Of a DNA stretch of 64,000 bases, positions 1 through 64,000 are shown in pieces. The translations under genes and the position numbers were made by a program. This DNA is from an uncultured Kordiimonas sp. (GTDB lineage: Bacteria; Pseudomonadota; Alphaproteobacteria; Sphingomonadales; Kordiimonadaceae). Location: contig CANMRM010000007.1 in NCBI GenBank assembly GCA_947500295.1, forward strand, positions 62,001 to 126,000, written 5' to 3'. The notes under the pieces are model-generated. The model saw only the letters and a list, made by a program, of their open reading frames with translations. It had not been told where the DNA came from and did not search any database. The stretch's first letter is position 1; each line of letters starts with the position of its first letter.

Positions 1-318
1 CAACGCTTCATGGGCGAGAAGTTTGGTCGCGACACGATTTGGGAGACCCACCTTGCAACCGAGCTGTGGCGTGCTGATGTTGATTTGAGTGCCATCATGG
101 ACGAGGTCAGCATGTCGCTGGGTGATGTGATGAATTTTGAAGTTGGCCAGACAATCCTCTTTAACAAAACACCAAAAGATGAAGTTGTGCTGAAATGCGG
201 TGATGTTCCGATGGTCAGTGGTGCCATTGGCCGGTCGGGGCAGCATGTTGCGGTAATGGTGCGTCATACGGCGGACCGTTTGGCCATTGAAGATGAAAAT
301 ATGGCGGGAGTGAGCTAG
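1..318 (+). CDS. fliM: Flagellar motor switch protein FliM, C-terminal part (5' end outside window)
   Basis: The reading frame is open from the first base, so the gene starts upstream and only about 105 C-terminal residues are present. The visible part is the SPOA (surface presentation of antigens) domain of FliM. The FGRDTIWETHLATELW segment, the SLGDVMNFEVGQTILFN strand and the closing VSGAIGRSGQHVAV stretch follow the usual FliM pattern. FliM forms the cytoplasmic C ring with FliG and FliN and binds phosphorylated CheY to switch rotation direction. Its TAG stop overlaps the GTG start of the next gene, so the two are probably translationally coupled. The following motor and chemotaxis genes support the assignment. 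Confidence 0.9.
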   Translation, partial: QRFMGEKFGRDTIWETHLATELWRADVDLSAIMDEVSMSLGDVMNFEVGQTILFNKTPKDEVVLKCGDVPMVSGAIGRSGQHVAVMVRHTADRLAIEDENMAGVS

Positions 319-743
319 TGGACGGTCTTTCAAGTCTGGTCGTTGATGGTGTGCTGGCGCTCTTGCTTGTCGCCGCAATTGTTGTTTGCTTTTTCGTTTA
401 TCGCCGGCTTGGGACCATTAAAGAAGGCCAGGCTGAACTCCGTCTGCTGGTGGACCAGCTGAACCACGCCGTTGTCGAAGCGCAACGAAGCGTTGCCAAT
501 CTGAAGCAGTCCGCCGCCGAGGTGGAAGGCCGACTTCAGGTTGAAACAAAACGGGCAAGTTCCCTGGCTGATGAATTAGGCCTGATAACCGAGGCTGGAA
601 ACAATCTGGCTGATCGTATCGAGCGCGGGTTGACCGGCGCTGGACAGCAATCCAGGTCCGACGCCGGTCAGGGCTCAACAGAGCAGGTTCGTGAAAAGCA
701 ACAGCAGAAAGAGATTCTCTCTGCGTTGCGGGAAGCACGTTGA
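318..743 (+). CDS. DUF6468-like membrane-anchored coiled-coil protein of the fliM locus
   Basis: This 141-residue protein starts at a GTG that shares one base with the fliM stop codon. Residues about 8-28 form one transmembrane helix (VLALLLVAAIVVCFFVYRRL). The rest is charged and heptad-like, predicting a cytoplasmic coiled coil, with a Gln/Lys-rich tail. From memory, proteins of this shape directly after fliM in alphaproteobacteria are annotated DUF6468. The molecular role is unknown. Its position implies a function in assembly or anchoring of the flagellar basal body. The family name is less certain than the reality of the gene. Confidence 0.75.
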   Translation: MDGLSSLVVDGVLALLLVAAIVVCFFVYRRLGTIKEGQAELRLLVDQLNHAVVEAQRSVANLKQSAAEVEGRLQVETKRASSLADELGLITEAGNNLADRIERGLTGAGQQSRSDAGQGSTEQVREKQQQKEILSALREAR

Positions 744-774
744 AAATAATGGTTAGAAACGAGGGAATACCGGG

Positions 775-1452
775 ATGAGTTCCAATGTTATTAGTCGTTT
801 GAGGTTGTTTCCGCTGCTTATGGTAGTCGCCGGCGTGGCTTTGGCGCTGAGGGCTTTTGACGTATATAGCGGTTTTGAGCTGCTGAATGCCCCCGTTCAG
901 GCGCAGGAACAAGAGCAGCCAGCAGATACGGATGATGCAGGCAGTGACACTGATGGTGCTGCAGAAACCGATAGTGCAATAGCACCGCAAACAACGTCCA
1001 GGCCGCCCATCGTTGTCGGGCTGCCTGATGATGAAGAGATGGAGCTCATCACACAGTTGCGCCAACGCCGGGAGGCCCTGGAAGCGCGGGCGACGCAATT
1101 GGATTTGCAGGAGCAACTGCTGGAGAGCACAGAAAAACGCATCAATGACAAGATTGTTCAGCTGGAAGTGCTGGAAGATCGCATCAAGAGTCATCTTCGC
1201 CTTTTTGAGGAGAAGGAAACCGAGCAGCTGCAAAGCATTGTGAGCATTTATGAAACGATGAAGCCAAAAGAGGCGGCTCCAAGGTTCGAGGCGCTCTCCC
1301 TGCAGACCCAACTGGATTTGGTTCAGTTGATGAATCCGCGGAAGGTGGCAGCTCTTATGGAAAAGATGACGCCTCAAAAAGCGTCGGTATTGACGACCGA
1401 ACTTGCAACCAAGGCGCAACCTCCCAGCATTGGAGCGGTACAAAGCAACTAA
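775..1452 (+). CDS. MotE-like flagellar protein with MgtE-type intracellular domain
   Basis: The protein has 225 residues, starts at an ATG preceded by GAGGG, and carries one N-terminal hydrophobic segment (about residues 8-28). An acidic linker and a long coiled coil (about 75-145) follow. The C-terminal 60 residues (EAAPRFEALSLQTQLDLVQL, NPRKVAALMEKMTPQKA) resemble the MgtE N-terminal repeat found in MotE and FliG-like proteins. MotE is known in rhizobia as a periplasmic chaperone for the motility protein MotC. Here the hydrophobic segment would place the coiled coil and MgtE-like part in the periplasm. It lies between the DUF6468-like gene and cheZ, both on the same strand, and probably shares their operon. 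Confidence 0.75.
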   Translation: MSSNVISRLRLFPLLMVVAGVALALRAFDVYSGFELLNAPVQAQEQEQPADTDDAGSDTDGAAETDSAIAPQTTSRPPIVVGLPDDEEMELITQLRQRREALEARATQLDLQEQLLESTEKRINDKIVQLEVLEDRIKSHLRLFEEKETEQLQSIVSIYETMKPKEAAPRFEALSLQTQLDLVQLMNPRKVAALMEKMTPQKASVLTTELATKAQPPSIGAVQSN

Positions 1453-1499
1453 GTAGTGGGCGAGTGACAAAATAAGACATCGATTTCAGGAGCGAGCTT

Positions 1500-2150
1500 A
1501 TGGCCAAGCGGGCAGTAGCTGTAACAATTGAAGAGAGAACAGAAGATCTGCGAAAAGAACGCGGGGATGCCGTCTCCGTCGACGACATTGGCGGTGTAGT
1601 ATTGTCGCTGGTGGAGGGATCTGCGCAGGGTGATGATGTGGAAAGCATCGCCACCGAATTGCGTGATCTTCTTGACTATATTGGTGCGGCTAAATCTGAA
1701 CTCGTCGGCATGCAGCCAAAATCACTTTCGCATCGGGATATTCCGGACGCAGGAGAACAACTGGATGCGATTGTGGCTGCAACAGAAGATGCTGCATCGA
1801 CCATTATGGATGCCGCTGACAGCGTCAGCGAAATAGCGACGGAAGTTGAAGGCAAGCCAGCTGAAAAACTTGAGGCCATTTCGACAGAGCTGTTTCAGGC
1901 TTCCAGTTTTCAGGACCTGACAGGGCAGAGGATTACCAAAGTAACTCGTACGCTTGCTCACCTCGAAGAGAGGTTATCCGCACTTGCGGAAGCGATCGGC
2001 GACGATTTTGTTGCACCACCAGAAGACCAGATTGAAACAGATGAGCAAGGCGTTGCCGTCAACGACGATGATCTTCTACATGGCCCTCAACTTGAAGGCG
2101 AAGGCAACAGTCAGGACGAGATTGACGCGATCCTGGCAGCGTTCGATTAG
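1500..2150 (+). CDS. cheZ: Chemotaxis response-regulator phosphatase CheZ
   Basis: CheZ removes the phosphate from CheY-P and so ends the motor-switching signal. The 216-residue product has the long central helical hairpin (about 45-165) and the family motif SSFQDLTGQRI. In it, D139 and Q143 match the E. coli catalytic pair D143/Q147. The last residues, DEIDAILAAFD, resemble the acidic C-terminal helix by which CheZ binds CheY. An AGGAGCGA ribosome site lies just upstream of the ATG. Many alphaproteobacteria use CheY phosphate sinks instead of CheZ, so its presence inside the motor operon is worth noting. Confidence 0.85.
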   Translation: MAKRAVAVTIEERTEDLRKERGDAVSVDDIGGVVLSLVEGSAQGDDVESIATELRDLLDYIGAAKSELVGMQPKSLSHRDIPDAGEQLDAIVAATEDAASTIMDAADSVSEIATEVEGKPAEKLEAISTELFQASSFQDLTGQRITKVTRTLAHLEERLSALAEAIGDDFVAPPEDQIETDEQGVAVNDDDLLHGPQLEGEGNSQDEIDAILAAFD

Positions 2151-2177
2151 GCGTGGCATTAGGCCCTAGAAATCAAC

Positions 2178-2825
2178 ATGTATATTGAGGAACAGCAATC
2201 AAGAAAGGTATTTGGTAGCGATAGCACCATGGGCCTGTTTGTTGCTTTGTACCTGATATTATTGGCATTTTTTATTGTTCTTACGGCTGTTTCCCAACAA
2301 TCGGCTTCTCGTGCATCAGCAGCGATGGAAAGTGTTAACACCGTTTTCAAGGAGCCAGGTGATTCCAGCTCCGGCGTGAATCCGGATGCGTTGAGAAGCG
2401 CCCGATCGGATCCCGTATTGATAGAGATAGAAAGAGCTTTTTCCAGTGCGTTCAATATCAAGGGGCAGTTCGCTGTAGCTGGCGGCAGCATTTATCAGGT
2501 GCAGCTGCCAGTCGAATATTTGTTTGAGCCTGGCTCCTTTCGTGTGCGGGATGCAATTCATTCAACTTTAGACCAGCTGCTGGAATTGTTGGAAACTGCG
2601 CCGGCCGGGCAAAAGCAGGAACTTGCGCTTTTATTTGGCAGTGGAGGTGGCCTGGTAGACCGGGAACTGACTAGATCCCAGGAAATTGCTGTTCGGCGTG
2701 CAGGTTCATTTGCCCGCTATATGGAATCCGGAGGATTCCGGAATGTTTCTACTGGTTTTACAAATATCTCCGATAGCGAGATTTTATTGATATTCCGCAA
2801 TGCTGCCTCGAGAGGTGCGTCATGA
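2178..2825 (+). CDS. MotB-like protein lacking the channel aspartate
   Basis: This 215-residue protein has one N-terminal transmembrane helix (MGLFVALYLILLAFFIVL, about residues 18-36) and a periplasmic region that looks like a weak OmpA/MotB fold (about 85-210). MotB proteins carry a proton-binding Asp early in this helix. None is present here, and the C-terminal part lacks the usual N-x-x-L-S-x-x-R-A motif. It overlaps the next gene, a canonical MotB, by four bases (ATGA). I infer a paralogue that pairs with or modulates the true MotB rather than conducting protons itself. The ribosome site is weak; the ATG is chosen because it precedes the helix at the usual distance. Confidence 0.7.
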   Translation: MYIEEQQSRKVFGSDSTMGLFVALYLILLAFFIVLTAVSQQSASRASAAMESVNTVFKEPGDSSSGVNPDALRSARSDPVLIEIERAFSSAFNIKGQFAVAGGSIYQVQLPVEYLFEPGSFRVRDAIHSTLDQLLELLETAPAGQKQELALLFGSGGGLVDRELTRSQEIAVRRAGSFARYMESGGFRNVSTGFTNISDSEILLIFRNAASRGAS

Positions 2826-3553
2826 GTGGGTTGTCTGGCAAGTCAAATACCCAGGGTGCCAGCAATGCCGGGTGGATGCTGACGTTTGCTGATCTCCTGT
2901 CCTTGTTGTTGACCTTTTTTGTACTGGTTTTTTCGATGAGTACACTGCAATTTGACAGTTGGAAAGATGTCGTCAAAACCATGCGCGACGAATTTAATCC
3001 GAATTACAGTGCGATTACGCTACGTGAATTTGAAAACACGCAGCCAGTGGCACGTCGTGCGAACAGGGGATTGAACCTCAATTATCTGAAGGTTTTGGTC
3101 GAAAGGGATCTGTCCCGCATTCCGGGGCTTGCATCCGCCATGGTCCAGCGCGAAGCTGATCGGGTTGTTATTTCGCTTCCGGCGTCGAGCCTTTTCGAAC
3201 CAAAGTCGGGTCAATTCGTCGAAGGAGCTCCCAGCTTATTGGCGCAAATGGCCGGTTCCCTGCTTCAGATAAAGAACAAGCTGTTGATAGCAGGCCATAC
3301 AAATGATCTGCCGGTCACAAACGGACTGTTTCGTTCCAACTGGGAATTGTCGGTTACTCGTGCTCAGCTGGTTTCTGGTGTTTTGGTCGACGCAGGCTAC
3401 TTTCAGCCCATAACGGTGGTGGGCCATGGGGACAGCAAGTTTGCGAGGCGAAACGCTGATCGGGTTACAGTTGAGCAGCTGACCTCCCAAGAACGAATAG
3501 ACTTTGTTATATTGGGCGAAAGCAGGGCAAATGGTGCATTGAATGTTTTCTGA
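2822..3553 (+). CDS. motB: Flagellar stator protein MotB (OmpA-like)
   Basis: MotB is the peptidoglycan-anchored half of the MotA/MotB proton channel that drives flagellar rotation. In this 243-residue protein the single transmembrane helix reads TFADLLSLLLTFFVLVFSMS. D24 is in the place of the essential proton-carrying Asp (D32 in E. coli). The C-terminal OmpA-like domain has the GHTNDLPV loop and the peptidoglycan-binding motif NWELSVTRA. The start overlaps the preceding MotB-like gene by four bases and the stop overlaps the next gene by 11, so all three are probably coupled. No motA is present here; it must lie elsewhere or upstream. Confidence 0.88.
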   Translation: MSGLSGKSNTQGASNAGWMLTFADLLSLLLTFFVLVFSMSTLQFDSWKDVVKTMRDEFNPNYSAITLREFENTQPVARRANRGLNLNYLKVLVERDLSRIPGLASAMVQREADRVVISLPASSLFEPKSGQFVEGAPSLLAQMAGSLLQIKNKLLIAGHTNDLPVTNGLFRSNWELSVTRAQLVSGVLVDAGYFQPITVVGHGDSKFARRNADRVTVEQLTSQERIDFVILGESRANGALNVF

Positions 3554-6500
3554 GACATTAAATCGCGAAAATATGCCAGGATCTGCGTTGCTGGTGATTG
3601 CTGTAGCAATGTGCTTTGCCTTTCTGGGCATGACGGGTGCAACCAAAGCCCAAGACCGTGCGACACTTCAGTTGCAAGGCGCTACACAGGCAAATTACAG
3701 CCGCATCGTGTTGGATTTGCCAGCAGACACGAGCTATTCTTTGACCCAGCGAAATCGCCTGCTCACGATCAATATCAACGGCCAGTTTTCTGTAAATGCA
3801 TCGGCTTTCGACAATGCTCAGCTTGAACGTGTTGGGGGCGTCGCTGTCCGGCAACTTGGGGGCCAAACACGCCTCGTTTTTGATGTTTTGCCTGATATCA
3901 CGACGAGGGACTTCCGATCTGGAGATTACGTTGTTGTCGACGTCTATGGTGGTAATTTAACAGCAAACATGAGGAATGCGGCCCGGCGCGTTGCTGCAGC
4001 GGCCCAGCCATCCGTTCAAGGGCCGTCTACAACACCGTCCGCGGGCACCGGAGGTAACGGTCAGGCCCAAACTGTCGCGACCGCGGATGCCTCTCAAGCC
4101 AGCAGGCCTGCTGAAGCGACCTCCGCTCCACAACCTGCAAATGATGTTCAGCCCTCAGCAGACGCGGACGGCGAAACACAGTCTGCACCATCGGAAGCAG
4201 AGCAGGGCGAAGATGTCGGTTCAACTGCCGCTTCACCGACCAATACAGCAACTCAGGGCGGCCAAGAAGATCTGCCAGACAATACGTCCTCTACCTCAAA
4301 CACGCCGATTAACAGTGTCGCAAACACGGACCGTGATGAAGAGCCCATAGTGGATGGGCAGGAACGGCCTGCGCAGCAGAGGCAGCCTTCTGGTCCGCTG
4401 TCTACTGGGCCAACTGATGTGGACCCGAATTTACGAGAGCGAGTGAGTGCGATTGAATTTGGCAACATGGAGGAAGCGGTTGACGATGCCAACACCGTTA
4501 CCGTGCAGACGGAGGCTCTTGAAGAGAGCGTAAAAATCAGCTTTAGCATGCCAGACGATGCTGCAATTGCCGTTTTTGAACGCGGTGGGTCGCTTTGGAC
4601 CGTATTTGACAAGCCATTTAAGCTCGACACTTCGGGATTGCGCAATGGGGGAAACGAGGTGTCGCGCCGCATCCGAAGGATGGAGCAACTTTCCGATCCC
4701 GACGCGCTTATTCTGAGGATGTCCATTCGGGCAAACCAGAATTTTGTGGTCGAGCGAGAAGAAACCACCTGGCATGTTCACCTGAAAGATACGCCGGCAA
4801 AACCACGTTTTCCGTTGCGACCTACAAGGCGGGATGATCAGGCCCAAGGACAACAGATATTTGTACAGGCTTCCGATCTGGGCCGGAAAATCGAATTCGA
4901 AGACCCAGACATTGGTGATTTGCTTGTGGTTTTGCCGATGCTCAGGCAAAGCACAGGTGTAGCTCAGAAATACAGTTACGCTGCCGCAGAGCTTTTGGAA
5001 ACATCGCAGGGAATTGCCATTAGTCCGCTTTCGGACAGCGTCGTGATCGATCGGTTTAGAGATGGTGTTGCGATCCGGTCGGCGGGCAACAGTCTGCTGT
5101 CGGCCTCGCGCTTGTCCCGGTCTACCGGTATTGGAAATGAATCTCAAATCGGCTTTGCACGCCTGATTGATTTTGAATCCTGGCGCATAGGGCAACCTTG
5201 GGAATATCGAAAGAACAAAAGCAGGCTGCTTTACGAACTTTCGCTGTCAACAGCCGACAATGCCAATGACGTGCGCTGGAAACTGGCACGCTACTATCTG
5301 GCTCATGGTCGGGCGGCAGAAGCTCTGGGTGTGCTCAAGGTAATGCTTAATAGCGATGAGCTATTGGAGCAAAATGGCGAGTACAGGGCCGTTCGAGGTG
5401 TTGCAAACTTCAAGCAGGGAAGGTTGGAAGAAGCGGCCGAAGACCTGTCTGCTCCAGAGCTGGAGTCTGAACAGGATGCCGAACTGTGGCGTGCGATGGT
5501 GGCCGAGGCCCGCGGCCGCAATGAGGATGCCCTGGAATTTTATCGACGTGGCAAGGACGTCATGGGGACATATGACGAGTCCGACCGGGCGGAACTCCAA
5601 CTCGCAGTCGTTCGTGCCGCAATTGCGCTGGAAGACCTGGAGTTGGCGCAGGAGGAACTGGATTTGATGAGCGGTCTTACGCTCACCGAAAGCCAGCTGT
5701 CCGAGACAGTTTATCAGAGTGCTCGTATTTCCGAAATTCAGGGACAAACGGACATTGCACAAACGCAATTCGATGACCTGACGGCATCCCCAGAACGTTG
5801 GATCGCTGCTCGTGCAAGGTATTCACGCACGCTTTTTGGTTTGGACAACGGGGATATAGATGCAGAGACTGCAATCGATCAATTGGAGCGCCTTCGGTAC
5901 GCGTGGCGTGGTGATCGTTTTGAGAGCCTGTTGCTTAATGATCTAGCTGATCTGTATTTTGAAACGAAACAATATGAAGTTGGCCTGGAAACGCTCCGTC
6001 AGGGTGTTTCCTACTATCCTGATCTGGCCCGCGAGAAACGTATGTCTCAGAAGATGGGGCAGGTATTCCGGTCATTGTTCCTGGATGGCATGGCCGAAGA
6101 AATGACGCCAATTTCAGCAATAGGTCTTTATTATAAATTCCGTGAACTTACGCCTTTGGGAGCTGAGGGTGATTTGATGATCCGGAGGCTTGCGGATCGT
6201 TTGGTGTCGGTTGATCTGCTCGACAGAGCTGCCGATTTGCTTGACTATCAGGTCAAGGCCCGTACCGAAGGGGCGGCGCGAGCCCAAATAGCCGCCAACC
6301 TGGCAAAAATTCATATTCTTAATCGTCAGCCGGAACAAGCTCTCGAGATCTTGCGTGCAACACGCGAGCCACGCCTGCCGCAGGATATTCTTGCCAACCG
6401 ACGTCATGTAGAGACCCGGGCCCTTATCGAGATGGAACGCTTTGAAGAAGCAGAAGTTCTTCTTGAAGATGACAGAAGCGCTGACGCTGAAGTTCTCAGA

Positions 6501-6851
6501 GCAGACATATTCTGGGGCGGCAAAAACTGGACCCAGTTAGTTCCCACCATTCGGCGCCTATTGGGAGACGGATGGCGCCGTAACGAACCTTTGACCGGGC
6601 TGCAACGCCTCAACCTGATCCGATTGTCGATTTCCATGACCTTTACGGAAGACCGGGCTGGATTGATTGAGGTCAGACGCCGTTATGGTACGCAAATGCG
6701 AGCTGGCGACTTCGCTACAGCATTTGAGCTTCTGACCAATGATCAGGAGTTGAGTGGCAGGGAATTGGGTGCAATAGCAACGCAGATTGCGAGCGTTGAA
6801 AAACTGCAATCATTTATGCGGGAATATCGCAGCGATTTTACCGGACGCTGA
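3543..6851 (+). CDS. Large secreted TPR protein of the flagellar locus
   Basis: The product is 1102 residues from the first ATG; an ATG at 3573 is an equally plausible start and sits closer to the signal peptide. After the signal peptide (LLVIAVAMCFAFLGMTGATKAQD) comes a beta-rich domain (about 40-140), reminiscent of AMIN-type domains. A low-complexity Ser/Thr/Gln/Ala linker (about 145-300) follows, then a second beta-rich domain (about 310-430), and from about 560 to the end helical repeats of TPR type. The product is therefore probably periplasmic. Its coupling to motB suggests a role around the motor or its passage through the cell wall, as for TPR-containing motor accessory proteins. No enzymatic motif is seen, so the function stays open. 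Confidence 0.75.
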   Translation: MFSETLNRENMPGSALLVIAVAMCFAFLGMTGATKAQDRATLQLQGATQANYSRIVLDLPADTSYSLTQRNRLLTININGQFSVNASAFDNAQLERVGGVAVRQLGGQTRLVFDVLPDITTRDFRSGDYVVVDVYGGNLTANMRNAARRVAAAAQPSVQGPSTTPSAGTGGNGQAQTVATADASQASRPAEATSAPQPANDVQPSADADGETQSAPSEAEQGEDVGSTAASPTNTATQGGQEDLPDNTSSTSNTPINSVANTDRDEEPIVDGQERPAQQRQPSGPLSTGPTDVDPNLRERVSAIEFGNMEEAVDDANTVTVQTEALEESVKISFSMPDDAAIAVFERGGSLWTVFDKPFKLDTSGLRNGGNEVSRRIRRMEQLSDPDALILRMSIRANQNFVVEREETTWHVHLKDTPAKPRFPLRPTRRDDQAQGQQIFVQASDLGRKIEFEDPDIGDLLVVLPMLRQSTGVAQKYSYAAAELLETSQGIAISPLSDSVVIDRFRDGVAIRSAGNSLLSASRLSRSTGIGNESQIGFARLIDFESWRIGQPWEYRKNKSRLLYELSLSTADNANDVRWKLARYYLAHGRAAEALGVLKVMLNSDELLEQNGEYRAVRGVANFKQGRLEEAAEDLSAPELESEQDAELWRAMVAEARGRNEDALEFYRRGKDVMGTYDESDRAELQLAVVRAAIALEDLELAQEELDLMSGLTLTESQLSETVYQSARISEIQGQTDIAQTQFDDLTASPERWIAARARYSRTLFGLDNGDIDAETAIDQLERLRYAWRGDRFESLLLNDLADLYFETKQYEVGLETLRQGVSYYPDLAREKRMSQKMGQVFRSLFLDGMAEEMTPISAIGLYYKFRELTPLGAEGDLMIRRLADRLVSVDLLDRAADLLDYQVKARTEGAARAQIAANLAKIHILNRQPEQALEILRATREPRLPQDILANRRHVETRALIEMERFEEAEVLLEDDRSADAEVLRADIFWGGKNWTQLVPTIRRLLGDGWRRNEPLTGLQRLNLIRLSISMTFTEDRAGLIEVRRRYGTQMRAGDFATAFELLTNDQELSGRELGAIATQIASVEKLQSFMREYRSDFTGR

Positions 6852-6896
6852 CTTTTCAAAGTTCACATACGTGTCATTTAAAAAGCGACGTGGCGG

Positions 6897-6914
6897 CCCA
6901 CACCATTATGTGGG
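6897..6914 (+). terminator. Possible weak terminator stem after the flagellar operon
   Basis: A perfect six-base inverted repeat (CCCACA, six-base loop, TGTGGG) lies 46 bases after the stop of the TPR gene. No T-run follows, so it is not a textbook intrinsic terminator. It could instead protect the 3' end of the message or belong to the leader of the downstream cluster. Confidence 0.3.
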
Positions 6915-7056
6915 GCGAAGCTTGTGGCACGCTCGGGCTTTTCAGTGCAGGTTAAGTGCTTGATATTTTGCACAAAAACACGATTGACGGCAGACTCACC
7001 AACTCGTGATTGCCTTATTATTTCTCATTCCTGGTCCCAGGAGTAATATATGAGCA

Positions 7057-7132
7057 GACGGATCAACCGTCCTCCCCACCCTTTGTATCTTGGGGGCTAA
7101 AGAAGGGGCCAGCGCCCCATCAGCCGTAAGGC
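7057..7132 (+). promoter_or_regulatory. Hairpin-rich 5' leader of the bufferin-type cluster
   Basis: The 310-base space 6852-7161 holds no convincing gene. Within it are four short stems in a row. They are GACGG/CCGTC (7057-7071), CCCCA/TGGGG (7074-7095), GGGGC-CAGC-GCCCC (7105-7118) and GCC-GTAA-GGC (7123-7132), the last with a GNRA-type loop. They end about 29 bases before the start codon at 7162. I compared this with the riboswitch classes I remember and found no match. I therefore call it only a structured leader, possibly controlling translation or stability. The promoter itself is not clear. Confidence 0.4.
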
Positions 7133-7161
7133 AGGGAAAATTGAACAGAAGGACTGAGATT

Positions 7162-7440
7162 ATGAAATTCAATCGTGTTGCTAAAACAGCTGTTGCAACT
7201 ACTGGCGCTCTTGCATTTGCAATGACCGTGATTTCCGGTACTGCGGTGGCTCAAGACAAAAAAGCCAAAAAAGAAAAATGCTACGGTATTGTGGCCAAAG
7301 GCATGAATGATTGTGCAACGTCAACGCACAGCTGCGCCGGCCAGGCGAAAGTAGATAACCACGGTGAAGAGTGGATCTATGTTGCGAAAGGCCTTTGCGA
7401 TCGTATCGCTGGCGGTGCCAAAGCCCCTAAAAAAGCGTAA
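7162..7440 (+). CDS. bufA: Bufferin-type metallophore precursor (BufA1/DUF2282 family)
   Basis: This is a 92-residue secreted peptide. A signal peptide covers residues 1-30, probably cut after AVA before QDKK. A short mature part with four cysteines follows (C40, C51, C58, C79; motifs [25 protein letters not shown]). This spacing is typical of DUF2282 proteins, recently named bufferins. In these the core cysteines are turned into thiooxazoles by a DUF692 enzyme and the product binds copper in the periplasm. The start is the ATG after AAGGACTGAG; an upstream TTG at 7090 would place a non-signal extension in front and is rejected. The next three genes are the expected partners. Confidence 0.85.
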
Positions 7441-7465
7441 TTAAGCACGCCCCGGACCTAAAACA

Positions 7466-8350
7466 ATGGCGAATACACATTCATTCAATCCGGCCGGGGC
7501 GCGCCATCCAATTGGTGTTGGGCTAAAGGCCCAGCACTATCAGGAAGCTTTGGAGGGTCAGCATCCGCTGACTTTTTTTGAAGTCCATGCTGAAAACTAT
7601 ATGATGCAGGGTGGCAATCACCTGCGTTTTCTTGAAGCAATCGGAGAAAAGTTTCCTTTATCTATCCATGGAGTGGGCATGTCGCTTGGGTCGGAAGAAG
7701 GGCTTGATAAGTCTCATCTCGACAAGTTTAGCGCACTTGTAAACCGTTATACGCCCTGGCTCGTTTCCGAGCATTTAGCTTGGTCAGTACATGGTGGCAC
7801 CTATATGAACGACTTGCTGCCTCTGCCATTGAATGCCGTCACGCTTGCGGTAATCAGTGAGAATGTCAACCGCATGCAGGATGCGATAGGTAGACGGATA
7901 CTTATTGAAAATCCTTCTACCTATGTATCTTTTAAATCTACGGACATACCTGAGCCCGAGTATCTAGAGCGCCTTGCTGACGCAACTGGCTGCGGCATTT
8001 TGTTGGATGTGAACAACATTTATGTCTCTGCGTGTAATAATGATTTTGACGCCAAAGACTATGTCGACGCAGTCGCCGGCAAGCATGTAGGTGAAATTCA
8101 CCTGGCTGGCCACACGGTCAAAGCCATTGAAGGTGCCGAGTTGCGGCTCGATGACCACGGCAGTCCGGTAATTGAGGATGTATGGGCCCTGTATCAGTAT
8201 GCTGTTGAGCAAATCGGAGAACGTCCGACATTGATTGAATGGGATACCAATATTCCTGATTTTGCGGTTCTTGTTTCAGAAGCTGAACAGGCGCGCTTGG
8301 TTATGCAGGCCGCTGTTGCTGACAGGGAGGCTAAAGGTGGAGCGGCGTGA
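7466..8350 (+). CDS. bufB: MNIO family enzyme (DUF692), BufB-type peptide-modifying oxidase
   Basis: DUF692 proteins are multinuclear non-haem iron oxidases with a TIM-barrel fold that modify cysteines of ribosomally made peptides. The 294-residue product keeps the family's metal-binding stretches: FFEVHAENY, SIHGVGMSLGS, LVSEHLAWS, LIENPSTY, LLDVNNIYVSACNN, EIHLAGH and IEWDTNIP. Together these give the His/Asp/Glu ligands of the iron centre. It starts 25 bases after the precursor gene, and the next gene begins inside its last codons. By homology and context it should convert the Cys residues of the preceding peptide; this is inference, not shown by the sequence. Confidence 0.88.
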   Translation: MANTHSFNPAGARHPIGVGLKAQHYQEALEGQHPLTFFEVHAENYMMQGGNHLRFLEAIGEKFPLSIHGVGMSLGSEEGLDKSHLDKFSALVNRYTPWLVSEHLAWSVHGGTYMNDLLPLPLNAVTLAVISENVNRMQDAIGRRILIENPSTYVSFKSTDIPEPEYLERLADATGCGILLDVNNIYVSACNNDFDAKDYVDAVAGKHVGEIHLAGHTVKAIEGAELRLDDHGSPVIEDVWALYQYAVEQIGERPTLIEWDTNIPDFAVLVSEAEQARLVMQAAVADREAKGGAA

Positions 8351-9065
8351 ATTCCATCAATTCCAAGAGCAGATGAAGACAGCCGTTCTTACGGGTCAGA
8401 AAGACCCCATTTTGCTTGAAGACCTGAAGCAAACGGGTGGAGTGCCCGTAGAGAAGCGCCTCAATATTCATCACAATAATTTCAGAGAAACACTCTCTGG
8501 CAGCCTGGCCGGTATTTTTCCTGTCCTGGAAGCGTTTGTTGGCAGTGTGTTTCTGAAGGGGGCGCTCGGCGAATTTTGCCAACAAAATCCGCCAAAGGAA
8601 GCAGCGCTTTCAGGCTACGGATCCAGATTCGCAGATTTTCTGGGAGATCATGTCGCGAGCGAGCAGGTGCCTTATGCAGCAGATATTATCAGGTTGGAAT
8701 GGGCAGTCCATGAATTGCAGCTCATTGATGAGTTGGACTTGGTCGAACGCAAAAGCGAAGGCTCACAATGGCGTCTTAATCCTAATGTGAGGGTCATTGC
8801 CAGCGACTTTCCGCTCCTGAGCCTTTGGAGTGTTGCAAATGGGCATATCCCACCGGAGGCAGTCAGTTTTGATCAGGGTGGGCAGACGGTAGCCGTTATT
8901 CTTTCAGGCGGTGAGGTTAGTTTGTTGGCTCTGGATGTTGATGAGGCGACAGCGGTTAAACTCCTGTTGGCGAAAGGGGGTAACTCGCCAGAGGGTATGG
9001 CAAGTGCCAAACTTGGTTCGACTATCCGCACTTTACAAAAAAAACAAATCATCGTTCCGGTCTAG
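8337..9065 (+). CDS. bufC: DUF2063-type partner protein of the MNIO enzyme (BufC-like)
   Basis: The protein has 242 residues from a GTG start at 8337, which follows a strong AGGGAGG ribosome site and overlaps the enzyme gene by 14 bases. A start at 8235 would add a frame-shadow extension and is rejected. The N-terminal half (about 1-95) has the DUF2063 pattern: a helical domain with VEKRLNIHHNNFRETLSGSL and FPVLEAFVG. The C-terminal half is less conserved. In bufferin-type clusters this protein is thought to bind the precursor and present it to the DUF692 enzyme, like other RiPP recognition partners. Gene order and overlap support the same role here. Confidence 0.82.
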   Translation: MERREFHQFQEQMKTAVLTGQKDPILLEDLKQTGGVPVEKRLNIHHNNFRETLSGSLAGIFPVLEAFVGSVFLKGALGEFCQQNPPKEAALSGYGSRFADFLGDHVASEQVPYAADIIRLEWAVHELQLIDELDLVERKSEGSQWRLNPNVRVIASDFPLLSLWSVANGHIPPEAVSFDQGGQTVAVILSGGEVSLLALDVDEATAVKLLLAKGGNSPEGMASAKLGSTIRTLQKKQIIVPV

Positions 9066-9118
9066 CATTGCCTTTGGGGGGGGCGTGTCAGACCATTACA
9101 TAGAGAAAAGGGTCAAAG

Positions 9119-9565
9119 ATGAATTTCATTCAGGCAATAAGAAATTTTTACAGCAAATTGGGCGCGCTGGTTACCGTGCAGGACATAACCATGTTGTGGT
9201 TGAGACTATGGATTGCCGGCATTTTCTATAAATCTGGCCGAACAAAGGCCGGTGAGGGGTATCTGGAACTCAATAGTTTTACACCAGACTTGTTTGAGTA
9301 TGAGCATCCTGTGCCAGGCCTGGAAGCCGAGACAGCGGCGCAACTCGCACTTTACGGTGAGACTTTTCTGCCGCTGATGCTGGTTTTCGGCGTTGCCTCG
9401 CGGTTTGCCGCCGCAGGTTTGCTGGTGATGACCATCGTGATTCAGCTGGTTATGCCTCAGCTTTGGGCGGACCACATCGTTTGGGCAGCAGCTCTTGCTG
9501 GTATCCTGATGGTTGGACCCGGCAAAGTGTCACTTGACAGGTTGTTTGAAAAACAAGTCGGCTAA
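9119..9565 (+). CDS. bufD: DoxX family membrane protein (BufD-like)
   Basis: This 148-residue protein has about four transmembrane helices. The DoxX pattern is visible: LWLRLWIAGIFYKSG near residue 30, a LMLVFGVASRFAAAGLLVMT helix pair and WADHIVWAAALAGILMVGPG at the end. DoxX proteins commonly close operons of the DUF2282-DUF692-DUF2063 kind. Their role there is not settled; membrane redox support or export of the modified peptide has been suggested. It starts 53 bases after the third gene, behind an AAAAGGG ribosome site, and a terminator follows its stop, which closes the four-gene unit. Confidence 0.8.
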   Translation: MNFIQAIRNFYSKLGALVTVQDITMLWLRLWIAGIFYKSGRTKAGEGYLELNSFTPDLFEYEHPVPGLEAETAAQLALYGETFLPLMLVFGVASRFAAAGLLVMTIVIQLVMPQLWADHIVWAAALAGILMVGPGKVSLDRLFEKQVG

Positions 9566-9582
9566 CAGTTTTTGTTTGTCTG

Positions 9583-9620
9583 AGAAAGCCGTCTCTCTGG
9601 TGAGCGCGGCTTTTTCTTTT
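9583..9620 (+). terminator. Intrinsic terminator closing the bufferin-type operon
   Basis: A seven-base stem (AAAGCCG at 9585-9591 with CGGCTTT at 9607-9613) is followed at once by a T-rich run. It lies 18 bases after the stop of the DoxX gene and isolates the cluster from the AsnC regulator downstream. Confidence 0.75.
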
Positions 9621-9686
9621 TTTGTTGATAAATTCTGCTAATAAAGAACCAACAATTGGTTTTAGCGTTTCGTGTAAAGGCATGAT

Positions 9687-10178
9687 ATGGACGATATTGA
9701 TCGAAAAATTCTGGGTCTGCTGCAAAAAGATGCTACGCTCAGTACCGCTGAAATAGCGGAACTGGTGGGGCTGTCTACCACGCCCTGCTGGCGGCGAATT
9801 CAAATTCTGGAGCAGGAAGGATTTATCACGCGGCGGGTTGCCTTGGTGGATCGAAACAAGGTCAATGTGCCCCTTGATGTATTTGTTGCAATCCGGACCA
9901 ACGAGCATAATTTTGAATGGCTGGATGAATTTGCGCGGATTGTATGCGAATTTCCGCAGGTCGTGGAACTCTATCGAATGAGCGGTGAGGTAGACTATCT
10001 GATGCGCGTTGTCGTGCCAGACATGACAGCCTATGACACGTTTTACAAGGAGCTGATCAAACAGGTTCAGTTGACAGACGTCAGCTCATCCTTCGCGATG
10101 GAGCGCATCAAATATACAACTGCTTTGCCGCTTGATTATGCGGCGGAGGGCGGCCGCCAGCGGCGCAGGAGAAGCTGA
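9687..10178 (+). CDS. Lrp/AsnC family transcriptional regulator
   Basis: The product has 163 residues. The N-terminal winged helix-turn-helix begins with the family signature MDDIDRKILGLLQKDA and contains STAEIAELVGLSTTPCWRRI as recognition helix (about 20-40). The C-terminal half is the RAM/ACT-like ligand-binding domain (VVELYRMSGEVDYLMRVVV, about 95-125). Such proteins bind amino acids and control amino acid or general metabolism as octamers. A basic tail (RQRRRRS) is unusual. pepN starts three bases after its stop, so the two are cotranscribed. Peptide-derived amino acids from PepN could feed back on this regulator, but that is inference. Confidence 0.85.
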   Translation: MDDIDRKILGLLQKDATLSTAEIAELVGLSTTPCWRRIQILEQEGFITRRVALVDRNKVNVPLDVFVAIRTNEHNFEWLDEFARIVCEFPQVVELYRMSGEVDYLMRVVVPDMTAYDTFYKELIKQVQLTDVSSSFAMERIKYTTALPLDYAAEGGRQRRRRS

Positions 10179-10181
10179 TCG

Positions 10182-12836
10182 ATGGATGCTGGAAATTCGG
10201 GTGCCGTGCACAAATCTGAAACAAGGCTGGCGGATTATAAACCGTCGGCCTTTTTAATTGATCACTTTCAGCTCACCTTTGAGATATTTGACCAGGTAAC
10301 GAAGGTTACTGCCAAAGGCATGTATCGCAGGGCAGGGCAGGAAAAAGACCTGTGGCTTGATGGCGGACCCCATATGGAACTTGGTGCGGTTTTCCTGGAT
10401 GACAGGCAGCTCGGCGACGACGAGTTCGTGCTGTCGTCAGATGGACTGCGTATCCTGGAGGTACCTGACCGATTTGTTTTGCAGATAGAAACCCGGCTTT
10501 CCCCTGCTGATAATACACGTCTGGAAGGTTTGTATGCTTCCGGCGGAAACCTGTGCACGCAGTGTGAGGCAGAAGGGTTTCGGCATATCTCATATTATCT
10601 GGATCGGCCGGATGTCCTTACGGTTTTTGATGTCCGTATTGAGGCGGATGAGGCGACCTATCCTGTGTTGCTTTCGAACGGCAACTTACAGGAGGCTGGC
10701 CAGCTGACAGATGGCCGCCACTATGCCTGTTGGCATGATCCTTTTCCCAAACCCTGTTATCTGTTTGCGTTGGTTGCCGGAGATTTGAAACCTGTATCAG
10801 ATAGCTACCGGACCAAAAGCGGACGCCAGGTATCTCTCAATATTTATGTGCGGGAGCATGATCTCGATAAATGTGACCACGCGATGCAGTCATTGAAGCG
10901 ATCCATGAAGTGGGATGAGGAGGTATTCGCTCTCGAATATGATCTCGATACATACAACATTGTCGCTGTCTCAGATTTCAACATGGGGGCGATGGAAAAC
11001 AAAGGGCTGAATATTTTTAATACGAAATATGTCCTGGCACGGCCCGACACTGCGACAGACAGTGATTATGACCATGTGGAGGGCGTGATTGGTCACGAAT
11101 ATTTTCACAACTGGACCGGAAACCGGGTTACCTGTCGGGACTGGTTTCAGCTTAGTTTAAAAGAAGGCCTGACTGTCTACCGGGACCAGGAATTTTCCAG
11201 TGATATGGGGTCCAGGGCAGTCAAACGCATTGAGGACGTCAAAACTCTGAGGTTGCTTCAGTTTCCGGAAGATGCCGGTCCGCTTGCACATCCCGTCAGG
11301 CCGGAAAGTTACTTGGAAATCAATAACTTCTACACAACAACTGTTTACAATAAAGGTGCCGAGGTTATTCGTATGATGGCTCGGATACTTGGACGAGACA
11401 CCTTTATTCGAGGGGTGCGTCATTACCTTGCTCGATATGATGGGCAGGCGGCGACTTGTGAGCAGTTTGTCCGGTGCATGGAAGACGTCAGTGAGCATGA
11501 CTTGCGGCAGTTTCGGCGTTGGTATTCGCAAGCCGGAACCCCTGAGATTGAATGCCGGCGAGACGTGGTGGATAACAAGGTTCGACTGACAGTCACACAA
11601 CACTGTCCGTCAACGCCGGGGCAGGCCAAGAAAGAAGCGATGCACATTCCACTTGTCGTGGGATGGGTGGCCAAATCCGGAGAGCCGGTCTCTGCCTCTT
11701 ACGAGGGCTCCCACTCAGCGTCTGACGAGGGTATCTGCCTTCACTTGACAGAGAGCAAACAAGTGTTTGAATTCTCTGGTCTCCCTGCAGGGGCAATTCC
11801 TAGTTTGCTTCGTGGCTTCAGCGCGCCGGTTCAGCTCAAGTCGGATACTAGTGACGAAGAACGCGCCATATTGTTCCGACATGACCAGGACGAATATGCG
11901 CGTTGGCAGGCAGGGCAGGAACTCATCACTCATCATCTTCTACGCAGCATTTCCGATGAGTCTCCTGACCTTAAGGAAGAAAAGGGCGGGCTGGATCTGC
12001 TGCTCGATAGTTTGACATATATATTGAAAGATACGTCGTTGGACGCTGCCTTTACAGCTGAGCTCCTGTCCGTGCCTAGCGAAACCCATTTGGGGCAGCA
12101 ACAGAAAATTCTGGACCCTGAAGGTATACATCATGCCAGGCGAGAGCTTCTTGTCGAGATTGCGGAATGCTGCTGGGAGGTAATAATAAGAAGACTTTCC
12201 CAACTGGCGACGGATTTGTCAGACAATATAACTGGGTCGAAACAGCTACGTAGACTGAACAACCTGTTGTTATCTATAGCCGCCAACTCGAAATCAAATT
12301 CAGAGAAAATAAAGCAGCTTGTATTCCAACATTACGAGCACGCAGCAAACATGACCGACCAATTTGGGGCGCTGAGCATAATAGCAAATAGCCACTGGAA
12401 TGAACGCGAAGAGTTTCTCGACCGCTTTTATGAGCAGTGGAGTTCTGAAGAACTGGTGGTGGATAAATGGTTTGCAGTTCAGGCCACAAGTCCCTCCGTT
12501 AACGCACAAACCGGTATTCCAGCTTTGATGAGTCATCAGGCTTTCACCTTGAAGAACCCCAACAGGCTTCGTTCTTTGATTTCCATGTTTGCGATGGCAA
12601 ATCAGTATAATTTTCACGCTGCGGATGGTGGTGGATACAACCTATTGTCACATGTGGTTCTGGACGTTGACAAAATTAATCCGCAAACGGCAGCAAGGAT
12701 GATTGTCCCCCTTGGAAGGTGGGCGCGGCTGGATGAAGGGCGTCAACAACAAATGAAAAGCGCTCTGGAGAGTGTTTTGTCAGCCCGGGGCCTCAGCGAT
12801 GACGTTAGGGAATTGGCTGAGAAATCATTGGGATAA
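10182..12836 (+). CDS. pepN: Aminopeptidase N (M1 family zinc peptidase)
   Basis: PepN removes N-terminal residues from peptides in the cytoplasm. The 884-residue length fits the bacterial family. The exopeptidase motif GAMEN is at residues 269-273. The zinc motif is HEYFH at 305-309, with the third ligand E328 in KEGLTVYRD exactly 19 residues later. The N-terminal saddle domain (1-200), the catalytic domain (200-450), a beta domain and the alpha-helical C-terminal domain (about 560-884) are all present. The start follows AGGAGAAG. Residues about 600-700 look less conserved than the rest. A hairpin follows the gene. Confidence 0.93.
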   Translation: MDAGNSGAVHKSETRLADYKPSAFLIDHFQLTFEIFDQVTKVTAKGMYRRAGQEKDLWLDGGPHMELGAVFLDDRQLGDDEFVLSSDGLRILEVPDRFVLQIETRLSPADNTRLEGLYASGGNLCTQCEAEGFRHISYYLDRPDVLTVFDVRIEADEATYPVLLSNGNLQEAGQLTDGRHYACWHDPFPKPCYLFALVAGDLKPVSDSYRTKSGRQVSLNIYVREHDLDKCDHAMQSLKRSMKWDEEVFALEYDLDTYNIVAVSDFNMGAMENKGLNIFNTKYVLARPDTATDSDYDHVEGVIGHEYFHNWTGNRVTCRDWFQLSLKEGLTVYRDQEFSSDMGSRAVKRIEDVKTLRLLQFPEDAGPLAHPVRPESYLEINNFYTTTVYNKGAEVIRMMARILGRDTFIRGVRHYLARYDGQAATCEQFVRCMEDVSEHDLRQFRRWYSQAGTPEIECRRDVVDNKVRLTVTQHCPSTPGQAKKEAMHIPLVVGWVAKSGEPVSASYEGSHSASDEGICLHLTESKQVFEFSGLPAGAIPSLLRGFSAPVQLKSDTSDEERAILFRHDQDEYARWQAGQELITHHLLRSISDESPDLKEEKGGLDLLLDSLTYILKDTSLDAAFTAELLSVPSETHLGQQQKILDPEGIHHARRELLVEIAECCWEVIIRRLSQLATDLSDNITGSKQLRRLNNLLLSIAANSKSNSEKIKQLVFQHYEHAANMTDQFGALSIIANSHWNEREEFLDRFYEQWSSEELVVDKWFAVQATSPSVNAQTGIPALMSHQAFTLKNPNRLRSLISMFAMANQYNFHAADGGGYNLLSHVVLDVDKINPQTAARMIVPLGRWARLDEGRQQQMKSALESVLSARGLSDDVRELAEKSLG

Positions 12837-12869
12837 TGAAGTGATTCGGCGTTTTTGACAAATTATTGC

Positions 12870-12900
12870 GTCTGACCTGCGGTAACTTCGCCTGTCAGAC
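12870..12900 (+). terminator. Stem-loop downstream of pepN
   Basis: GTCTGAC at 12870-12876 pairs with GTCAGAC at 12894-12900. Between them GCG and CGC can extend the fold. A short T-run comes only about 15 bases later, so this may be an imperfect terminator or a message-stabilising hairpin. Confidence 0.4.
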
Positions 12901-13020
12901 TAATGAGTGTCACTAGATTTTCGAATTCAAAACCAACTTAGGGTTTGATTTAGTTTGGAAATTTAGGCTCTTCACTTTTTCTTTACGGATGTATGACATT
13001 TTGGGTTGAGTGCAGCACAG

Positions 13021-13040
13021 ATATACTAGAGATAGTATAT
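13021..13040. promoter_or_regulatory. Palindromic operator candidate before the XRE regulator
   Basis: A perfect inverted repeat, ATATACTA-GAGA-TAGTATAT, sits 45 bases before the XRE start codon, in an AT-rich stretch that should contain the promoter. The size and symmetry fit binding by a dimer of a Cro/CI-type helix-turn-helix protein, so autoregulation is likely. This is inferred from position and symmetry only. Confidence 0.5.
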
Positions 13041-13084
13041 AGTGCACTTTATAATGTAATTATTGAAAACGTGGAGAGCGGAAA

Positions 13085-13486
13085 ATGACTAATGGTCCAG
13101 ATCCAATTGACGTCCATGTTGGCCATCGTGTTCGCGCACGCAGAAAAATGCTTGGCCTATCTCAGACGCAACTTGGTCAGGAATTGGGGGTCACGTTTCA
13201 GCAGGTTCAGAAATACGAGCGCGGTACCAATCGAATTGGTTCCAGCCGACTATTCAGGATGTCTACGACACTGGATGTGCCGGTTGCCTACTTCTTTGAA
13301 GGCGCAGAAACAAAAATGCCTGGCTATAGCGCGCCCAGCGACGCAATGGGTGAAGGCGTTTTTGAAAGAGAAGAAACACAGGAATTGGTTGATGCTTACT
13401 ACCGTATTGCCGATCCGCGCATTCGGAAGAAAGTGTTGGGATTGGCGAGACTGTTGTCTTCCGGGGTAGATGAATACGGCATGTAA
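13085..13486 (+). CDS. XRE family helix-turn-helix regulator
   Basis: This is a 133-residue Cro/CI-type DNA-binding protein. The helix-turn-helix is clear at residues about 15-45: RRKMLGLSQTQLGQELGVTF with QQVQKYERG as recognition helix. DVPVAYFFEG follows and links to a helical C-terminal segment (YYRIADPRIRKKVLGLARLL). This architecture is common in alphaproteobacteria. Its targets are unknown. The gene stands alone between pepN and a terminator, with the palindrome described above in front. The ATG follows GGAGAGCGGAAA. Confidence 0.87.
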   Translation: MTNGPDPIDVHVGHRVRARRKMLGLSQTQLGQELGVTFQQVQKYERGTNRIGSSRLFRMSTTLDVPVAYFFEGAETKMPGYSAPSDAMGEGVFEREETQELVDAYYRIADPRIRKKVLGLARLLSSGVDEYGM

Positions 13487-13535
13487 TTGGCCAAAGTTCA
13501 AAAATCATCGTCAGCCTGTAGACCTGAGATAAAAA

Positions 13536-13564
13536 AAACCCCGGCATGGACTGCCGGGGTTTTT
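13536..13564. terminator. Bidirectional intrinsic terminator
   Basis: A GC-rich stem (ACCCCGGCA with TGCCGGGGT) is flanked by an A-run on the left and a T-run on the right. It can therefore stop transcription from the XRE gene on the plus strand and from the PEP-CTERM gene arriving on the minus strand. Confidence 0.85.
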
Positions 13565-13582
13565 GCAATTTATAGGCAAATG

Positions 13583-15979
13583 TCAGCCTGTTTTCTTGCG
13601 CCTTTTTCGTTGACGCCTTGCGACATAAACCAGCCCTGGTGCCAGTAGCAGAAGGCTTGAGGGCTCTGGCACAGTGGTAAGGCGCAGAATGGCTGTGTCT
13701 ACACTGGTCAGAATAAAGTCGCCAGGCAGGAACAGGCTGCCGCCAGTGACGAAATTGATAAACCTGTCATCGCCAATGCTGCCATCATAACGAACGTTCA
13801 GTTCGACGACATAGTTGCCGCCCCGGTCAAATAGGGTCCCGTCACCGGTATTAATCAAAAGGGTTTCGCCGGTGCCTATCACTTCACCGCCCAGGATCCA
13901 TTCCAGTTCAAAGGCGCCCGTATCAACCAGGTTGCAGAAGAGTTCTGCTTCAAATGTCGAAGCGCAGCCGTCGAGTGTGAAATCACTGCCGAGGGGCTGG
14001 GCTTCATAAATCCCAGCTTCAGCCGCTAAAGTTGGGGCTGGTTCTGGCTCAGGTTCTGGCTCAGGGGCAGGTGTTGGTGCCGGCGTAGGTTCTGGCGTCG
14101 GCTCCGGTGTTGGTTCCGGAGTAGGCTCAGGCGTTGGTTCCGGAGTAGGCTCAGGCGTTGGCTCTGGGGTAGGCTCAGGCGTCGGCTGCGGAGTAGGCTC
14201 AGGCGTTGGTTCCGGAGTAGGCTCAGGCGTTGGTTCCGGAGTAGGCGGCGGAGTAGGCTCTGGTGTTGGCTCAGGGTCCGGTTCGTTAGGCGCACCAATG
14301 GTATCACCAACATTGTCTACTGGTGCCGGTGCCGCAACCGGGTCATTGGAAACGGTTTCGGGTTCTGGCTCAGGGTCCGGTTCCGGCTCGGGTTCCGGCT
14401 CTGGTTCGGGCTCTGGTTCAGTTTGCGGCTGTGGATCCGCAGCAGGTGTTGCCGCAACTGCTTCGTCGGTCGGCAATCCGCCTTGGTTATCCGCAAACAC
14501 TGTAACGGGATCGATAATCGGGACGTCCAGACCAAGTACCGTTTCTACGGTCACATTCTGGCCCGCCGCTGGGGCAACCCTGTTGATAAATTCGGCAACC
14601 TCTTCTGCCAGTTGCTGCTCAATATCGTTGTCGGGTTCCGGATAGATAATGACTGCTGTGACGTATGTGTCCTGACCACCTAGCTGGCGGAAGTTGATGC
14701 GAAGCGTGCCATCAACTACTTCAGCGCGGGTAACAAGCATATGACCTGCCGAAGGACCTACGCCGCCGCCGCCGGTCGCTTGCGCAAAAGGAGTGATGTT
14801 TGGAAGAAAGCCGGGGGCCAATGCCTCAGTTAGTGCGACATAGGACGCTGGCGTTACAGCTGCATCGATGCCTGACATGGTATGAGATACGGGCAGGATG
14901 TTTCCGCTGGCAGACCCATCAAGCGCATATAAGGTATCTGTGTCCGCAGAGGTCACTTGCGAAGGGTCGATCGATCCACCATCAGACAGACGCCCGACAC
15001 CTTCTGTTGACAGCTTCATCACAGGAACAAGGTCGTCTGTTGCTCGTGCATCGACCATGTTAACCTTGGCACCGTTTCGCTTCAGGTCAACGCCGAAGGG
15101 ATAAAGTGGTGATTGGCCATTGGGTCGTGGTGCTGTCAATACAACAACCCGGTATCTGCCGTTTTTCAGTCCGTTCGCGACAAATTGCTCGATGTTGCGA
15201 ACACCTTTTGACATGATTGACGGACCAGCCTGAGCGCCTTCGGCCTGCATATTGCGGCCCTCGAGCATCTTGCTGTCAGACGAAACGCGAATAAAGTCAG
15301 TAAATGGCTTGTCGCTTCCGGGACCCAAGTCCCAACCAATTGCACCCTCTGTTAGCTCGAAATTCTCATCCAGCACAAAAGGCGCCATAAACGCGGTCCA
15401 GTGTGTTCGCGCTCCAGCTTCAATAATCAGGTTTGCCGCGTCCGAAATTGTTGCCAGGTCATAATCTCCGGCAGCAGCTTCGATCCGGTCCAGGAGCGCG
15501 TCCATGCGCGCTTTAAGAATATCGGTGTCACCCATCGCCTGATTGAGGTAGGACTGGACAACCTGAAAACCCCATTCGTCAACGGCCAGTGCGCCTTCTA
15601 CCGCTTCATCCAGGGTAACCGTAGGAAATGTCTCAATTCTAGCTTCAACGGGCGCGCGAATGAGTTCAGCACTACGCGTACCGGTCAAATAGAAATCTGC
15701 GTCGCCCGCGCCGTCGTTGTCAGCAATTTCATTGGCAAGACTTGGCCGGGCAATCTGCAATCGTCTGATACCTGGAATCTCGACAGGAGGCGGGGTCCTC
15801 ATCCGGTAGGTTGCCGGGGGAGGAAGCAGGCCGCTATTCAATACCGGTGGTAGCGTGTCGTCCAGGATAACAAGCTCCGGCGCCTTGTTGGAGTAGGCAC
15901 CATAAATAAGCGTCCCGGTAGCAACCGCGGTACCAGTCAGTAGAGTTGAAATTATCAGGGTTTTATTGCTAGAAGCCAT
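13583..15979 (-). CDS. PEP-CTERM sorting-domain protein with long Pro-Thr-Glu repeat region
   Basis: The protein has 798 residues. An N-terminal hydrophobic segment (about 8-30) can act as signal or anchor. Residues about 40-480 form a globular part with no family I recognise. Residues about 520-660 are low-complexity Glu-Pro and Pro-Thr-Pro-Glu-Pro repeats. A compact beta-rich domain with two Cys follows (about 670-765). The end is a clear PEP-CTERM signal: [20 protein letters not shown] plus a basic tail, meaning the motif, a hydrophobic helix and Arg/Lys residues recognised by exosortase. The cognate XrtA gene lies 17 kb away in this window. The protein is probably cut after the PEP motif and released or attached to exopolysaccharide. 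It is transcribed away from the polysaccharide genes. Confidence 0.88.
14083..14274. repeat. Tandem 24-base repeats coding for (PEPTPEPT)n
   Basis: Within the PEP-CTERM gene, five 24-base units run in exact register from 14121 (14121, 14145, 14169, 14193, 14217). The units at 14121, 14193 and 14217 are identical. Degenerate copies flank them. Because 24 is a multiple of three, gain or loss of units keeps the frame, so length can vary between strains. Confidence 0.85.
14359..14420. repeat. Six-base Glu-Pro coding repeats
   Basis: A run of near-identical six-base units (ggttcc, ggctcg and similar on the plus strand) encodes alternating Glu-Pro on the minus strand, with an occasional Asp. It lies in the same low-complexity part of the PEP-CTERM protein and may also vary in length by slippage. 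Confidence 0.7.
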
Positions 15980-16174
15980 CTAGGTGTCGACTTTCTTTGA
16001 TAATCTACGCTTTACGACCCACAGATGCAGTATACAGCTGGAGCACTATTATACGACCCCTAAACGAGATCTATATGCCTTAAAGCGGCGGAATAAGCAA
16101 GAATTTCGCATGACGAATTTCAAGAAACGCAGCACCCCCCTCATTCTTAAACAAACCTATCATACCGCTGGAAG

Positions 16175-17053
16175 TTGAAAATAGTGTTAACCAGAACCCC
16201 ATTTGATGACCTGCTTGATCTTGTTGAGCAAATGCCAACCGCCGATGAGACATGTCAAAATGTCATTGCCGCCAATTTTTCAGGCTATAAACCACTGTTA
16301 AAAAATAACTTTTCTGGAGCGCTTGCCTGGATGGCTGCATGGCAGGGGCGATCCGATCCGAGTACACGTGAGAGTCACATCTGCATATTTGTGAGTAGCT
16401 ACGATAGTGGTCACACCCTGGACGCGGCGATTGGCTATGCGGATCTCGCCGGGCGCGGAGATACGATGCTGAATAAGTTATGCAAAGATAAAGGGGTAGG
16501 GCTGAGGGTTTTGGAGCTTGCGCCAAGTATGCCTCATCGTCTGGGTTCTTGGTCTGAAAAGGAGTGCATGGCGGCATGCGCGTTTGGCATGGAGGCGACG
16601 GCAGCGGGTGGAGACTTGCTTGGACTAAGTTCTGTGGCACCTGGCTCAAATGAGGTGGCCCAACAGCTATTGAATATCCTGAAGGAAGAAAAACCCAAGT
16701 CAGGTTTGAACGACGATCAGAGATTCGAAAAGAAGCAGCTACTTGATGCGCTGTTGGCTCAAGGTGGCCGAGAGGTTGCCGCCCTGGTTGGAGCCATAGT
16801 CGCGGCTCGAAGTCGTCGGCTGCCGGTAATTGTTGAAGGGTGGTCTGCATTGGCAGCAGTTTTTCTTTTGTGGAGGCTTGACGTTACTTCGGTCGAGCAC
16901 GTTCTCTTTGCATCGATTTCAGATGCCGAACAGAACGAGTTTCTTGATCAAATGGGACAATCCCCACTCATTGCGTTGAATAATGAGTTTGGAGCAGGTG
17001 AGGGGGTGGCACTGGCGATTTCAGCTCTCAGTCCCCTAACATCACTAATTTAG
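16175..17053 (+). CDS. Divergent CobT-like protein (nicotinate-nucleotide:dimethylbenzimidazole phosphoribosyltransferase fold)
   Basis: The protein has 292 residues from a TTG; a GTG at 16184 is an alternative start. CobT makes the lower ligand precursor of cobalamin. The CobT fold is recognisable in GREVAALVGAIVAARSRRLP and VIVEGWSALAAVFLLWRLD (about 205-245) and in the closing GAGEGVALA. Family members end with GEGTGAALA, whose first Glu is the catalytic base. Here that position is A274, and a Glu appears two residues later at E276. The phosphate-binding GEMGIGNT motif is also not visible. The protein is shorter than usual (about 340). No other cobalamin gene is near. It may be inactive in the classic reaction or have another substrate. 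Confidence 0.65.
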   Translation: MKIVLTRTPFDDLLDLVEQMPTADETCQNVIAANFSGYKPLLKNNFSGALAWMAAWQGRSDPSTRESHICIFVSSYDSGHTLDAAIGYADLAGRGDTMLNKLCKDKGVGLRVLELAPSMPHRLGSWSEKECMAACAFGMEATAAGGDLLGLSSVAPGSNEVAQQLLNILKEEKPKSGLNDDQRFEKKQLLDALLAQGGREVAALVGAIVAARSRRLPVIVEGWSALAAVFLLWRLDVTSVEHVLFASISDAEQNEFLDQMGQSPLIALNNEFGAGEGVALAISALSPLTSLI

Positions 17054-17234
17054 AGTGCCTAAAACGTTTGCTCCAATGGGAAGGCATCTTGCACTTGGCG
17101 ATCAGGGCGCATAATGTCTTTGCTCAGCATGAAAGTGGCAACCGGCGCCTGTCGAGCGGGTTGACAATCGGGGGAGCGGCATTTCAGTTTGATTAAATAG
17201 ATCAGGCTTATGTGCAAAAGAGGGCTGAATTCAT

Positions 17235-18626
17235 ATGGCGCGAATTTTTCGCCACCATGTTTCTCCCGTCAAGCTGACACTTGCAGTATTTGACGTGGTC
17301 TTGATTACAGGCAGCGCATTTGCCGCCGAGGCACTTCGCTTTGCTATGCTGGATCTGTCGCTGGACCAAACCGCAACTTCCGTGATCGCCAAGCTGGTCA
17401 TTCCACTTGTCACTTTTCCGATATTGTTGGGCCTGGGTGCGTATCAGTCTGACGCAATGGGTGATTTGCGTGTTTTTTCGGTCAGAATGATTATTGCAAT
17501 GATCGTGAGCCTGCTGTTGCTGGCTGCGTTGGCTTATCTGCTGCCAGTAATTCCACTGTGGCGTTCAATATTGTTGCTGTCTTTCTTGTTCGCTGCTGGC
17601 TTCTTGATGCTAGCCCATACAGTATTCATCCTGTTTGCCACGGACAGTTTTTTGGGGAAAAGGGTCGTTATTCTGGGGGCAGGTGAAGGAGCTCTGGCAG
17701 TTCAGTCTGAAGCGGAAGCAACACCTGATGCGGCCTTAAAAATTATCGATGTTATTGCGGTACCTGGTGATGATGCGGCAATCGCAGATGCTACAGTCCT
17801 CAAGGACATGCGTTCGTTGTCCGAACATGCCGCAGAACTGGACTGTGAACTCATTGTGATTGGAGACAAATTTGAATCAAAGCGATTGCCCATCGATGCG
17901 CTGATCGCCTGCAAGCTGGCAGGTATCCAGATCATGGACCGCCTGACCTTTTTTGAGGAGGTGCGGGGCTATGTTGATCTTGAATCTGTCAAAGCAGACT
18001 GGATCATATTCGCAGAGGGATTCAAGGGTGGTTCCTTGTTGGAACGCGGCCTGAAACGAATTCTGGATATTGCCACCAGTGTTACGCTCCTGATTTTGAC
18101 GTCACCTCTTTTTCTGGCTTGTGCCTTTGCTGTCAAGGTGACCAGCAGAGGTCCAATATTGTATAAGCAGGAGCGGGTTGGACTGAACGGAAAACCTTTC
18201 CATGTACTTAAGTTCCGTAGCATGCGTGTTGACGCAGAAGAGGTAGGGAAACCGCGTTTTGCGTCGGAAAATGACCCGAGAGTGACAAAGGTTGGCAATC
18301 TGCTAAGGCGAACGAGAGCTGACGAAATCCCCCAGGCAATCAACGTCCTGAAAGGCGATATGAGTTTTGTCGGCCCGAGACCGGAAAGACCATACTTTGT
18401 GGATCAGCTGAGCGAAAAAGTGCCTTTTTACCGAGAAAGACACTGTCTGAAACCCGGAATAACCGGCTGGGCGCAGATTCGGTATCCATACGGGGCGTCA
18501 CTTGAAGATTCCCGACGAAAACTCGAATATGACTTATATTATGTAAAGAACTATTCGATATTTCTCGATTTTCTGATTATCTTGCAAACATTGCGGGTCG
18601 TATTGTTTCCTCATGGAGTGCGTTAG
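17235..18626 (+). CDS. XrtA-system sugar transferase (TIGR03013-like polyprenyl phosphoglycosyltransferase)
   Basis: This enzyme should start glycan assembly by moving a sugar-phosphate to undecaprenyl phosphate in the inner membrane. The 463 residues begin with about four transmembrane helices (15-145). A Rossmann-like domain follows (VVILGAGEGALAVQ, about 157-250). Another membrane-associated helix near 275 precedes the catalytic bacterial sugar transferase domain: LYKQERVGLNGKPFHVLKFRSM, RRTRADEIPQAINVLKGDMS, FVGPRPERP and GITGWAQI. The layout matches EpsB-type proteins of exosortase loci. It follows an AGAGGG ribosome site and opens the long polysaccharide gene run. Confidence 0.92.
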   Translation: MARIFRHHVSPVKLTLAVFDVVLITGSAFAAEALRFAMLDLSLDQTATSVIAKLVIPLVTFPILLGLGAYQSDAMGDLRVFSVRMIIAMIVSLLLLAALAYLLPVIPLWRSILLLSFLFAAGFLMLAHTVFILFATDSFLGKRVVILGAGEGALAVQSEAEATPDAALKIIDVIAVPGDDAAIADATVLKDMRSLSEHAAELDCELIVIGDKFESKRLPIDALIACKLAGIQIMDRLTFFEEVRGYVDLESVKADWIIFAEGFKGGSLLERGLKRILDIATSVTLLILTSPLFLACAFAVKVTSRGPILYKQERVGLNGKPFHVLKFRSMRVDAEEVGKPRFASENDPRVTKVGNLLRRTRADEIPQAINVLKGDMSFVGPRPERPYFVDQLSEKVPFYRERHCLKPGITGWAQIRYPYGASLEDSRRKLEYDLYYVKNYSIFLDFLIILQTLRVVLFPHGVR

Positions 18627-18631
18627 CAGCT

Positions 18632-21487
18632 ATGCCGAACCCGAACATTTATCCCCTGTTTAATGCTTTTTGTCAGGTTCTGGCGCCCTTGGGGCGCTTG
18701 CTCAGAAACTGGCGGCTTCGTGTTGCGATTGGTGTGCTGATTGTTGGCTCTGCACATGTTGCAGCGCAAAATGACTTCAAAGATGAGGCCAGGACCCTCA
18801 TTGCCGACAAGAACTATGAAGCTGCCCTGACCCTTATAAACCAAGCGCATGAAAATGGTCGTGCGGACGCCGAAAGCTATCGACTTTTGGCAGATGCCTA
18901 TCTCAATATCGGAAGTGGAATTCCCGCTGAAGCCGCGATTGATCGCGCGCGACAACTCGGCGCCGATTACGCAGCAACCGCTGTACCATTCGCCAAAAGC
19001 CTGCTGATCCAGGGCCAGTATCAAAGAGCGCTGTCCGCTCTTAGAGGCACGACAATTCCAGACAACTTAAGAGGCGAGGTGCTGGTTATCACTGGAGACG
19101 CCCATTTTGCCAACAGAAGCTACGTTGACGCACGGCGTGCATACGAAACGGCAATTGATCAGTATCCCGGTGATTTCCAAGCGTTTCTCGGTCTTGCCCG
19201 GCTCGCCTTAAAGGAAGGGCGCCTGGAAGAAGCCAAAAACCTGGCCGATGCGGCATATGAAAGGTCCCAAGACAACACGATGGTTCAGTATACGCGCGGG
19301 CTGCTCGCACGCTATGCTGGCGAAGATACTCTCGCTGAAAGCTATTTCAATGATGCCATACGGTTGTTCCCGGGCAACCTTATGGCCAATCTTGAGTTGG
19401 CAGGTATCCGCATTAACCAACAACGATATGATGAGGCGGAACAGTTTCTTGACACCGTCTATGCCGCCAATCCTAAAAATCCGATGGCGCTCTACTTGTC
19501 TGGCGTCATTTTGTCGAGCCGTGGTCAGTATGTCGAGGCAGAGGCTTTGCTGAACCGGGCGAGGGCAGCAACGGAAAATTACCTTCCTGCGCTCTACGTT
19601 CGGGGGCTTGTTGCCTATCAACTGGAAAACAACGAAGTAGCGATAGAGCTATTGAGTACCGTGCTGCAGGCTCGGCCGGCCAATCGCACAGCTCGATTGG
19701 CACTCGCCGCTTCCTACCTCCGCCTTCAACAGCCGACAAATGCGTACAACACCATTCTGCCGCTGATTAACCAGGGGCAGGAAGATTCCGCCGTACTGGC
19801 AATGGCTGCGGCCATATTAATTGCGCAAGGTGAAACCGAACGTGGCCGGGCCATGTATGAAAGAGTGGCGGCTCTATCCGGTAGCGAAGGAGAAGCTGCT
19901 GTTACCGGACTGGATACCAAGGTTGCCCTGGCACAGTTTGTTGCTGGCAACTCGGCTGATGCGTTGAGCACGCTGTCGCTTGTGACCACATCACAGGCCG
20001 CCCAAATCAGGGATTTGGGTGTGATGGGCAGCATGCAACTACGTACAAGAGATTATGCAGGCGCACAGATTACGATCGAAAAAATTCTGCGAACAGCTCC
20101 TGACCGTGCGTTGGGATACAATATGAGGGGAACGCTCGAGTTTCAGCAGGGTGAATATGAAGGTGCAATCCAATCATTCACCCAAGCACTGACGCGTAAA
20201 CCCGACTATTATACAGCCTTGAGAAATCGTGCCCTGGCAGCGTTAAACCTCGGCCGGTATGACCAAGCGGAATCTGATCTTGAGCGCCTTCTTGAAGAAG
20301 AGCCAACCGACATTAGGGCAAAGGCAGCCTTGGGAAAGGTGCTGCTGGAAAACAACAAGGCTGAAGAGGCAATCCCATACTTCAGGGAAGCGGTGCGTCT
20401 GGTGCCGGATTCACTGCAGTTGTGGGCCGACTATTCTCAAGCGTTGGCCGATGCCGGTAGCACCACTCGCGCGATCGAAGAAGCGCGTGCGACCGCCGTC
20501 AGAGCATCAGAAAACCCCGCTATCCTGAAGAGAATGGGAGAACTCCTTCTGTCGCTTGATCAGCCGCGGGCAGCAGAGCGACCGCTGTCTCGTTATGCCG
20601 CTTATCGTTTCAATAACGGTGAAGCCCACTTGCTCCATGGGCGCGCCTTGCTCATGACCGGTCTTTACTCCGGTGCTCGCATGGCTTTCCAGCGTGCTGC
20701 GGAGGCCGAAATTCAACCAATCGAGCCAGCTCTGCTGAATTGGTACCTGTTCGCAACGGAAGCATTGGGGCAAAAACTCGAAGAGGCAGAGCAGCGTTTG
20801 CCTTCCTTGAACTCCACCATCCGGCCTGACGACGTTTCGGCAAGTCTCATAGGACAGGTCTTTTTGGATAAGGGTGAACCCGAACTCGCAGCAACAGCGT
20901 TCCGTGAAGCACTGCAGAGACAGTCAAACGACGACTTGGCAATCGGGCTGTCAAGGGCGCTGTATGCCATGGGACTGGCCGACACCGCAGTTGAAGAACT
21001 GGAACAATATGTAGAAGGTCGTGACATCGCGCGCCTGGCGCGCACTGAGCTGGCTCTTCGCTACGAGCAAAATGAGCGTTTTGCCGATGCTGCACTACAG
21101 TATGAACGCCTCCTACAAACCGGCATTGCAGATGCCAATATTGTTGCCAAACTTGCTTTGGTTTACCTGCGCCTCGGGAATCGCGCGAGCAGCCAGTTGG
21201 CCGAGCGCGCCTTTTTGATGGACCCTGAAAATCCACGCATTCTTGATATCACAGGATGGATAGCGCTGCAGGCCGACAGAGAGACCGCAAAGGCAATTGA
21301 GTATCTGGAAAAAGCCGTACGCCGAGCCCCAGGGGAAGCAGTCTACAAGTATCATTTGGGCATTGCTTATCTCGCCAAGGGGGACCGGCGAGCCGCGCGA
21401 AGGGTTTTGCAACAGGCGTTGAATCTGGATGATGATTTTGAAGGCGCTGACGATGCCCGTCGACAGCTCAGGGAACTGTCCTACTGA
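18632..21487 (+). CDS. prsT: PEP-CTERM system TPR-repeat protein PrsT
   Basis: The 951-residue protein has a hydrophobic N-terminal export segment (LRVAIGVLIVGSAHVAAQ, about 29-46). The rest is built almost entirely of tetratricopeptide repeats, recurring about every 34 residues as in ALTLINQAHENGRADAESYR and AAFQFTQALTRKPDY-like units. This matches PrsT (TIGR02917 from memory), a constant member of exosortase/PEP-CTERM exopolysaccharide loci. It is probably periplasmic or lipid-linked and may scaffold the synthesis and export machinery; its exact role is not established. It begins five bases after the sugar transferase gene. Confidence 0.9.
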   Translation: MPNPNIYPLFNAFCQVLAPLGRLLRNWRLRVAIGVLIVGSAHVAAQNDFKDEARTLIADKNYEAALTLINQAHENGRADAESYRLLADAYLNIGSGIPAEAAIDRARQLGADYAATAVPFAKSLLIQGQYQRALSALRGTTIPDNLRGEVLVITGDAHFANRSYVDARRAYETAIDQYPGDFQAFLGLARLALKEGRLEEAKNLADAAYERSQDNTMVQYTRGLLARYAGEDTLAESYFNDAIRLFPGNLMANLELAGIRINQQRYDEAEQFLDTVYAANPKNPMALYLSGVILSSRGQYVEAEALLNRARAATENYLPALYVRGLVAYQLENNEVAIELLSTVLQARPANRTARLALAASYLRLQQPTNAYNTILPLINQGQEDSAVLAMAAAILIAQGETERGRAMYERVAALSGSEGEAAVTGLDTKVALAQFVAGNSADALSTLSLVTTSQAAQIRDLGVMGSMQLRTRDYAGAQITIEKILRTAPDRALGYNMRGTLEFQQGEYEGAIQSFTQALTRKPDYYTALRNRALAALNLGRYDQAESDLERLLEEEPTDIRAKAALGKVLLENNKAEEAIPYFREAVRLVPDSLQLWADYSQALADAGSTTRAIEEARATAVRASENPAILKRMGELLLSLDQPRAAERPLSRYAAYRFNNGEAHLLHGRALLMTGLYSGARMAFQRAAEAEIQPIEPALLNWYLFATEALGQKLEEAEQRLPSLNSTIRPDDVSASLIGQVFLDKGEPELAATAFREALQRQSNDDLAIGLSRALYAMGLADTAVEELEQYVEGRDIARLARTELALRYEQNERFADAALQYERLLQTGIADANIVAKLALVYLRLGNRASSQLAERAFLMDPENPRILDITGWIALQADRETAKAIEYLEKAVRRAPGEAVYKYHLGIAYLAKGDRRAARRVLQQALNLDDDFEGADDARRQLRELSY

Positions 21488-21520
21488 ATAAGGACTTGGG
21501 ATCAAGTGACGAGGTGTGGC

Positions 21521-22762
21521 GTGACCGATGACGAACCCTGTCAGGTTATCAGAATACTTGTTTTTTCTTCGCTGTACCCACATGAAGGCGAACCAACATT
21601 AGGGGTGTTTGTTCGCAACAGACTGCAACATCTGATAAGCGATACTGACGTCAGTGCAACAGTCATGGCGCCAGTCCCATGGTTCCCATTCAAGTCTGAA
21701 ATATTTGGCCGATACGGCCGGGCTGCCAGGGCGTCCCGCCAATCCGTTGACGGTGGAATCCCGGTCTATCATCCAAGGTTTCTGGTAATTCCGAAGATTG
21801 GTATGCATCTTACACCCTTGTTTATGGCCTGGTCCGCAAGGCGCATGCTCAAAAAAATGCAGAAACATGGTGTCACATTTGATTTGATAGATGCTCACTA
21901 CCTGTATCCCGACGGTGTCGCAGCAGCAAAACTCGCAAAACGATTCAAGCTTCCTTTCATCGTGACAGCCCGCGGCAGTGATGTGACACAAATTGGCGCA
22001 ATAGCCAGCGCCCGAAGCAAGATTGTGAGTGCCTGTCGCGCTGCCCGGCATGTGATTACGGTAAGCCAGTCTTTGAAAGACCGGCTTGTGGAAATGGGCG
22101 TTGATGCTGGGCATGTCACCAGCCTTAGGAATGGTATTGATTCTGAACGGTTTGCTCCTGTCGCAGATGCAAGAATGGTCGTCTGCAACGAAACAGGTCT
22201 GGACGCCACCAAGAAAATCGTGGTGTTTGCGGGCTGGTTAATTCCTCGCAAAAGAGTGGATATAGTAATTGAGGCAATCTCAAAGCTGCCCGATGTCCAG
22301 GGTGTGATTGTAGGGGACGGCCCGCTGAAGTCTGACTTGCTGGAGCAGGTGGAACAACTTCAATTGACCAACAGGGTGGCGTTTGTAGGCCAAAAGCAAC
22401 CCGAGGAAATGCCGAGGTACCTCTCGGCTGGTGACGTTTTTTGTTTACCTTCTGAGCGAGAGGGATGGGCCAATGTGATGCTGGAATCCATGGCATGTGG
22501 TGTTCCGGTTGTGGCTAGAGGTGTAGATGGCGCTGTTGAATTAATCCAAAAGGACAATGTTGGGAGACTGGTAGCAGGTGATGACCCGGTCAAATATGCT
22601 GAAGCAATACGTTCTGTCCTGGACGAAAATTCCAGTAAAAGCGAGGTGCGAGAGTATGCAAAGCGTTTTGGGTGGCGGGCGACCTCGCTGGGTCAGTTGA
22701 ACCTATTCAAGAAAGCAATACAACCAAACCAACCTGGGTTAGATGAAAGTGGTGAATCATGA
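21521..22762 (+). CDS. Glycosyltransferase family 4 protein
   Basis: The protein has 413 residues from a GTG with GAGG well placed before it; a GTG at 21506 would add five residues. The GT-B fold is clear. The N-terminal domain begins ILVFSSLYPHEGEPTLGVFV and holds DLIDAHYLYPDG and ITVSQSLKDRL. The C-terminal nucleotide-sugar domain has FAGWLIPRKRVDIVIEAI, GVIVGDGP, VAFVGQKQPEEMPRYLSAGD and the catalytic-site segment SEREGWANVMLESMACGVPV. It should add a sugar to the lipid-linked exopolysaccharide. The donor is not predictable. Its last bases overlap the galE start (ATGA). Confidence 0.88.
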   Translation: MTDDEPCQVIRILVFSSLYPHEGEPTLGVFVRNRLQHLISDTDVSATVMAPVPWFPFKSEIFGRYGRAARASRQSVDGGIPVYHPRFLVIPKIGMHLTPLFMAWSARRMLKKMQKHGVTFDLIDAHYLYPDGVAAAKLAKRFKLPFIVTARGSDVTQIGAIASARSKIVSACRAARHVITVSQSLKDRLVEMGVDAGHVTSLRNGIDSERFAPVADARMVVCNETGLDATKKIVVFAGWLIPRKRVDIVIEAISKLPDVQGVIVGDGPLKSDLLEQVEQLQLTNRVAFVGQKQPEEMPRYLSAGDVFCLPSEREGWANVMLESMACGVPVVARGVDGAVELIQKDNVGRLVAGDDPVKYAEAIRSVLDENSSKSEVREYAKRFGWRATSLGQLNLFKKAIQPNQPGLDESGES

Positions 22763-23754
22763 AAAAAACGGTTAATGGCCCGGTTTTGGTAACTGGTGGA
22801 GCAGGGTATATTGGTGGGCAAACCGTTCTTTCACTTCTCGATGCTGGCGTTGAGGTCTGTGTTATTGATGATCTTAGCACGGGAAAGATGCGACCATTCC
22901 ATAACGATGTGCGGTTTTATGAAGGCCGGATTCATGACGAAAAATTGCTGGGTACAATATTCAGTGAGCGACCGATAACGGCGATAATGCACTTTGCTGG
23001 TTCAATTAAAGTGGATGAATCAGTCTCTAACCCTCTGAAATATTATGAAAATAATACTGAAGGAAGTCGGCGATTAATAGACGCATCTATTAAAGCGGGT
23101 GTGAAGGATTTTATTTTTTCTTCCACGGCAGCTGTGTACGGGACCACGGATGACAAACCCGTTGGAGAAACAGCCAGTACAGTGCCTTTGAACCCCTACG
23201 GCTGGTCCAAACTTTTTACAGAACAGCAACTGAAAGACACGTCTCGTGTTTCAGGCATGCGTTACGGTATTTTTCGGTATTTCAACGTTGCCGGAGCGGA
23301 TAGCGACATGCGGCATGGGCAGTTTACCAAAAATCCTTCGCATCTGATTGGGCGTTCAATAAACGCGTTGCTGGAAAGTTCGCCGCCCCTCACCATTTTT
23401 GGAAACACATTACCAACCTCGGATGGAACTGGCGTAAGGGACTATATCCATGTTCAGGACGTTGCCTCTGCGCATGTGGCGCTTTTGGCATCGATGCAGA
23501 AACATGCGGCTTCCTATCTTTTTAACCTTGGATACGGACAGGGAAGCAGTGTTCTGGATATTGTGCGGGAGCTGGAAAAAGAAGTTGGCAAAGCTGTTCC
23601 GTTTGAGTTTGGCCCCCCGCGGGATGGCGAGGCGCCCTCAGTGGTTGCTGATGTGAGTGGGTTAATGGCAAGCTTGGATTGGCAGCCGGAATTCAACGAT
23701 TTGCGCAAAACGCTCCGATCGGCTTATAATTGGTCGATGGAGCAACAGGAGTAG
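22759..23754 (+). CDS. galE: UDP-glucose 4-epimerase
   Basis: GalE interconverts UDP-glucose and UDP-galactose and would supply UDP-Gal to the exopolysaccharide pathway. The 331 residues show the NAD-binding motif TGGAGYIGG (12-20), SSTAAVYG (121-128) and the catalytic YGWSK with Y147 and K151, typical of extended short-chain dehydrogenases. RYFNVAGAD and GTGVRDYIHVQDV are the usual epimerase signatures. It is translationally coupled to the glycosyltransferase gene upstream. A related UDP-N-acetylhexosamine epimerase activity cannot be excluded. Confidence 0.9.
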   Translation: MKKTVNGPVLVTGGAGYIGGQTVLSLLDAGVEVCVIDDLSTGKMRPFHNDVRFYEGRIHDEKLLGTIFSERPITAIMHFAGSIKVDESVSNPLKYYENNTEGSRRLIDASIKAGVKDFIFSSTAAVYGTTDDKPVGETASTVPLNPYGWSKLFTEQQLKDTSRVSGMRYGIFRYFNVAGADSDMRHGQFTKNPSHLIGRSINALLESSPPLTIFGNTLPTSDGTGVRDYIHVQDVASAHVALLASMQKHAASYLFNLGYGQGSSVLDIVRELEKEVGKAVPFEFGPPRDGEAPSVVADVSGLMASLDWQPEFNDLRKTLRSAYNWSMEQQE

Positions 23755-23758
23755 GTTT

Positions 23759-23947
23759 TTGGACACCCTATACTTTGCCGGATTTTGCGTCTTGATTTCC
23801 CTGATCATTCTGTGGGGTTACAAGAAAGACGATCATGCTGAGTTTAACGACGGCCTTGGCAATAAGAAGTTTTCACCGAAGAAGCCGGACGCGGAACGTT
23901 CCATCAAAACTGACGAAGAAGACACACCTAGGGCTAATCTTCTGTAA
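23759..23947 (+). CDS. Small single-helix membrane protein, unknown
   Basis: A 62-residue reading frame starts at a TTG right after galE, with AGGAGTAGG as ribosome site. It has one N-terminal transmembrane helix (YFAGFCVLISLIILWGY, about 4-21) and a hydrophilic, Lys/Asp/Glu-rich tail. I do not recognise a family. Its place between galE and the exporter gene suggests a small accessory of the polysaccharide system. Coding reality is supported by the ribosome site and sensible protein composition, but the TTG start and short length keep this uncertain. Confidence 0.5.
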   Translation: MDTLYFAGFCVLISLIILWGYKKDDHAEFNDGLGNKKFSPKKPDAERSIKTDEEDTPRANLL

Positions 23948-24078
23948 TTGTTGCTGTAATTTACTCAGCAAGTGTGGTTAATACTTGATTTACTCCATAA
24001 AAAATGGCCAAATAGCCCCCTGTATTGCTGCTTTTATGTAGGCGCGTGGGGGCCGCGGCTTTAAATGAGTGTTTTTTT

Positions 24079-24714
24079 ATGACGCGCAATCTGTGTATTC
24101 GGCTCGCTGCATGTATTTTTTTGGGTCTTGGCCTTGCGGGCTGCGACCTCTTGCGAATTCATGAATCTTTGCCCCCGGCTCCGTTTGTACCGCCGGACGA
24201 GGGACCCGGTCCAAGTTACCTGATTGGGCCGCTGGACGGGATCAATGTTTTTGTTTGGCGAAATCCGGAATTGACGGTTGGAGTGACAGTTCGGCCGGAT
24301 GGCAGGCTTTCTATGCCACTGATTGACGACTTGCCGGCAACGGGTAAAACGCCGAGTGACCTGGCTCGTGACATCGAAGAGGAACTCAGTGTCTATATTC
24401 AGCAGCCAATCGTTACGGTTGTTGTTAATGGCTTTAATGGACCGTTTTCCCAGCAGGTCAGGGTGCTTGGCGAAGCGGGAACGCCGCAAGCTATCCCCTA
24501 CCGGGCAAATATGACGTTGCTGGATGTCATGATTCAGGTGGGCGGACTGACAGAGTTTGCCGCGGGCGACCGCGCGACACTTGTCCGCTTTGAAGACGGT
24601 GAGCAGAAGGAATACCGCCTTAAGATTGAAAGTTTGATCAAAGACGGCGATATTAATGCCAACGTAAAAATTCTACCGGGGGATGTGCTTATAATTCCGG
24701 AGAGCTTCTTGTAA
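24079..24714 (+). CDS. XrtA-system polysaccharide export lipoprotein (Wza/KpsD-like)
   Basis: This protein should form the outer-membrane exit for the polysaccharide. It has 211 residues from the ATG at 24079, chosen because it gives a correct lipoprotein signal: a hydrophobic run ending LGLAGC with lipidated Cys22. Next is the polysaccharide export domain (YLIGPLDGINVFVWRNPELT, VTVRPDGRLSMPLID), then a SLBB-like domain (VRVLGEAGTPQAIPYRANMT, LLDVMIQVGG). It ends in KILPGDVLIIPESFL as in TIGR03027-type exporters. The 131 bases before it hold an inverted repeat (TTGCTG/CAGCAA at 23951-23971) and possibly a separate promoter. Confidence 0.9.
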   Translation: MTRNLCIRLAACIFLGLGLAGCDLLRIHESLPPAPFVPPDEGPGPSYLIGPLDGINVFVWRNPELTVGVTVRPDGRLSMPLIDDLPATGKTPSDLARDIEEELSVYIQQPIVTVVVNGFNGPFSQQVRVLGEAGTPQAIPYRANMTLLDVMIQVGGLTEFAAGDRATLVRFEDGEQKEYRLKIESLIKDGDINANVKILPGDVLIIPESFL

Positions 24715-24761
24715 GCGGCAGAATTGTCGAGGCCCAGATAGGCCGACAGCGGAGAAGGTAA

Positions 24762-26384
24762 ATGGCGTCAGTTAATTTCGGATTACACGAGGTTTATCAA
24801 CAGATTAAGTCTGTTGCTTACGGTATTTGGCGCAAGCGCTGGTATATGATGGCTACGACGTGGCTGATTTGCCTCGTGGGGTGGGGCGCAGTATCAACAA
24901 TGCCGTACCGATACGAATCAAGCGCACAGATTTTCGTAAACACTGAAACGATTCTGCCTTCGATCGTTAGGGGCTTCAATATCAATATTGATGTGTCGCG
25001 CCGGATCGAAGCCGTGAAGAACCAGCTTGTTACGCGGCCCAATCTGGAAAAAATCATCCGCCGTTCGGAATACCTGGAGAGGCTCGCCAACAATGATGCT
25101 GCGCTTAATCAGCTCGTTGCAGATATGCAAAGTGATATCAGTATTGCTGCGCTTCAGGGCAGCATGTATCGCATCGAGTATGAAAACGGGGATGGACGTC
25201 TCAGTGATAGACAAAGGGCTGAGGTTGCACGCAACGTTGTGAACAATTTGCTGTCTATCTTTTTGGAAGGCAGTAGTGAAGGCGGAGACGGAAGTAGCGA
25301 GAATGCTGTTGAGTTTCTTGACCAGCAGATTCAGGATTATGAAGAGCGCTTGAGCGCTGCTGAGCAACTGCATGCCCAGTTTAAGCAGGAAAACATCGAT
25401 TTTCTGGGCGGGGAAGGTGCCTTTCTATCCAGACGCGATGAAGCTAAAGAGCAGCTGAGAGACACCCGTAGCAAGCTTGGTGAGTTCCGCGTTGCATTGG
25501 ATACTCTCCAGGAGCAGATCAAGAATGTGCCTGCGACGATACGCGAGGCTAAATCGTCTAGAACTCGTGGAGTGGGGTCAGATGACCCGTTGCAGGATCG
25601 CATTAACGAGCAGCAGAAGAAGCTCGATAACCTCCGAAACCTTGGATACAAAGACCTGCATCCTGATGTGCGAAATGTTTCGCGTCAGCTTGAGTTGCTG
25701 AAAGCCGAGCAGAAACAAGAGCAGGAAGCGCTTGCTCAGGAATTGTCTGATAGTGCTGAAGCGGGAAAGAGCTCAAACTTCACTACAGAGACACCAAATC
25801 GCCTGTATGAACAACTGATGTTCAATATCATTGATACGCGGACCCAGATTAAGACTTTCGAGCAGCGTGAAGTGGAGCAGCAGAAGCTGGTTGCTGAGCT
25901 TGAAGAAAAAGCCAAGCGTGTTCCTGAAATTCAGGCGAGAGAAAGCCAGCTGCAGCGAGATTTTGCACAGCTACGAAGCTTCTATAATGACCTGCTGGAT
26001 AGAAAGCAGGATCTGGACCTGCAGGCGGATGTTGAAAGCGCTGATGGGGCAGTAAGCCTCAGGGTCGTCGAGCAGCCCAATTTACCCACACGACCGAGTG
26101 GTCCGAACAGGCTTTTGTTCATGAGTGGAATGCTCGTATTCGCCCTGATGGCAGGTGTTGGCTTTGCCTTGGTTCTGTCGGTACTAAGGCCTGTTGTGTT
26201 GACCGTGGAACAGCTCCGTTCTCAGTTTGATCTTAATATTTTGGGCAATGTTTCTCGATCCTTGTCTGAAGAAGAGACCAAACAACGAAGCATTGAATTG
26301 TTGATGTTTGCTGGCGCCACAGCTCTGCTTTTCATTGTGTTTGCTGGTTTTGTTGTGTTCGACATGATTGGGGGGACTGGTTAA
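24762..26384 (+). CDS. XrtA-system chain length determinant (Wzz-like)
   Basis: The 540-residue inner-membrane protein sets glycan chain length and links synthesis to export. A first transmembrane helix (about 29-48) follows a short cytoplasmic start. The periplasmic part begins with the Wzz domain (YESSAQIFVNTETILPSIV). A long coiled coil covers about 180-400, then comes the GNVR-like region LRSFYNDLLDRKQDLDLQ, the Pro-rich PNLPTRPSGPNRL and the second helix (about 447-470). A third helix sits near the C terminus (about 512-535). The layout fits TIGR03007. GGAGAAGG precedes the ATG. The partner kinase gene follows 40 bases later. Confidence 0.9.
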   Translation: MASVNFGLHEVYQQIKSVAYGIWRKRWYMMATTWLICLVGWGAVSTMPYRYESSAQIFVNTETILPSIVRGFNINIDVSRRIEAVKNQLVTRPNLEKIIRRSEYLERLANNDAALNQLVADMQSDISIAALQGSMYRIEYENGDGRLSDRQRAEVARNVVNNLLSIFLEGSSEGGDGSSENAVEFLDQQIQDYEERLSAAEQLHAQFKQENIDFLGGEGAFLSRRDEAKEQLRDTRSKLGEFRVALDTLQEQIKNVPATIREAKSSRTRGVGSDDPLQDRINEQQKKLDNLRNLGYKDLHPDVRNVSRQLELLKAEQKQEQEALAQELSDSAEAGKSSNFTTETPNRLYEQLMFNIIDTRTQIKTFEQREVEQQKLVAELEEKAKRVPEIQARESQLQRDFAQLRSFYNDLLDRKQDLDLQADVESADGAVSLRVVEQPNLPTRPSGPNRLLFMSGMLVFALMAGVGFALVLSVLRPVVLTVEQLRSQFDLNILGNVSRSLSEEETKQRSIELLMFAGATALLFIVFAGFVVFDMIGGTG

Positions 26385-26424
26385 TCTCGGCGGATAGTTC
26401 CGCTCTTGATGAGTTTTGATTCGC

Positions 26425-27531
26425 ATGGACCTGATTGAACGCGCGGCAAAAAATGCCAAGAAGAAAGAGGAAAAAGGCAGTTCCCTGGTGGAACGAGCCG
26501 CCAAGACTGTTGGCGACAGCCCTTTTGAGCGTCCTGCATCAGGCGGTATTGGTTCGCCCGGCAAAAAGAAACCGGACCCTTCTTCGCTTAACCCGACTTT
26601 GGCGGAGGAGCCAGCAACACCCGCCTTCAAGGGTATCGGCGCGCCAGGAGCCCCCAGGCAAAAGCCGAAAGCTGCCAATGAGGATACAGCACCTGATGGT
26701 ATCCAGCCGGTTCCTGAAAAACCGCGTTCTCTTGCAATAGGTGATACGGCAGGCGAGGGACCGAAACAGGCATCCAGTCGGCCCCGCAAGCGCCGTGAAG
26801 CAGAAGAAATAGACCTGGTCGCACTGAGAGAGGCTGGTTACATCACACCGGATATGCCGCCCAACCTAATGTCGGAAGAGTTCCGTATCATCAAGCGATC
26901 GTTGTTGCTTAACGCCTTTCCCAAAGGAGAGGGCTCGAAAGATAGGAATGACAACGTTATTCTTGTTACGAGCTCCAATCCAAGTGAGGGCAAGACTTTT
27001 TGTACGATTAATTTGGCACTTTCCATAGCTACCGAGCAGGACGTGACTGTTTTGCTGGTTGATGCCGATTTCTCCAAACCTGAAATTTTGAACCGGCTTG
27101 GCGTAAAAGGAGGCAGGGGCCTTATGGACGTGGTGGCTGACGGTAATATGGATGTCGGCGACTGTCTGGTTCGCACCAATATACCCAATCTTGTACTCTT
27201 GCCTGCAGGCCGACAGCACAACCTCACGACTGAATTGCTGGCGAGTGAGCGTATGGCCAACATGGTTACGGAGATTTCCAGTCGCTATAAAGACAGGATT
27301 GTAATCTTTGATTCACCGCCCGTTCTCGCAAGCTCTGCCGCGTCGGTGTTGGCGCTGTATATGGGGCAAACTGTTTTTGTCATCGAAGCTGAAAAAACAA
27401 CTGAACCGCAAATTAAAGAAAGCCTCGGCATGATAAGCGCGTGTGAAAACATAAATTTGCTTCTAAACAAAACGCGCTATAACGGTAGCAACAAAAAGTT
27501 TGCAACTTACTACGGCTACGGCGGTCGATAG
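26425..27531 (+). CDS. XrtA-associated tyrosine autokinase (BY-kinase)
   Basis: A cytoplasmic bacterial tyrosine kinase that works with the chain-length protein. It has 368 residues from the ATG at 26425, giving the family-like start MDLIERAAK; a TTG at 26416 is an alternative. An N-terminal disordered, Pro/Lys-rich stretch (about 10-140) precedes the P-loop domain. The Walker A variant is SSNPSEGKT, Walker A' is VLLVDADFSKPEI, and IVIFDSPPVL is Walker B. The end has a tyrosine cluster, FATYYGYGG, the expected autophosphorylation site. This fits TIGR03018. Confidence 0.9.
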   Translation: MDLIERAAKNAKKKEEKGSSLVERAAKTVGDSPFERPASGGIGSPGKKKPDPSSLNPTLAEEPATPAFKGIGAPGAPRQKPKAANEDTAPDGIQPVPEKPRSLAIGDTAGEGPKQASSRPRKRREAEEIDLVALREAGYITPDMPPNLMSEEFRIIKRSLLLNAFPKGEGSKDRNDNVILVTSSNPSEGKTFCTINLALSIATEQDVTVLLVDADFSKPEILNRLGVKGGRGLMDVVADGNMDVGDCLVRTNIPNLVLLPAGRQHNLTTELLASERMANMVTEISSRYKDRIVIFDSPPVLASSAASVLALYMGQTVFVIEAEKTTEPQIKESLGMISACENINLLLNKTRYNGSNKKFATYYGYGGR

Positions 27532-27542
27532 AGGCATCTAGT

Positions 27543-29039
27543 GTGATCCCTCGCCCGTTTCTCAGAGCATCTAATGCTGGTCTGAAGCCCTACATTGCAC
27601 TGGCTGCTGCATGTCCGCTGTTTACTCTCGTCTCTATTGGTGGCGCAAAAGCCCAGCACATATATATCGACCCGCGTGCCGAGCTCAGGTTGACCGGCAC
27701 AGACAATGCAAATTTATCAGAAACCGATAAGGTTTATGATGCTGTGCTGAATAGCGCGGTTGGTATGAATGCACGCATCTCCGGCAATCGACTGCGGTTA
27801 GCGCTCGATTACTCGCTGGATCACTTTTATTTCCTGTCCGATGGCACAGACGACTTTCGTCAAAATATGTTTGGAACGCTAGACAGCGAAGTATGGGAAG
27901 ATCATCTGACCATAAATGGTCGTGCGAGCCTGCGTCAGCAGTTCCTTGACCAGCGGGGAAGCCTATCAGGAAGCGCTGCCAACCGGACAGCGAACCGCCG
28001 CCTTGTTCAAGAATATACTGGCACGGGTATTTTCAGGACAGGGCTCCGGGACTACGCCGACTTCCGGCTGACATACAGATTTGGACTGCAGAGGAGCCCT
28101 GCCGATAACCTGGAGGACGAAACGCTGCCGGTGAATTTTTCTGATTCAACCAGCCACGAACTCACGGCATCGCTGGACTCGGGGGATCGATTCCGAAATT
28201 TTCAATGGCGTTTGTTTGCTGATTCTTCTGAGGTCATCAGATCTCTGGATGTTAATGATTTTCGTAAGGAACGGGGTGGTGCAGAAATAACTTGGAAAGC
28301 CAATCGCTTTATCCAACTTTTTGGCAATGTGAATGTGACATCCAACGATTTCCAGTCAGCTGAACTTGGCGAAGATGGCTTTGGCTGGGAGGGTGGTTTT
28401 CGATGGACACCAGGCCCTAAACTTGACCTGAGTGTTTCGTATGGACGCGAAGGCGAGCGAGAAATCTGGTATGCATCATTGCAGCACTTCTTTTCAGCCC
28501 GGCTGAATTTTACGGGTAGTTATACCGATAGAATTACTGCTAATACTATAGTATCTAACGATAATTTAAATAACCTGTCGTTCAATGACCAGTTCGGGAT
28601 TGTTAACACCGAAAGCCTGCCGATCGACGAAACAGACCCGAACTTCTCCTTTTCTGATGTTGATTTCCGGCAACGCTCCGCCGTTGGCACACTCACTCTC
28701 CAGCAAAAAAGAACCAAGACCTTTATCAACGGTAGCTATGAGAAACGAACCTTTGACGATAGTTCTGGATCAGCGCGTGCCTGGGGTGTTTCTTTGGGCA
28801 CAGATCATGAAATTAATGAAGATACGTCACTAAATGCTCGACTTAGCTTTCGTCAAAGTTTATTTGAAGATGGGGTGCGAGTAGATGATTTCATCGTAGG
28901 TAATTTGACTTGGACAAGAACGGTATCAAGATATTTGAGTGTAGCGATTTCGTATGATCACTCGCAGCGGCTTTCAAATGCCGACGGCCAGGACCTGGAA
29001 GAAAATGCACTTACGTTCTACCTAAGAGGGACATTCTAG
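27543..29039 (+). CDS. XrtA-system outer-membrane beta-barrel protein (TIGR03016-like)
   Basis: The 498-residue product starts at a GTG and has a signal peptide (about 15-38, ending GGAKAQ). The rest shows alternating hydrophobic/polar strands rich in aromatic residues, such as LRLALDYSLDHFYFLSD and LDLSVSYGREGEREIWYASL. It ends with phenylalanine (ALTFYLRGTF), as outer-membrane barrels do. By place and pattern it is the conserved barrel of exosortase loci. It may aid export or anchor the glycan; no mechanism is known. It lies between kinase and ATPase genes with gaps of 11 and 7 bases. Confidence 0.83.
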   Translation: MIPRPFLRASNAGLKPYIALAAACPLFTLVSIGGAKAQHIYIDPRAELRLTGTDNANLSETDKVYDAVLNSAVGMNARISGNRLRLALDYSLDHFYFLSDGTDDFRQNMFGTLDSEVWEDHLTINGRASLRQQFLDQRGSLSGSAANRTANRRLVQEYTGTGIFRTGLRDYADFRLTYRFGLQRSPADNLEDETLPVNFSDSTSHELTASLDSGDRFRNFQWRLFADSSEVIRSLDVNDFRKERGGAEITWKANRFIQLFGNVNVTSNDFQSAELGEDGFGWEGGFRWTPGPKLDLSVSYGREGEREIWYASLQHFFSARLNFTGSYTDRITANTIVSNDNLNNLSFNDQFGIVNTESLPIDETDPNFSFSDVDFRQRSAVGTLTLQQKRTKTFINGSYEKRTFDDSSGSARAWGVSLGTDHEINEDTSLNARLSFRQSLFEDGVRVDDFIVGNLTWTRTVSRYLSVAISYDHSQRLSNADGQDLEENALTFYLRGTF

Positions 29040-29046
29040 CTCTAGT

Positions 29047-30084
29047 ATGTATGAAAGTTTTTACAATCTTCAGGGTCGCCCATTCCAGCTAACGCCGGAT
29101 CCACGCTTTTATTTTAGCTCGCGGACACACAAAAAAGCGATGGCATATCTCACCTATGGTCTGAACCAGGGTGAAGGCTTTATTATTGTGACGGGTGATA
29201 TTGGCACGGGGAAAACTACCCTGGTGCGACACCTGTTCGACACACTCGACCGCAATGAATTTATCGCAGCCATGATCGTCAGCACGCAATTGAGTGCGGA
29301 AGACCTCCTCAGAAGTGTGGTTGCCGCTTTCGGTCTGGATGCACAGGCAGAGGATAAAGGGCAACTTCTTGCTCGGCTCGAAAAGCACCTGCGAGAACAG
29401 TTTGCGCGCGGCCGGCGTGCCCTTTTGGTTGTTGATGAGGCCCAGAACCTTTCCAATGCTGCGCTTGAGGAAATGAGAATGCTCTCAAATTTCCAGGACG
29501 GCGACAAAGCATTGGTGCAAAGCTTCTTGGTGGGACAGCCCGAATTTCGGGAGCGTATCTTTGCTGCACCCGAACTGGAGCAGCTGCGCCAGCGGGTGAT
29601 CGCCACCCATCATCTGGAGCCGATGGAAAAAGAAGAACTCGCCGATTATATCCAACACCGCCTCAGTCTCGTGGGCTGGGACAATGATCCTTGCTTTACC
29701 GCTGACGCGGTCGAGGCCATCTACAATCATTCGGCAGGGGTTCCCAGGCGTCTGAACACACTCTGCTCGAGAGTTCTGCTGTATGGTTCACTGGAAGAAC
29801 TCCATACCATTGATGGCGACACGATTGACGCTGTTGTTGCGGACATGACCAGTGACACCAGGCCGGTTACGGCAGTGTCTTCTGCCGTGGCGATGCCACC
29901 CCCCAGCTCCCAGAACGATTCTACAGTGCCTCTTGAAGCAAAGCCTGCAGGTAAAGAGAGCAAAGAGATGGATAACCGCATCAGTCAGCTTGAGGACATG
30001 ATGAAGTCACAGGACCAGACGCTGCAACAATTGACCCAATTGATGACGCAGCTCGCAAGCGGCGGCAAAAAGGACGACGAATAA
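29047..30084 (+). CDS. XrtA-associated AAA ATPase (TIGR03015-like)
   Basis: This 345-residue protein has the ExeA/GspA-type start MYESFYNLQGRPFQLTPDPR. The Walker A motif is GDIGTGKTT (about 50-58), Walker B is ALLVVDEAQNLS, and an arginine-rich sensor region reads LEQLRQRVIATHHLEPME. A winged or helical lid with GVPRRLNTLCSRVLL follows. The last 80 residues are low-complexity plus a short coiled coil (ISQLEDMMKSQDQTLQQLTQ). Such ATPases recur in PEP-CTERM loci and may open the cell wall or regulate synthesis; the role is not proven. Confidence 0.9.
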   Translation: MYESFYNLQGRPFQLTPDPRFYFSSRTHKKAMAYLTYGLNQGEGFIIVTGDIGTGKTTLVRHLFDTLDRNEFIAAMIVSTQLSAEDLLRSVVAAFGLDAQAEDKGQLLARLEKHLREQFARGRRALLVVDEAQNLSNAALEEMRMLSNFQDGDKALVQSFLVGQPEFRERIFAAPELEQLRQRVIATHHLEPMEKEELADYIQHRLSLVGWDNDPCFTADAVEAIYNHSAGVPRRLNTLCSRVLLYGSLEELHTIDGDTIDAVVADMTSDTRPVTAVSSAVAMPPPSSQNDSTVPLEAKPAGKESKEMDNRISQLEDMMKSQDQTLQQLTQLMTQLASGGKKDDE

Positions 30085-30087
30085 CTC

Positions 30088-31005
30088 ATGTCGGCAATCG
30101 CCCCTGCTAGTTTACGGCTGGTGCCTCGCAGGACTACCGTTGAGGGCGGAACAACTTCGAACATATTTTCTGTTGACGTTGAGGAATGGTTTCAGGTTGG
30201 GGCCTTCGAAAATACATTGGGCCGGGACCAATGGCATAGCCTGGAAAGTCGTGTCGAACAACAGACAGAATTTGTCCTGGAACTGTTGGCACAGGCCCAG
30301 GTGTTGGGCACCTTCTTCTGTTTGGGGTGGGTGGCAGAGCGTTTCCCCAAACTGATATCGATGATCGCGACAGCTGGACACGAGGTGGGGTGTCATGGGA
30401 TGGATCATCGCCGCATATTCACCATGTCTCCGGCAGAGTTTTTCGATGACGTGACACGCGCAAAGAGCTTGCTCGAAGAAGCGGGCGGCAAACCCGTCAG
30501 GGGATACCGGGCCCCAAGTTTCTCCATGACAGCGGAGTGTTGGGAGTTTTACGAGAAACTTGAAGAAGCCGGATTTTCCTACTCGTCCAGCATCGTTCCC
30601 GCAAAGACAGATCACTATGGTGCTGTGGGTTTGCCAAGGACACCCTTTTTCCCACTGAAAAACTGTAGTGTGATAGAAATACCCATGACGGTTGCAACTT
30701 TTGGACAGACTGCTTTTCCGGCATCAGGTGGCGGTTATTTCAGGCTGCTGCCCATGTTCCTATCTACCTGGTTGATGAACAGGGCTCGTCGTCAGACCGG
30801 GATCGGTACCGTTTTTTACATGCACCCATGGGAGACAGACCCTGACCAACCATTTATAAGCAACGCACCGCTGCGTTCACGACTGCGTCACTATACAGGC
30901 TTGGCAGCCATGTCGGGTAAAGTGAAAAATCTGCTGGCCTCGTCCACTTTCGGTCGGGTTGACACGGTTGTAGCTCAATCATTCGAGTGGGATGCAGACC
31001 AGTGA
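30088..31005 (+). CDS. XrtA-system polysaccharide deacetylase (DUF3473 type)
   Basis: A carbohydrate esterase family 4 enzyme expected to deacetylate N-acetyl sugars of the exopolysaccharide. The 305 residues have the NodB fold: FSVDVEEWFQ gives the catalytic and metal Asp/Glu region, GHEVGCHGMDHR the metal-binding His pair, and GYRAPSFSM the third motif. The tail FYMHPWETDPDQP is the DUF3473 extension that marks the exosortase-linked subgroup (TIGR03006). The absence of a signal peptide is usual for it. Its stop overlaps the most likely GTG start of the next gene. Confidence 0.9.
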   Translation: MSAIAPASLRLVPRRTTVEGGTTSNIFSVDVEEWFQVGAFENTLGRDQWHSLESRVEQQTEFVLELLAQAQVLGTFFCLGWVAERFPKLISMIATAGHEVGCHGMDHRRIFTMSPAEFFDDVTRAKSLLEEAGGKPVRGYRAPSFSMTAECWEFYEKLEEAGFSYSSSIVPAKTDHYGAVGLPRTPFFPLKNCSVIEIPMTVATFGQTAFPASGGGYFRLLPMFLSTWLMNRARRQTGIGTVFYMHPWETDPDQPFISNAPLRSRLRHYTGLAAMSGKVKNLLASSTFGRVDTVVAQSFEWDADQ

Positions 31006-32042
31006 CAACGGACATTAAGCTTCTCGATAGCACTGCTTTTGAGGCTTGGGATGAGTTTGTCAATAAGGCTCCGGATGCTACTTTCTGCCATCTTTCAGGA
31101 TGGAAGACTGTTATTGAACAGGGAGCAGGGCAGAGTTGCCCCTATGTTGCTGCATTTCAGGATGGCGTTGTGGTCGGGGTTTTGCCGCTTTCCATTAAGA
31201 AGCATTTTCTGTTTGGCAAGGCGCTGATTTCAAACATGTTTTGTGTCTACGGTGGCGCAATCGCCGTCGATGCGGGTGTGAAGGATGGCCTTTACAGATT
31301 TGCTTGGCAACTGGCCGAAAAACACGGCTTACCCGTTTTTGAAAACCGTTCCAGAACCAGGGACAATGAGTTGTGTAAAGGGTGGATTGCGGAGCCATCT
31401 TCAGCAACGTTTGTCAAAGAGCTTGCTAACGATGACGATCAACAGCTGCTTGCTATTCCCCGCAAACAACGGGCTGTCATTCGTAAAAGCTTCAAAAATG
31501 GTCTTGAGACCGATTGGGAAGGGGACATCAATACATTTTACGACCTCTATGCCAAAAGTGTTTTAGCCCTTGGTACACCGGTATTCCCAAAAAAAATGTT
31601 TGCGGCGTTCATTGATGTTTTCGGTAATGACGTTGAAATCCAACTTACCAGATCAGCTGACGGTGTTCCGGTTGCAAGCCTTATGAGTTTCTATTTCCGC
31701 GACACGGTGATGCCTTACTACGCCGGCGGATCGGGCGCCGTACGCTCGTTGGGCGCTCACGATCATATGTATTTCCACCTTATGTGTGCTGCCAGGCGTC
31801 GTGGAATTCGCTACTTCGATTTTGGCAGGAGCAAAATTGACAGCGGCCCCTACAAGTTCAAGAAAAACTGGGGTTTTGAACCAAAAGACCTTGGATACGA
31901 AATGCGCCTCGCCGAAGGGGCTGATCTGCCCAATGTGTCGCAGCAGTCTGGGCCATTCGCAGTCATGAGCAGGGCATGGAAGCACTTGCCACTGAGTGTT
32001 TCAAAAATCCTGGGCCCATCAATATCACGTCACTTAGGTTAG
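31002..32042 (+). CDS. FemAB-family protein of the XrtA system
   Basis: A GNAT-fold transferase of the FemAB/peptidyl-transferase type (TIGR03019-like), 346 residues from the GTG at 31002. This start overlaps the deacetylase stop (GTGA); a GTG at 30987 is the alternative. Motifs include FCHLSGWKTVIEQ at the N terminus, KQRAVIRKSFKNGL in the middle and GIRYFDFGRSKIDSGPYKFK near the end, the last being typical of the family. In exosortase loci it may attach an amino acid or acyl group to the polysaccharide or its lipid carrier; the substrate is unknown. Confidence 0.88.
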   Translation: MTTDIKLLDSTAFEAWDEFVNKAPDATFCHLSGWKTVIEQGAGQSCPYVAAFQDGVVVGVLPLSIKKHFLFGKALISNMFCVYGGAIAVDAGVKDGLYRFAWQLAEKHGLPVFENRSRTRDNELCKGWIAEPSSATFVKELANDDDQQLLAIPRKQRAVIRKSFKNGLETDWEGDINTFYDLYAKSVLALGTPVFPKKMFAAFIDVFGNDVEIQLTRSADGVPVASLMSFYFRDTVMPYYAGGSGAVRSLGAHDHMYFHLMCAARRRGIRYFDFGRSKIDSGPYKFKKNWGFEPKDLGYEMRLAEGADLPNVSQQSGPFAVMSRAWKHLPLSVSKILGPSISRHLG

Positions 32043-32047
32043 CTAAG

Positions 32048-33280
32048 ATGGCGCGTATCCTTTTTTTGTCACACCGCATTCCCTATCCGCCGAACAAGGG
32101 AGACAAAATTCGCTCATGGCACTTTCTGGAGCACTTGTGCAAAAACCACGAAGTTCATGCTGGTTTTTTTATCGATGACAAGGATGACTTTGAGCATCTG
32201 GAGTTTCTAGAAAGTAAATGTGAAACGGTACTTTATGCGTTTGCCACTCCATCCGCACAGAAATTGGCTTCCCTGCGTGGACTGATAACCGGCGGTTCTC
32301 TGACCGAAAACGCCTATCCATCGCCAAATTTTCGACGCCAGCTGAGGTCCCTGTTGGAGAAACATGCTTTTGACCTCATATTTTTGTACTCGGCTGCAAC
32401 CTACTCTTTCCTGCCTGACGACATAGAAAAAATTCCCATCATCACAGATTTTGTGGATGTGGATTCCGAAAAATGGCGTGCCTATGGCGATAATTCAAAA
32501 TGGCCGATGTCCTGGGTGTTTGCGAGGGAAGCTGAAACACTGTCTCGGTTCGAGGCTAAAGTGGCGAACAAGAGTGCTTGCTCAATTCTTGTGAGTGACG
32601 ATGAGGCCCGATTGATGCGCGGGAGGCTCCAGGAACGCAATATTGAAGCGTTTGTTCAAGGTATCCCAAACGGCGTTGATATAAGCGCGTTTGCACCGGA
32701 AAACTATGATACCCCCGCTGCTGGTCATCGTATTATCTTTACCGGTGCCATGGACTACGCTCCCAACGTAGAAGCAGTTGTCTGGTTTGCTGAAAATGTA
32801 TTCGAGAAGTTGAAACAGGAAATTGCAGGCATTGAATTTTTAATTGCCGGCCGCCCGGTGGCATCGGCTGTTCAAAGACTTGGCAGGCGAGATGGAATTG
32901 TCGTGCTTGGTGCCGTGGATGACATGGCGGCAGAAATCGCAAAGGCGGACATTGTGATTGCGCCGCTTCAAACAGCGCGAGGTATCCAAAACAAAGTTCT
33001 TGAGGGCATGGCCATGGCTAAACCGGTGGTTTGTACGCGCGCAGCAAATGAAGGCATTAATGCCGAGCACGGTATCACCGCCCTATTGTCAGAAACCCCG
33101 GACGAGTTTGTCCAAGCAATCCGTTCTTTGCTGGACTCTGCACCTATGCGGCAGTCCATTGGCGGTGCAGCACGTAATTTCGTCGACCAGAAGTTTTCTT
33201 GGAAGGCAGCTTTTTCTAGCATAGATACTGTCGTCGGCCAGGTGGCAGGTAGCCCAAAAGAGCGTCAGGTGAAGCTATGA
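32048..33280 (+). CDS. Glycosyltransferase of the XrtA system (TIGR03087-like)
   Basis: The protein has 410 residues from the ATG at 32048, which gives the canonical family start MARILFLSHRIPYPPNKGDK; an upstream ATG at 31976 lies inside the FemAB gene. It is a GT-B enzyme: DFVDVDSEKW in the N-terminal half and IIFTGAMDYAPNVEAVVWF, IEFLIAGRPV and IVIAPLQTARGIQNKVLEGM in the nucleotide-sugar domain. It is one of only two ordinary glycosyltransferases in this locus, so the repeat unit is short or is completed by enzymes elsewhere. Its end overlaps xrtA (ATGA). Confidence 0.9.
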   Translation: MARILFLSHRIPYPPNKGDKIRSWHFLEHLCKNHEVHAGFFIDDKDDFEHLEFLESKCETVLYAFATPSAQKLASLRGLITGGSLTENAYPSPNFRRQLRSLLEKHAFDLIFLYSAATYSFLPDDIEKIPIITDFVDVDSEKWRAYGDNSKWPMSWVFAREAETLSRFEAKVANKSACSILVSDDEARLMRGRLQERNIEAFVQGIPNGVDISAFAPENYDTPAAGHRIIFTGAMDYAPNVEAVVWFAENVFEKLKQEIAGIEFLIAGRPVASAVQRLGRRDGIVVLGAVDDMAAEIAKADIVIAPLQTARGIQNKVLEGMAMAKPVVCTRAANEGINAEHGITALLSETPDEFVQAIRSLLDSAPMRQSIGGAARNFVDQKFSWKAAFSSIDTVVGQVAGSPKERQVKL

Positions 33281-34815
33281 CAACACTTTGGCGCAAGCAT
33301 GCTGTTCTCCTGATTTTAGGACTGCTGGTTCTCGCTAGTGCGTGGTTTGAAGCTCTTTCGCACATGGCAAAAATCCTCTGGAATGTAGATGTTTTCGCAC
33401 ATGGTCTGCTTGCGCCCATAGTGTGTGTCGGTTTGATATGGACCAGGCGTGAGCTTCTTCTGAAGATGAAACCCACGTTCTCGGTGCTGGGCCTGGTGGG
33501 CCTGCTCGCTTCCTGCCTGCTGTGGTTGGCAGCTGGCGTTCTTGATGTGGCGCTTTTTGCTCACGTTGCGCTTGTTTCGGCTATTCAGGCCCTGGTATTG
33601 GCTGTCTTCGGTTGGCACATCTATCGTGCGAACATCTTTCCGATGCTGTTTCTCTATTTTTCGGTCCCCTTCGGCTACGAATTGGTGGGGCCGCTTCAGC
33701 GCATGACCGCGGGAATGGTCATATGGGTGTTGGATCTGATAAATGCGGACTTTTCTGCGGAGGGCATGTTAATCACATTGCCCAGTGGCCTTTATGAAGT
33801 TGCTGAAGCATGTGCGGGTGTGAAGTTCTTCTTCACAAGTATTTTCACCGGCGTTTTGCTTTCTCACCTTGTGTTCCGTAGCTGGCGCCGCCGCGCGGCA
33901 ATTATCGCCTTCAGTGTCGTTTTGCCCATAATAGCCAATGCTTTGCGAGTTTTGCTGATCTTCCTGATTGCAGAGTTATCTGACCAGCGGCTGGCAAAGG
34001 GTTTTGACCATTTGGTTTATGGTTGGGTATTTTTGTCGGTGGTGTTGCTCCTGCTGGTGACAACAGCATACAAGTACTCAGACAAGCCACTCACAGACAG
34101 TGCGATGTCGAATGACATAACACCCGGGCCTGTAGCGCAACAGCGCAATGGATGGATGTTGTTAATGCTTATTGGGGTTTTGCTGCCCTGGGCCACGACA
34201 TGGATTTTACCCCCAGGCCAGATGGGCGAGACAACACTGAGAACGACCATCTCCCAACCTATTGTAGTGGATGACACCGCAGGGTTTCGGGCTTTGGCTG
34301 ATACAGGCTATGTCGCTCGTCCGGAGTTTCTTCTGGCGGATGAGAGCCGAGCTTCACTCCTGAGGAAAAACGGCTCAGTCTTTCATGCCTACATCGCCGA
34401 CATTGAGGTGTTGTCTTCGGCCCAACGGCTTTTCCACCCAAGCAATACTCTGGTTGATCACACATGGCGCCAGATTGAGTTTTCGAGCTCAGTTCGCCAG
34501 CTCGGTGTATGCCAGCTTGCCATATCCGAGCATATCTTTCGCCGGGGAGAGGAGAGAACAATTGTGTGGGCAGGATATACGGTTGATGGTGTGGCGGTTA
34601 AAAATGACATCGAGGAAAAAATTGAAACCGCTTTGCAACTATTGAAAGGCAAACAGGCTTCGGGAACAGCATGGGTAATGAGTGCACCACTGGTGGGAGA
34701 ACCAGACCTTATCCGGGAAATATTTTTGGAATTCCTATCGACATTTCCTGCCGATAGCTATTTAAGAGATGCGGGGGGCGCATTGAAAAGGGGCAACAGT
34801 ATATGTGCGGAATAA
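33277..34815 (+). CDS. xrtA: Exosortase A fused to an EpsI (DUF3485) domain
   Basis: Exosortase A is the membrane cysteine transpeptidase that cuts PEP-CTERM proteins at the PEP motif. The N-terminal half (1-275) has about eight transmembrane helices. It carries the predicted catalytic set: C179 in EACAGVKFF, R224 in NALRVLLIF and H245 in FDHLVYGW. The C-terminal half (about 285-512) begins with another helix and is an EpsI-type periplasmic domain, as is usual for XrtA. At least one substrate is encoded here (13583-15979). It overlaps its neighbours on both sides. Confidence 0.94.
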   Translation: MTTLWRKHAVLLILGLLVLASAWFEALSHMAKILWNVDVFAHGLLAPIVCVGLIWTRRELLLKMKPTFSVLGLVGLLASCLLWLAAGVLDVALFAHVALVSAIQALVLAVFGWHIYRANIFPMLFLYFSVPFGYELVGPLQRMTAGMVIWVLDLINADFSAEGMLITLPSGLYEVAEACAGVKFFFTSIFTGVLLSHLVFRSWRRRAAIIAFSVVLPIIANALRVLLIFLIAELSDQRLAKGFDHLVYGWVFLSVVLLLLVTTAYKYSDKPLTDSAMSNDITPGPVAQQRNGWMLLMLIGVLLPWATTWILPPGQMGETTLRTTISQPIVVDDTAGFRALADTGYVARPEFLLADESRASLLRKNGSVFHAYIADIEVLSSAQRLFHPSNTLVDHTWRQIEFSSSVRQLGVCQLAISEHIFRRGEERTIVWAGYTVDGVAVKNDIEEKIETALQLLKGKQASGTAWVMSAPLVGEPDLIREIFLEFLSTFPADSYLRDAGGALKRGNSICAE

Positions 34816-36701
34816 CCGGCGGTATGACGCACAATGGTGCTCCGGTTGAAGAAAGCCTCCTTCGGCAGATGACCGACCTGATTAACCATCGAGGGCCAGA
34901 CGGCGATGGTTATTTCTGGGGTGGTGATGTTGCCCTCGGACACAAACGGCTCTCTATTATCGACATCGCCGGCGGTCAACAGCCGATGTACAGTCAGGGC
35001 AAAGAGTTTGTTCTTTCCTACAACGGCGAAATATACAATTTTCAATATCTGCGACGGGAGCTGGAAGGGCTGGGCCACAAGTTTGCCACCCAGTCCGATA
35101 CCGAAGTCTTGATGGCGAGCTATGTAGAATGGGGGGAAGCATGTGTTGAGCGCTTGCGTGGCATGTTTGCCTTCGCCATTTGGGACGGTCCCAAACGCAA
35201 ACTTTTTCTAGCAAGAGACCGGCTGGGTATCAAACCACTGTACTATGTGTTCCTGCCCAATGGTGACCTCTATTTTGCTTCAGAAATGAAGTCCTTGCTC
35301 GCTATCCCGGGGTTGCCGCGGAAGCTTAAAATTGATGCTCTCGAAGACTATCTGACTCTAGGGTACGTTCCCGACCCTAAAACGATTATCGAAGGTGTGA
35401 TGAAGCTGCCGCCAGCGACCACGCTGTCTTTGGAGAAGGGAGCTAGTCGGCCCCGGATGACGTGCTACTGGCAACCGGGAATAGGGGTGGCCGGGCTTAC
35501 GGTGTCACGCAGCGAAGACTTGCTCGCCCGTCTGGAAGACGCCGTTAAGATGCGCATGATAGCGGACGTGCCACTGGGCGCGTTTTTGTCTGGCGGTGTG
35601 GACTCGAGTGCTGTTGTCGGCCTCATGTCGCGCCTCAATTCAGAACCTATTGAAACATGTGCAATCGGGTCGGAAGACCCGCTATATGACGAAAGCGGTT
35701 ATGCCCAGATCGTAGCGGACCACTTTGAAACGAGTCATCGCTGGCGTCTTGTTTCGGCCACAGACCGCTCGCTGATTGATCGCATAGCAGATGTGTATGA
35801 CGAACCATTCGCGGATCCGTCGGCGCTGCCAACTTATCGGGTATGCGGTCTGGCGAGAGAGAAAGTAAAAGTAGCCTTGTCAGGAGATGGGGGAGACGAA
35901 CTCTTTGCCGGGTATCGTCGACACAGATTCCATATGGCTGAGGAAGCGCTTCGAAGCTCTCTTCCGATGCTTGTAAGACGGGCAGTGTTTGGCCCGTTGA
36001 GCGCAATTTACCCCAAACTCGACAGAGCCCCACAATTTCTTCGGGCAAAATCAACATTTGAAGCATTGGCAAAAACATCGGCTCAAGCCTATTGCCAAAG
36101 CGTCAGCCGAACACCGGACAGGGAGAGGAAACGCTGGCACTCACGCCGGATGAAGAAAATCCTCGCGGGCTACCATCCGCATGATCGCTTTACTGAACTT
36201 GCCAATGAAGTTAAAGGCGCTGACCCGTTGTCGGTTATTCAGTACATAGATTTGAAAACTTACCTTTGCGGCGACATCCTGACCAAAGTGGACAGGGCCA
36301 GCATGGCTCACAGTCTGGAAGTGCGCGTTCCCATTCTTGACCACAAGTTTGTCGAGTGGGGTCTGCGGGTTCCAGCGCGGGAGCGTATTGTTGAAGGCGA
36401 GGGCAAGGCTGTATTCCGAAACGCATTGCGCGGGTTTTTGCCGGATGAAACGCTGGATCGGGCTAAAAAAGGTTTCGATGTTCCAACCGTTAACTGGCTG
36501 CGCAACGAACTGGCCGATGACACCATGTCATTGGGAGAAAGTGACATTTTTGCAGACAGCGGTTTGTTTAATATGTTGGGTATTCAGCAAATGGCGGAAG
36601 AGCATGTGATTGGTGCACGCGACCACCACACAAGTTTGTGGGCATTAATAATGCTCGAGCGTTCGCTGAAAAAGCTCAATCTTGAAATGCCTACGGCATA
36701 G
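34803..36701 (+). CDS. XrtA-system amidotransferase (asparagine synthase-like, TIGR03108)
   Basis: A class II glutamine amidotransferase of 632 residues. The start MCGITGG exposes the nucleophile Cys2. The glutaminase domain shows NHRGPDGDGYF, GHKRLSIID and SYNGEIYN, and the synthase domain has the ATP-binding SGGVDSSAV motif (about 261-269) and LSGDGGDELFAGYRRH. It resembles AsnB, but in exosortase loci this subgroup (XrtA amidotransferase 1) is thought to amidate a sugar acid of the exopolysaccharide. It starts 13 bases inside xrtA and ends four bases from the convergent phoB gene. Confidence 0.9.
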   Translation: MCGITGGMTHNGAPVEESLLRQMTDLINHRGPDGDGYFWGGDVALGHKRLSIIDIAGGQQPMYSQGKEFVLSYNGEIYNFQYLRRELEGLGHKFATQSDTEVLMASYVEWGEACVERLRGMFAFAIWDGPKRKLFLARDRLGIKPLYYVFLPNGDLYFASEMKSLLAIPGLPRKLKIDALEDYLTLGYVPDPKTIIEGVMKLPPATTLSLEKGASRPRMTCYWQPGIGVAGLTVSRSEDLLARLEDAVKMRMIADVPLGAFLSGGVDSSAVVGLMSRLNSEPIETCAIGSEDPLYDESGYAQIVADHFETSHRWRLVSATDRSLIDRIADVYDEPFADPSALPTYRVCGLAREKVKVALSGDGGDELFAGYRRHRFHMAEEALRSSLPMLVRRAVFGPLSAIYPKLDRAPQFLRAKSTFEALAKTSAQAYCQSVSRTPDRERKRWHSRRMKKILAGYHPHDRFTELANEVKGADPLSVIQYIDLKTYLCGDILTKVDRASMAHSLEVRVPILDHKFVEWGLRVPARERIVEGEGKAVFRNALRGFLPDETLDRAKKGFDVPTVNWLRNELADDTMSLGESDIFADSGLFNMLGIQQMAEEHVIGARDHHTSLWALIMLERSLKKLNLEMPTA

Positions 36702-36705
36702 AGTG

Positions 36706-37410
36706 TTATTTGGTGTTGTCCAGGGCGTAGCCGGCTGAACGGACGGTTCTTATATAGTCTTTACCGCCTGCATTCATTGCTTTGCGAAGTCTTCTGATAT
36801 GCACATCAACTGTGCGCGGCTCGACGTAGACATCGTGGCCCCAAACCGAATCCAGAAGTTGCTCACGAGAAAACACCCGTCCGGGGTTTTCCATAAAGTG
36901 TCGCAAGAGGCGATATTCGGTGGGACCCAAATGTATGGAAACACCGCTGCGAGTAACGCGGTGAGAGACGTTGTCCAGACAAATATCTTCGAACGTCAGT
37001 TCTTTGCCCGCCAGTGCGGGGCGAACCCGGCGCAGCACTGCCTGTATGCGGGCAATGAGTTCTTTGGGAGAAAATGGCTTTACGACATAGTCATCGGCTC
37101 CAGTTTCAAGGCCTCGAACCCGATCAGGCTCATCTGCTCGTGCAGTCAGCATGATAATGGGCACATTTGCGGTCTCACTGTTGCGGCGCAGTTGCCGGCA
37201 AATTTCCAGGCCCGATAAGTTGGGTAACATCCAGTCCAGCAAGATAACGTCGGGTGTGTCTTGCGCCGCGAGGTACAGACCATCTTCCCCATCAGCAACC
37301 GCATCGACCTTATAGTCCGCGCGTTCCAGATTATACCGCACCAACTCTGTAATATTCAGGTCGTCTTCGATCAGTAGAACTCTGGTTTTCACAGGAGTGT
37401 TTCCTCTCAT
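36706..37410 (-). CDS. phoB: Phosphate response regulator PhoB
   Basis: An OmpR/PhoB-type response regulator, 234 residues from the ATG at 37410; a GTG at 37392 would give the more usual start VKTRVLLIEDD. The receiver domain has the acidic pair E15/D16 and the phosphorylated D59 in VILLDWMLP, with T in MLTAR and K in VVKPFSP. The winged-helix domain has GPTEYRLLRHFMENPGRVFS and EPRTVDVHIRRLRKAM, strongly PhoB-like. It activates phosphate-starvation genes. It lies downstream of phoR with a 185-base gap that contains a possible Pho box. No pst genes are here. Confidence 0.9.
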   Translation of the reverse strand: MRGNTPVKTRVLLIEDDLNITELVRYNLERADYKVDAVADGEDGLYLAAQDTPDVILLDWMLPNLSGLEICRQLRRNSETANVPIIMLTARADEPDRVRGLETGADDYVVKPFSPKELIARIQAVLRRVRPALAGKELTFEDICLDNVSHRVTRSGVSIHLGPTEYRLLRHFMENPGRVFSREQLLDSVWGHDVYVEPRTVDVHIRRLRKAMNAGGKDYIRTVRSAGYALDNTK

Positions 37411-37545
37411 CAACTGCAGCCGGTTTTCTCAGTTACACCGTCGTTGTCGCTTGGAATTACTGGTAATTGCCAGAAGCGATTTGATGTTTTGATCGGCCTA
37501 CTGATACTGATGCTATGTTACAGTTTAATGGCGCGAAGAGCGAGC

Positions 37546-37566
37546 AAATGTCGCTTTTATGACATG
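37546..37566 (-). promoter_or_regulatory. Possible Pho box before phoB
   Basis: Read on the minus strand the sequence is ATGTCATAAAAGCGACATTT. The known box is two CTGTCAT-like repeats spaced 11 bases apart. The first repeat here (TGTCAT) is complete; the second (CGACAT) has two differences. It lies about 140 bases before the phoB start and would allow separate, self-activated transcription of phoB. Confidence 0.45.
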
Positions 37567-37595
37567 GTACAAGGCGGTTACCTGATGGTTTAAGG

Positions 37596-38873
37596 TCAGG
37601 CGCGGTGCAGCTTGAAACTGAAAGTCGAGCCTTCTCCCACGACGCTTTTGACATCCAGCACGCTGCCATGGCGAATCAAAATGTGTTTTACAATTGCCAG
37701 GCCCAAGCCGGTACCACCCATTTTTCGCGAGCGGGCATCATCCACCCGGTAGAACCTCTCGGTTAGGCGGGCCAGATGCTCTTTGGAAATGCCGGGGCCT
37801 TCATCGCGGATGGCCAGGGATATGTATTTCTTGTCTTTTGCCACCTTTGCTGAAACATGAACAGTGGAATCCCGGTCGGCATATTTTGCGGCATTAACTG
37901 CGAGGTTTAGCAGTACCTGCATCAGTTGATCCGGGTCCGCAATAACACGTGAAGCACTGGCATCGACATCGATTTTAAAGTCAACACCCCGTTCCTTGCC
38001 TGCAGCCGCTGCTGTTAAGACAACGCTGTTGATCATCGCTTCCACGTTGACCTCAGTATCGGGAGCCTCATGTCGGGACATCTCGATCTTTGACAAGGAC
38101 AGCAAGTCATCGATGAGGCGAACCATGCGTTCTGCCTCAGACTGCATTATTCCCAGAAATCTATCATGCGCCGGCAGGTCATCTTTCGCAGGGCCCTGCA
38201 AAGTTTCAATAAAGCCGATGAGGGAAGAAAGCGGAGTTCTGAGCTCATGACTGGCATTGGCAACAAAATCTACGCGCATCTGCTCGGTTTGCAGCATGCT
38301 GGTTATCTCGTAGAAAAAAGCCATCGCTTGCGTTGGCACGTCGTCGCCACCAGTTCCAGACACTCTGGAAATGGTCACGTCAAAACTGCGTTTTTGCTTG
38401 TTGGTATAGCGAACAACGCCGGCGTGCTTTTTGCCATCATCAAATATTTTTTCGATGGCATTCACAATTTTGGACTGGCGTAAATAGATATAGACGTCAT
38501 TTCCGACGATATCAGAGCCGAGGAGGTCAAGCGCCGCATGGTTGGCAAATGAAATCCGGTGATCTTCTCCAATGATTAAAATTGGCAAAGGAACGGCATT
38601 CAATGTGTTTGCCCGCACAGATTTTATGCCACCGCGCTTGTTAAACTCGAGTTTTCGTGTTTCAGCAATTCGAGTGCGCAGAGCTGTGCGATGCCTCTTG
38701 AACTCAAGTCGTACCAATAGGCCCGCTATTGTCAAAAATATGAGCAGGGCAGCAATGGTGTCGACCAATTCCACCGACCAGAAAAAAGCGAGCAGGGCAA
38801 GTAAGGCAATAATAATGGTGCGTTCGCTCAATAGGGCCTGAAGGCCGGATGATTCGCGATTTCTGGGTTTCAT
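37596..38873 (-). CDS. phoR: Phosphate-regulon sensor histidine kinase PhoR
   Basis: The 425 residues contain two transmembrane helices close together (about 19-54) with almost no periplasmic loop, as is typical of PhoR. A PAS domain follows (about 90-190, LPILIIGEDHRISFANHAAL). The HisKA domain has the phosphorylated H209 in FVANASHELRTPLSSL. The ATP-binding domain has the N box LLNLAVNAAKYA, G1 DEGPGISKEH and G2 GGTGLGLAIV. It phosphorylates PhoB when phosphate is low, normally under control of PstSCAB-PhoU, which is not in this window. Confidence 0.91.
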   Translation of the reverse strand: MKPRNRESSGLQALLSERTIIIALLALLAFFWSVELVDTIAALLIFLTIAGLLVRLEFKRHRTALRTRIAETRKLEFNKRGGIKSVRANTLNAVPLPILIIGEDHRISFANHAALDLLGSDIVGNDVYIYLRQSKIVNAIEKIFDDGKKHAGVVRYTNKQKRSFDVTISRVSGTGGDDVPTQAMAFFYEITSMLQTEQMRVDFVANASHELRTPLSSLIGFIETLQGPAKDDLPAHDRFLGIMQSEAERMVRLIDDLLSLSKIEMSRHEAPDTEVNVEAMINSVVLTAAAAGKERGVDFKIDVDASASRVIADPDQLMQVLLNLAVNAAKYADRDSTVHVSAKVAKDKKYISLAIRDEGPGISKEHLARLTERFYRVDDARSRKMGGTGLGLAIVKHILIRHGSVLDVKSVVGEGSTFSFKLHRA

Positions 38874-39100
38874 GGTTTTAGCCGCACGCCTGAAAATTGT
38901 AATTTGTAAGACTTATATATTTTGCCGCGAGTAGAAAACAGCAAAGTTACATTTGAATGACCGACCGAAATTCCGGTTTATTGATATTTCATTAGGAAAA
39001 ATATAGCATTGTACATTATAAAACGACGATCTGGTTGGGGCTTGGCTCGGAAACGGGCGCCAGTGGACATCTTGTTATCTCGATTGAGTGTGGAAAAATC

Positions 39101-39841
39101 GTGACTGAATGGCCAGAGAATTCTGAAAATAGTCCGGAAGAGCAAAAACGACTGTCTGACCGGCGTCATCTACTGAAGCTTGGTGTGGCAGGGTTGCCGA
39201 TGGTGTTGACGCTTAGGGCGTCGGCACAGCAAACTCTGGTGTCACAGTTGCAGTGTGTCTTTCAACTTCCCAGGCGTGTTCGCATACTTGTTGACTGCGA
39301 TGGTAGTGCCTGGGTGGGGCGCCCCAGAGTGAGATACAGAAGCGGCAAAGGCTGGAAAGTCGAAGACCTGGTCAACTTCAAGAGCAATGCCGAGTATGTG
39401 TTTCCCTCTGGCACAGTGCCCAGTGGGTATCGCCCCACGGCTTGCCCGGAAGAGATTTGCGATGCGGACGATGATGACGATAACGGTAACAGCTACAATC
39501 ATAATTCTGTTTCCGAGTTGGATGCGCTGTTAAACAACCCAATGCCTTCGAACGCTTCGGAAATTGCTGCTTTCTCCGCAAACTCCGGCCGCAGCGATGA
39601 CGACGATGACGATTGTGACCCCGAATGGCAGGACAATGGCTACGCTCTGTATACAATTTCCAAAAATACCGAGATCATGCCAAGCGACCATTTAGGAAAC
39701 GGCGGATGGAGCCCCAGCGGCGATGCTGAAGGCCTATATATTGTTCTTTCGCTCACCTATGCGAATTCGTACGGCAATCAGGGTGGTTGGCCAGGCATTT
39801 CCTGCGTCGCTTCAATCCTCACCTATCTTGGACAACTCTAG
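39101..39841 (+). CDS. Acidic secreted protein with twin-arginine-like signal, unknown
   Basis: The product has 246 residues from a GTG; the frame stays open upstream to a TTG at 39035. Near residues 20-43 it has RRHLLKLGVAGLPMVLTLRA followed by SAQQ, a twin-arginine-like signal peptide with a likely cut after ASA. The mature part contains six Cys and two aspartate-rich runs (ICDADDDDDNGNS and RSDDDDDDCDPE), which look suited to binding calcium or other cations. No family is recognised. It is followed by three genes of the HPr-rel-A type, so it is a candidate substrate or partner of that cassette. The start is uncertain. Confidence 0.7.
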   Translation: MTEWPENSENSPEEQKRLSDRRHLLKLGVAGLPMVLTLRASAQQTLVSQLQCVFQLPRRVRILVDCDGSAWVGRPRVRYRSGKGWKVEDLVNFKSNAEYVFPSGTVPSGYRPTACPEEICDADDDDDNGNSYNHNSVSELDALLNNPMPSNASEIAAFSANSGRSDDDDDDCDPEWQDNGYALYTISKNTEIMPSDHLGNGGWSPSGDAEGLYIVLSLTYANSYGNQGGWPGISCVASILTYLGQL

Positions 39842-39877
39842 CGGTCGCGTTACCATTGTCGACTTGAGGAGTTTTTG

Positions 39878-40183
39878 ATGGCCGCAGGTCCTGTTGATGA
39901 TGCGTTGTTGTGGAAGTCCAGCGCTGACGACTGGGTAGCCGAAGAGTTTGACGACACGTTTTTGGTGTTTTTTCGTCCTTCGGCTGAAACGCATTTCCTG
40001 AATTTTTTGTCGTTTGGTGCACTGCGCCAGTGTGCCCGTGAGCCCCAGAACATGAATAGCCTGACGCTCAACCTGAGACAGGAATTTGACATCGAAGACG
40101 CTGAACTTCCGCTTTCGCTAGTGAAGAGTGTGGTTGAGCAGCTGGACGATACAGGCCTGATTAAGCCGGTGACATCAAAGTGA
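39878..40183 (+). CDS. PqqD-like peptide chaperone of the HPr-rel-A system
   Basis: This 101-residue protein starts at an ATG seven bases after GAGGAG. The pattern (LLWKSSADDWVAEEFDDTFLVF early, then a helical part ending ELPLSLVKSVVEQLDDTGLI) fits a PqqD-like winged-helix RRE fold. Such proteins bind the leader of ribosomal peptides and deliver them to modifying enzymes. From memory, NCBI names a family for PqqD-related proteins next to HprK-related kinases (HPr-rel-A system). The stop overlaps the kinase start (GTGA), implying tight coupling. Confidence 0.78.
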   Translation: MAAGPVDDALLWKSSADDWVAEEFDDTFLVFFRPSAETHFLNFLSFGALRQCAREPQNMNSLTLNLRQEFDIEDAELPLSLVKSVVEQLDDTGLIKPVTSK

Positions 40184-41094
40184 GCGCACCGCTTCAACAA
40201 TTTGATAGCAAAGACCTGAAACAGGCGCTTAAGGCTGGCACATTTACGATGTCGCTGGGTCCGTTTGCACACCTGGTTTCAGGAAGCAGTGATGCGCTCC
40301 TGGATTTTCTCGAGGATACCTACCGTGACTACAACGTCGATTTGCAGCCGAGAGACGTTACAGAGATTGTATTGAGTTTAAAGGCTCCCAATTTTGTGCG
40401 CCGGTTTGTCCGGCGTCAAATAACGCCGGATCCAGGCTTTGACGTTCCTGCGGTTCCGCTGCCGCTGAGAATGGCGCCCTTGGCGTTCGAGATGGGTTTA
40501 AACCTCTCTGTTGCTCTTAAATGCTGTCGGTTAATGACCATTCATGCCGGTGTGGTCGCTGATGAAAAAGGCGCCATAGTTATGAGTGCGGCCTCAGGTG
40601 GGGGGAAAAGTACGCTCACGGCGGCATTGATGGCGGAAGGGTATCGGCTTTTCTCCGACGAATTTGCGCTGGTTGATCTGGAAAATGCATCGCTGCACCC
40701 TTATCCCCGCCCCATTTCACTGAAGCAGCAGTCTATCCCAGTGGTTCGCGACATCGTTGGCTCAGATCAAATTAGCGACCTGATTACGGGCACACCTAAA
40801 GGTGACATCGCCTATTGCCGCGTGAAAAAAAGTGACCTGTCTGCCGACAACCAAACATCGCACGCGAAGCTGATATTGTTTCCAAGATTTGAAGAGGGTG
40901 TCAGCCCTGTTGCCCGCATGTTAAATCCCGCTGAAGCAATTATGCGGCTCATCCCAGCCTCCACAAATTACAATTTGCTGGGCGAACCCGCGTTTAATGC
41001 GGTGGTAAAACTGGCACGTAACGCTCGTGCTTACGAAATTTCCTATGGGTCAACAGCGCAGAGCTTGCGGTTGATTTCAGAGCTTGGGGGGTAA
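40180..41094 (+). CDS. HprK-related kinase A (HPr-rel-A system)
   Basis: The 304-residue protein resembles the C-terminal kinase domain of HPr kinase/phosphorylase. The P-loop is SGGGKST at 139-145, preceded by IHAGVVADEKGAIVMSAA, and RLFSDEFALVDLE supplies the acidic metal-binding segment. The N-terminal third is not HprK-like. True HprK phosphorylates HPr of the sugar transport system; this subgroup instead occurs with PqqD-like and nucleotidyltransferase genes. Related kinases in lasso peptide clusters phosphorylate the peptide. The target here is unknown. It starts with a GTG overlapping the previous stop. Confidence 0.83.
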   Translation: MSAPLQQFDSKDLKQALKAGTFTMSLGPFAHLVSGSSDALLDFLEDTYRDYNVDLQPRDVTEIVLSLKAPNFVRRFVRRQITPDPGFDVPAVPLPLRMAPLAFEMGLNLSVALKCCRLMTIHAGVVADEKGAIVMSAASGGGKSTLTAALMAEGYRLFSDEFALVDLENASLHPYPRPISLKQQSIPVVRDIVGSDQISDLITGTPKGDIAYCRVKKSDLSADNQTSHAKLILFPRFEEGVSPVARMLNPAEAIMRLIPASTNYNLLGEPAFNAVVKLARNARAYEISYGSTAQSLRLISELGG

Positions 41095-41103
41095 TAGGGC
41101 GGT

Positions 41104-42150
41104 ATGGACCTCCAGGTACTAAAAATCATAGTAGGAGATAAACCCCTACCAGAAGGTTTTCTGAGGCAAACAGAAGTCATCAAGTTCGCGGATACCAATC
41201 ATGTGTTAGGGCAAATGGCGCATCAATATCGGCGCGAAAAGTCACCAGGTCTCGCAGATGCCTTCAAAAATGCAAAACTTCGCTCGAGGCATGACCACAT
41301 CATGCTGCATTTTGAAATGGAACGCGTGGCACGGGCACTAACGAATAGCGGCATCAAAGCGGTGGTGCTGAAAGGTGGCGCTTATGTTGCCAGAGGTTTG
41401 ACGGCATCCAGGGGGCGGAGGGTTAGCGATCTGGATATTTTGGTCGCGTCCGACCAACTTGACGTAACGGAGAAGTTACTTGAGGCCGCAGGGTGGGCGA
41501 CGGATGAACAGACAGACAATCCGTACGACCAGCAGTATTACCGTGAACACATGCATGAACTACCGCCTCTCCGACACAAAACCAGGGGAACGATCGTTGA
41601 CGTACACCATTCACTGTTGCCGAAAACAGCTCGACACCAGGTGAATGTTTCCGAGATGATGTCTTGTGCTGAGCATCTGGACGAGGAAGGTCTCTGGAGT
41701 TTTCAGATGATGGACATATTTATCCATTCTGCAGTACACGCATTTGTAGATGGCCAGCTGGATGTCCCTGTCCGGACACTTGTTGAACTTAACTTGCTTT
41801 TTGCCGACCTCAGCGACACCGACAGGGACGGGATTGTCGATCGGGCTAAAGCGCTTGGTGCAACAAAAGCTGTTGGCCTCGCTTTATGGTCCATTGGTCG
41901 CCTTTTTGCTCATAATCAGGCCAGAGAATCCTCGATACGGCTTGTGCCCGCACATAGACACCTGCCTCTGAAATATGCGCTGTTGTCGAAGGCTGCTGAC
42001 AATGCATTTTCTCCCATGGCCAAGGCATTTTTATATGTTCGTGGGCACTTTCTTCGGATGCCGTTTTATCTTCTGGTGCCGCATCTCGTTCGCAAAGCCG
42101 TGCGATGGCGACCCGGTCAAAACCTCCCTCATGAGCTTCCAACACCATAA
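41104..42150 (+). CDS. Nucleotidyltransferase family protein (NTP_transf_5-like)
   Basis: This 348-residue protein has the minimal nucleotidyltransferase pattern. KAVVLKGGAYVARGL holds the GG/S motif (about 85-98). About 15 residues later RRVSDLDILV gives the two catalytic Asp of the DxD pattern, and TIVDVHHSLLP has the third acidic position. Helical domains follow. Families like this (PF14907 from memory) are found beside HprK-related kinases and in some RiPP clusters. It may add a nucleotide to a peptide, protein or small molecule. The GGGCGG ribosome site and nine-base gap to the kinase gene mark it as the last gene of this cassette. Confidence 0.8.
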   Translation: MDLQVLKIIVGDKPLPEGFLRQTEVIKFADTNHVLGQMAHQYRREKSPGLADAFKNAKLRSRHDHIMLHFEMERVARALTNSGIKAVVLKGGAYVARGLTASRGRRVSDLDILVASDQLDVTEKLLEAAGWATDEQTDNPYDQQYYREHMHELPPLRHKTRGTIVDVHHSLLPKTARHQVNVSEMMSCAEHLDEEGLWSFQMMDIFIHSAVHAFVDGQLDVPVRTLVELNLLFADLSDTDRDGIVDRAKALGATKAVGLALWSIGRLFAHNQARESSIRLVPAHRHLPLKYALLSKAADNAFSPMAKAFLYVRGHFLRMPFYLLVPHLVRKAVRWRPGQNLPHELPTP

Positions 42151-42223
42151 ATTCGACACTAATCCCGCTCGTGGCTTGCTTTAGGCTTGCACCCGGAGAC
42201 GCTCAGGTATAATAGCAAAGGAA

Positions 42224-42247
42224 AATTGCGCATATTGCAGCGCAATT
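42224..42247. promoter_or_regulatory. Inverted repeat before the DAHP synthase gene
   Basis: AATTGCGC at 42224-42231 pairs perfectly with GCGCAATT at 42240-42247 across an eight-base spacer, 43 bases before the start codon. It could be an operator or a leader hairpin. No T-run follows, so a terminator for the upstream cassette is less likely. Confidence 0.45.
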
Positions 42248-42290
42248 GAAATATTTATAAAGTCCAGAATTGACTTGTAAGGTGAGTGTG

Positions 42291-43664
42291 ATGAGTGAAT
42301 GGCGCCCCGATAGTTGGAGATCGATGCCGATCGTGCAGGTTCCATCCTACCCGGATGAAAAGGAACTAAAGGTAGTAGAAGAGGAATTATCCAGCTATCC
42401 ACCGTTGGTGTTTGCTGGTGAAGCACGCAATCTGAAAGCTCAGTTGGCTGACGTTGCGGAGGGCAGGGCTTTCCTGCTTCAGGGCGGGGACTGCGCAGAA
42501 AGCTTTGCTGAATTTCATCCGAACAACATCCGTGACACCTTTCGCGTTCTTCTGCAGATGGCTGTTGTTCTTACGTTTGCGGCAAGCTGTCCGGTCGTGA
42601 AGGTTGGAAGACTTGCTGGCCAATTTGCCAAACCCAGGTCAAGTGACACAGAGACCAAAGATGGAGTTGAACTGCCAAGTTATCGCGGGGACATTATCAA
42701 CGGCATTGGATTTGACGCTGACGCACGTGTTCCGGATCCACGACGCATGCTGCGGGCATACAGTCAGGCGGCCGCAACACTCAATCTGCTTCGGGCTTTT
42801 GCGCAGGGTGGCTATGCCAATCTGCTGTCTGTGCACAAGTGGAACCTAGACTTTGTGACGCAAAGTGGCGCCGGAGAACGGTATCGCGAGCTCGCGGATC
42901 GCATCGGGGAAGCACTGTCATTCATGGAGGCTTGCGGTATCAATCCGGCGGATGTTCGGCAGCTTCAGGGAACCGATTTCTATACGTCACATGAGGCGCT
43001 TTTGTTGGGTTATGAACAGGCTCTGACACGTGTCGATAGCACGTCAGGTGACTGGTACGATACGTCGGCTCATATGTTATGGGTTGGCGACCGTACACGA
43101 CAGACGGATGGTGCACATTTGGAATTTCTCAAAGGAGTTGCCAATCCCATTGCGTCGAAGGTTGGTCCTACAACCGACCCGGATGATCTTATTCGTTTGA
43201 TCGACATTCTCAACCCGGCAAACGAGCCGGGACGTTTGACCTTGATTACCAGATTCGGTGCAGACAAAGTCGAAAGTTATCTGCCTGCGATTTTGCGTAA
43301 AGTGCAGGAAGAGGGACGGCATGTTGTTTGGTCCTGCGATCCCATGCACGGAAACACTTTGTCAGCCACGGGAGGTTTAAAGACCAGGCCGTTTGAGCGA
43401 ATCTTGCAAGAAGTGAAACGTGTTTTTGCTGTTCACAAAGCAGAGGGTACATACGCAGGGGGTATTCATCTGGAGCTGACAGGTCAAAATGTGACGGAGT
43501 GTACGGGCGGTGCTGCGGCTATTACTGAAGACGGTTTGTCGTCACGCTACCATACGCATTGCGATCCGCGTTTGAACGCTAATCAGGCTATCGAACTGGC
43601 CTTTCTGATTGCGGAGGCCCTGAAAGAGGAACGCGAAGCTCTCGGAACAACTGTTGCCGCATAG
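42291..43664 (+). CDS. aroG: 3-deoxy-7-phosphoheptulonate synthase, class II
   Basis: This enzyme joins phosphoenolpyruvate and erythrose 4-phosphate in the first step of the shikimate pathway. The 457 residues from the ATG at 42291 (after AAGGTGAG) show the class II (plant-type) hallmarks: [12 protein letters not shown] with the metal-binding Cys, [44 protein letters not shown] and [15 protein letters not shown]. An upstream ATG-like start at 42270 is less likely because the ribosome site would be lost. The gene stands alone and ends in a strong terminator. Confidence 0.93.
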
Positions 43665-43691
43665 GCACCGATCGGTTGTTTTGGATTAATT

Positions 43692-43712
43692 GGCGGCGAG
43701 AGCCGCCTTTTT
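43692..43712 (+). terminator. Intrinsic terminator after the DAHP synthase gene
   Basis: A perfect GGCGGC-GAGA-GCCGCC hairpin with a tetraloop is followed directly by TTTTT. It lies 27 bases after the stop codon. Confidence 0.9.
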
Positions 43713-43753
43713 CTTGCCTTGTGATGTCTTTCCAACAGAGGTAAAAGCGCCTC

Positions 43754-45424
43754 ATGAACAACGAACTCTCCATATATGTTGCACAGCTCAACCCCACAGT
43801 CGGTGCGATCCAGTCGAATTGCGAACAGATAGCAGCAGCGTACGCACGCGCTGTTTCCGCAGGTGCAGATCTTGTGCTGACGCCCGAACTATCCGTGGCG
43901 GGTTATCCGCTGGAAGATTTGGTATTGAAGCCGTTTTTTGTCCGGACCGCCAAGCGTGCAGTTGAGAGCCTGGCGGAACTCACATTGGGAGAAGGGGCTC
44001 CGGGCTTGATCGTCGGTTGCCCATGGCAAGATGGCACCCACTTGCGTAACGCCGTAGTTCTGTTGGAAGCGGGTCAAATACAATCTGTTCGGTTCAAACA
44101 TAATTTGCCCAATTATGGTGTGTTTGACGAAATTCGTGTGTTTGAGCCCGGCGCCACTCCAGATCCTATTGAATTTAGAGGTTTCAGCCTCGGTGTCATG
44201 ATTTGCGAGGATATGTGGTTCCCAGACTGCACGGCCGCCCTGGCGAACTCAGGTGCCGAGATACTCCTTGTACCGACATGTAGTCCCTACGAACTGGGGA
44301 AGCACCCGGAGCGCCAAAGCTATGCGCGGGACAGGGTCAAAGAGAGCGGTTTGCCGTTGGTGTTCTGCAATCAGATATGTGGTCAAGACGAACTCGTGTT
44401 TGATGGCGCAAGCTATGCCATGACACACGATGGTGCGATCGCTGTGCAACTGGACGCGTTTAGAGAAGACGAGTTCCTCACAAAATGGAGCCGCCAGGAC
44501 GGAAAACTACATTGCCAGTCACCCCATAGTGGCTATGAGCCAGATGCTATGGAAGGCATGTACAAAGCCATGATGCTCGGGCTGGGTGACTATGTCCGAA
44601 AAAACAGGTTTCCCGGGGTTGTCTTAGGCTTGTCAGGTGGCATAGACAGCGCGCTTTCAGCCGCGGTTGCTGTTGATGCACTGGGGTCGGACAGAGTGCA
44701 TTGCGTCATGATGCCTTCACGCTATACGTCGGGAGAAAGCCTTGGCGATGCCGAAGAGTGTGCCAAACTACTCGGTGTTCGCTATGGCGTTATCGCTATA
44801 AAACCGGGTGTTGAGGCGTTTGATGATATGCTTGCCGAAGAGTTTAAAGGCACTGAAGCTGACACAACGGAAGAGAATATTCAGTCACGATTGCGTGGTC
44901 TCATCCTTATGTCGCTCTCCAACAAATTTGGCAACATGGTCCTCACGACGGGCAACAAATCGGAAGTGTCTGTCGGCTATGCCACGTTGTATGGAGACAT
45001 GTGCGGCGGTTACAACGCGCTCAAGGACGTATACAAAACCGAGGTTTTCGCACTGAGCCGGTGGAGGAACTCAAACCTGCCGCAGGGTGCACTTGGACCG
45101 ACAGGGGGGGTAATCCCCAATAACATCATTGTCAAGCCGCCGACAGCCGAGTTACGTGAAGATCAGAAAGATGAAGACAGTTTGCCTCCATATGATGAGC
45201 TTGACGATATGCTCCGTTGCCTCGTTGATGAGGAAATGTCGGTAGCCGAGATCGTTCAGCGGGGGTACGACGCATCTGTTGTTGCACGTATAGAGCACCT
45301 GCTGTACATCGCCGAATACAAAAGGCGCCAGGCTCCCCCAGGAGTGAAAATCACTCGAAAGAACTTTGGAGGCGACCGGAGATACCCAATTACGAATGGG
45401 TTTCGTAGCGCCAGACATAAATGA
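43754..45424 (+). CDS. nadE: Glutamine-dependent NAD+ synthetase
   Basis: NadE converts deamido-NAD to NAD. The 556-residue form joins two domains. The N-terminal carbon-nitrogen hydrolase releases ammonia from glutamine, with the catalytic triad E45 in LTPELSVAGYP, Lys in RFKHNLPNYGVFDE and Cys in VMICEDMWFPD. The C-terminal synthetase has the ATP-binding SGGIDSALS (about 295-303) and LTTGNKSEVSVGYAT. The family length is met. It begins the run nadE-gltX-cysS-trmJ, whose genes are spaced by 24 bases or less. Confidence 0.94.
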   Translation: MNNELSIYVAQLNPTVGAIQSNCEQIAAAYARAVSAGADLVLTPELSVAGYPLEDLVLKPFFVRTAKRAVESLAELTLGEGAPGLIVGCPWQDGTHLRNAVVLLEAGQIQSVRFKHNLPNYGVFDEIRVFEPGATPDPIEFRGFSLGVMICEDMWFPDCTAALANSGAEILLVPTCSPYELGKHPERQSYARDRVKESGLPLVFCNQICGQDELVFDGASYAMTHDGAIAVQLDAFREDEFLTKWSRQDGKLHCQSPHSGYEPDAMEGMYKAMMLGLGDYVRKNRFPGVVLGLSGGIDSALSAAVAVDALGSDRVHCVMMPSRYTSGESLGDAEECAKLLGVRYGVIAIKPGVEAFDDMLAEEFKGTEADTTEENIQSRLRGLILMSLSNKFGNMVLTTGNKSEVSVGYATLYGDMCGGYNALKDVYKTEVFALSRWRNSNLPQGALGPTGGVIPNNIIVKPPTAELREDQKDEDSLPPYDELDDMLRCLVDEEMSVAEIVQRGYDASVVARIEHLLYIAEYKRRQAPPGVKITRKNFGGDRRYPITNGFRSARHK

Positions 45425-45448
45425 TGGCTTTGCCAACTGGATTTTGAA

Positions 45449-46771
45449 ATGACTGTAAAAGTTCGCTTTGCCCCGTCCCCGACGGGAAAACTGCATGTCG
45501 GCAACATAAGGGCCGCACTTGTGAATTGGCTTTTTGCCCGGCAGCAGAATGGCAAATTTATCTTACGGATTGATGATACCGACCTGGAGCGCTCAACCAA
45601 AGAGAATGAGGCGGCGATCAAAGCCGACCTTGAATGGCTGGGCCTGAAATGGGACGAGACCTTTCGCCAAAGCGAGCGTTTTGAGAGGTACAATGAAGTT
45701 GTTGACGCTCTGAAGAAGTCCGGGCGGCTATATTCGTGTTATGAGACCGCTGAAGAGCTCGACATGAAACGCAAGATTCAGATGGGGCGAGGTATGCCGC
45801 CGGTGTATGATCGCTCGGCTCTTGACCTGACTGATGAACAAAGGGCTGCCTATGAAGCAGAAGGCCGTCAGCCCCATTGGCGTTTCAAGCTGAATACACC
45901 TGCGCGTGTTGAATGGACGGACCTTATCCGGGGAGATGTGTCGATAGACCTTGAGGCATTGTCAGACCCTATCCTGATTCGGGAAGATGGTAGCTTCCTC
46001 TATACGCTTCCGAGTGTGGTTGATGATGTTGACTTCGGCATAACCCACATTGTGCGCGGCGAAGACCACGTGACTAATTCAGCTGTTCAGGTGCAGATAT
46101 TTGAAGCCGTTGGCGGTTCGGCACCGCAAATGGCGCATTTTGCTCTCATGACGGGCAAGAGCGGCGAGGGCCTCTCAAAACGGCACGGTGCCATGTCGAT
46201 TGAAGAATACCGTGAGCAAGCGGGGCTGGAGCCGATGTCAGTTGTTTCATTACTGGCCAGGGTGGGCACCAGCGAACCAGTTGAGGCATTTGTGAATTCG
46301 TCAGAGCTTATAGACGGGTTTGACTTCAGCAAGTTCAGCCGCTCGACCGCCAAGCTTGACCCGGCTGACCTGGACACACTGAACGCCAAGATTTTACACA
46401 TGACACCATACGATGCGGTGGCCTCGCGCCTTTCTGGCGTGAATGAGGCCTTTTGGTTGGCAATACGTCCCAATCTCAACAAGCTCTCTGACGTTGCGGT
46501 GTGGCAGGCGATTGTGGAGGGGCCGGTGACACCGGTGATTGAAGACCCGGACCATATCGGCAAAGTCCGGGCACTTTTGCCCGATGGCGAGATCACGCCG
46601 GGGACCTGGGGAATTTGGACAAATCGCATCAAGGAAGAGCTTGGTGTGAAGGGGCGCGCACTTTTCATGCCATTGCGGCAGGCCATCACAGGTCAGGACC
46701 ACGGACCAGACATGGGCGTTCTTCTACCGCTTATTGGTCGGGAACGGGTGCTGGATCGATTGAACGGATAG
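45449..46771 (+). CDS. gltX: Glutamyl-tRNA synthetase
   Basis: A class I aminoacyl-tRNA synthetase, 440 residues. The HIGH-type motif is RFAPSPTGKLHVGN and the KMSKS-type motif is GLSKRHGAMS (about 243-252). The helical anticodon-binding region fills the C-terminal third. At 440 residues it is short compared with the usual 470-490 and resembles the second GltX found in many alphaproteobacteria, which may prefer other Glx-tRNAs. Which form it is cannot be decided here. The ribosome site is weak. Confidence 0.92.
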   Translation: MTVKVRFAPSPTGKLHVGNIRAALVNWLFARQQNGKFILRIDDTDLERSTKENEAAIKADLEWLGLKWDETFRQSERFERYNEVVDALKKSGRLYSCYETAEELDMKRKIQMGRGMPPVYDRSALDLTDEQRAAYEAEGRQPHWRFKLNTPARVEWTDLIRGDVSIDLEALSDPILIREDGSFLYTLPSVVDDVDFGITHIVRGEDHVTNSAVQVQIFEAVGGSAPQMAHFALMTGKSGEGLSKRHGAMSIEEYREQAGLEPMSVVSLLARVGTSEPVEAFVNSSELIDGFDFSKFSRSTAKLDPADLDTLNAKILHMTPYDAVASRLSGVNEAFWLAIRPNLNKLSDVAVWQAIVEGPVTPVIEDPDHIGKVRALLPDGEITPGTWGIWTNRIKEELGVKGRALFMPLRQAITGQDHGPDMGVLLPLIGRERVLDRLNG

Positions 46772-46780
46772 TCAGGCGTT

Positions 46781-48124
46781 ATGACGGAGATCTCGCTATA
46801 CAATACGCTCGCGCGCGAGAAACAGCGTTTTGAGCCTTTCGACGACAAGAATGTCCGCATGTATGTGTGTGGCCCTACGGTCTATGATTACGCACACATA
46901 GGCAATGCGCGCCCCGTTGTTGTATTTGACGTCCTGTTCAGGCTTTTGAGGCATGTTTTCGGCGAGGAGCACGTTACGTACGCGCGAAATATCACTGACA
47001 TCGATGACAAGATCATGGACCGGGCCCACAACGAAGGCGTTGGCATAAAAACCATATCCAACAGATATGCGAAGGTTTATGCGGAAGATATGGCGCTGAT
47101 GGGTGCGTTGTCCCCAAGCCTTACGCCCAGGGCCACAGAGCATCTCCCGGAAATGATCAGGATGATGCAAAAGCTGATCGCGCAGGGCAATGCTTACGAA
47201 GCAGAAGGCCATGTCATGTTCCATGTGCCTTCCATGGAGAATTATGGCCGTTTGTCACGGCACAGCCGGGATGAACTCGTCGCTGGTGCACGCGTCGATG
47301 TCGCGCCTTTCAAACGTGACCCGGCGGATTTTGTACTCTGGAAGCCTTCCAGTGATGATCAACCTGGGTGGGGCAGTCCTTGGGGCAGGGGGAGGCCTGG
47401 TTGGCATCTTGAGTGCTCATGCATGATTGAGAAACACCTGGGTGAAACCATTGATATTCATGCAGGTGGGCAAGACCTCATTTTTCCTCATCATGAAAAC
47501 GAAATCGCCCAAAGCGAATGTGCGCACGGCAGCCAGTTTGTACGCTATTGGATGCACAACGGTTACCTGACAGTTGACGGCGAAAAAATGTCGAAGTCGC
47601 TTGGCAATTTTCACACAGTTCATGACCTCGTGCAGGATCACCCGGGCGAAGCATTACGCCTTTCCCTACTGACTGCGCACTACCGACAGCCGATTGACTT
47701 TTCGCTCGATAGCGTTGCTGAACAAAAACGCCGACTTGATAGATGGTATCGGCTGGTTGATGGTGTAGAGGTGTCTAAAAGCGTACCACCAAGCGTGATT
47801 GCAGCGTTGGCGGACGACTTGAACACGCCCAAAGCTTTGGCAGCTCTGGATCGCCTGGCGCACGACAAAGAGGCAGCCGAACTCAAAGCGGGCGCGCAAT
47901 TTCTTGGCTTGTTGTTACAGGGCACCAGTGCGTGGTTCCAGGGGGAGGCCCCGGAAGGAATTACTGTTGGTGAGATTGAAGATGCCATTGAGGCACGGCT
48001 GGCGGCCCGCGATAACAAAGACTTTGCCGAATCAGATCGAATCAGAGATCGACTCAAGTCGTTTGGCGTGATTCTCGAAGACGGGCCTTCAGGCACGAGC
48101 TGGCGGAAGGCAGATCAGGAATGA
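46781..48124 (+). CDS. cysS: Cysteinyl-tRNA synthetase
   Basis: The 447 residues have the HIGH-type motif AHIGNARPVVVFD directly after the zinc-ligand Cys in YVCGPTVYDY. Further zinc ligands lie in WHLECSCMI and DLIFPHHENEIAQSE. The KMSKS motif is EKMSKSLGNF. The DALR-type helical domain forms the C-terminal end (DNKDFAESDRIRDRLKSFG). It charges tRNA-Cys in the cytoplasm. Its stop overlaps the start of the next gene (ATGA). Confidence 0.95.
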   Translation: MTEISLYNTLAREKQRFEPFDDKNVRMYVCGPTVYDYAHIGNARPVVVFDVLFRLLRHVFGEEHVTYARNITDIDDKIMDRAHNEGVGIKTISNRYAKVYAEDMALMGALSPSLTPRATEHLPEMIRMMQKLIAQGNAYEAEGHVMFHVPSMENYGRLSRHSRDELVAGARVDVAPFKRDPADFVLWKPSSDDQPGWGSPWGRGRPGWHLECSCMIEKHLGETIDIHAGGQDLIFPHHENEIAQSECAHGSQFVRYWMHNGYLTVDGEKMSKSLGNFHTVHDLVQDHPGEALRLSLLTAHYRQPIDFSLDSVAEQKRRLDRWYRLVDGVEVSKSVPPSVIAALADDLNTPKALAALDRLAHDKEAAELKAGAQFLGLLLQGTSAWFQGEAPEGITVGEIEDAIEARLAARDNKDFAESDRIRDRLKSFGVILEDGPSGTSWRKADQE

Positions 48125-48843
48125 ATGGACCCGCCATTATACTTGTCCAGCCGCAACTTGGTGAAAACATCGGCAAAACTGCGCGGGCAATGCTGAATTT
48201 TGGTTTGACCGATTTGCGGTTGGTTGCTCCCCGAGATGGCTGGCCAAACCCAGCCGCGGGCCCGGCCGCATCCGGAGCTGATACGGTGCTGGATCAAGCT
48301 CGGGTTTATGATGGTGTCGCAGAGGCCGTCGCAGACTGCCATCACGTTTATGCCACAACCGTGCGCGACAGGGACATGGCGAAACCCGTTGCAACGCCAC
48401 GCCAGGCAGCGTCGGAAATAGCCGCTATGCGGTCCGCAGATGAGCAGGCTGCGTTTTTATTTGGACGCGAGGCGTCAGGGCTCTCGAACGATGACGTCGC
48501 ACATGCCCATAAAATTCTCACCGTGCCGGTTAACCCGGATTTTGGGAGTTTAAACTTGGCCCAGGCCGTTATCCTGGTAGCCTACGAGCTTCATATGGCC
48601 AAGAATGAAACTCCTGCGTTGCTACCAGCGCATCCGGACGGGCCAGCTGTTGCGGGGGAAACGGAAGGCCTGCATCAGCATATTGTGGCGGAACTGGAGC
48701 CTCGTGGGTATTTCCGCAGCGCCGATCGCAGAGCCATCCAGGAACGCACACTACGTAATCTCGTGCTGAATGCCGGGTTTTCGTCTCAGGAAGTTCAAAC
48801 TCTGCGCGGTGTAATAAAATCTCTAGTTCGTCAACGGCGTTAA
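48121..48843 (+). CDS. trmJ: tRNA/rRNA 2'-O-methyltransferase, TrmJ type
   Basis: A SPOUT-fold methyltransferase of 240 residues. The conserved start reads IILVQPQLGENIGKTARAML then NFGLTDLRLVAPRDGW. The AdoMet-binding knot is at FLFGREASGLSNDDV and VPVNPDFGSLNLAQAVILV. The C-terminal helices (RRAIQERTLRNLVLNAGFSS) match TrmJ rather than TrmL. TrmJ methylates the ribose at position 32 of several tRNAs. It is translationally coupled to cysS, a fitting partner. Confidence 0.85.
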   Translation: MNGPAIILVQPQLGENIGKTARAMLNFGLTDLRLVAPRDGWPNPAAGPAASGADTVLDQARVYDGVAEAVADCHHVYATTVRDRDMAKPVATPRQAASEIAAMRSADEQAAFLFGREASGLSNDDVAHAHKILTVPVNPDFGSLNLAQAVILVAYELHMAKNETPALLPAHPDGPAVAGETEGLHQHIVAELEPRGYFRSADRRAIQERTLRNLVLNAGFSSQEVQTLRGVIKSLVRQRR

Positions 48844-48912
48844 TCCAGCCTTCATTTGACGTCGTTATACAGTCGTTTAAACTACGTTCAGAATAGTACG
48901 GAGAAGCATCTC

Positions 48913-49491
48913 ATGATTAGCACATTGGTCGCTGCAATGATGATGATCCAAAATATTGACGATACTGGTATTGCCGTTGCCAAACCTGTTGGCCAGGCAG
49001 TTCTTGAGCCCATCACGGGGAGTTATTTTCAGATTTTCGAGTTTTATGGTCGTCCACCACATACCTGGCGCCATGCAGCACGGATGGTCAAAGGATATCG
49101 CCATAAGGACAGGGACGGGCATCTGGCTTTTGTTAAAGACGGTGCGACTCATTTTTTTCTCGTTTTGAATTTCGACATGTTGCGAGAAAAAAAGATGTGG
49201 ATTGGGCTGAGTGCAAAATGCAATGAACAGGCGGATTTAACGTGGCTTGATGATACACTTTTGTCTGATGGTAGTTTCAGAGCATGGAGCCCGGTCGCAC
49301 AAAAGAAGTTCCGTGATGACTGCAAGAGACAGCAGGGCTCAGGAACTGACCTCCCGATCTATTACGACCCAACCGAGTTTGGTGTCCGTTGGGAAGTTGG
49401 TAGCCCCACTCTCAACATCCAGCACATGATGGTCGAGTTTCCCGTTCCGGCAGCAGATGAGGGTGAGGCTGCAACGGAGCAGGGACAATAG
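48913..49491 (+). CDS. Unknown protein with a faint C-type-lectin-like motif
   Basis: The product has 192 residues from the ATG at 48913, which has GGAGAAG at a good distance; an upstream start at 48856 is rejected. I do not recognise a family. The middle contains MWIGLSAKCNEQADLTWLDD followed by FRAWSP. The WIGL...W.D...W spacing recalls C-type-lectin-like domains, but only two Cys are visible and no clear signal peptide is present. The gene ends one base from the convergent hemB gene. Confidence 0.65.
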   Translation: MISTLVAAMMMIQNIDDTGIAVAKPVGQAVLEPITGSYFQIFEFYGRPPHTWRHAARMVKGYRHKDRDGHLAFVKDGATHFFLVLNFDMLREKKMWIGLSAKCNEQADLTWLDDTLLSDGSFRAWSPVAQKKFRDDCKRQQGSGTDLPIYYDPTEFGVRWEVGSPTLNIQHMMVEFPVPAADEGEAATEQGQ

Positions 49492-49492
49492 A

Positions 49493-50557
<1,065 letters not shown>

Positions 50558-50575
50558 TTAGCGACAATTTTATTG

Positions 50576-50590
50576 TTAACGATCCGTTAG
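50576..50590. promoter_or_regulatory. CtrA-like half-site pair between hemB and the MarR gene
   Basis: TTAA, seven bases, TTAG. The known CtrA box is TTAA-N7-TTAA, so one base differs. It lies in the divergent space between hemB and the MarR gene. Confidence 0.3.
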
Positions 50591-50708
50591 GGCTTCTGGC
50601 GGAGACTTGCTTTCAATAGATTCGCCGAAAAATTTTATAAATTTCCGGAATGAAGCAAGCGTTGCGGGTCTAAATTCGGGCAAAATTATAGTAAAAAGGG
50701 CGATAGCC

Positions 50709-51188
50709 ATGAGTGCATACGACTTTAATGATCCAAAATTCCTGTTCCTTGACATCTTGTCTCTGGTGGAACGTCTTCACCGACGTCTGCTGGACGTGCT
50801 CAAGAATCATCTGGAACATATTGGCCGAAACGACCTGAACCCGGTACAGGCTCTTTTGTTGCATAACATCGGTGAGAACGAAATGACGGCTGGGGAGCTT
50901 AAAACCCGCGGTTATTATCAGGGGTCAAATGTGTCTTACAATCTGAAGAAGCTTGTTGAGATGGGGTATCTGCGCCATGAGCGGTCTGATTATGACCGGC
51001 GGGCGGTTAGAATTTCTCTCACTGATCAAGGCTATGAGATTCGTGACCTGATCGACCAGCTCTATGTCCAGCACATGCAGGAACTAATGAATGATGACCT
51101 GATTTCTCACGAAGAACTGAAACATCTTCGCAAAAACCTGCGCAATCTCGAGCGTTTCTGGTCTGACAAGATACACTTCGGCCTTTAA
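50709..51188 (+). CDS. MarR family regulator, LdtR-like
   Basis: The product has 159 residues from the ATG at 50709; the frame is open upstream but that part has no coding character. The winged helix covers about 40-115: NPVQALLLHNIGENEMTAGE, RGYYQGSNVSYNLKKLVEMG as recognition helix and RHERSDYDRRAVRISLT as wing. These features closely fit the LdtR group of alphaproteobacteria, linked there to cell-wall transpeptidases and stress tolerance. Targets here are unknown. It stands alone between hemB and hemA. Confidence 0.83.
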   Translation: MSAYDFNDPKFLFLDILSLVERLHRRLLDVLKNHLEHIGRNDLNPVQALLLHNIGENEMTAGELKTRGYYQGSNVSYNLKKLVEMGYLRHERSDYDRRAVRISLTDQGYEIRDLIDQLYVQHMQELMNDDLISHEELKHLRKNLRNLERFWSDKIHFGL

Positions 51189-51229
51189 GCGACTTCCTCG
51201 GTTAGTCTCATCGGCAAAATCGACTGTTA

Positions 51230-51244
51230 TTAACATTCGATTAG
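51230..51244. promoter_or_regulatory. CtrA-like half-site pair before hemA
   Basis: TTAA, seven bases, TTAG, about 160 bases before hemA, in a 214-base gap after the MarR gene. It has the same single difference from the CtrA box as the site at 50576. Confidence 0.3.
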
Positions 51245-51402
51245 TGGCTTACTGCTAACCTGCCTATGGCAAAATTGACCTGCGACAATTTCGTTGCTGG
51301 ACGAAACATGCCATATTAGGCTAGTTAGCAGCGCGTGAGACCCTATATAGTGATTTCACATGTTACGTTGACGCGGGCCAAATAAGTCAAACGGACTGTC
51401 AG

Positions 51403-52620
51403 ATGGACTATGAAAAGATTTTTGCCGAGGCGATAGATGCCATTCGCGATGAAGGGCGATACCGGGTATTTGCCGATATCTCCCGGGAGCGAGGCAATTT
51501 CCCACGTGCTTTACGCCACGATGCCGGAGATAATGCCAAGTCTATCACCGTGTGGTGCAGCAACGACTATCTGGGTATGGGCCAGCATCCGAAGGTGATT
51601 GGTGCCATGCATCAAGCTCTGGATGAAACAGGAGCTGGTGCAGGGGGCACCCGTAACATTGGCGGCAACAATCATTATCACGTGTTGCTGGAGCAAGAGC
51701 TTGCTGACCTCCACGGGAAGGAGGCGGCTCTTCTATTCACGTCCGGTTACATTTCCAATGAAGCAACGCTCTCAACGGTTGCACAGTTGTTGCCAGGCTG
51801 CGTCGTGTTCTCTGACGAATTGAACCATGCTTCGATGATTCAGGGAATTCGGAACAGTGGCGCTCGCAAGTTCATTTTCAGGCACAACGACTTGGACCAT
51901 CTGGAACAACTGCTGGAGCAGGCTGATCCTGACGCCCCAAAGATCATTGCATTTGAATCTGTCTATTCAATGGATGGCGACATTGCCCCCATCAAAGAGA
52001 TTTGTGATCTGGCGGACAAGTACGGAGCCATGACCTATCTTGATGAAGTGCATGCAGTTGGTATGTACGGCCATCAGGGTGGGGGGGTTGCCGAAAGAGA
52101 CGGCCTTGCTGACCGCATCACCATCATCGAAGGTACGCTCGGAAAGGCGTTTGGCGTGATGGGCGGATACATAGCGTCTTCCAAGGCGTTGGTGGATGTG
52201 GTGCGCAGTTACGCTTCAGGCTTCATTTTCACCACAGCCCTTAGCCCTGTTCTTGCAGCAGGCGTTTTGGCGAGTGTTCGGCATCTTCGATCAAGCAATG
52301 AAGAGCGTATTGCCCATCAGGCTCGCGCGGAAAAGTTGAAGTCCCGGATGAAGATGGCCGAATTACCGGTTATGGACAGTGTCAGCCATATTGTTCCATT
52401 GTTTATTGGGGATCCTGTTTTGTGCAAACAGGTGTCGGATATTTTGTTGAACGAATATGGCATTTACGTTCAACCGATTAATTATCCAACTGTACCCAAG
52501 GGAACCGAACGTTTGCGGTTTACACCCGGTCCGTTGCATGACGACAGTGCAATGGATTCGCTTATCCTTGCGCTTACCGAAGTTTGGTCCCGACTGAATT
52601 TGGTCCGGTCCGTAGCCTGA
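51403..52620 (+). CDS. hemA: 5-aminolevulinate synthase
   Basis: This enzyme makes 5-aminolevulinate from glycine and succinyl-CoA, the first haem step in alphaproteobacteria. The 405 residues show [32 protein letters not shown], the cofactor-binding [11 protein letters not shown] and [10 protein letters not shown], and the pyridoxal-phosphate lysine K248 in [13 protein letters not shown], the same number as in the Rhodobacter enzyme. It has its own upstream region; hemB is nearby. A small DUF gene follows five bases after its stop. Confidence 0.95.
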
Positions 52621-52625
52621 ACGAT

Positions 52626-52841
52626 ATGCCGGCACCCCGGAATATTATCATTGAGTTCGTTCCCGTGGGGAAATTCGTGAAGGTGTGCGCAATATGCGAG
52701 AACACTGGTTTTGAGGTGTCTATTGTTGGTGACCCCAAGGCGGCTAAAGCTGAGCTCGAAGCCTTGGCCGTGCGGAAACTCAAATATGTGATGGCCAAAC
52801 AAGACGCACCGTCGCCCCAGCGCCGAGGCATAGAAGTTTAG
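52626..52841 (+). CDS. Small protein, DUF6898-like
   Basis: The product has 71 residues from the ATG at 52626; a longer upstream start lies inside hemA. The compact sequence IIIEFVPVGKFVKVCAICEN, then TGFEVSIVGDP and ALAVRKLKYVM, is strand-rich and fits a family I remember as DUF6898, common in alphaproteobacteria. The function is unknown. The five-base gap suggests cotranslation with hemA. No signal or membrane segment is seen. Confidence 0.7.
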   Translation: MPAPRNIIIEFVPVGKFVKVCAICENTGFEVSIVGDPKAAKAELEALAVRKLKYVMAKQDAPSPQRRGIEV

Positions 52842-53027
52842 CCTGCGCCCCCGATAATTTGTTGCACCACCGCAATATCTGCGTGTGTTAATCCAAGAAT
52901 ACACAAAATAGCCGACTCCCGACTTGGGTTAGGGAATTGATTATGATAAGACCGTTCGCAGTTTCTCGGGCTCGAGTCTGCAGTTGTTTTTAAGCAGGAT
53001 GTGCCCAGTCAGATTGAGGGGACGCCG

Positions 53028-53468
53028 GTGTCAAATACAGCTATCGCAATTGCCTGTGATCACGGAGGTTTTGACCTCAAGCAACAGTTGCTCGGATTGC
53101 TGGAAAGCAAAGGCCTCGACATCCTGGATCTTGGTACCAACAGTCGCGATTCTGTCGATTATCCTGAGTTTGGAGCTGCGATGGCAAACGCCATTGAGCA
53201 GAATAAAGTCTCACGGGGCATACTGATCTGTGGCAGTGGTATTGGAATATCGATAGCTGCCAATCGCAGTCCGGCTGTGCGAGCCGCTGTTTGTCATTCA
53301 GGCTTGAGCGCACGGCTGGCGCGGCAACATAATGATGCAAATGTGCTGTCCTTGGGTGCCCGACTTATTGGCGTCGAGACAGCCTTTGACTGTGTCGAAG
53401 AATTTTTAACAACAGAGTTCGAAGGCGGGCGTCATCAGCGCCGTGTCGACAAACTTGGTTCTTCCTGA
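53028..53468 (+). CDS. rpiB: Ribose 5-phosphate isomerase B
   Basis: RpiB interconverts ribose 5-phosphate and ribulose 5-phosphate. The protein is 146 residues from the GTG at 53028, which has GAGGGG seven bases before it and gives the usual start (IAIACDHGGFDLKQ); a GTG at 53001 is the alternative. The active-site Cys lies in ILICGSGIGISIAANR, and RAAVCH and RQHNDANVLSLGARLIG complete the family pattern. It is followed closely by glyA, a common pairing in alphaproteobacteria. Confidence 0.92.
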   Translation: MSNTAIAIACDHGGFDLKQQLLGLLESKGLDILDLGTNSRDSVDYPEFGAAMANAIEQNKVSRGILICGSGIGISIAANRSPAVRAAVCHSGLSARLARQHNDANVLSLGARLIGVETAFDCVEEFLTTEFEGGRHQRRVDKLGSS

Positions 53469-53495
53469 AATTTTAACACTGTAGGACTTTTACGC

Positions 53496-54782
53496 ATGAG
53501 TGATTTTACCCAAGATGGTTTTTTCTCTGATTCGCTGGCATCGACCGATCCTGATCTTCAAAGATCGCTGGAGGGGGAACTGCTGCGACAACAAAACCAG
53601 ATTGAGCTGATTGCGTCGGAAAATATTGTAAGTCGTGCGGTGCTCGAGGCACAAGGGTCCGTTCTGACCAACAAGTATGCCGAGGGATACCCCGGGCGGC
53701 GATATTATCAGGGATGCCATCACGTTGACATCGCAGAGAGCCTTGCAATTGAGCGCGCAAAGCAACTGTTTAATGCTGGCTTTGTCAATGTGCAGCCACA
53801 CTCGGGCGCTCAGGCCAATGGTGCCGTTATGCTGGCGCTCACAAAGCCGGGTGATACGATCATGGGCATGTCGCTTGATGCCGGCGGACACCTTACTCAC
53901 GGTGCAGCACCGGCGCAGTCCGGCAAATGGTTTAACGCTATCCAGTATGGCGTACGCCGCGAAGACGCTCTGATCGACTATGATCAGGTGGCCGCTATGG
54001 CCAGAGAACACAAACCAACACTTATTATCGCAGGTGGGTCCGCTTATCCGCGCGAAATTGATTTTGGCAAATTCCGTGAAATAGCGAACTCTGTTGGTGC
54101 CACTTTCTTGGTTGATATGGCGCACTTTGCCGGCTTAGTAGCGGGCGGCGTGCACGCCAACCCACTCGAGCATGCGCATGTGGTTACGACAACAACGCAC
54201 AAAACACTTCGCGGTCCACGCGGCGGCATGGTTCTAACCAACGATGAAGCCATTGCAAAAAAAATTAATTCTGCAGTATTTCCTGGCCTGCAAGGCGGGC
54301 CACTGATGCATGTTATTGCCGCCAAGGCGGTCGCGTTTGGTGAAGCGCTGCGGCCGGAATTCAAGAGCTATTCGGCACAGGTTGTAGCAAATGCGCGTGC
54401 TCTTGCAGCCCGTTTGAAGGAAAACGGGTTTGATATTGTTTCTGGAGGCACTGATACACACGTTGTTCTTGTGGACCTGAGACCAAAGGGTATTACCGGC
54501 AAGGCAGCGGACGAAGCCCTTGAGCGCGCCCATATGACCTGCAACAAGAACGGTGTGCCATTCGACCCCGAAAAACCATTTGTAACGTCCGGGATCAGGC
54601 TTGGTACACCAGCAGGCACGACACGCGGTTTTGCTGAAGCAGAATTCGAGCAAATTGCTGATCTGATTACTACGGTTATCGACGGACTCGCAGCAAACCC
54701 TGAAGACAACTCCGGCACTGAAGCAGAGGTCAGAGGGCAGGTGGCCGAACTTTGTTCGCGGTTCCCCATTTACGAGGGCTGA
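53496..54782 (+). CDS. glyA: Serine hydroxymethyltransferase
   Basis: GlyA converts serine and tetrahydrofolate to glycine and methylene-tetrahydrofolate. The 428 residues contain [36 protein letters not shown] and the pyridoxal-phosphate lysine K236 in [16 protein letters not shown], followed by [10 protein letters not shown] near the end. The length is normal. It provides the glycine used by the HemA encoded just upstream and begins the run glyA-nrdR-rib. Confidence 0.96.
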
Positions 54783-54856
54783 GCTACTCGTTACACATAT
54801 ATTGAACTAATTTTGAAGCGCTATACCATATTTGGGAACAGGGGAGCTGGTAGCTG

Positions 54857-55330
54857 ATGCGTTGTCCGTTTTGTCAGAATGAAGATACTCAGGTAAAGGA
54901 TAGCCGTCCTTCCGAGGACAAGGCCGCTATTAGGCGTCGTCGGTATTGTCCTGCCTGTGGAGCGCGCTTCACGACCTTCGAGCGTGTCCAGCTTCGGGAA
55001 CTGACGATTGTCAAGAAGAGTGGACGCAAGGTTCCTTTTGAGCGCGATAAACTTGAGCGATCTCTCGATATTGCGCTTCGAAAACGCCCGGTAGACCCGG
55101 AACAGGTAGAACGGATGGTCAATGGAATTGTGCGCAGGCTTGAGTCCATGGGCGAGAGTGAAGTTCAATCTGAACAAGTGGGGCGATTGATCATGGAAGG
55201 TCTTGAGAGCCTCGATCAAGTGGCCTATGTGCGCTATGCCTCGGTCTACAGAAACTTCAGAGAAGCTTCCGACTTTGAAAAATTCCTAGGCAAAATGACA
55301 GGCCCCGAAGACGATTACGCTGAGGACTGA
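54857..55330 (+). CDS. nrdR: Transcriptional repressor NrdR
   Basis: NrdR represses ribonucleotide reductase genes when dATP is high. The 157 residues show the zinc ribbon [17 protein letters not shown] with [16 protein letters not shown], giving four Cys ligands. The ATP-cone domain (about 50-140) has [17 protein letters not shown] and [17 protein letters not shown] precedes the ATG. The next gene, ribD, starts directly after its stop; nrdR-ribD linkage is widespread in Proteobacteria. Confidence 0.95.
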
Positions 55331-56419
55331 TTGTTGACGCGCGCGCATGCACAAGACCAAAGGTGGATGCGGGCTACGCTCAGTCTGGCCAGACGGGGAC
55401 TGGGACAGGTTGCACCCAATCCTTCGGTCGCCTGTATCCTTATCAAAGATGACGCTGTTATCGGTAGAGGCTGGACACAGCCGGGCGGTCGCCCCCATGC
55501 CGAAACGGTTGCGCTGGCGCAGGCGGGCACCGGAGCATCTGGTGCAACTGCGTATGTGTCACTCGAGCCATGTGCACACACCGGCCAAACTGGCCCCTGC
55601 GCACAAGCGCTTATTGATGCGGGTGTTGCTCGGGTAGTAGTTGCCTTGCATGACCCGGACCCACGGGTTAAGGGCAAAGGTATTGCAATGATGGAGAAGG
55701 CTGGTGTCGAAGTCGTCCGCGGTGTTTGCTCCAGCGACGCTGTGGCCATAAATGACGGATTTTTCTCACGGACAACACGCAACCGTCCAAGTTTCACGCT
55801 GAAGTGCGCCACTACTCTAGACGGAAAAATTGCCTTGGCATCCGGTCAAAGCAAGTGGATTACTGGCCCGGAGGCACGCAAGAGCGGACACAGATTAAGG
55901 GCAAAGTACGATGCAATCCTCGTTGGTGTCGGAACAGTATTGGCAGATGACCCCAGTCTGACGTGCCGATTGGACGGCGTGAAAAACCAAAACCCTGTTC
56001 GGATCGTTTTGGACAGTGCGTTGAAAACGCCGGTGACGGCGAATGTTGTCAAAGACGAAGCACCTACGCTAATTTTTACACATTCCGCGTCTGATGAAGG
56101 CGCCAGCTACCCACCATCTGTTGAGGTGGTTGTTGTCGACTCCACCCGGGATGTTGCGGGCCTTGCTGAACAGTTGGCGCGCCGTGGTCTCAATTCCATT
56201 CTTATCGAAGGTGGTGCTCAGGTTGCGGCAAGTTTTGTGGCAGCTGGAATGGTTGATCGTATTGAGCATTTTGTCGCAGGAAAGGTCATTGGCCAGGATG
56301 GACTTGATGCGCTCGGCCCGCTTAGCCTTGCCTCTTTGGGTGAATCGCCCCATTTCATGCTGCAACGAATGAAACCGGTTGGATCAGATATGCTTGCATC
56401 CTATGTGAAGGCGGAGTAA
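55331..56419 (+). CDS. ribD: Bifunctional riboflavin deaminase/reductase
   Basis: RibD carries out the second and third steps of riboflavin synthesis. The 362 residues begin at a TTG (55331 or 55334) directly after nrdR; a later ATG would remove the conserved start RWMRATLSLARRGLG. The deaminase half has the zinc motif GGRPHAETVAL and EPCAHTGQTGPC. The reductase half (from about 150) has ATTLDGKIALASGQSKWI and ILIEGGAQVAASFV. It is followed by ribE with nine bases between. Confidence 0.93.
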   Translation: MLTRAHAQDQRWMRATLSLARRGLGQVAPNPSVACILIKDDAVIGRGWTQPGGRPHAETVALAQAGTGASGATAYVSLEPCAHTGQTGPCAQALIDAGVARVVVALHDPDPRVKGKGIAMMEKAGVEVVRGVCSSDAVAINDGFFSRTTRNRPSFTLKCATTLDGKIALASGQSKWITGPEARKSGHRLRAKYDAILVGVGTVLADDPSLTCRLDGVKNQNPVRIVLDSALKTPVTANVVKDEAPTLIFTHSASDEGASYPPSVEVVVVDSTRDVAGLAEQLARRGLNSILIEGGAQVAASFVAAGMVDRIEHFVAGKVIGQDGLDALGPLSLASLGESPHFMLQRMKPVGSDMLASYVKAE

Positions 56420-56428
56420 CCCAAGGCC

Positions 56429-57028
56429 ATGTTTACTGGTATAGTCACAGATGTGGGTAGAGTTGCGAGCGTCAGCGGCGAAGCAGACCTGCGCTTTGTT
56501 GTATCCACCCGCTTTGACCTTTCCAGTGTTGATATCGGCGCATCCATCTGCTGCGCCGGTGTTTGCCTGACCGTTGTGGAAAAAACCAGCGAGGCTTTCG
56601 CTGTCGATGTTTCCCAGGAAACGCTCAGCGTCACGAACCTCGGGTCGTGGCGTGAGGGGAGCGAAATCAACCTTGAACGATCCCTGAAACTTGGTGATGA
56701 ACTGGGTGGCCACATTGTAACCGGGCATGTGGACTGTCTGGGTGAAATTACCACGTTTGACGATGTTGGCGAATCTATCATGATGAAGATATCCCTGCCT
56801 GCGGAGCATCGTCATTTGGTTGCTGCGAAAGGTAGCGTCTGTGTTGACGGCGTATCATTGACGGTTAATTCTGTTGAGGACGCTGACGCGGCGTCGGAGT
56901 TCTCAATCAATCTTATCCCTCACACCCAGGCTGTAACGAGTTTCCGAAACAGCAAGGCTGGTGATCAGGTAAATTTGGAATTTGACATTCTCGCGCGTTA
57001 TGTCGCGCGCCTTCAAGAAAAAGACTGA
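56429..57028 (+). CDS. ribE: Riboflavin synthase, alpha chain
   Basis: This enzyme dismutates two lumazines to riboflavin. The 199 residues contain two similar lumazine-binding repeats. The first opens MFTGIVTDVGRV and the second has GGHIVTGHVDCLGEI; SVCVDGVSLTVN and SIDIGASICCAGVCLTV-like segments recur in each. The usual length is met. It lies within the rib run, four bases before ribB. Confidence 0.94.
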   Translation: MFTGIVTDVGRVASVSGEADLRFVVSTRFDLSSVDIGASICCAGVCLTVVEKTSEAFAVDVSQETLSVTNLGSWREGSEINLERSLKLGDELGGHIVTGHVDCLGEITTFDDVGESIMMKISLPAEHRHLVAAKGSVCVDGVSLTVNSVEDADAASEFSINLIPHTQAVTSFRNSKAGDQVNLEFDILARYVARLQEKD

Positions 57029-57032
57029 TTTT

Positions 57033-58136
57033 ATGCCTCACAATTTCCTCTCCAGCATCGAAGATGTGATCGAAGACGCTCGCAACGGACGCATGTTCAT
57101 CCTTGTTGACGATGAAGACCGCGAAAATGAGGGTGACCTCATTATTCCAGCTCAAATGGCGACGCCGGAGGCAATCAATTTCATGGCCAAGTATGGCCGG
57201 GGGCTTATATGCCTGCCTTTGAGCAGGCGCCGTGTAGAGGAGCTTGAACTGCCGCTGATGAGCAGCAATAATCAGGCCCGGCACCAAACCGCCTTCACCG
57301 TGGCCATCGAGGCCAAATCGGGTGTTACGACCGGCATTTCTGCGGCGGATCGAGCCCACACGATTGCCGTTGCAATTGATGCGTCAAAAGGTAAGGACGA
57401 CCTGGCAACACCTGGTCACGTCTTTCCGCTTGTTGCGCGAGATGGTGGCGTGCTCGTCAGGGCAGGGCATACGGAGGCGGCCGTAGATATCTCGCGTCTT
57501 GCCGGCCTTAATCCCTCTGCAGTCATATGTGAAATCATGAACGAAGATGGTACTATGGCCCGGTTGCAGGACCTTGTGGAGTTTGCAAAAGAGCATGATC
57601 TCAAAGTTGCAACCATCCGTGACCTGATCGCCTACCGACTGAAAAACGACTTGCTGGTGGAAAGGGTAACCGAGAACTCTTTCGTCAGACAGTCCGGACA
57701 CACATGGAAATTGGCAAATTATCGTTCTACAGCTGACGGCCGTGAGACATTTGCCCTTTCAATTGGTGATATCGGTCCTGATACGCCTGTGTTGGTACGC
57801 ATGCACTCTTTTAATGCTTATGAAGACATTCTGGGAATGGATCATCCGCGCACGGGTCAGCTCCAGCGATCTCTCGCCGAGATCGAAAAAGAAGGGTCGG
57901 GCGTTGTGGTTATTTTCCCAGGGACTGCAGGCAACCGCGCGGCCAGCAATGACGAGGCAGCGACTTCCGAAAATGAGAAAAAGCAGGGCATTCTCAAAGA
58001 TGTAGGGATCGGAGCCCAAATTTTGCGCGATCTTGGTGTTCGGCACATGATTTTGCTGACAAATTCGCCAAGTCATGTTGTAGGGCTTGATGGATACGGC
58101 CTCGACATTGTAGAACAGCGCGAAATCCCAAGCTGA
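57033..58136 (+). CDS. ribB: 3,4-dihydroxy-2-butanone-4-phosphate synthase with degenerate GTP cyclohydrolase II domain (RibBX type)
   Basis: The product has 367 residues from the ATG at 57033; an earlier start would overlap ribE. The N-terminal half is a complete RibB: VDDEDRENEGDLI, GLICLPLS and GHTEAAVDISRLAG carry the acidic and phosphate-binding residues. The C-terminal half has the RibA fold but lacks the three zinc Cys (normally in a GDVFGSLRCDCG-like loop), which here reads NAYEDILGMDHPRTGQLQRS. It should therefore make only the butanone phosphate, and a separate RibA must exist elsewhere. This degenerate form is known in alphaproteobacteria. Confidence 0.9.
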   Translation: MPHNFLSSIEDVIEDARNGRMFILVDDEDRENEGDLIIPAQMATPEAINFMAKYGRGLICLPLSRRRVEELELPLMSSNNQARHQTAFTVAIEAKSGVTTGISAADRAHTIAVAIDASKGKDDLATPGHVFPLVARDGGVLVRAGHTEAAVDISRLAGLNPSAVICEIMNEDGTMARLQDLVEFAKEHDLKVATIRDLIAYRLKNDLLVERVTENSFVRQSGHTWKLANYRSTADGRETFALSIGDIGPDTPVLVRMHSFNAYEDILGMDHPRTGQLQRSLAEIEKEGSGVVVIFPGTAGNRAASNDEAATSENEKKQGILKDVGIGAQILRDLGVRHMILLTNSPSHVVGLDGYGLDIVEQREIPS

Positions 58137-58172
58137 TAGGTTTTCAGTAATACACAACAGATTGGAGCCATG

Positions 58173-58616
58173 ATGGCTAACCCCCATATTTTGATAGTTG
58201 AGGCTCGGTTTTATGCGGACCTCGCGGACGAACTTGTTGCCGGCGCTGTTGAAGCGGTTGAGGCAGCAGGTGGCACGTGGGAGCGCATTGACGTGCCAGG
58301 CGCCCTGGAAATCCCTGCTGCAATTTCGATGGCGGATGCTGGAGAAAACAAACATTATGATGGCTACGTTGCTCTTGGCTGCGTAATCCGGGGCGAGACA
58401 AGCCACTATGACTATGTTTGTGGCGAATCCGCGCGCGCACTTCAGGATCTGGCTGTTCAGGACCTTCTCGCTGTTGGCAATGGTATTTTGACAGTAGAGG
58501 ACAGCGATCAGGCGTGGGCGAGAGCAGACCGCGCCAGAAAGAATAAAGGTGCAGATGCCGCAAATGCTGCTATTCGAATGGCAGAATTAAAGCTGTCTTT
58601 TGGAGTTTCTGACTGA
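58173..58616 (+). CDS. ribH: 6,7-dimethyl-8-ribityllumazine synthase
   Basis: RibH makes the lumazine used by riboflavin synthase. The protein has 147 residues from the second of two adjacent ATGs, which has the better distance to GGAG. Motifs are IVEARFYADLADELVAGA, IDVPGALEIPAAI and YVALGCVIRGETSHYDYV with the catalytic His. The stop shares one base with the nusB start (TGATG). Confidence 0.93.
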   Translation: MANPHILIVEARFYADLADELVAGAVEAVEAAGGTWERIDVPGALEIPAAISMADAGENKHYDGYVALGCVIRGETSHYDYVCGESARALQDLAVQDLLAVGNGILTVEDSDQAWARADRARKNKGADAANAAIRMAELKLSFGVSD

Positions 58617-59101
58617 TGTCGCAAAAACCGGACCCATCCCGGCGTCAGACGGGTCGCCAGCAAGGCGGACCGCGCAGCGCAGCGCGTCTGGCTGTTGTTC
58701 AGGCGTTCTATCAGCTTTTGATGGCCGGCGAACAGAACGTTGAGAAGATCAGTAAAGAATATGTAGACCATCGGCTGGGTGCAGAAATCGAAGGCGATCA
58801 ATATGTTAAAGCAGACATTGATCTGTTCAAGGATGTGTTGACAGGTGCATGGACGAGGCGAGAAGAATGGACCAATTTGGTCAAGGATCATCTTTCCTCT
58901 GGTTGGACCATAGAACGCATCGATAAAATCTTGCTCGCTGCTTTATGTGCAGGCACATACGAGCTGGCCGCCAGGGTTGATGTGCCGACGGCCGTCATTA
59001 TCAATGAGTATGTTGATGTGACACATGGCTTCTATGAGAATGCTGAAGCGTCTTTTGTGAATAGCGTGCTGGATAAAATAGCCAAAAAGCTGAGAACATA
59101 G
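58616..59101 (+). CDS. nusB: Transcription antitermination protein NusB
   Basis: NusB joins NusE and other factors on boxA RNA to keep rRNA transcription going. The 161-residue protein has a basic, flexible start, then the all-helical fold: ARLAVVQAFYQLLMAGEQN, RIDKILLAALCAGTYEL and VIINEYVDVTHGFYENAEAS, FVNSVLDKIA. The ribH-nusB coupling is standard for the family. Confidence 0.94.
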   Translation: MSQKPDPSRRQTGRQQGGPRSAARLAVVQAFYQLLMAGEQNVEKISKEYVDHRLGAEIEGDQYVKADIDLFKDVLTGAWTRREEWTNLVKDHLSSGWTIERIDKILLAALCAGTYELAARVDVPTAVIINEYVDVTHGFYENAEASFVNSVLDKIAKKLRT

Positions 59102-59119
59102 GGCTCTGGCCATTCCCCA

Positions 59120-60076
59120 ATGACTGGTGAATTTGATATCATCGAAAAGTTTTTCGCCCCGCTTAGCGGCCGTGAAGGACTGGCTCTGAAAGATGATGTA
59201 GCACTCCTGAAGCCTCCATCCGGACAGGACCAGATTGTTTCAAAGGATCTGTTGGTTGCAGATGTGCATTTTCGAGCTCAGGATGCCGCCAACTTGATTG
59301 CACAAAAAGCTCTGGCGGTGAACGTGTCCGATATTGTCGCTAAAGGCGGCACCCCTGTGCTGTATTGGCTAGGCCTTGCATTATCGCCTGAGAATGCCAG
59401 TCCAGCGTGGCTCCAGAGTTTTTCTGATGGCCTGAAGGAAGCTCAGCAAAGGTTTGGGTGCCGCTTGGCGGGCGGCGACACAACCAAATCGCCCCAAGGG
59501 ACGGTCATCAGTGTAACCGTGCTTGGCTATGTGCCGACTGGCCAGATAATTTTGCGATCAGGCGCAGCAGTGGGCGACGACCTCTATGTTACAGGAACGC
59601 TGGGGAATGCCGCTTTGGGTTTACGCTGTTTGCAGCAAAATATTCCCGGTTTTGACTTTTTGAAAGCTGCTTATCATATACCTGCGCCTCCGGTAAAAGT
59701 TGGGCAAGACCTTGCTGGCCTAGCGAGCGCAGCTGCCGACGTATCTGATGGCTTGATAGCAGATTGCGGTCATATTGCAGAGCGATCCGGTGTGAAAATC
59801 CAGATATGGCAAGCCAGTCTACCGAAGAGCCAAGAAGCTGAAGCCCTTCTAGCGTCGGATCCGAGCCTGACGGATAAAGTGTGGTCCGCTGGCGACGATT
59901 ACCAGATCGCCTTTACTGCTTCGTCTCGGATACGGTCGGAGATTTCTGAAATTGGAGCTCACAACAGTACCCGGATACAGCGTATTGGAGAGGTGCTGAA
60001 GGGTAAAGGTGTAGAACTACTTGATCATAAAGGGGAAATTGTGCAGGTTTCCACAGGGGGTTACACGCACTTCTAA
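59120..60076 (+). CDS. thiL: Thiamine-monophosphate kinase
   Basis: ThiL phosphorylates thiamine monophosphate to the active diphosphate. The 318 residues show LKDDVALLKPP, LVADVHFRAQDA, ALAVNVSDIVAKGGTPVLYW, RLAGGDTTKSP and AADVSDGLIADCGHIAE, the metal- and ATP-binding parts of the PurM-like fold. GDDYQIAFTA replaces the usual GEDYELLF. It follows nusB by 18 bases, a common order. Confidence 0.93.
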   Translation: MTGEFDIIEKFFAPLSGREGLALKDDVALLKPPSGQDQIVSKDLLVADVHFRAQDAANLIAQKALAVNVSDIVAKGGTPVLYWLGLALSPENASPAWLQSFSDGLKEAQQRFGCRLAGGDTTKSPQGTVISVTVLGYVPTGQIILRSGAAVGDDLYVTGTLGNAALGLRCLQQNIPGFDFLKAAYHIPAPPVKVGQDLAGLASAAADVSDGLIADCGHIAERSGVKIQIWQASLPKSQEAEALLASDPSLTDKVWSAGDDYQIAFTASSRIRSEISEIGAHNSTRIQRIGEVLKGKGVELLDHKGEIVQVSTGGYTHF

Positions 60077-60093
60077 GGGCGGGGAGCAAACTT

Positions 60094-60603
60094 ATGTCTC
60101 AGAATTCCAATGATATTGATGTAGAAGGTGGTAGTTCAGCGCGCGGCCTGTTGGTTCTGGGTCTTCTCGGTGGTCTTCTGGTTGGTGGAGGCGTTGCCTA
60201 CTATTTCATGAAAGATCAGATTGATTCTCCTGGGAATGAAGGCGAAGAAGAACAATCTGAGGAAAATCGAATACCGCTGCAGGCGGTTAGATTTGAGAGG
60301 CTTACCGTACCGATTTACACTCAGTCCGGTGGGTCACGACGGTATATCGGCAACTTTTTCATCAACATTGACGTGCTCGTGCGCGGCGACGAAAACGTAA
60401 TCGCTGTTCGGCGTTCAGAACCCCAGCTACAGCACGCTTTCATATCGGCGATTAGCAACGCAAACCTGATGCGTGAAGATTCTCCGCAGCAACTGGACCT
60501 GGACAAAACAGCAAACCTTTTGAAGGCGAGGGCAAACTCTGTTCTGGCCTCAGATGTGGTTGCACAGGTGTCGGTGGTCGAGGCACTGCGAATTCCAAAC
60601 TAG
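60094..60603 (+). CDS. Membrane protein with FliL-like periplasmic domain
   Basis: The 169-residue product has one transmembrane helix (LLVLGLLGGLLVGGGVAYYF, about 19-38), an acidic linker and a domain of about 100 residues. FFINIDVLVRGDENVIAVRR and LQHAFISAISNANLM match the strand-helix pattern of FliL. It is not with the flagellar genes but after thiL, where many alphaproteobacteria carry a similar gene. A flagellar role is therefore uncertain. GGGGAG precedes the ATG. Confidence 0.68.
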   Translation: MSQNSNDIDVEGGSSARGLLVLGLLGGLLVGGGVAYYFMKDQIDSPGNEGEEEQSEENRIPLQAVRFERLTVPIYTQSGGSRRYIGNFFINIDVLVRGDENVIAVRRSEPQLQHAFISAISNANLMREDSPQQLDLDKTANLLKARANSVLASDVVAQVSVVEALRIPN

Positions 60604-60656
60604 ATTAATCCAGACTTTTTCATCCTTCAGGTAAGTCCTCCACAGCGATTGCAGGG

Positions 60657-60685
60657 TTGCAAGCGCCTATTTTGCTTCCTAGAGT
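60657..60685 (+). promoter_or_regulatory. Possible sigma-70-type promoter before hppA
   Basis: TTGCAA and TAGAGT are separated by 17 bases, about 100 bases before hppA. Both boxes deviate from consensus, so this is only a candidate in the 185-base gap. Confidence 0.3.
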
Positions 60686-60788
60686 GTTTCGCGCGGTGAC
60701 ATATTACGCCGCATTATAGGGGCTGGCTGGTGTGATAGGGCTTATTCCGATAGCACAGCCTGTTTTTTAAGTTTAGAGGGGGATTCCC

Positions 60789-62876
60789 ATGGACGTATTA
60801 TACGCTTCCATTGCCTGCGGATTTCTAGCTGTTATCTATGGCTGGTTTACGCGTAGCTCAATTTTGGCTGCCAGTCCGGGCAATGAAAAAATGCAGGAGA
60901 TCGCGGGGGCTATTCAAGCCGGGGCTCAGGCCTATTTGAACCGCCAGTATCGCACTATCGCCATAGTTGGTGCGGTCGTTGCCGTGGCATTGTTTTTTGC
61001 CATCGGCATGCTTGCTGCTATTGGCTTCCTGATCGGCGCCGTACTTTCAGGTGTTGCCGGTTACATCGGCATGTTGATTTCTGTGAAGGCCAACGTGCGG
61101 ACGACAGAAGCGGCGAGCAGCAGCCTGCAAGCCGGTTTGACACTGGCGTTCCGCTCGGGAGCCGTAACCGGTATGCTTGTTGCCGGCCTCGCGTTATTGG
61201 CGGTTGCTGGTTATTATACGGTTCTGATCGGTCCGATGGGACTTGAAGCGACGTCAAGAGATGTGATCGATGCGCTTGTAGCGCTTGGCTTTGGTGCCTC
61301 TCTTATCTCGATTTTCGCGCGGCTTGGCGGCGGTATCTTCACCAAAGGTGCAGATGTTGGTGCTGACCTTGTTGGTAAAGTTGAAGCGGGTATTCCTGAG
61401 GATGACCCTCGTAACCCTGCGGTGATTGCCGATAACGTTGGTGACAACGTTGGTGATTGCGCTGGTATGGCTGCAGACCTGTTCGAAACATATGTGGTAA
61501 CAGTTGGCGCAACCATGGTGCTCTCTGCGCTGTTTATTGCCTCAGGCGCTGCGGAGATTATGGAACTGCCTTTGATTATCGGCGGTGTTTGCATCATTAC
61601 TTCGATTATCGGTACTTTCTTTGTTAAGCTTGGCTCGAATAACTCCATCATGGGCGCGCTCTACAAAGGCTTTATCGTGACTGCGGTCTTGTCTGCAGGA
61701 GCCATGTGGTTCGCGATGGACTGGGCTCTGGGCGGTGACATGGACCGTGTATTCACAGCTGGATCAACGGAATTTACGGGACGTGCACTCTATTACTGTG
61801 GTCTGATCGGCCTTTTGGTTACGGGCGTTATCATCTGGATTACGGAATATTATACCGGAACCGAATATCGTCCTGTTCGCTCTATAGCTAAGGCTTCAGA
61901 AACCGGTCACGCAACCAATGTGATCCAGGGACTTGCTATCTCGCTTGAAGCTACAGCGTTGCCTGCACTCGTAATTTGTGCCGGTATTATTGGCGCTTTC
62001 ATGCTTGCTGGTGTTTTGGGGCTCGGTTTTGCCGCTACAGCGATGTTGGCCCTTGCCGGAATGGTTGTAGCTCTTGATGCCTATGGACCGGTAACCGATA
62101 ACGCAGGCGGTATTGCTGAAATGGCGGGTCTGGACGAAGAGGTTCGCAACCGGACAGATGCTCTGGACGCTGTAGGCAACACGACAAAAGCCGTAACCAA
62201 GGGCTATGCAATTGGTTCCGCCGGTCTTGCTGCACTCGTATTGTTCGGCGCTTATACGGCTGACCTGGAGAAGTTTTTCTCTGATGTACCGGTGAACTTT
62301 GAACTGTCCAACCCTTATGTAGTTGTTGGCCTGCTCCTTGGCGCGTTGTTGCCGTATCTCTTTGGTGCAATGGGCATGACTGCCGTCGGGCGCGCTGGTG
62401 GTGAAGTTGTTGAAGAAGTTCGGGCACAGTTCCGCGACAATCCAGGTATTATGGAAGGAACTTCCAAGCCTGATTATGCACGTTCTGTGGACTTGCTTAC
62501 CAAAACAGCGATCAGAGAAATGGTGGTTCCCAGCCTTCTGCCGGTGGCTGCACCCGTGGTCACATATTTTGTGATTAACGCGATTGCAGGGCAGGCCGCC
62601 GCTTTCTCAGCGGTAGGCGCGCTACTTCTTGGGGTAATTGTTGGTGGCCTGTTTGTGGCGCTTTCCATGACTGCTGGAGGCGGTGCTTGGGATAACGCCA
62701 AGAAATACATTGAAGACGGCAACCATGGCGGTAAGGGCTCAGAAGCTCATAAAGCTGCCGTAACAGGCGATACTGTTGGTGATCCCTATAAGGACACGGC
62801 AGGTCCGGCTGTTAACCCGATGATCAAGATTACGAACATCGTGGCGCTTCTGTTGCTGGCAATGTTGGCTCACTAG
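60789..62876 (+). CDS. hppA: Proton-pumping membrane pyrophosphatase, K+-independent type
   Basis: HppA uses pyrophosphate hydrolysis to pump protons across the inner membrane. The 695 residues have about 16 transmembrane helices. The pyrophosphate site includes [13 protein letters not shown] (from about 189), [20 protein letters not shown] and a third acidic stretch [19 protein letters not shown] near the end. At [11 protein letters not shown]467 stands where potassium-dependent enzymes have Ala, so this should be the K+-independent class. AGAGGGGG precedes the ATG, and a bidirectional terminator follows. Confidence 0.95.
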
Positions 62877-62899
62877 GACCGACTAAGCATAGATAAAAG

Positions 62900-62927
62900 A
62901 AAAGCCCCGGTACGCCGGGGCTTTTTT
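62900..62927. terminator. Bidirectional terminator between hppA and bamE
   Basis: AAAAGCCCCGG and CCGGGGCTTTT form an 11-base perfect stem around TACG, with A-rich and T-rich flanks. It serves the convergent hppA and bamE genes. Confidence 0.9.
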
Positions 62928-62943
62928 ATTGTGCAATATTTGA

Positions 62944-63447
62944 TTAGCCGTTGGGGCCCCGGGGCGTTCCGCCACCCTGGCCGCCTTGCTGGCCAGGTCC
63001 GGCGCCGCCAAAGCGTCCGATGCTGCCAAAAATCTGTTCGAAGAAGTTCGACTTTCTGCCCCGAGTTGGTGTTTTGTCGGAGACAGAGCTAACTTCGCGC
63101 ATGTCTTCCAGACCCAAATTGTTAACGGCCGAGACCACGCCTCGATCGTTAAATGCAACAACCAGCACTCGGTGGTCTTTGGCATCTGGCCAGAAAACCG
63201 GCCGCACTCGAACCGTTGTCGATACATAATACCAGGTTGATTGGTCGAATGAACCCATCATGGTTGGTGTTCCGAGGGTTGATTCCACTGAAAGCCGGTT
63301 GTCTACACCCGGCTGGATCGCGTCGGCGAGCTCTTTATCAAAGACGTAACCACGCACTGCGCGGGAATTGCCGCATGCTGACGTGACCAATGCAGCAGAC
63401 GCAATCAAACTTAACTTTATTACGGAACCAAACTGGCGAGTGTGCAT
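62944..63447 (-). CDS. bamE: Outer membrane assembly lipoprotein BamE (SmpA/OmlA)
   Basis: BamE is a lipoprotein part of the complex that inserts beta-barrels into the outer membrane. The 167 residues start with a signal ending LVTSACG, with lipidated Cys25. The SmpA/OmlA domain follows: IQPGVDNRLSVESTLGTPTM and WYYVSTTVRVRPVF, then VLVVAFNDRGVVSAVNNLGL. The Gly/Pro/Gln-rich tail (GGAGPGQQGGQGGGTPRG) is an unusual extension. It is divergent from the gene at the right edge. Confidence 0.9.
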   Translation of the reverse strand: MHTRQFGSVIKLSLIASAALVTSACGNSRAVRGYVFDKELADAIQPGVDNRLSVESTLGTPTMMGSFDQSTWYYVSTTVRVRPVFWPDAKDHRVLVVAFNDRGVVSAVNNLGLEDMREVSSVSDKTPTRGRKSNFFEQIFGSIGRFGGAGPGQQGGQGGGTPRGPNG

Positions 63448-63612
63448 CTGGATATCTCTCTATACTTACAATCCCGAAAGGGCCTGCCCTTAATACGCCC
63501 GGGCATTGATAAGTGCAAGACCGCATGTTAGAGCCTTCGGCCAAGTCGCAGGGCTTTAATAACACCTTAGCTGATTTAGTGGCTGGCTGTGGCGGAAATA
63601 AGGACAGATCCA

Positions 63613-64000
63613 ATGCTTGAGAAGATTTTTTCAGGTCGGGCCGTCAAGCGGCAAGCCCATGATATTTATGCAAAAGTCGTCGAGCAGGCGAGGCTGCCTG
63701 AGTTTTACCAAAAACCTTATTTTGTCGAAGACAGTGTCGAAGGCCGGTTTGAAATGATCTTGCTGCATTTATTCCTGGCGGACCGCTTCCTTCAGAAAAG
63801 TGAAAAATTTGCCCTGCTGCGACGCGCTGTGCGGGAGTTATTAGTAAAAGATATAGACCGTTCCCTTCGGGAAATGGGCATTGGCGACATGAGCGTCGGT
63901 AAACAGATGAAAAAGGTCGGGTCCGCCCTTATTGGACGACTTGCTTCCTACGATCGGGCGGTATCACCAGAGGAAAACAGTCAGGCTCAAGATGAAATCG
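63613..64000 (+). CDS. Ubiquinol-cytochrome c chaperone family protein (CBP3-like), 3' end outside window
   Basis: The frame from the ATG at 63613 (after AAGGACAG) is open to the window end, giving about 129 residues. RFEMILLHLFLADRFLQKSE, VRELLVKDIDRSLREMGIGD and MSVGKQMKKVGSALIGRL fit the CBP3/ubiquinol-cytochrome c chaperone domain, which helps assemble the cytochrome bc1 complex. The divergent pairing with bamE is frequent in alphaproteobacteria. The missing C terminus prevents a full check. Confidence 0.85.
   Translation, partial: MLEKIFSGRAVKRQAHDIYAKVVEQARLPEFYQKPYFVEDSVEGRFEMILLHLFLADRFLQKSEKFALLRRAVRELLVKDIDRSLREMGIGDMSVGKQMKKVGSALIGRLASYDRAVSPEENSQAQDEI

Follow-up and report, generated by a model that had tools for sequence, protein, structure and literature searches.

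Within the window, by which we mean the whole 64,000-nucleotide stretch of DNA analyzed here, we confirmed the four open reading frames reported at this locus by the original prediction. These genes and the features around them are as follows:

17235..36701, + strand: XrtA/PEP-CTERM exopolysaccharide locus, given as context (the scan covered nine of its genes plus the amidotransferase)
36706..38873, − strand: phoB and phoR-like genes, divergent from the client gene (phoB above cut-off)
38946..38963, − strand: weak Pho-box-like site between phoR and the client gene (its target may be phoR rather than the client)
39101..39841, + strand: client (candidate substrate) protein, 246 aa, GTG start
39161..39226, + strand: twin-arginine-like signal of the client, residues 21-42 (RRHLLKLGVAGLPMVLTLRASA), proposed site for the PqqD-like adapter
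39455..39610, + strand: Asp-rich middle of the client, residues 119-170 (variable, not conserved, low model confidence)
39800..39814, + strand: C-terminal S-C-V-A-S motif of the client (S234-C235-x-x-S238), proposed modification site
39878..40183, + strand: PqqD-like adapter (RRE), HPr-rel-A type, TIGR04353 (PqqD_rel_X), ATG at 39878
40180..41094, + strand: HprK-related kinase A, TIGR04352 (HprK_rel_A), GTG start
41104..42150, + strand: nucleotidyltransferase-fold protein, PF14907 (NTP_transf_5)

Curated family models upheld the identities proposed earlier for the last three genes. The PqqD-like protein scores 40.2 bits against TIGR04353 (cut-off: 35) and the kinase 237.2 bits against TIGR04352 (cut-off: 200), which makes both of them members of HPr-rel-A as curated in NCBIfam; the nucleotidyltransferase-like protein scores 141.8 bits against PF14907 (cut-off: 31.2). 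TIGR04353 also matches all 26 aligned PqqD-like relatives at E ≤0.01, the PqqD-like profile matches TfuB1 (6jx3_B) at E 0.008, and the kinase profile matches HPr kinase structures. In 23 aligned rows, the P-loop and D160-E161 of the kinase are invariant, as are D109/D111/D166 of the PF14907 protein. The close spacing previously noted for these genes (overlapping or at most nine bases apart) is accurate, with a 4-base overlap (40180-40183) between the PqqD stop and the kinase start and a 9-base gap between the kinase stop and the nucleotidyltransferase start; in one genome, the kinase and nucleotidyltransferase are fused. Among the matches seen, only TIGR04352 and TIGR04353 carry the NCBI label “HPr-rel-A system,” and a text search for papers on the “HPr-rel-A system” found none. 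No model so named matches any of 67 aligned clients. The suggestion that this is an undescribed modification system therefore holds only in part: the three families are named by NCBI, and a similar gene set for linear polyphosphorylated peptides (LPP) was published in 2026 (passages of PMC13381572), whereas the fourth gene, that of the client, is new as a gene linked to the cassette.

The GTG start of the client gene at 39101 is supported by an ATG at the same point in a relative (L103). The window client has no Pfam or NCBIfam family match, and the 67 aligned clients gave nothing beyond weak Tat-signal matches (TIGR01409, 3/67; TIGR02811, 4/67; PF10518, 2/67); two client relatives are annotated as “hypothetical protein.” Clients range from 93 to 298 aa across loci, and their most conserved stretches are the signal and the C-terminal motif. 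The signal comprises an RRxLLK-type motif, a hydrophobic stretch, and an AxA-like end; in 19 rows from the genus of the window, residues R21, R22, L24, L25, G28, G31, P33, M34, L36, T37, A40, and A42 are invariant. All 67 client rows have a second Cys after the signal. The C-terminus, which is GISCxxSILxYL-like in the genus rows, carries [ST]CxxS in 55 of 67 aligned clients versus 3 of 1180 other ORFs of at least 200 aa, and clients with this motif accompany kinases from either main side of the kinase tree. Of the 12 clients that lack it, 10 accompany kinases of a single 13-member clade, in which a different, SPGxW-type client predominates, so either the target differs in that clade or [ST]CxxS is not the target. 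The upstream product had been characterized as a twin-arginine-like protein with Asp runs. The signal stands, as the pattern occurs at the client position in 66 of 73 loci (versus 41 of 422 control ORFs). The Asp runs do not generalize: 15 of 20 clients of the genus have a run of four or more residues, as against 1 of 47 clients from elsewhere and none of 8 unlinked copies, and acidity is therefore not the defining trait of the client. These alignments identify the twin-arginine-like signal as the constant part of the putative client, joined in most cases by the Cys-Ser motif at the C-terminus.

The upstream protein had been put forward as a candidate substrate, and the comparison of kinase-family neighborhoods proposed along with it gave the opposite of the outcome named as refuting, absence from most related cassettes: of the 73 genomes examined, 69 have an equivalent gene adjoining the cassette, and 3 more have the gene elsewhere in the genome. 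Among genomes outside profile building, the client was detected in 20 of 21 kinase-positive genomes (G464, G518, and 18 of 19 further genomes) and in none of 10 kinase-negative genomes (sets of nine and two, with G263 in both). The genus client profile failed on two of six kinase-positive relatives, and because of this limited reach, absence from kinase-negative genomes could partly be divergence. The client gene stays with the PqqD gene where the kinase is elsewhere (G518) or inverted (L142). A second, unlinked client copy, in which both termini are kept, occurs in 8 of 19 same-genus genomes. On this genomic distribution, the upstream gene product is well supported as the probable client of the cassette.

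The XrtA asparagine-synthase-like gene does lie 2.4 kb away, as previously reported: the XrtA amidotransferase gene (TIGR03108; 837.6 bits, cut-off: 816.9) ends at 36701, before the client start at 39101. Among 398 sampled genomes of the phylum, 61 have the kinase, 63 have the XrtA amidotransferase, and 56 have both, with the two genes at most 10 kb apart in 24 of these 56. In the sampled genomes, the kinase thus follows the XrtA/PEP-CTERM exopolysaccharide system. Within the reach of the profiles, the client in turn follows the kinase rather than XrtA, since seven XrtA-positive, kinase-negative genomes (sets of six and two, with G263 in both) had no client match. The passages and term counts of the paper describing the XrtA/PEP-CTERM system (PMC1569441) contain no HPr, PqqD, or nucleotidyl term. 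None of the 67 clients matched a PEP-CTERM family, including any for the C-terminal sorting signal.

Of the 38 alphaproteobacterial loci that contain a client, 29 have a divergently oriented phoR next to it; the phoR-like protein in the window scores 301.7 bits, under the PhoR cut-off of 334.2. Scored with the Pho-box consensus, the site in the intergenic region has a p of 0.01 under a first-order Markov null, and, without correction, 9 of the 25 scored intergenic regions had p ≤0.02.

In keeping with the earlier statement that no lasso protease or cyclase is present, a whole-genome search for the lasso B2 leader peptidase (PF13471) gave nothing at E 0.001, and none of the proteins scanned beside the cassette is a lasso macrolactam synthetase above cut-off; as a lasso cyclase, the asparagine-synthase-like protein nearby reaches 260.7 bits (cut-off: 525), and it exceeds the cut-off for the XrtA amidotransferase. 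Passages of PMC9266682 report that in pseudomycoidin biosynthesis PsmK phosphorylates a C-terminal Ser and PsmN attaches one or two hexose units to the resulting phosphoserine. The kinases of paeninodin and pseudomycoidin (PadeK, PsmK) resemble the HprK-related kinase in the target position proposed for it; however, their products are lasso peptides, whereas the client is protein-sized. The LPP system (LppA/LppB/LppK/LppN with LppS and LppD), as described in passages of PMC13381572, is alike in grouping a discrete RRE, an HprK-like kinase, and an NTP transferase with no lasso cyclase, in having precursors with a constant N-terminus and a variable remainder, and in its frequent location in capsular polysaccharide loci. 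In the same passages, LppK phosphorylates Ser3 of LPP, and the S3T and S3Y variants are not phosphorylated. LPP is described there mainly from Bacillota, with an SpI-like leader peptidase, an MsbA-like exporter, and a YxxP leader, whereas the present cassette is from Pseudomonadota and has a client with a twin-arginine-like signal and, in most cases, a constant C-terminus. By eye, we recognized no peptidase or exporter gene adjoining the cassette among neighboring window translations.

We consider it likely that the HPr-rel-A cassette tailors a protein, the upstream gene product, under the guidance of its RRE. By analogy with relatives of known chemistry (PsmK, PsmN, and LppK), the PqqD-like adapter would bind the client in the cytoplasm, soon after its synthesis, by the twin-arginine-like signal; the HprK-related kinase A would then phosphorylate a serine of the C-terminal [ST]-C-x-x-S motif; the PF14907 enzyme may join a sugar, a nucleotide, or a similar group to that phosphate; and the finished client would be exported by Tat and work with the XrtA/PEP-CTERM exopolysaccharide system, perhaps in the matrix. 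Several observations count against this reading. The motif is missing in 12 of 67 aligned clients, Tat family models give weak matches to only 2-4 of the 67, the signal proline is missing at its usual place in all nine sphingomonad clients, and [YW]xxP, the leader motif of LPP and lasso RREs, occurs in 1 of 67 clients within 28 residues from the RR on and is absent from the window client. The NTP gene was not found in the stretch at 5 of 73 loci, nor a recognizable PqqD at 8 of 73, and in G464 the client lies 163 kb from the PqqD and kinase genes.

The client could be real and its target a residue other than serine, with the conserved Cys or the preceding Ser/Thr being modified, or with the motif acting in anchoring or disulfide formation while another position receives the phosphate. 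Cys 235 and Ser 238 are equally constant, and the second Cys found in every client row makes a disulfide pair plausible; nevertheless, we regard this as unlikely, as HprK-like peptide kinases with known sites target serine in the passages cited above (the C-terminal Ser of pseudomycoidin, PMC9266682; Ser3 of LPP, PMC13381572).

Less probable still is a reading in which the upstream protein is a partner co-regulated with the cassette and the molecule modified is some other XrtA component, for example a PEP-CTERM protein or a carrier of polysaccharide. The tie between kinase and XrtA would fit such a role, but, within the reach of the profiles, the seven XrtA-positive genomes without the kinase also lack a client match, and in G518 it is PqqD, not the kinase, that accompanies the client. 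A regulatory device, in which the HprK-like kinase senses metabolites or phosphate and controls exopolysaccharide production with the exported protein as output, seems very improbable to us; the divergent phoR, which phoB adjoins in the window, and the profile match to HPr kinase structures agree with it, whereas the adapter belongs to a peptide-binding family and no HPr-like gene was seen adjoining the cassette in the window.

Under the tailoring interpretation, a kinase family that is named but, as far as we found, without a target acquires a specific candidate client together with a putative modification site and a physiological context, and RRE-guided peptide chemistry would be linked to exported proteins of XrtA exopolysaccharide systems. 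More speculatively, and on balance doubtfully, HPr-rel-A might be related to the RRE/kinase/NTP-transferase RiPP pathways while working on whole proteins and being coupled to export: a protein exported by Tat would receive phosphate and sugar close to its C-terminus, and the resulting phosphoglycan tail would prime or anchor XrtA-linked exopolysaccharide on a matrix protein. The finding raises the question of whether RRE/HprK/NTP sets lie in or near polysaccharide loci for the same reason in Bacillota (LPP) and Pseudomonadota.

Four genes of the window make up the set considered here:

39101-42150, all on one strand: gene of the candidate substrate, called client below (39101-39841, 246 aa), then the genes for a PqqD-like adapter, a kinase and an NTP protein

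The original prediction of PqqD-like, HprK-like and nucleotidyltransferase-like proteins is borne out, as all three score over curated cut-offs (PqqD_rel_X, TIGR04353; HprK_rel_A, TIGR04352; NTP_transf_5, PF14907). The genome is Kordiimonas-like, the two named loci matched with the window kinase being Kordiimonas. The kinase profile matched HPr kinase structures (best E 7e-4), and the sole match of the PqqD profile was TfuB1 (chain 6jx3_B; E 0.008), the RRE of a lasso pathway. Searching solved structures by sequence with the NTP profile gave no convincing relative; the structures nearest to the predicted model of the NTP protein (pLDDT 91.6) are MenT1 (E 5e-4) and ANT(2'')-Ia (E 0.016), both nucleotidyltransferases. 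Across 23-row alignments, the kinase keeps its P-loop and D160-E161, and the NTP protein keeps D109, D111 and D166.

We compared the surroundings of the kinase gene, up to 18 kb per locus, in 72 genomes and the window, giving 73 loci. By taxonomy, 18 of the 72 share the window's genus, 17 come from its order, 5 from its class and 32 from elsewhere in the phylum; 15 of the 72 fetched stretches were shorter than 16 kb, and one included kinase (L115, genome G261) scores under the family cut-off. In 66 of the 73 loci, pattern matching found a gene with a twin-arginine-like signal 5' of PqqD or the kinase; this pattern occurred in 41 of 422 other ORFs used as a control. The same kind of gene was identified upstream by reading in L150 and L155, and in L142 the opposite strand carries client and PqqD side by side. 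The co-occurrence that the original prediction proposed to look for across kinase neighbourhoods was thus found, with a client adjoining the cassette in 69/73 loci. The 4.5 kb contig L130 has its signal match 3' of the NTP gene; in L116, L120 and L156 no client is adjacent, and profile searches locate one elsewhere in the same genomes (G464, G518 and G337). Two loci (L095 and L111) carry two tandem clients per cassette, and in L111 the two are separated or overlapped by a PqqD-like ORF.

A sphingomonad profile built from nine clients and run on 20 whole genomes matched 11/11 kinase-positive and 0/9 kinase-negative genomes; nine of the 11 positives had supplied the profile, leaving G464 and G518 as the independent tests. 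Client and kinase are 163 kb apart in G464, and in G518 the client (E 3e-7) lies with a PqqD gene on a contig other than that of the kinase. The XrtA amidotransferase (TIGR03108) is present in six of the nine kinase-negative genomes without a client match. A second profile, from 18 clients of gammaproteobacterial-type loci, was run only on genomes outside its building set, including all 16 of the 61 over-cut-off kinase genomes that lay outside the fetched set; it matched 18/19 kinase-positive genomes (the miss, G440, is 57% complete) and neither of two XrtA-positive, kinase-negative genomes, of which G263 was also among the nine earlier negatives. A genus profile, run on 12 genomes from elsewhere in the family and order, matched 4/6 kinase-positive genomes, in each case only at the signal of the client belonging to the cassette, and 0/6 kinase-negative genomes.

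Within the client, conservation in three aligned groups is highest at the signal (means 0.74-0.84) and the C-terminal motif (0.67-0.95), with means of 0.35-0.76 in the mature part. Of the 22 signal residues, 12 do not vary across 19 genus rows, and neither do S234, C235 and S238 of the [ST]CxxS motif. Among 67 clients (a set omitting L130, L142, L150 and L155), 55 have [ST]CxxS within the last 45 residues, and all 67 have a Cys 18-60 residues past the RR; the motif background was 3 of 1180 ORFs of at least 200 aa with clients excluded, and 25 of 1210 with clients included. Scans of the 67 against Pfam and NCBIfam (E 0.1) identified no common family apart from weak Tat-signal matches, and two annotated relatives are recorded as hypothetical proteins. 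The earlier descriptor "acidic" should be dropped, because Asp runs are nearly a genus trait.

On the kinase tree (73 rows), [ST]CxxS clients occur on both main sides, and the nine SPGxW-type clients all fall within one clade of 13 kinases; the motif is therefore not universal among clients. Label changes number five for [ST]CxxS and three for SPGxW, against shuffled means of 16.3 and 8.6 (0/500 shuffles as low); seven labels were assigned by hand, and the counts are descriptive because kinship makes related genomes non-independent. Descriptively, these sequences suggest that clients and kinases change together. Clients of this second type, marked by SPGxW or HGYWK-like motifs, are those of L129, L133, L134, L146, L150-L152, L154 and L155. 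A Vibrio plasmid client (L175) has neither this kind of motif nor [ST]CxxS near its end.

The XrtA locus lies 2.4 kb from the cassette in the window, as first noted from the sequence. Taking the kinase and XrtA draws as one draw, because their handles agree, 61 of 398 genomes of the phylum sample have a kinase over cut-off and 63 an XrtA amidotransferase match with E no higher than 1e-230, 62 of them passing that family's cut-off; 56 have both, versus 9.7 expected (61 x 63 / 398). The two lie within 10 kb in 24 of the 56, further apart on one contig in 17, and on different contigs in 15. Weaker amidotransferase relatives occur in three of the five genomes that have the kinase alone, and the other two have none at E 1e-50; the weaker relatives may be ordinary asparagine synthases, since 4/14 control genomes also matched at that level. 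Within one family, the lists show both genes in 11 of 18 sampled genomes, XrtA only in five, neither in two and the kinase only in none.

Other genes were observed nearby. Of 38 alphaproteobacterial loci that have a client (among L091-L125), 29 carry phoR divergently to the client gene; in the window phoB accompanies it (36706-38873, minus strand). A phoR-like gene is also close to the unlinked G464 and G518 clients and to one on a Sphingomonas plasmid (L171, L172, L174). Two further features of the window are:

7162-9065: Bufferin-type RiPP genes (MNIO_BufB 369.5 bits, cut-off 310; HvfC-like protein below cut-off), directly preceded by a small ORF that contains Cys and begins like a signal peptide
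13583-15979, minus strand: protein of 798 aa that contains long repeats of [11 protein letters not shown] and ends in a PEP-CTERM-like stretch ([25 protein letters not shown]); NCBIfam gave no match at 1e-5

The adapter would hold the client's twin-arginine-like signal, based on the conservation of that signal and on client and PqqD lying together in G518 and L142; in G464 the two are apart. ATP-dependent steps are cytoplasmic and Tat transports folded proteins, so the signal fits a modification that would precede Tat export of the client. By family analogy, a serine, most likely one within [ST]CxxS, is the expected target of the kinase, and the NTP protein should build on that phosphate. Pseudomycoidin is phosphorylated at its C-terminal Ser by PsmK, and this residue reportedly receives one or two hexoses through PsmN, although the review also allows for nucleotidylation and then the action of a glycosyltransferase of the host (PMC9266682). 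Among linear polyphosphorylated peptides (LPP), LppA co-expressed with its gene set bears one to four phosphates, and Ser3 of the core is the target of LppK, with no phosphorylation detected for S3T or S3Y (PMC13381572).

A literature text search, made mostly outside subscription papers, found nothing on HPr-rel-A, HprK-related kinase, TIGR04352, TIGR04353 or "PqqD family peptide chaperone," and none of the papers listed for exosortase and PqqD contained both; a term search of RRE-Finder (PMC7470986) and of a structure-based RRE paper (PMC12710340) found no kinase, HPr or exosortase. LPP are the closest described kind, and their genes too are often in polysaccharide loci (PMC13381572). The enzyme set resembles this known kind; what is newly assigned here is the client.

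A second client on another contig occurs in 8/19 genus genomes, and its surroundings (up to 10 kb) contain no PqqD, kinase or NTP gene. In this genome it is:

L163 4993-5604 (contig 3): stand-alone client without an Asp run; the 10 kb retrieved gave no match to PqqD, kinase or NTP

Given these unlinked clients, the cassette may act in trans on proteins besides its neighbour.
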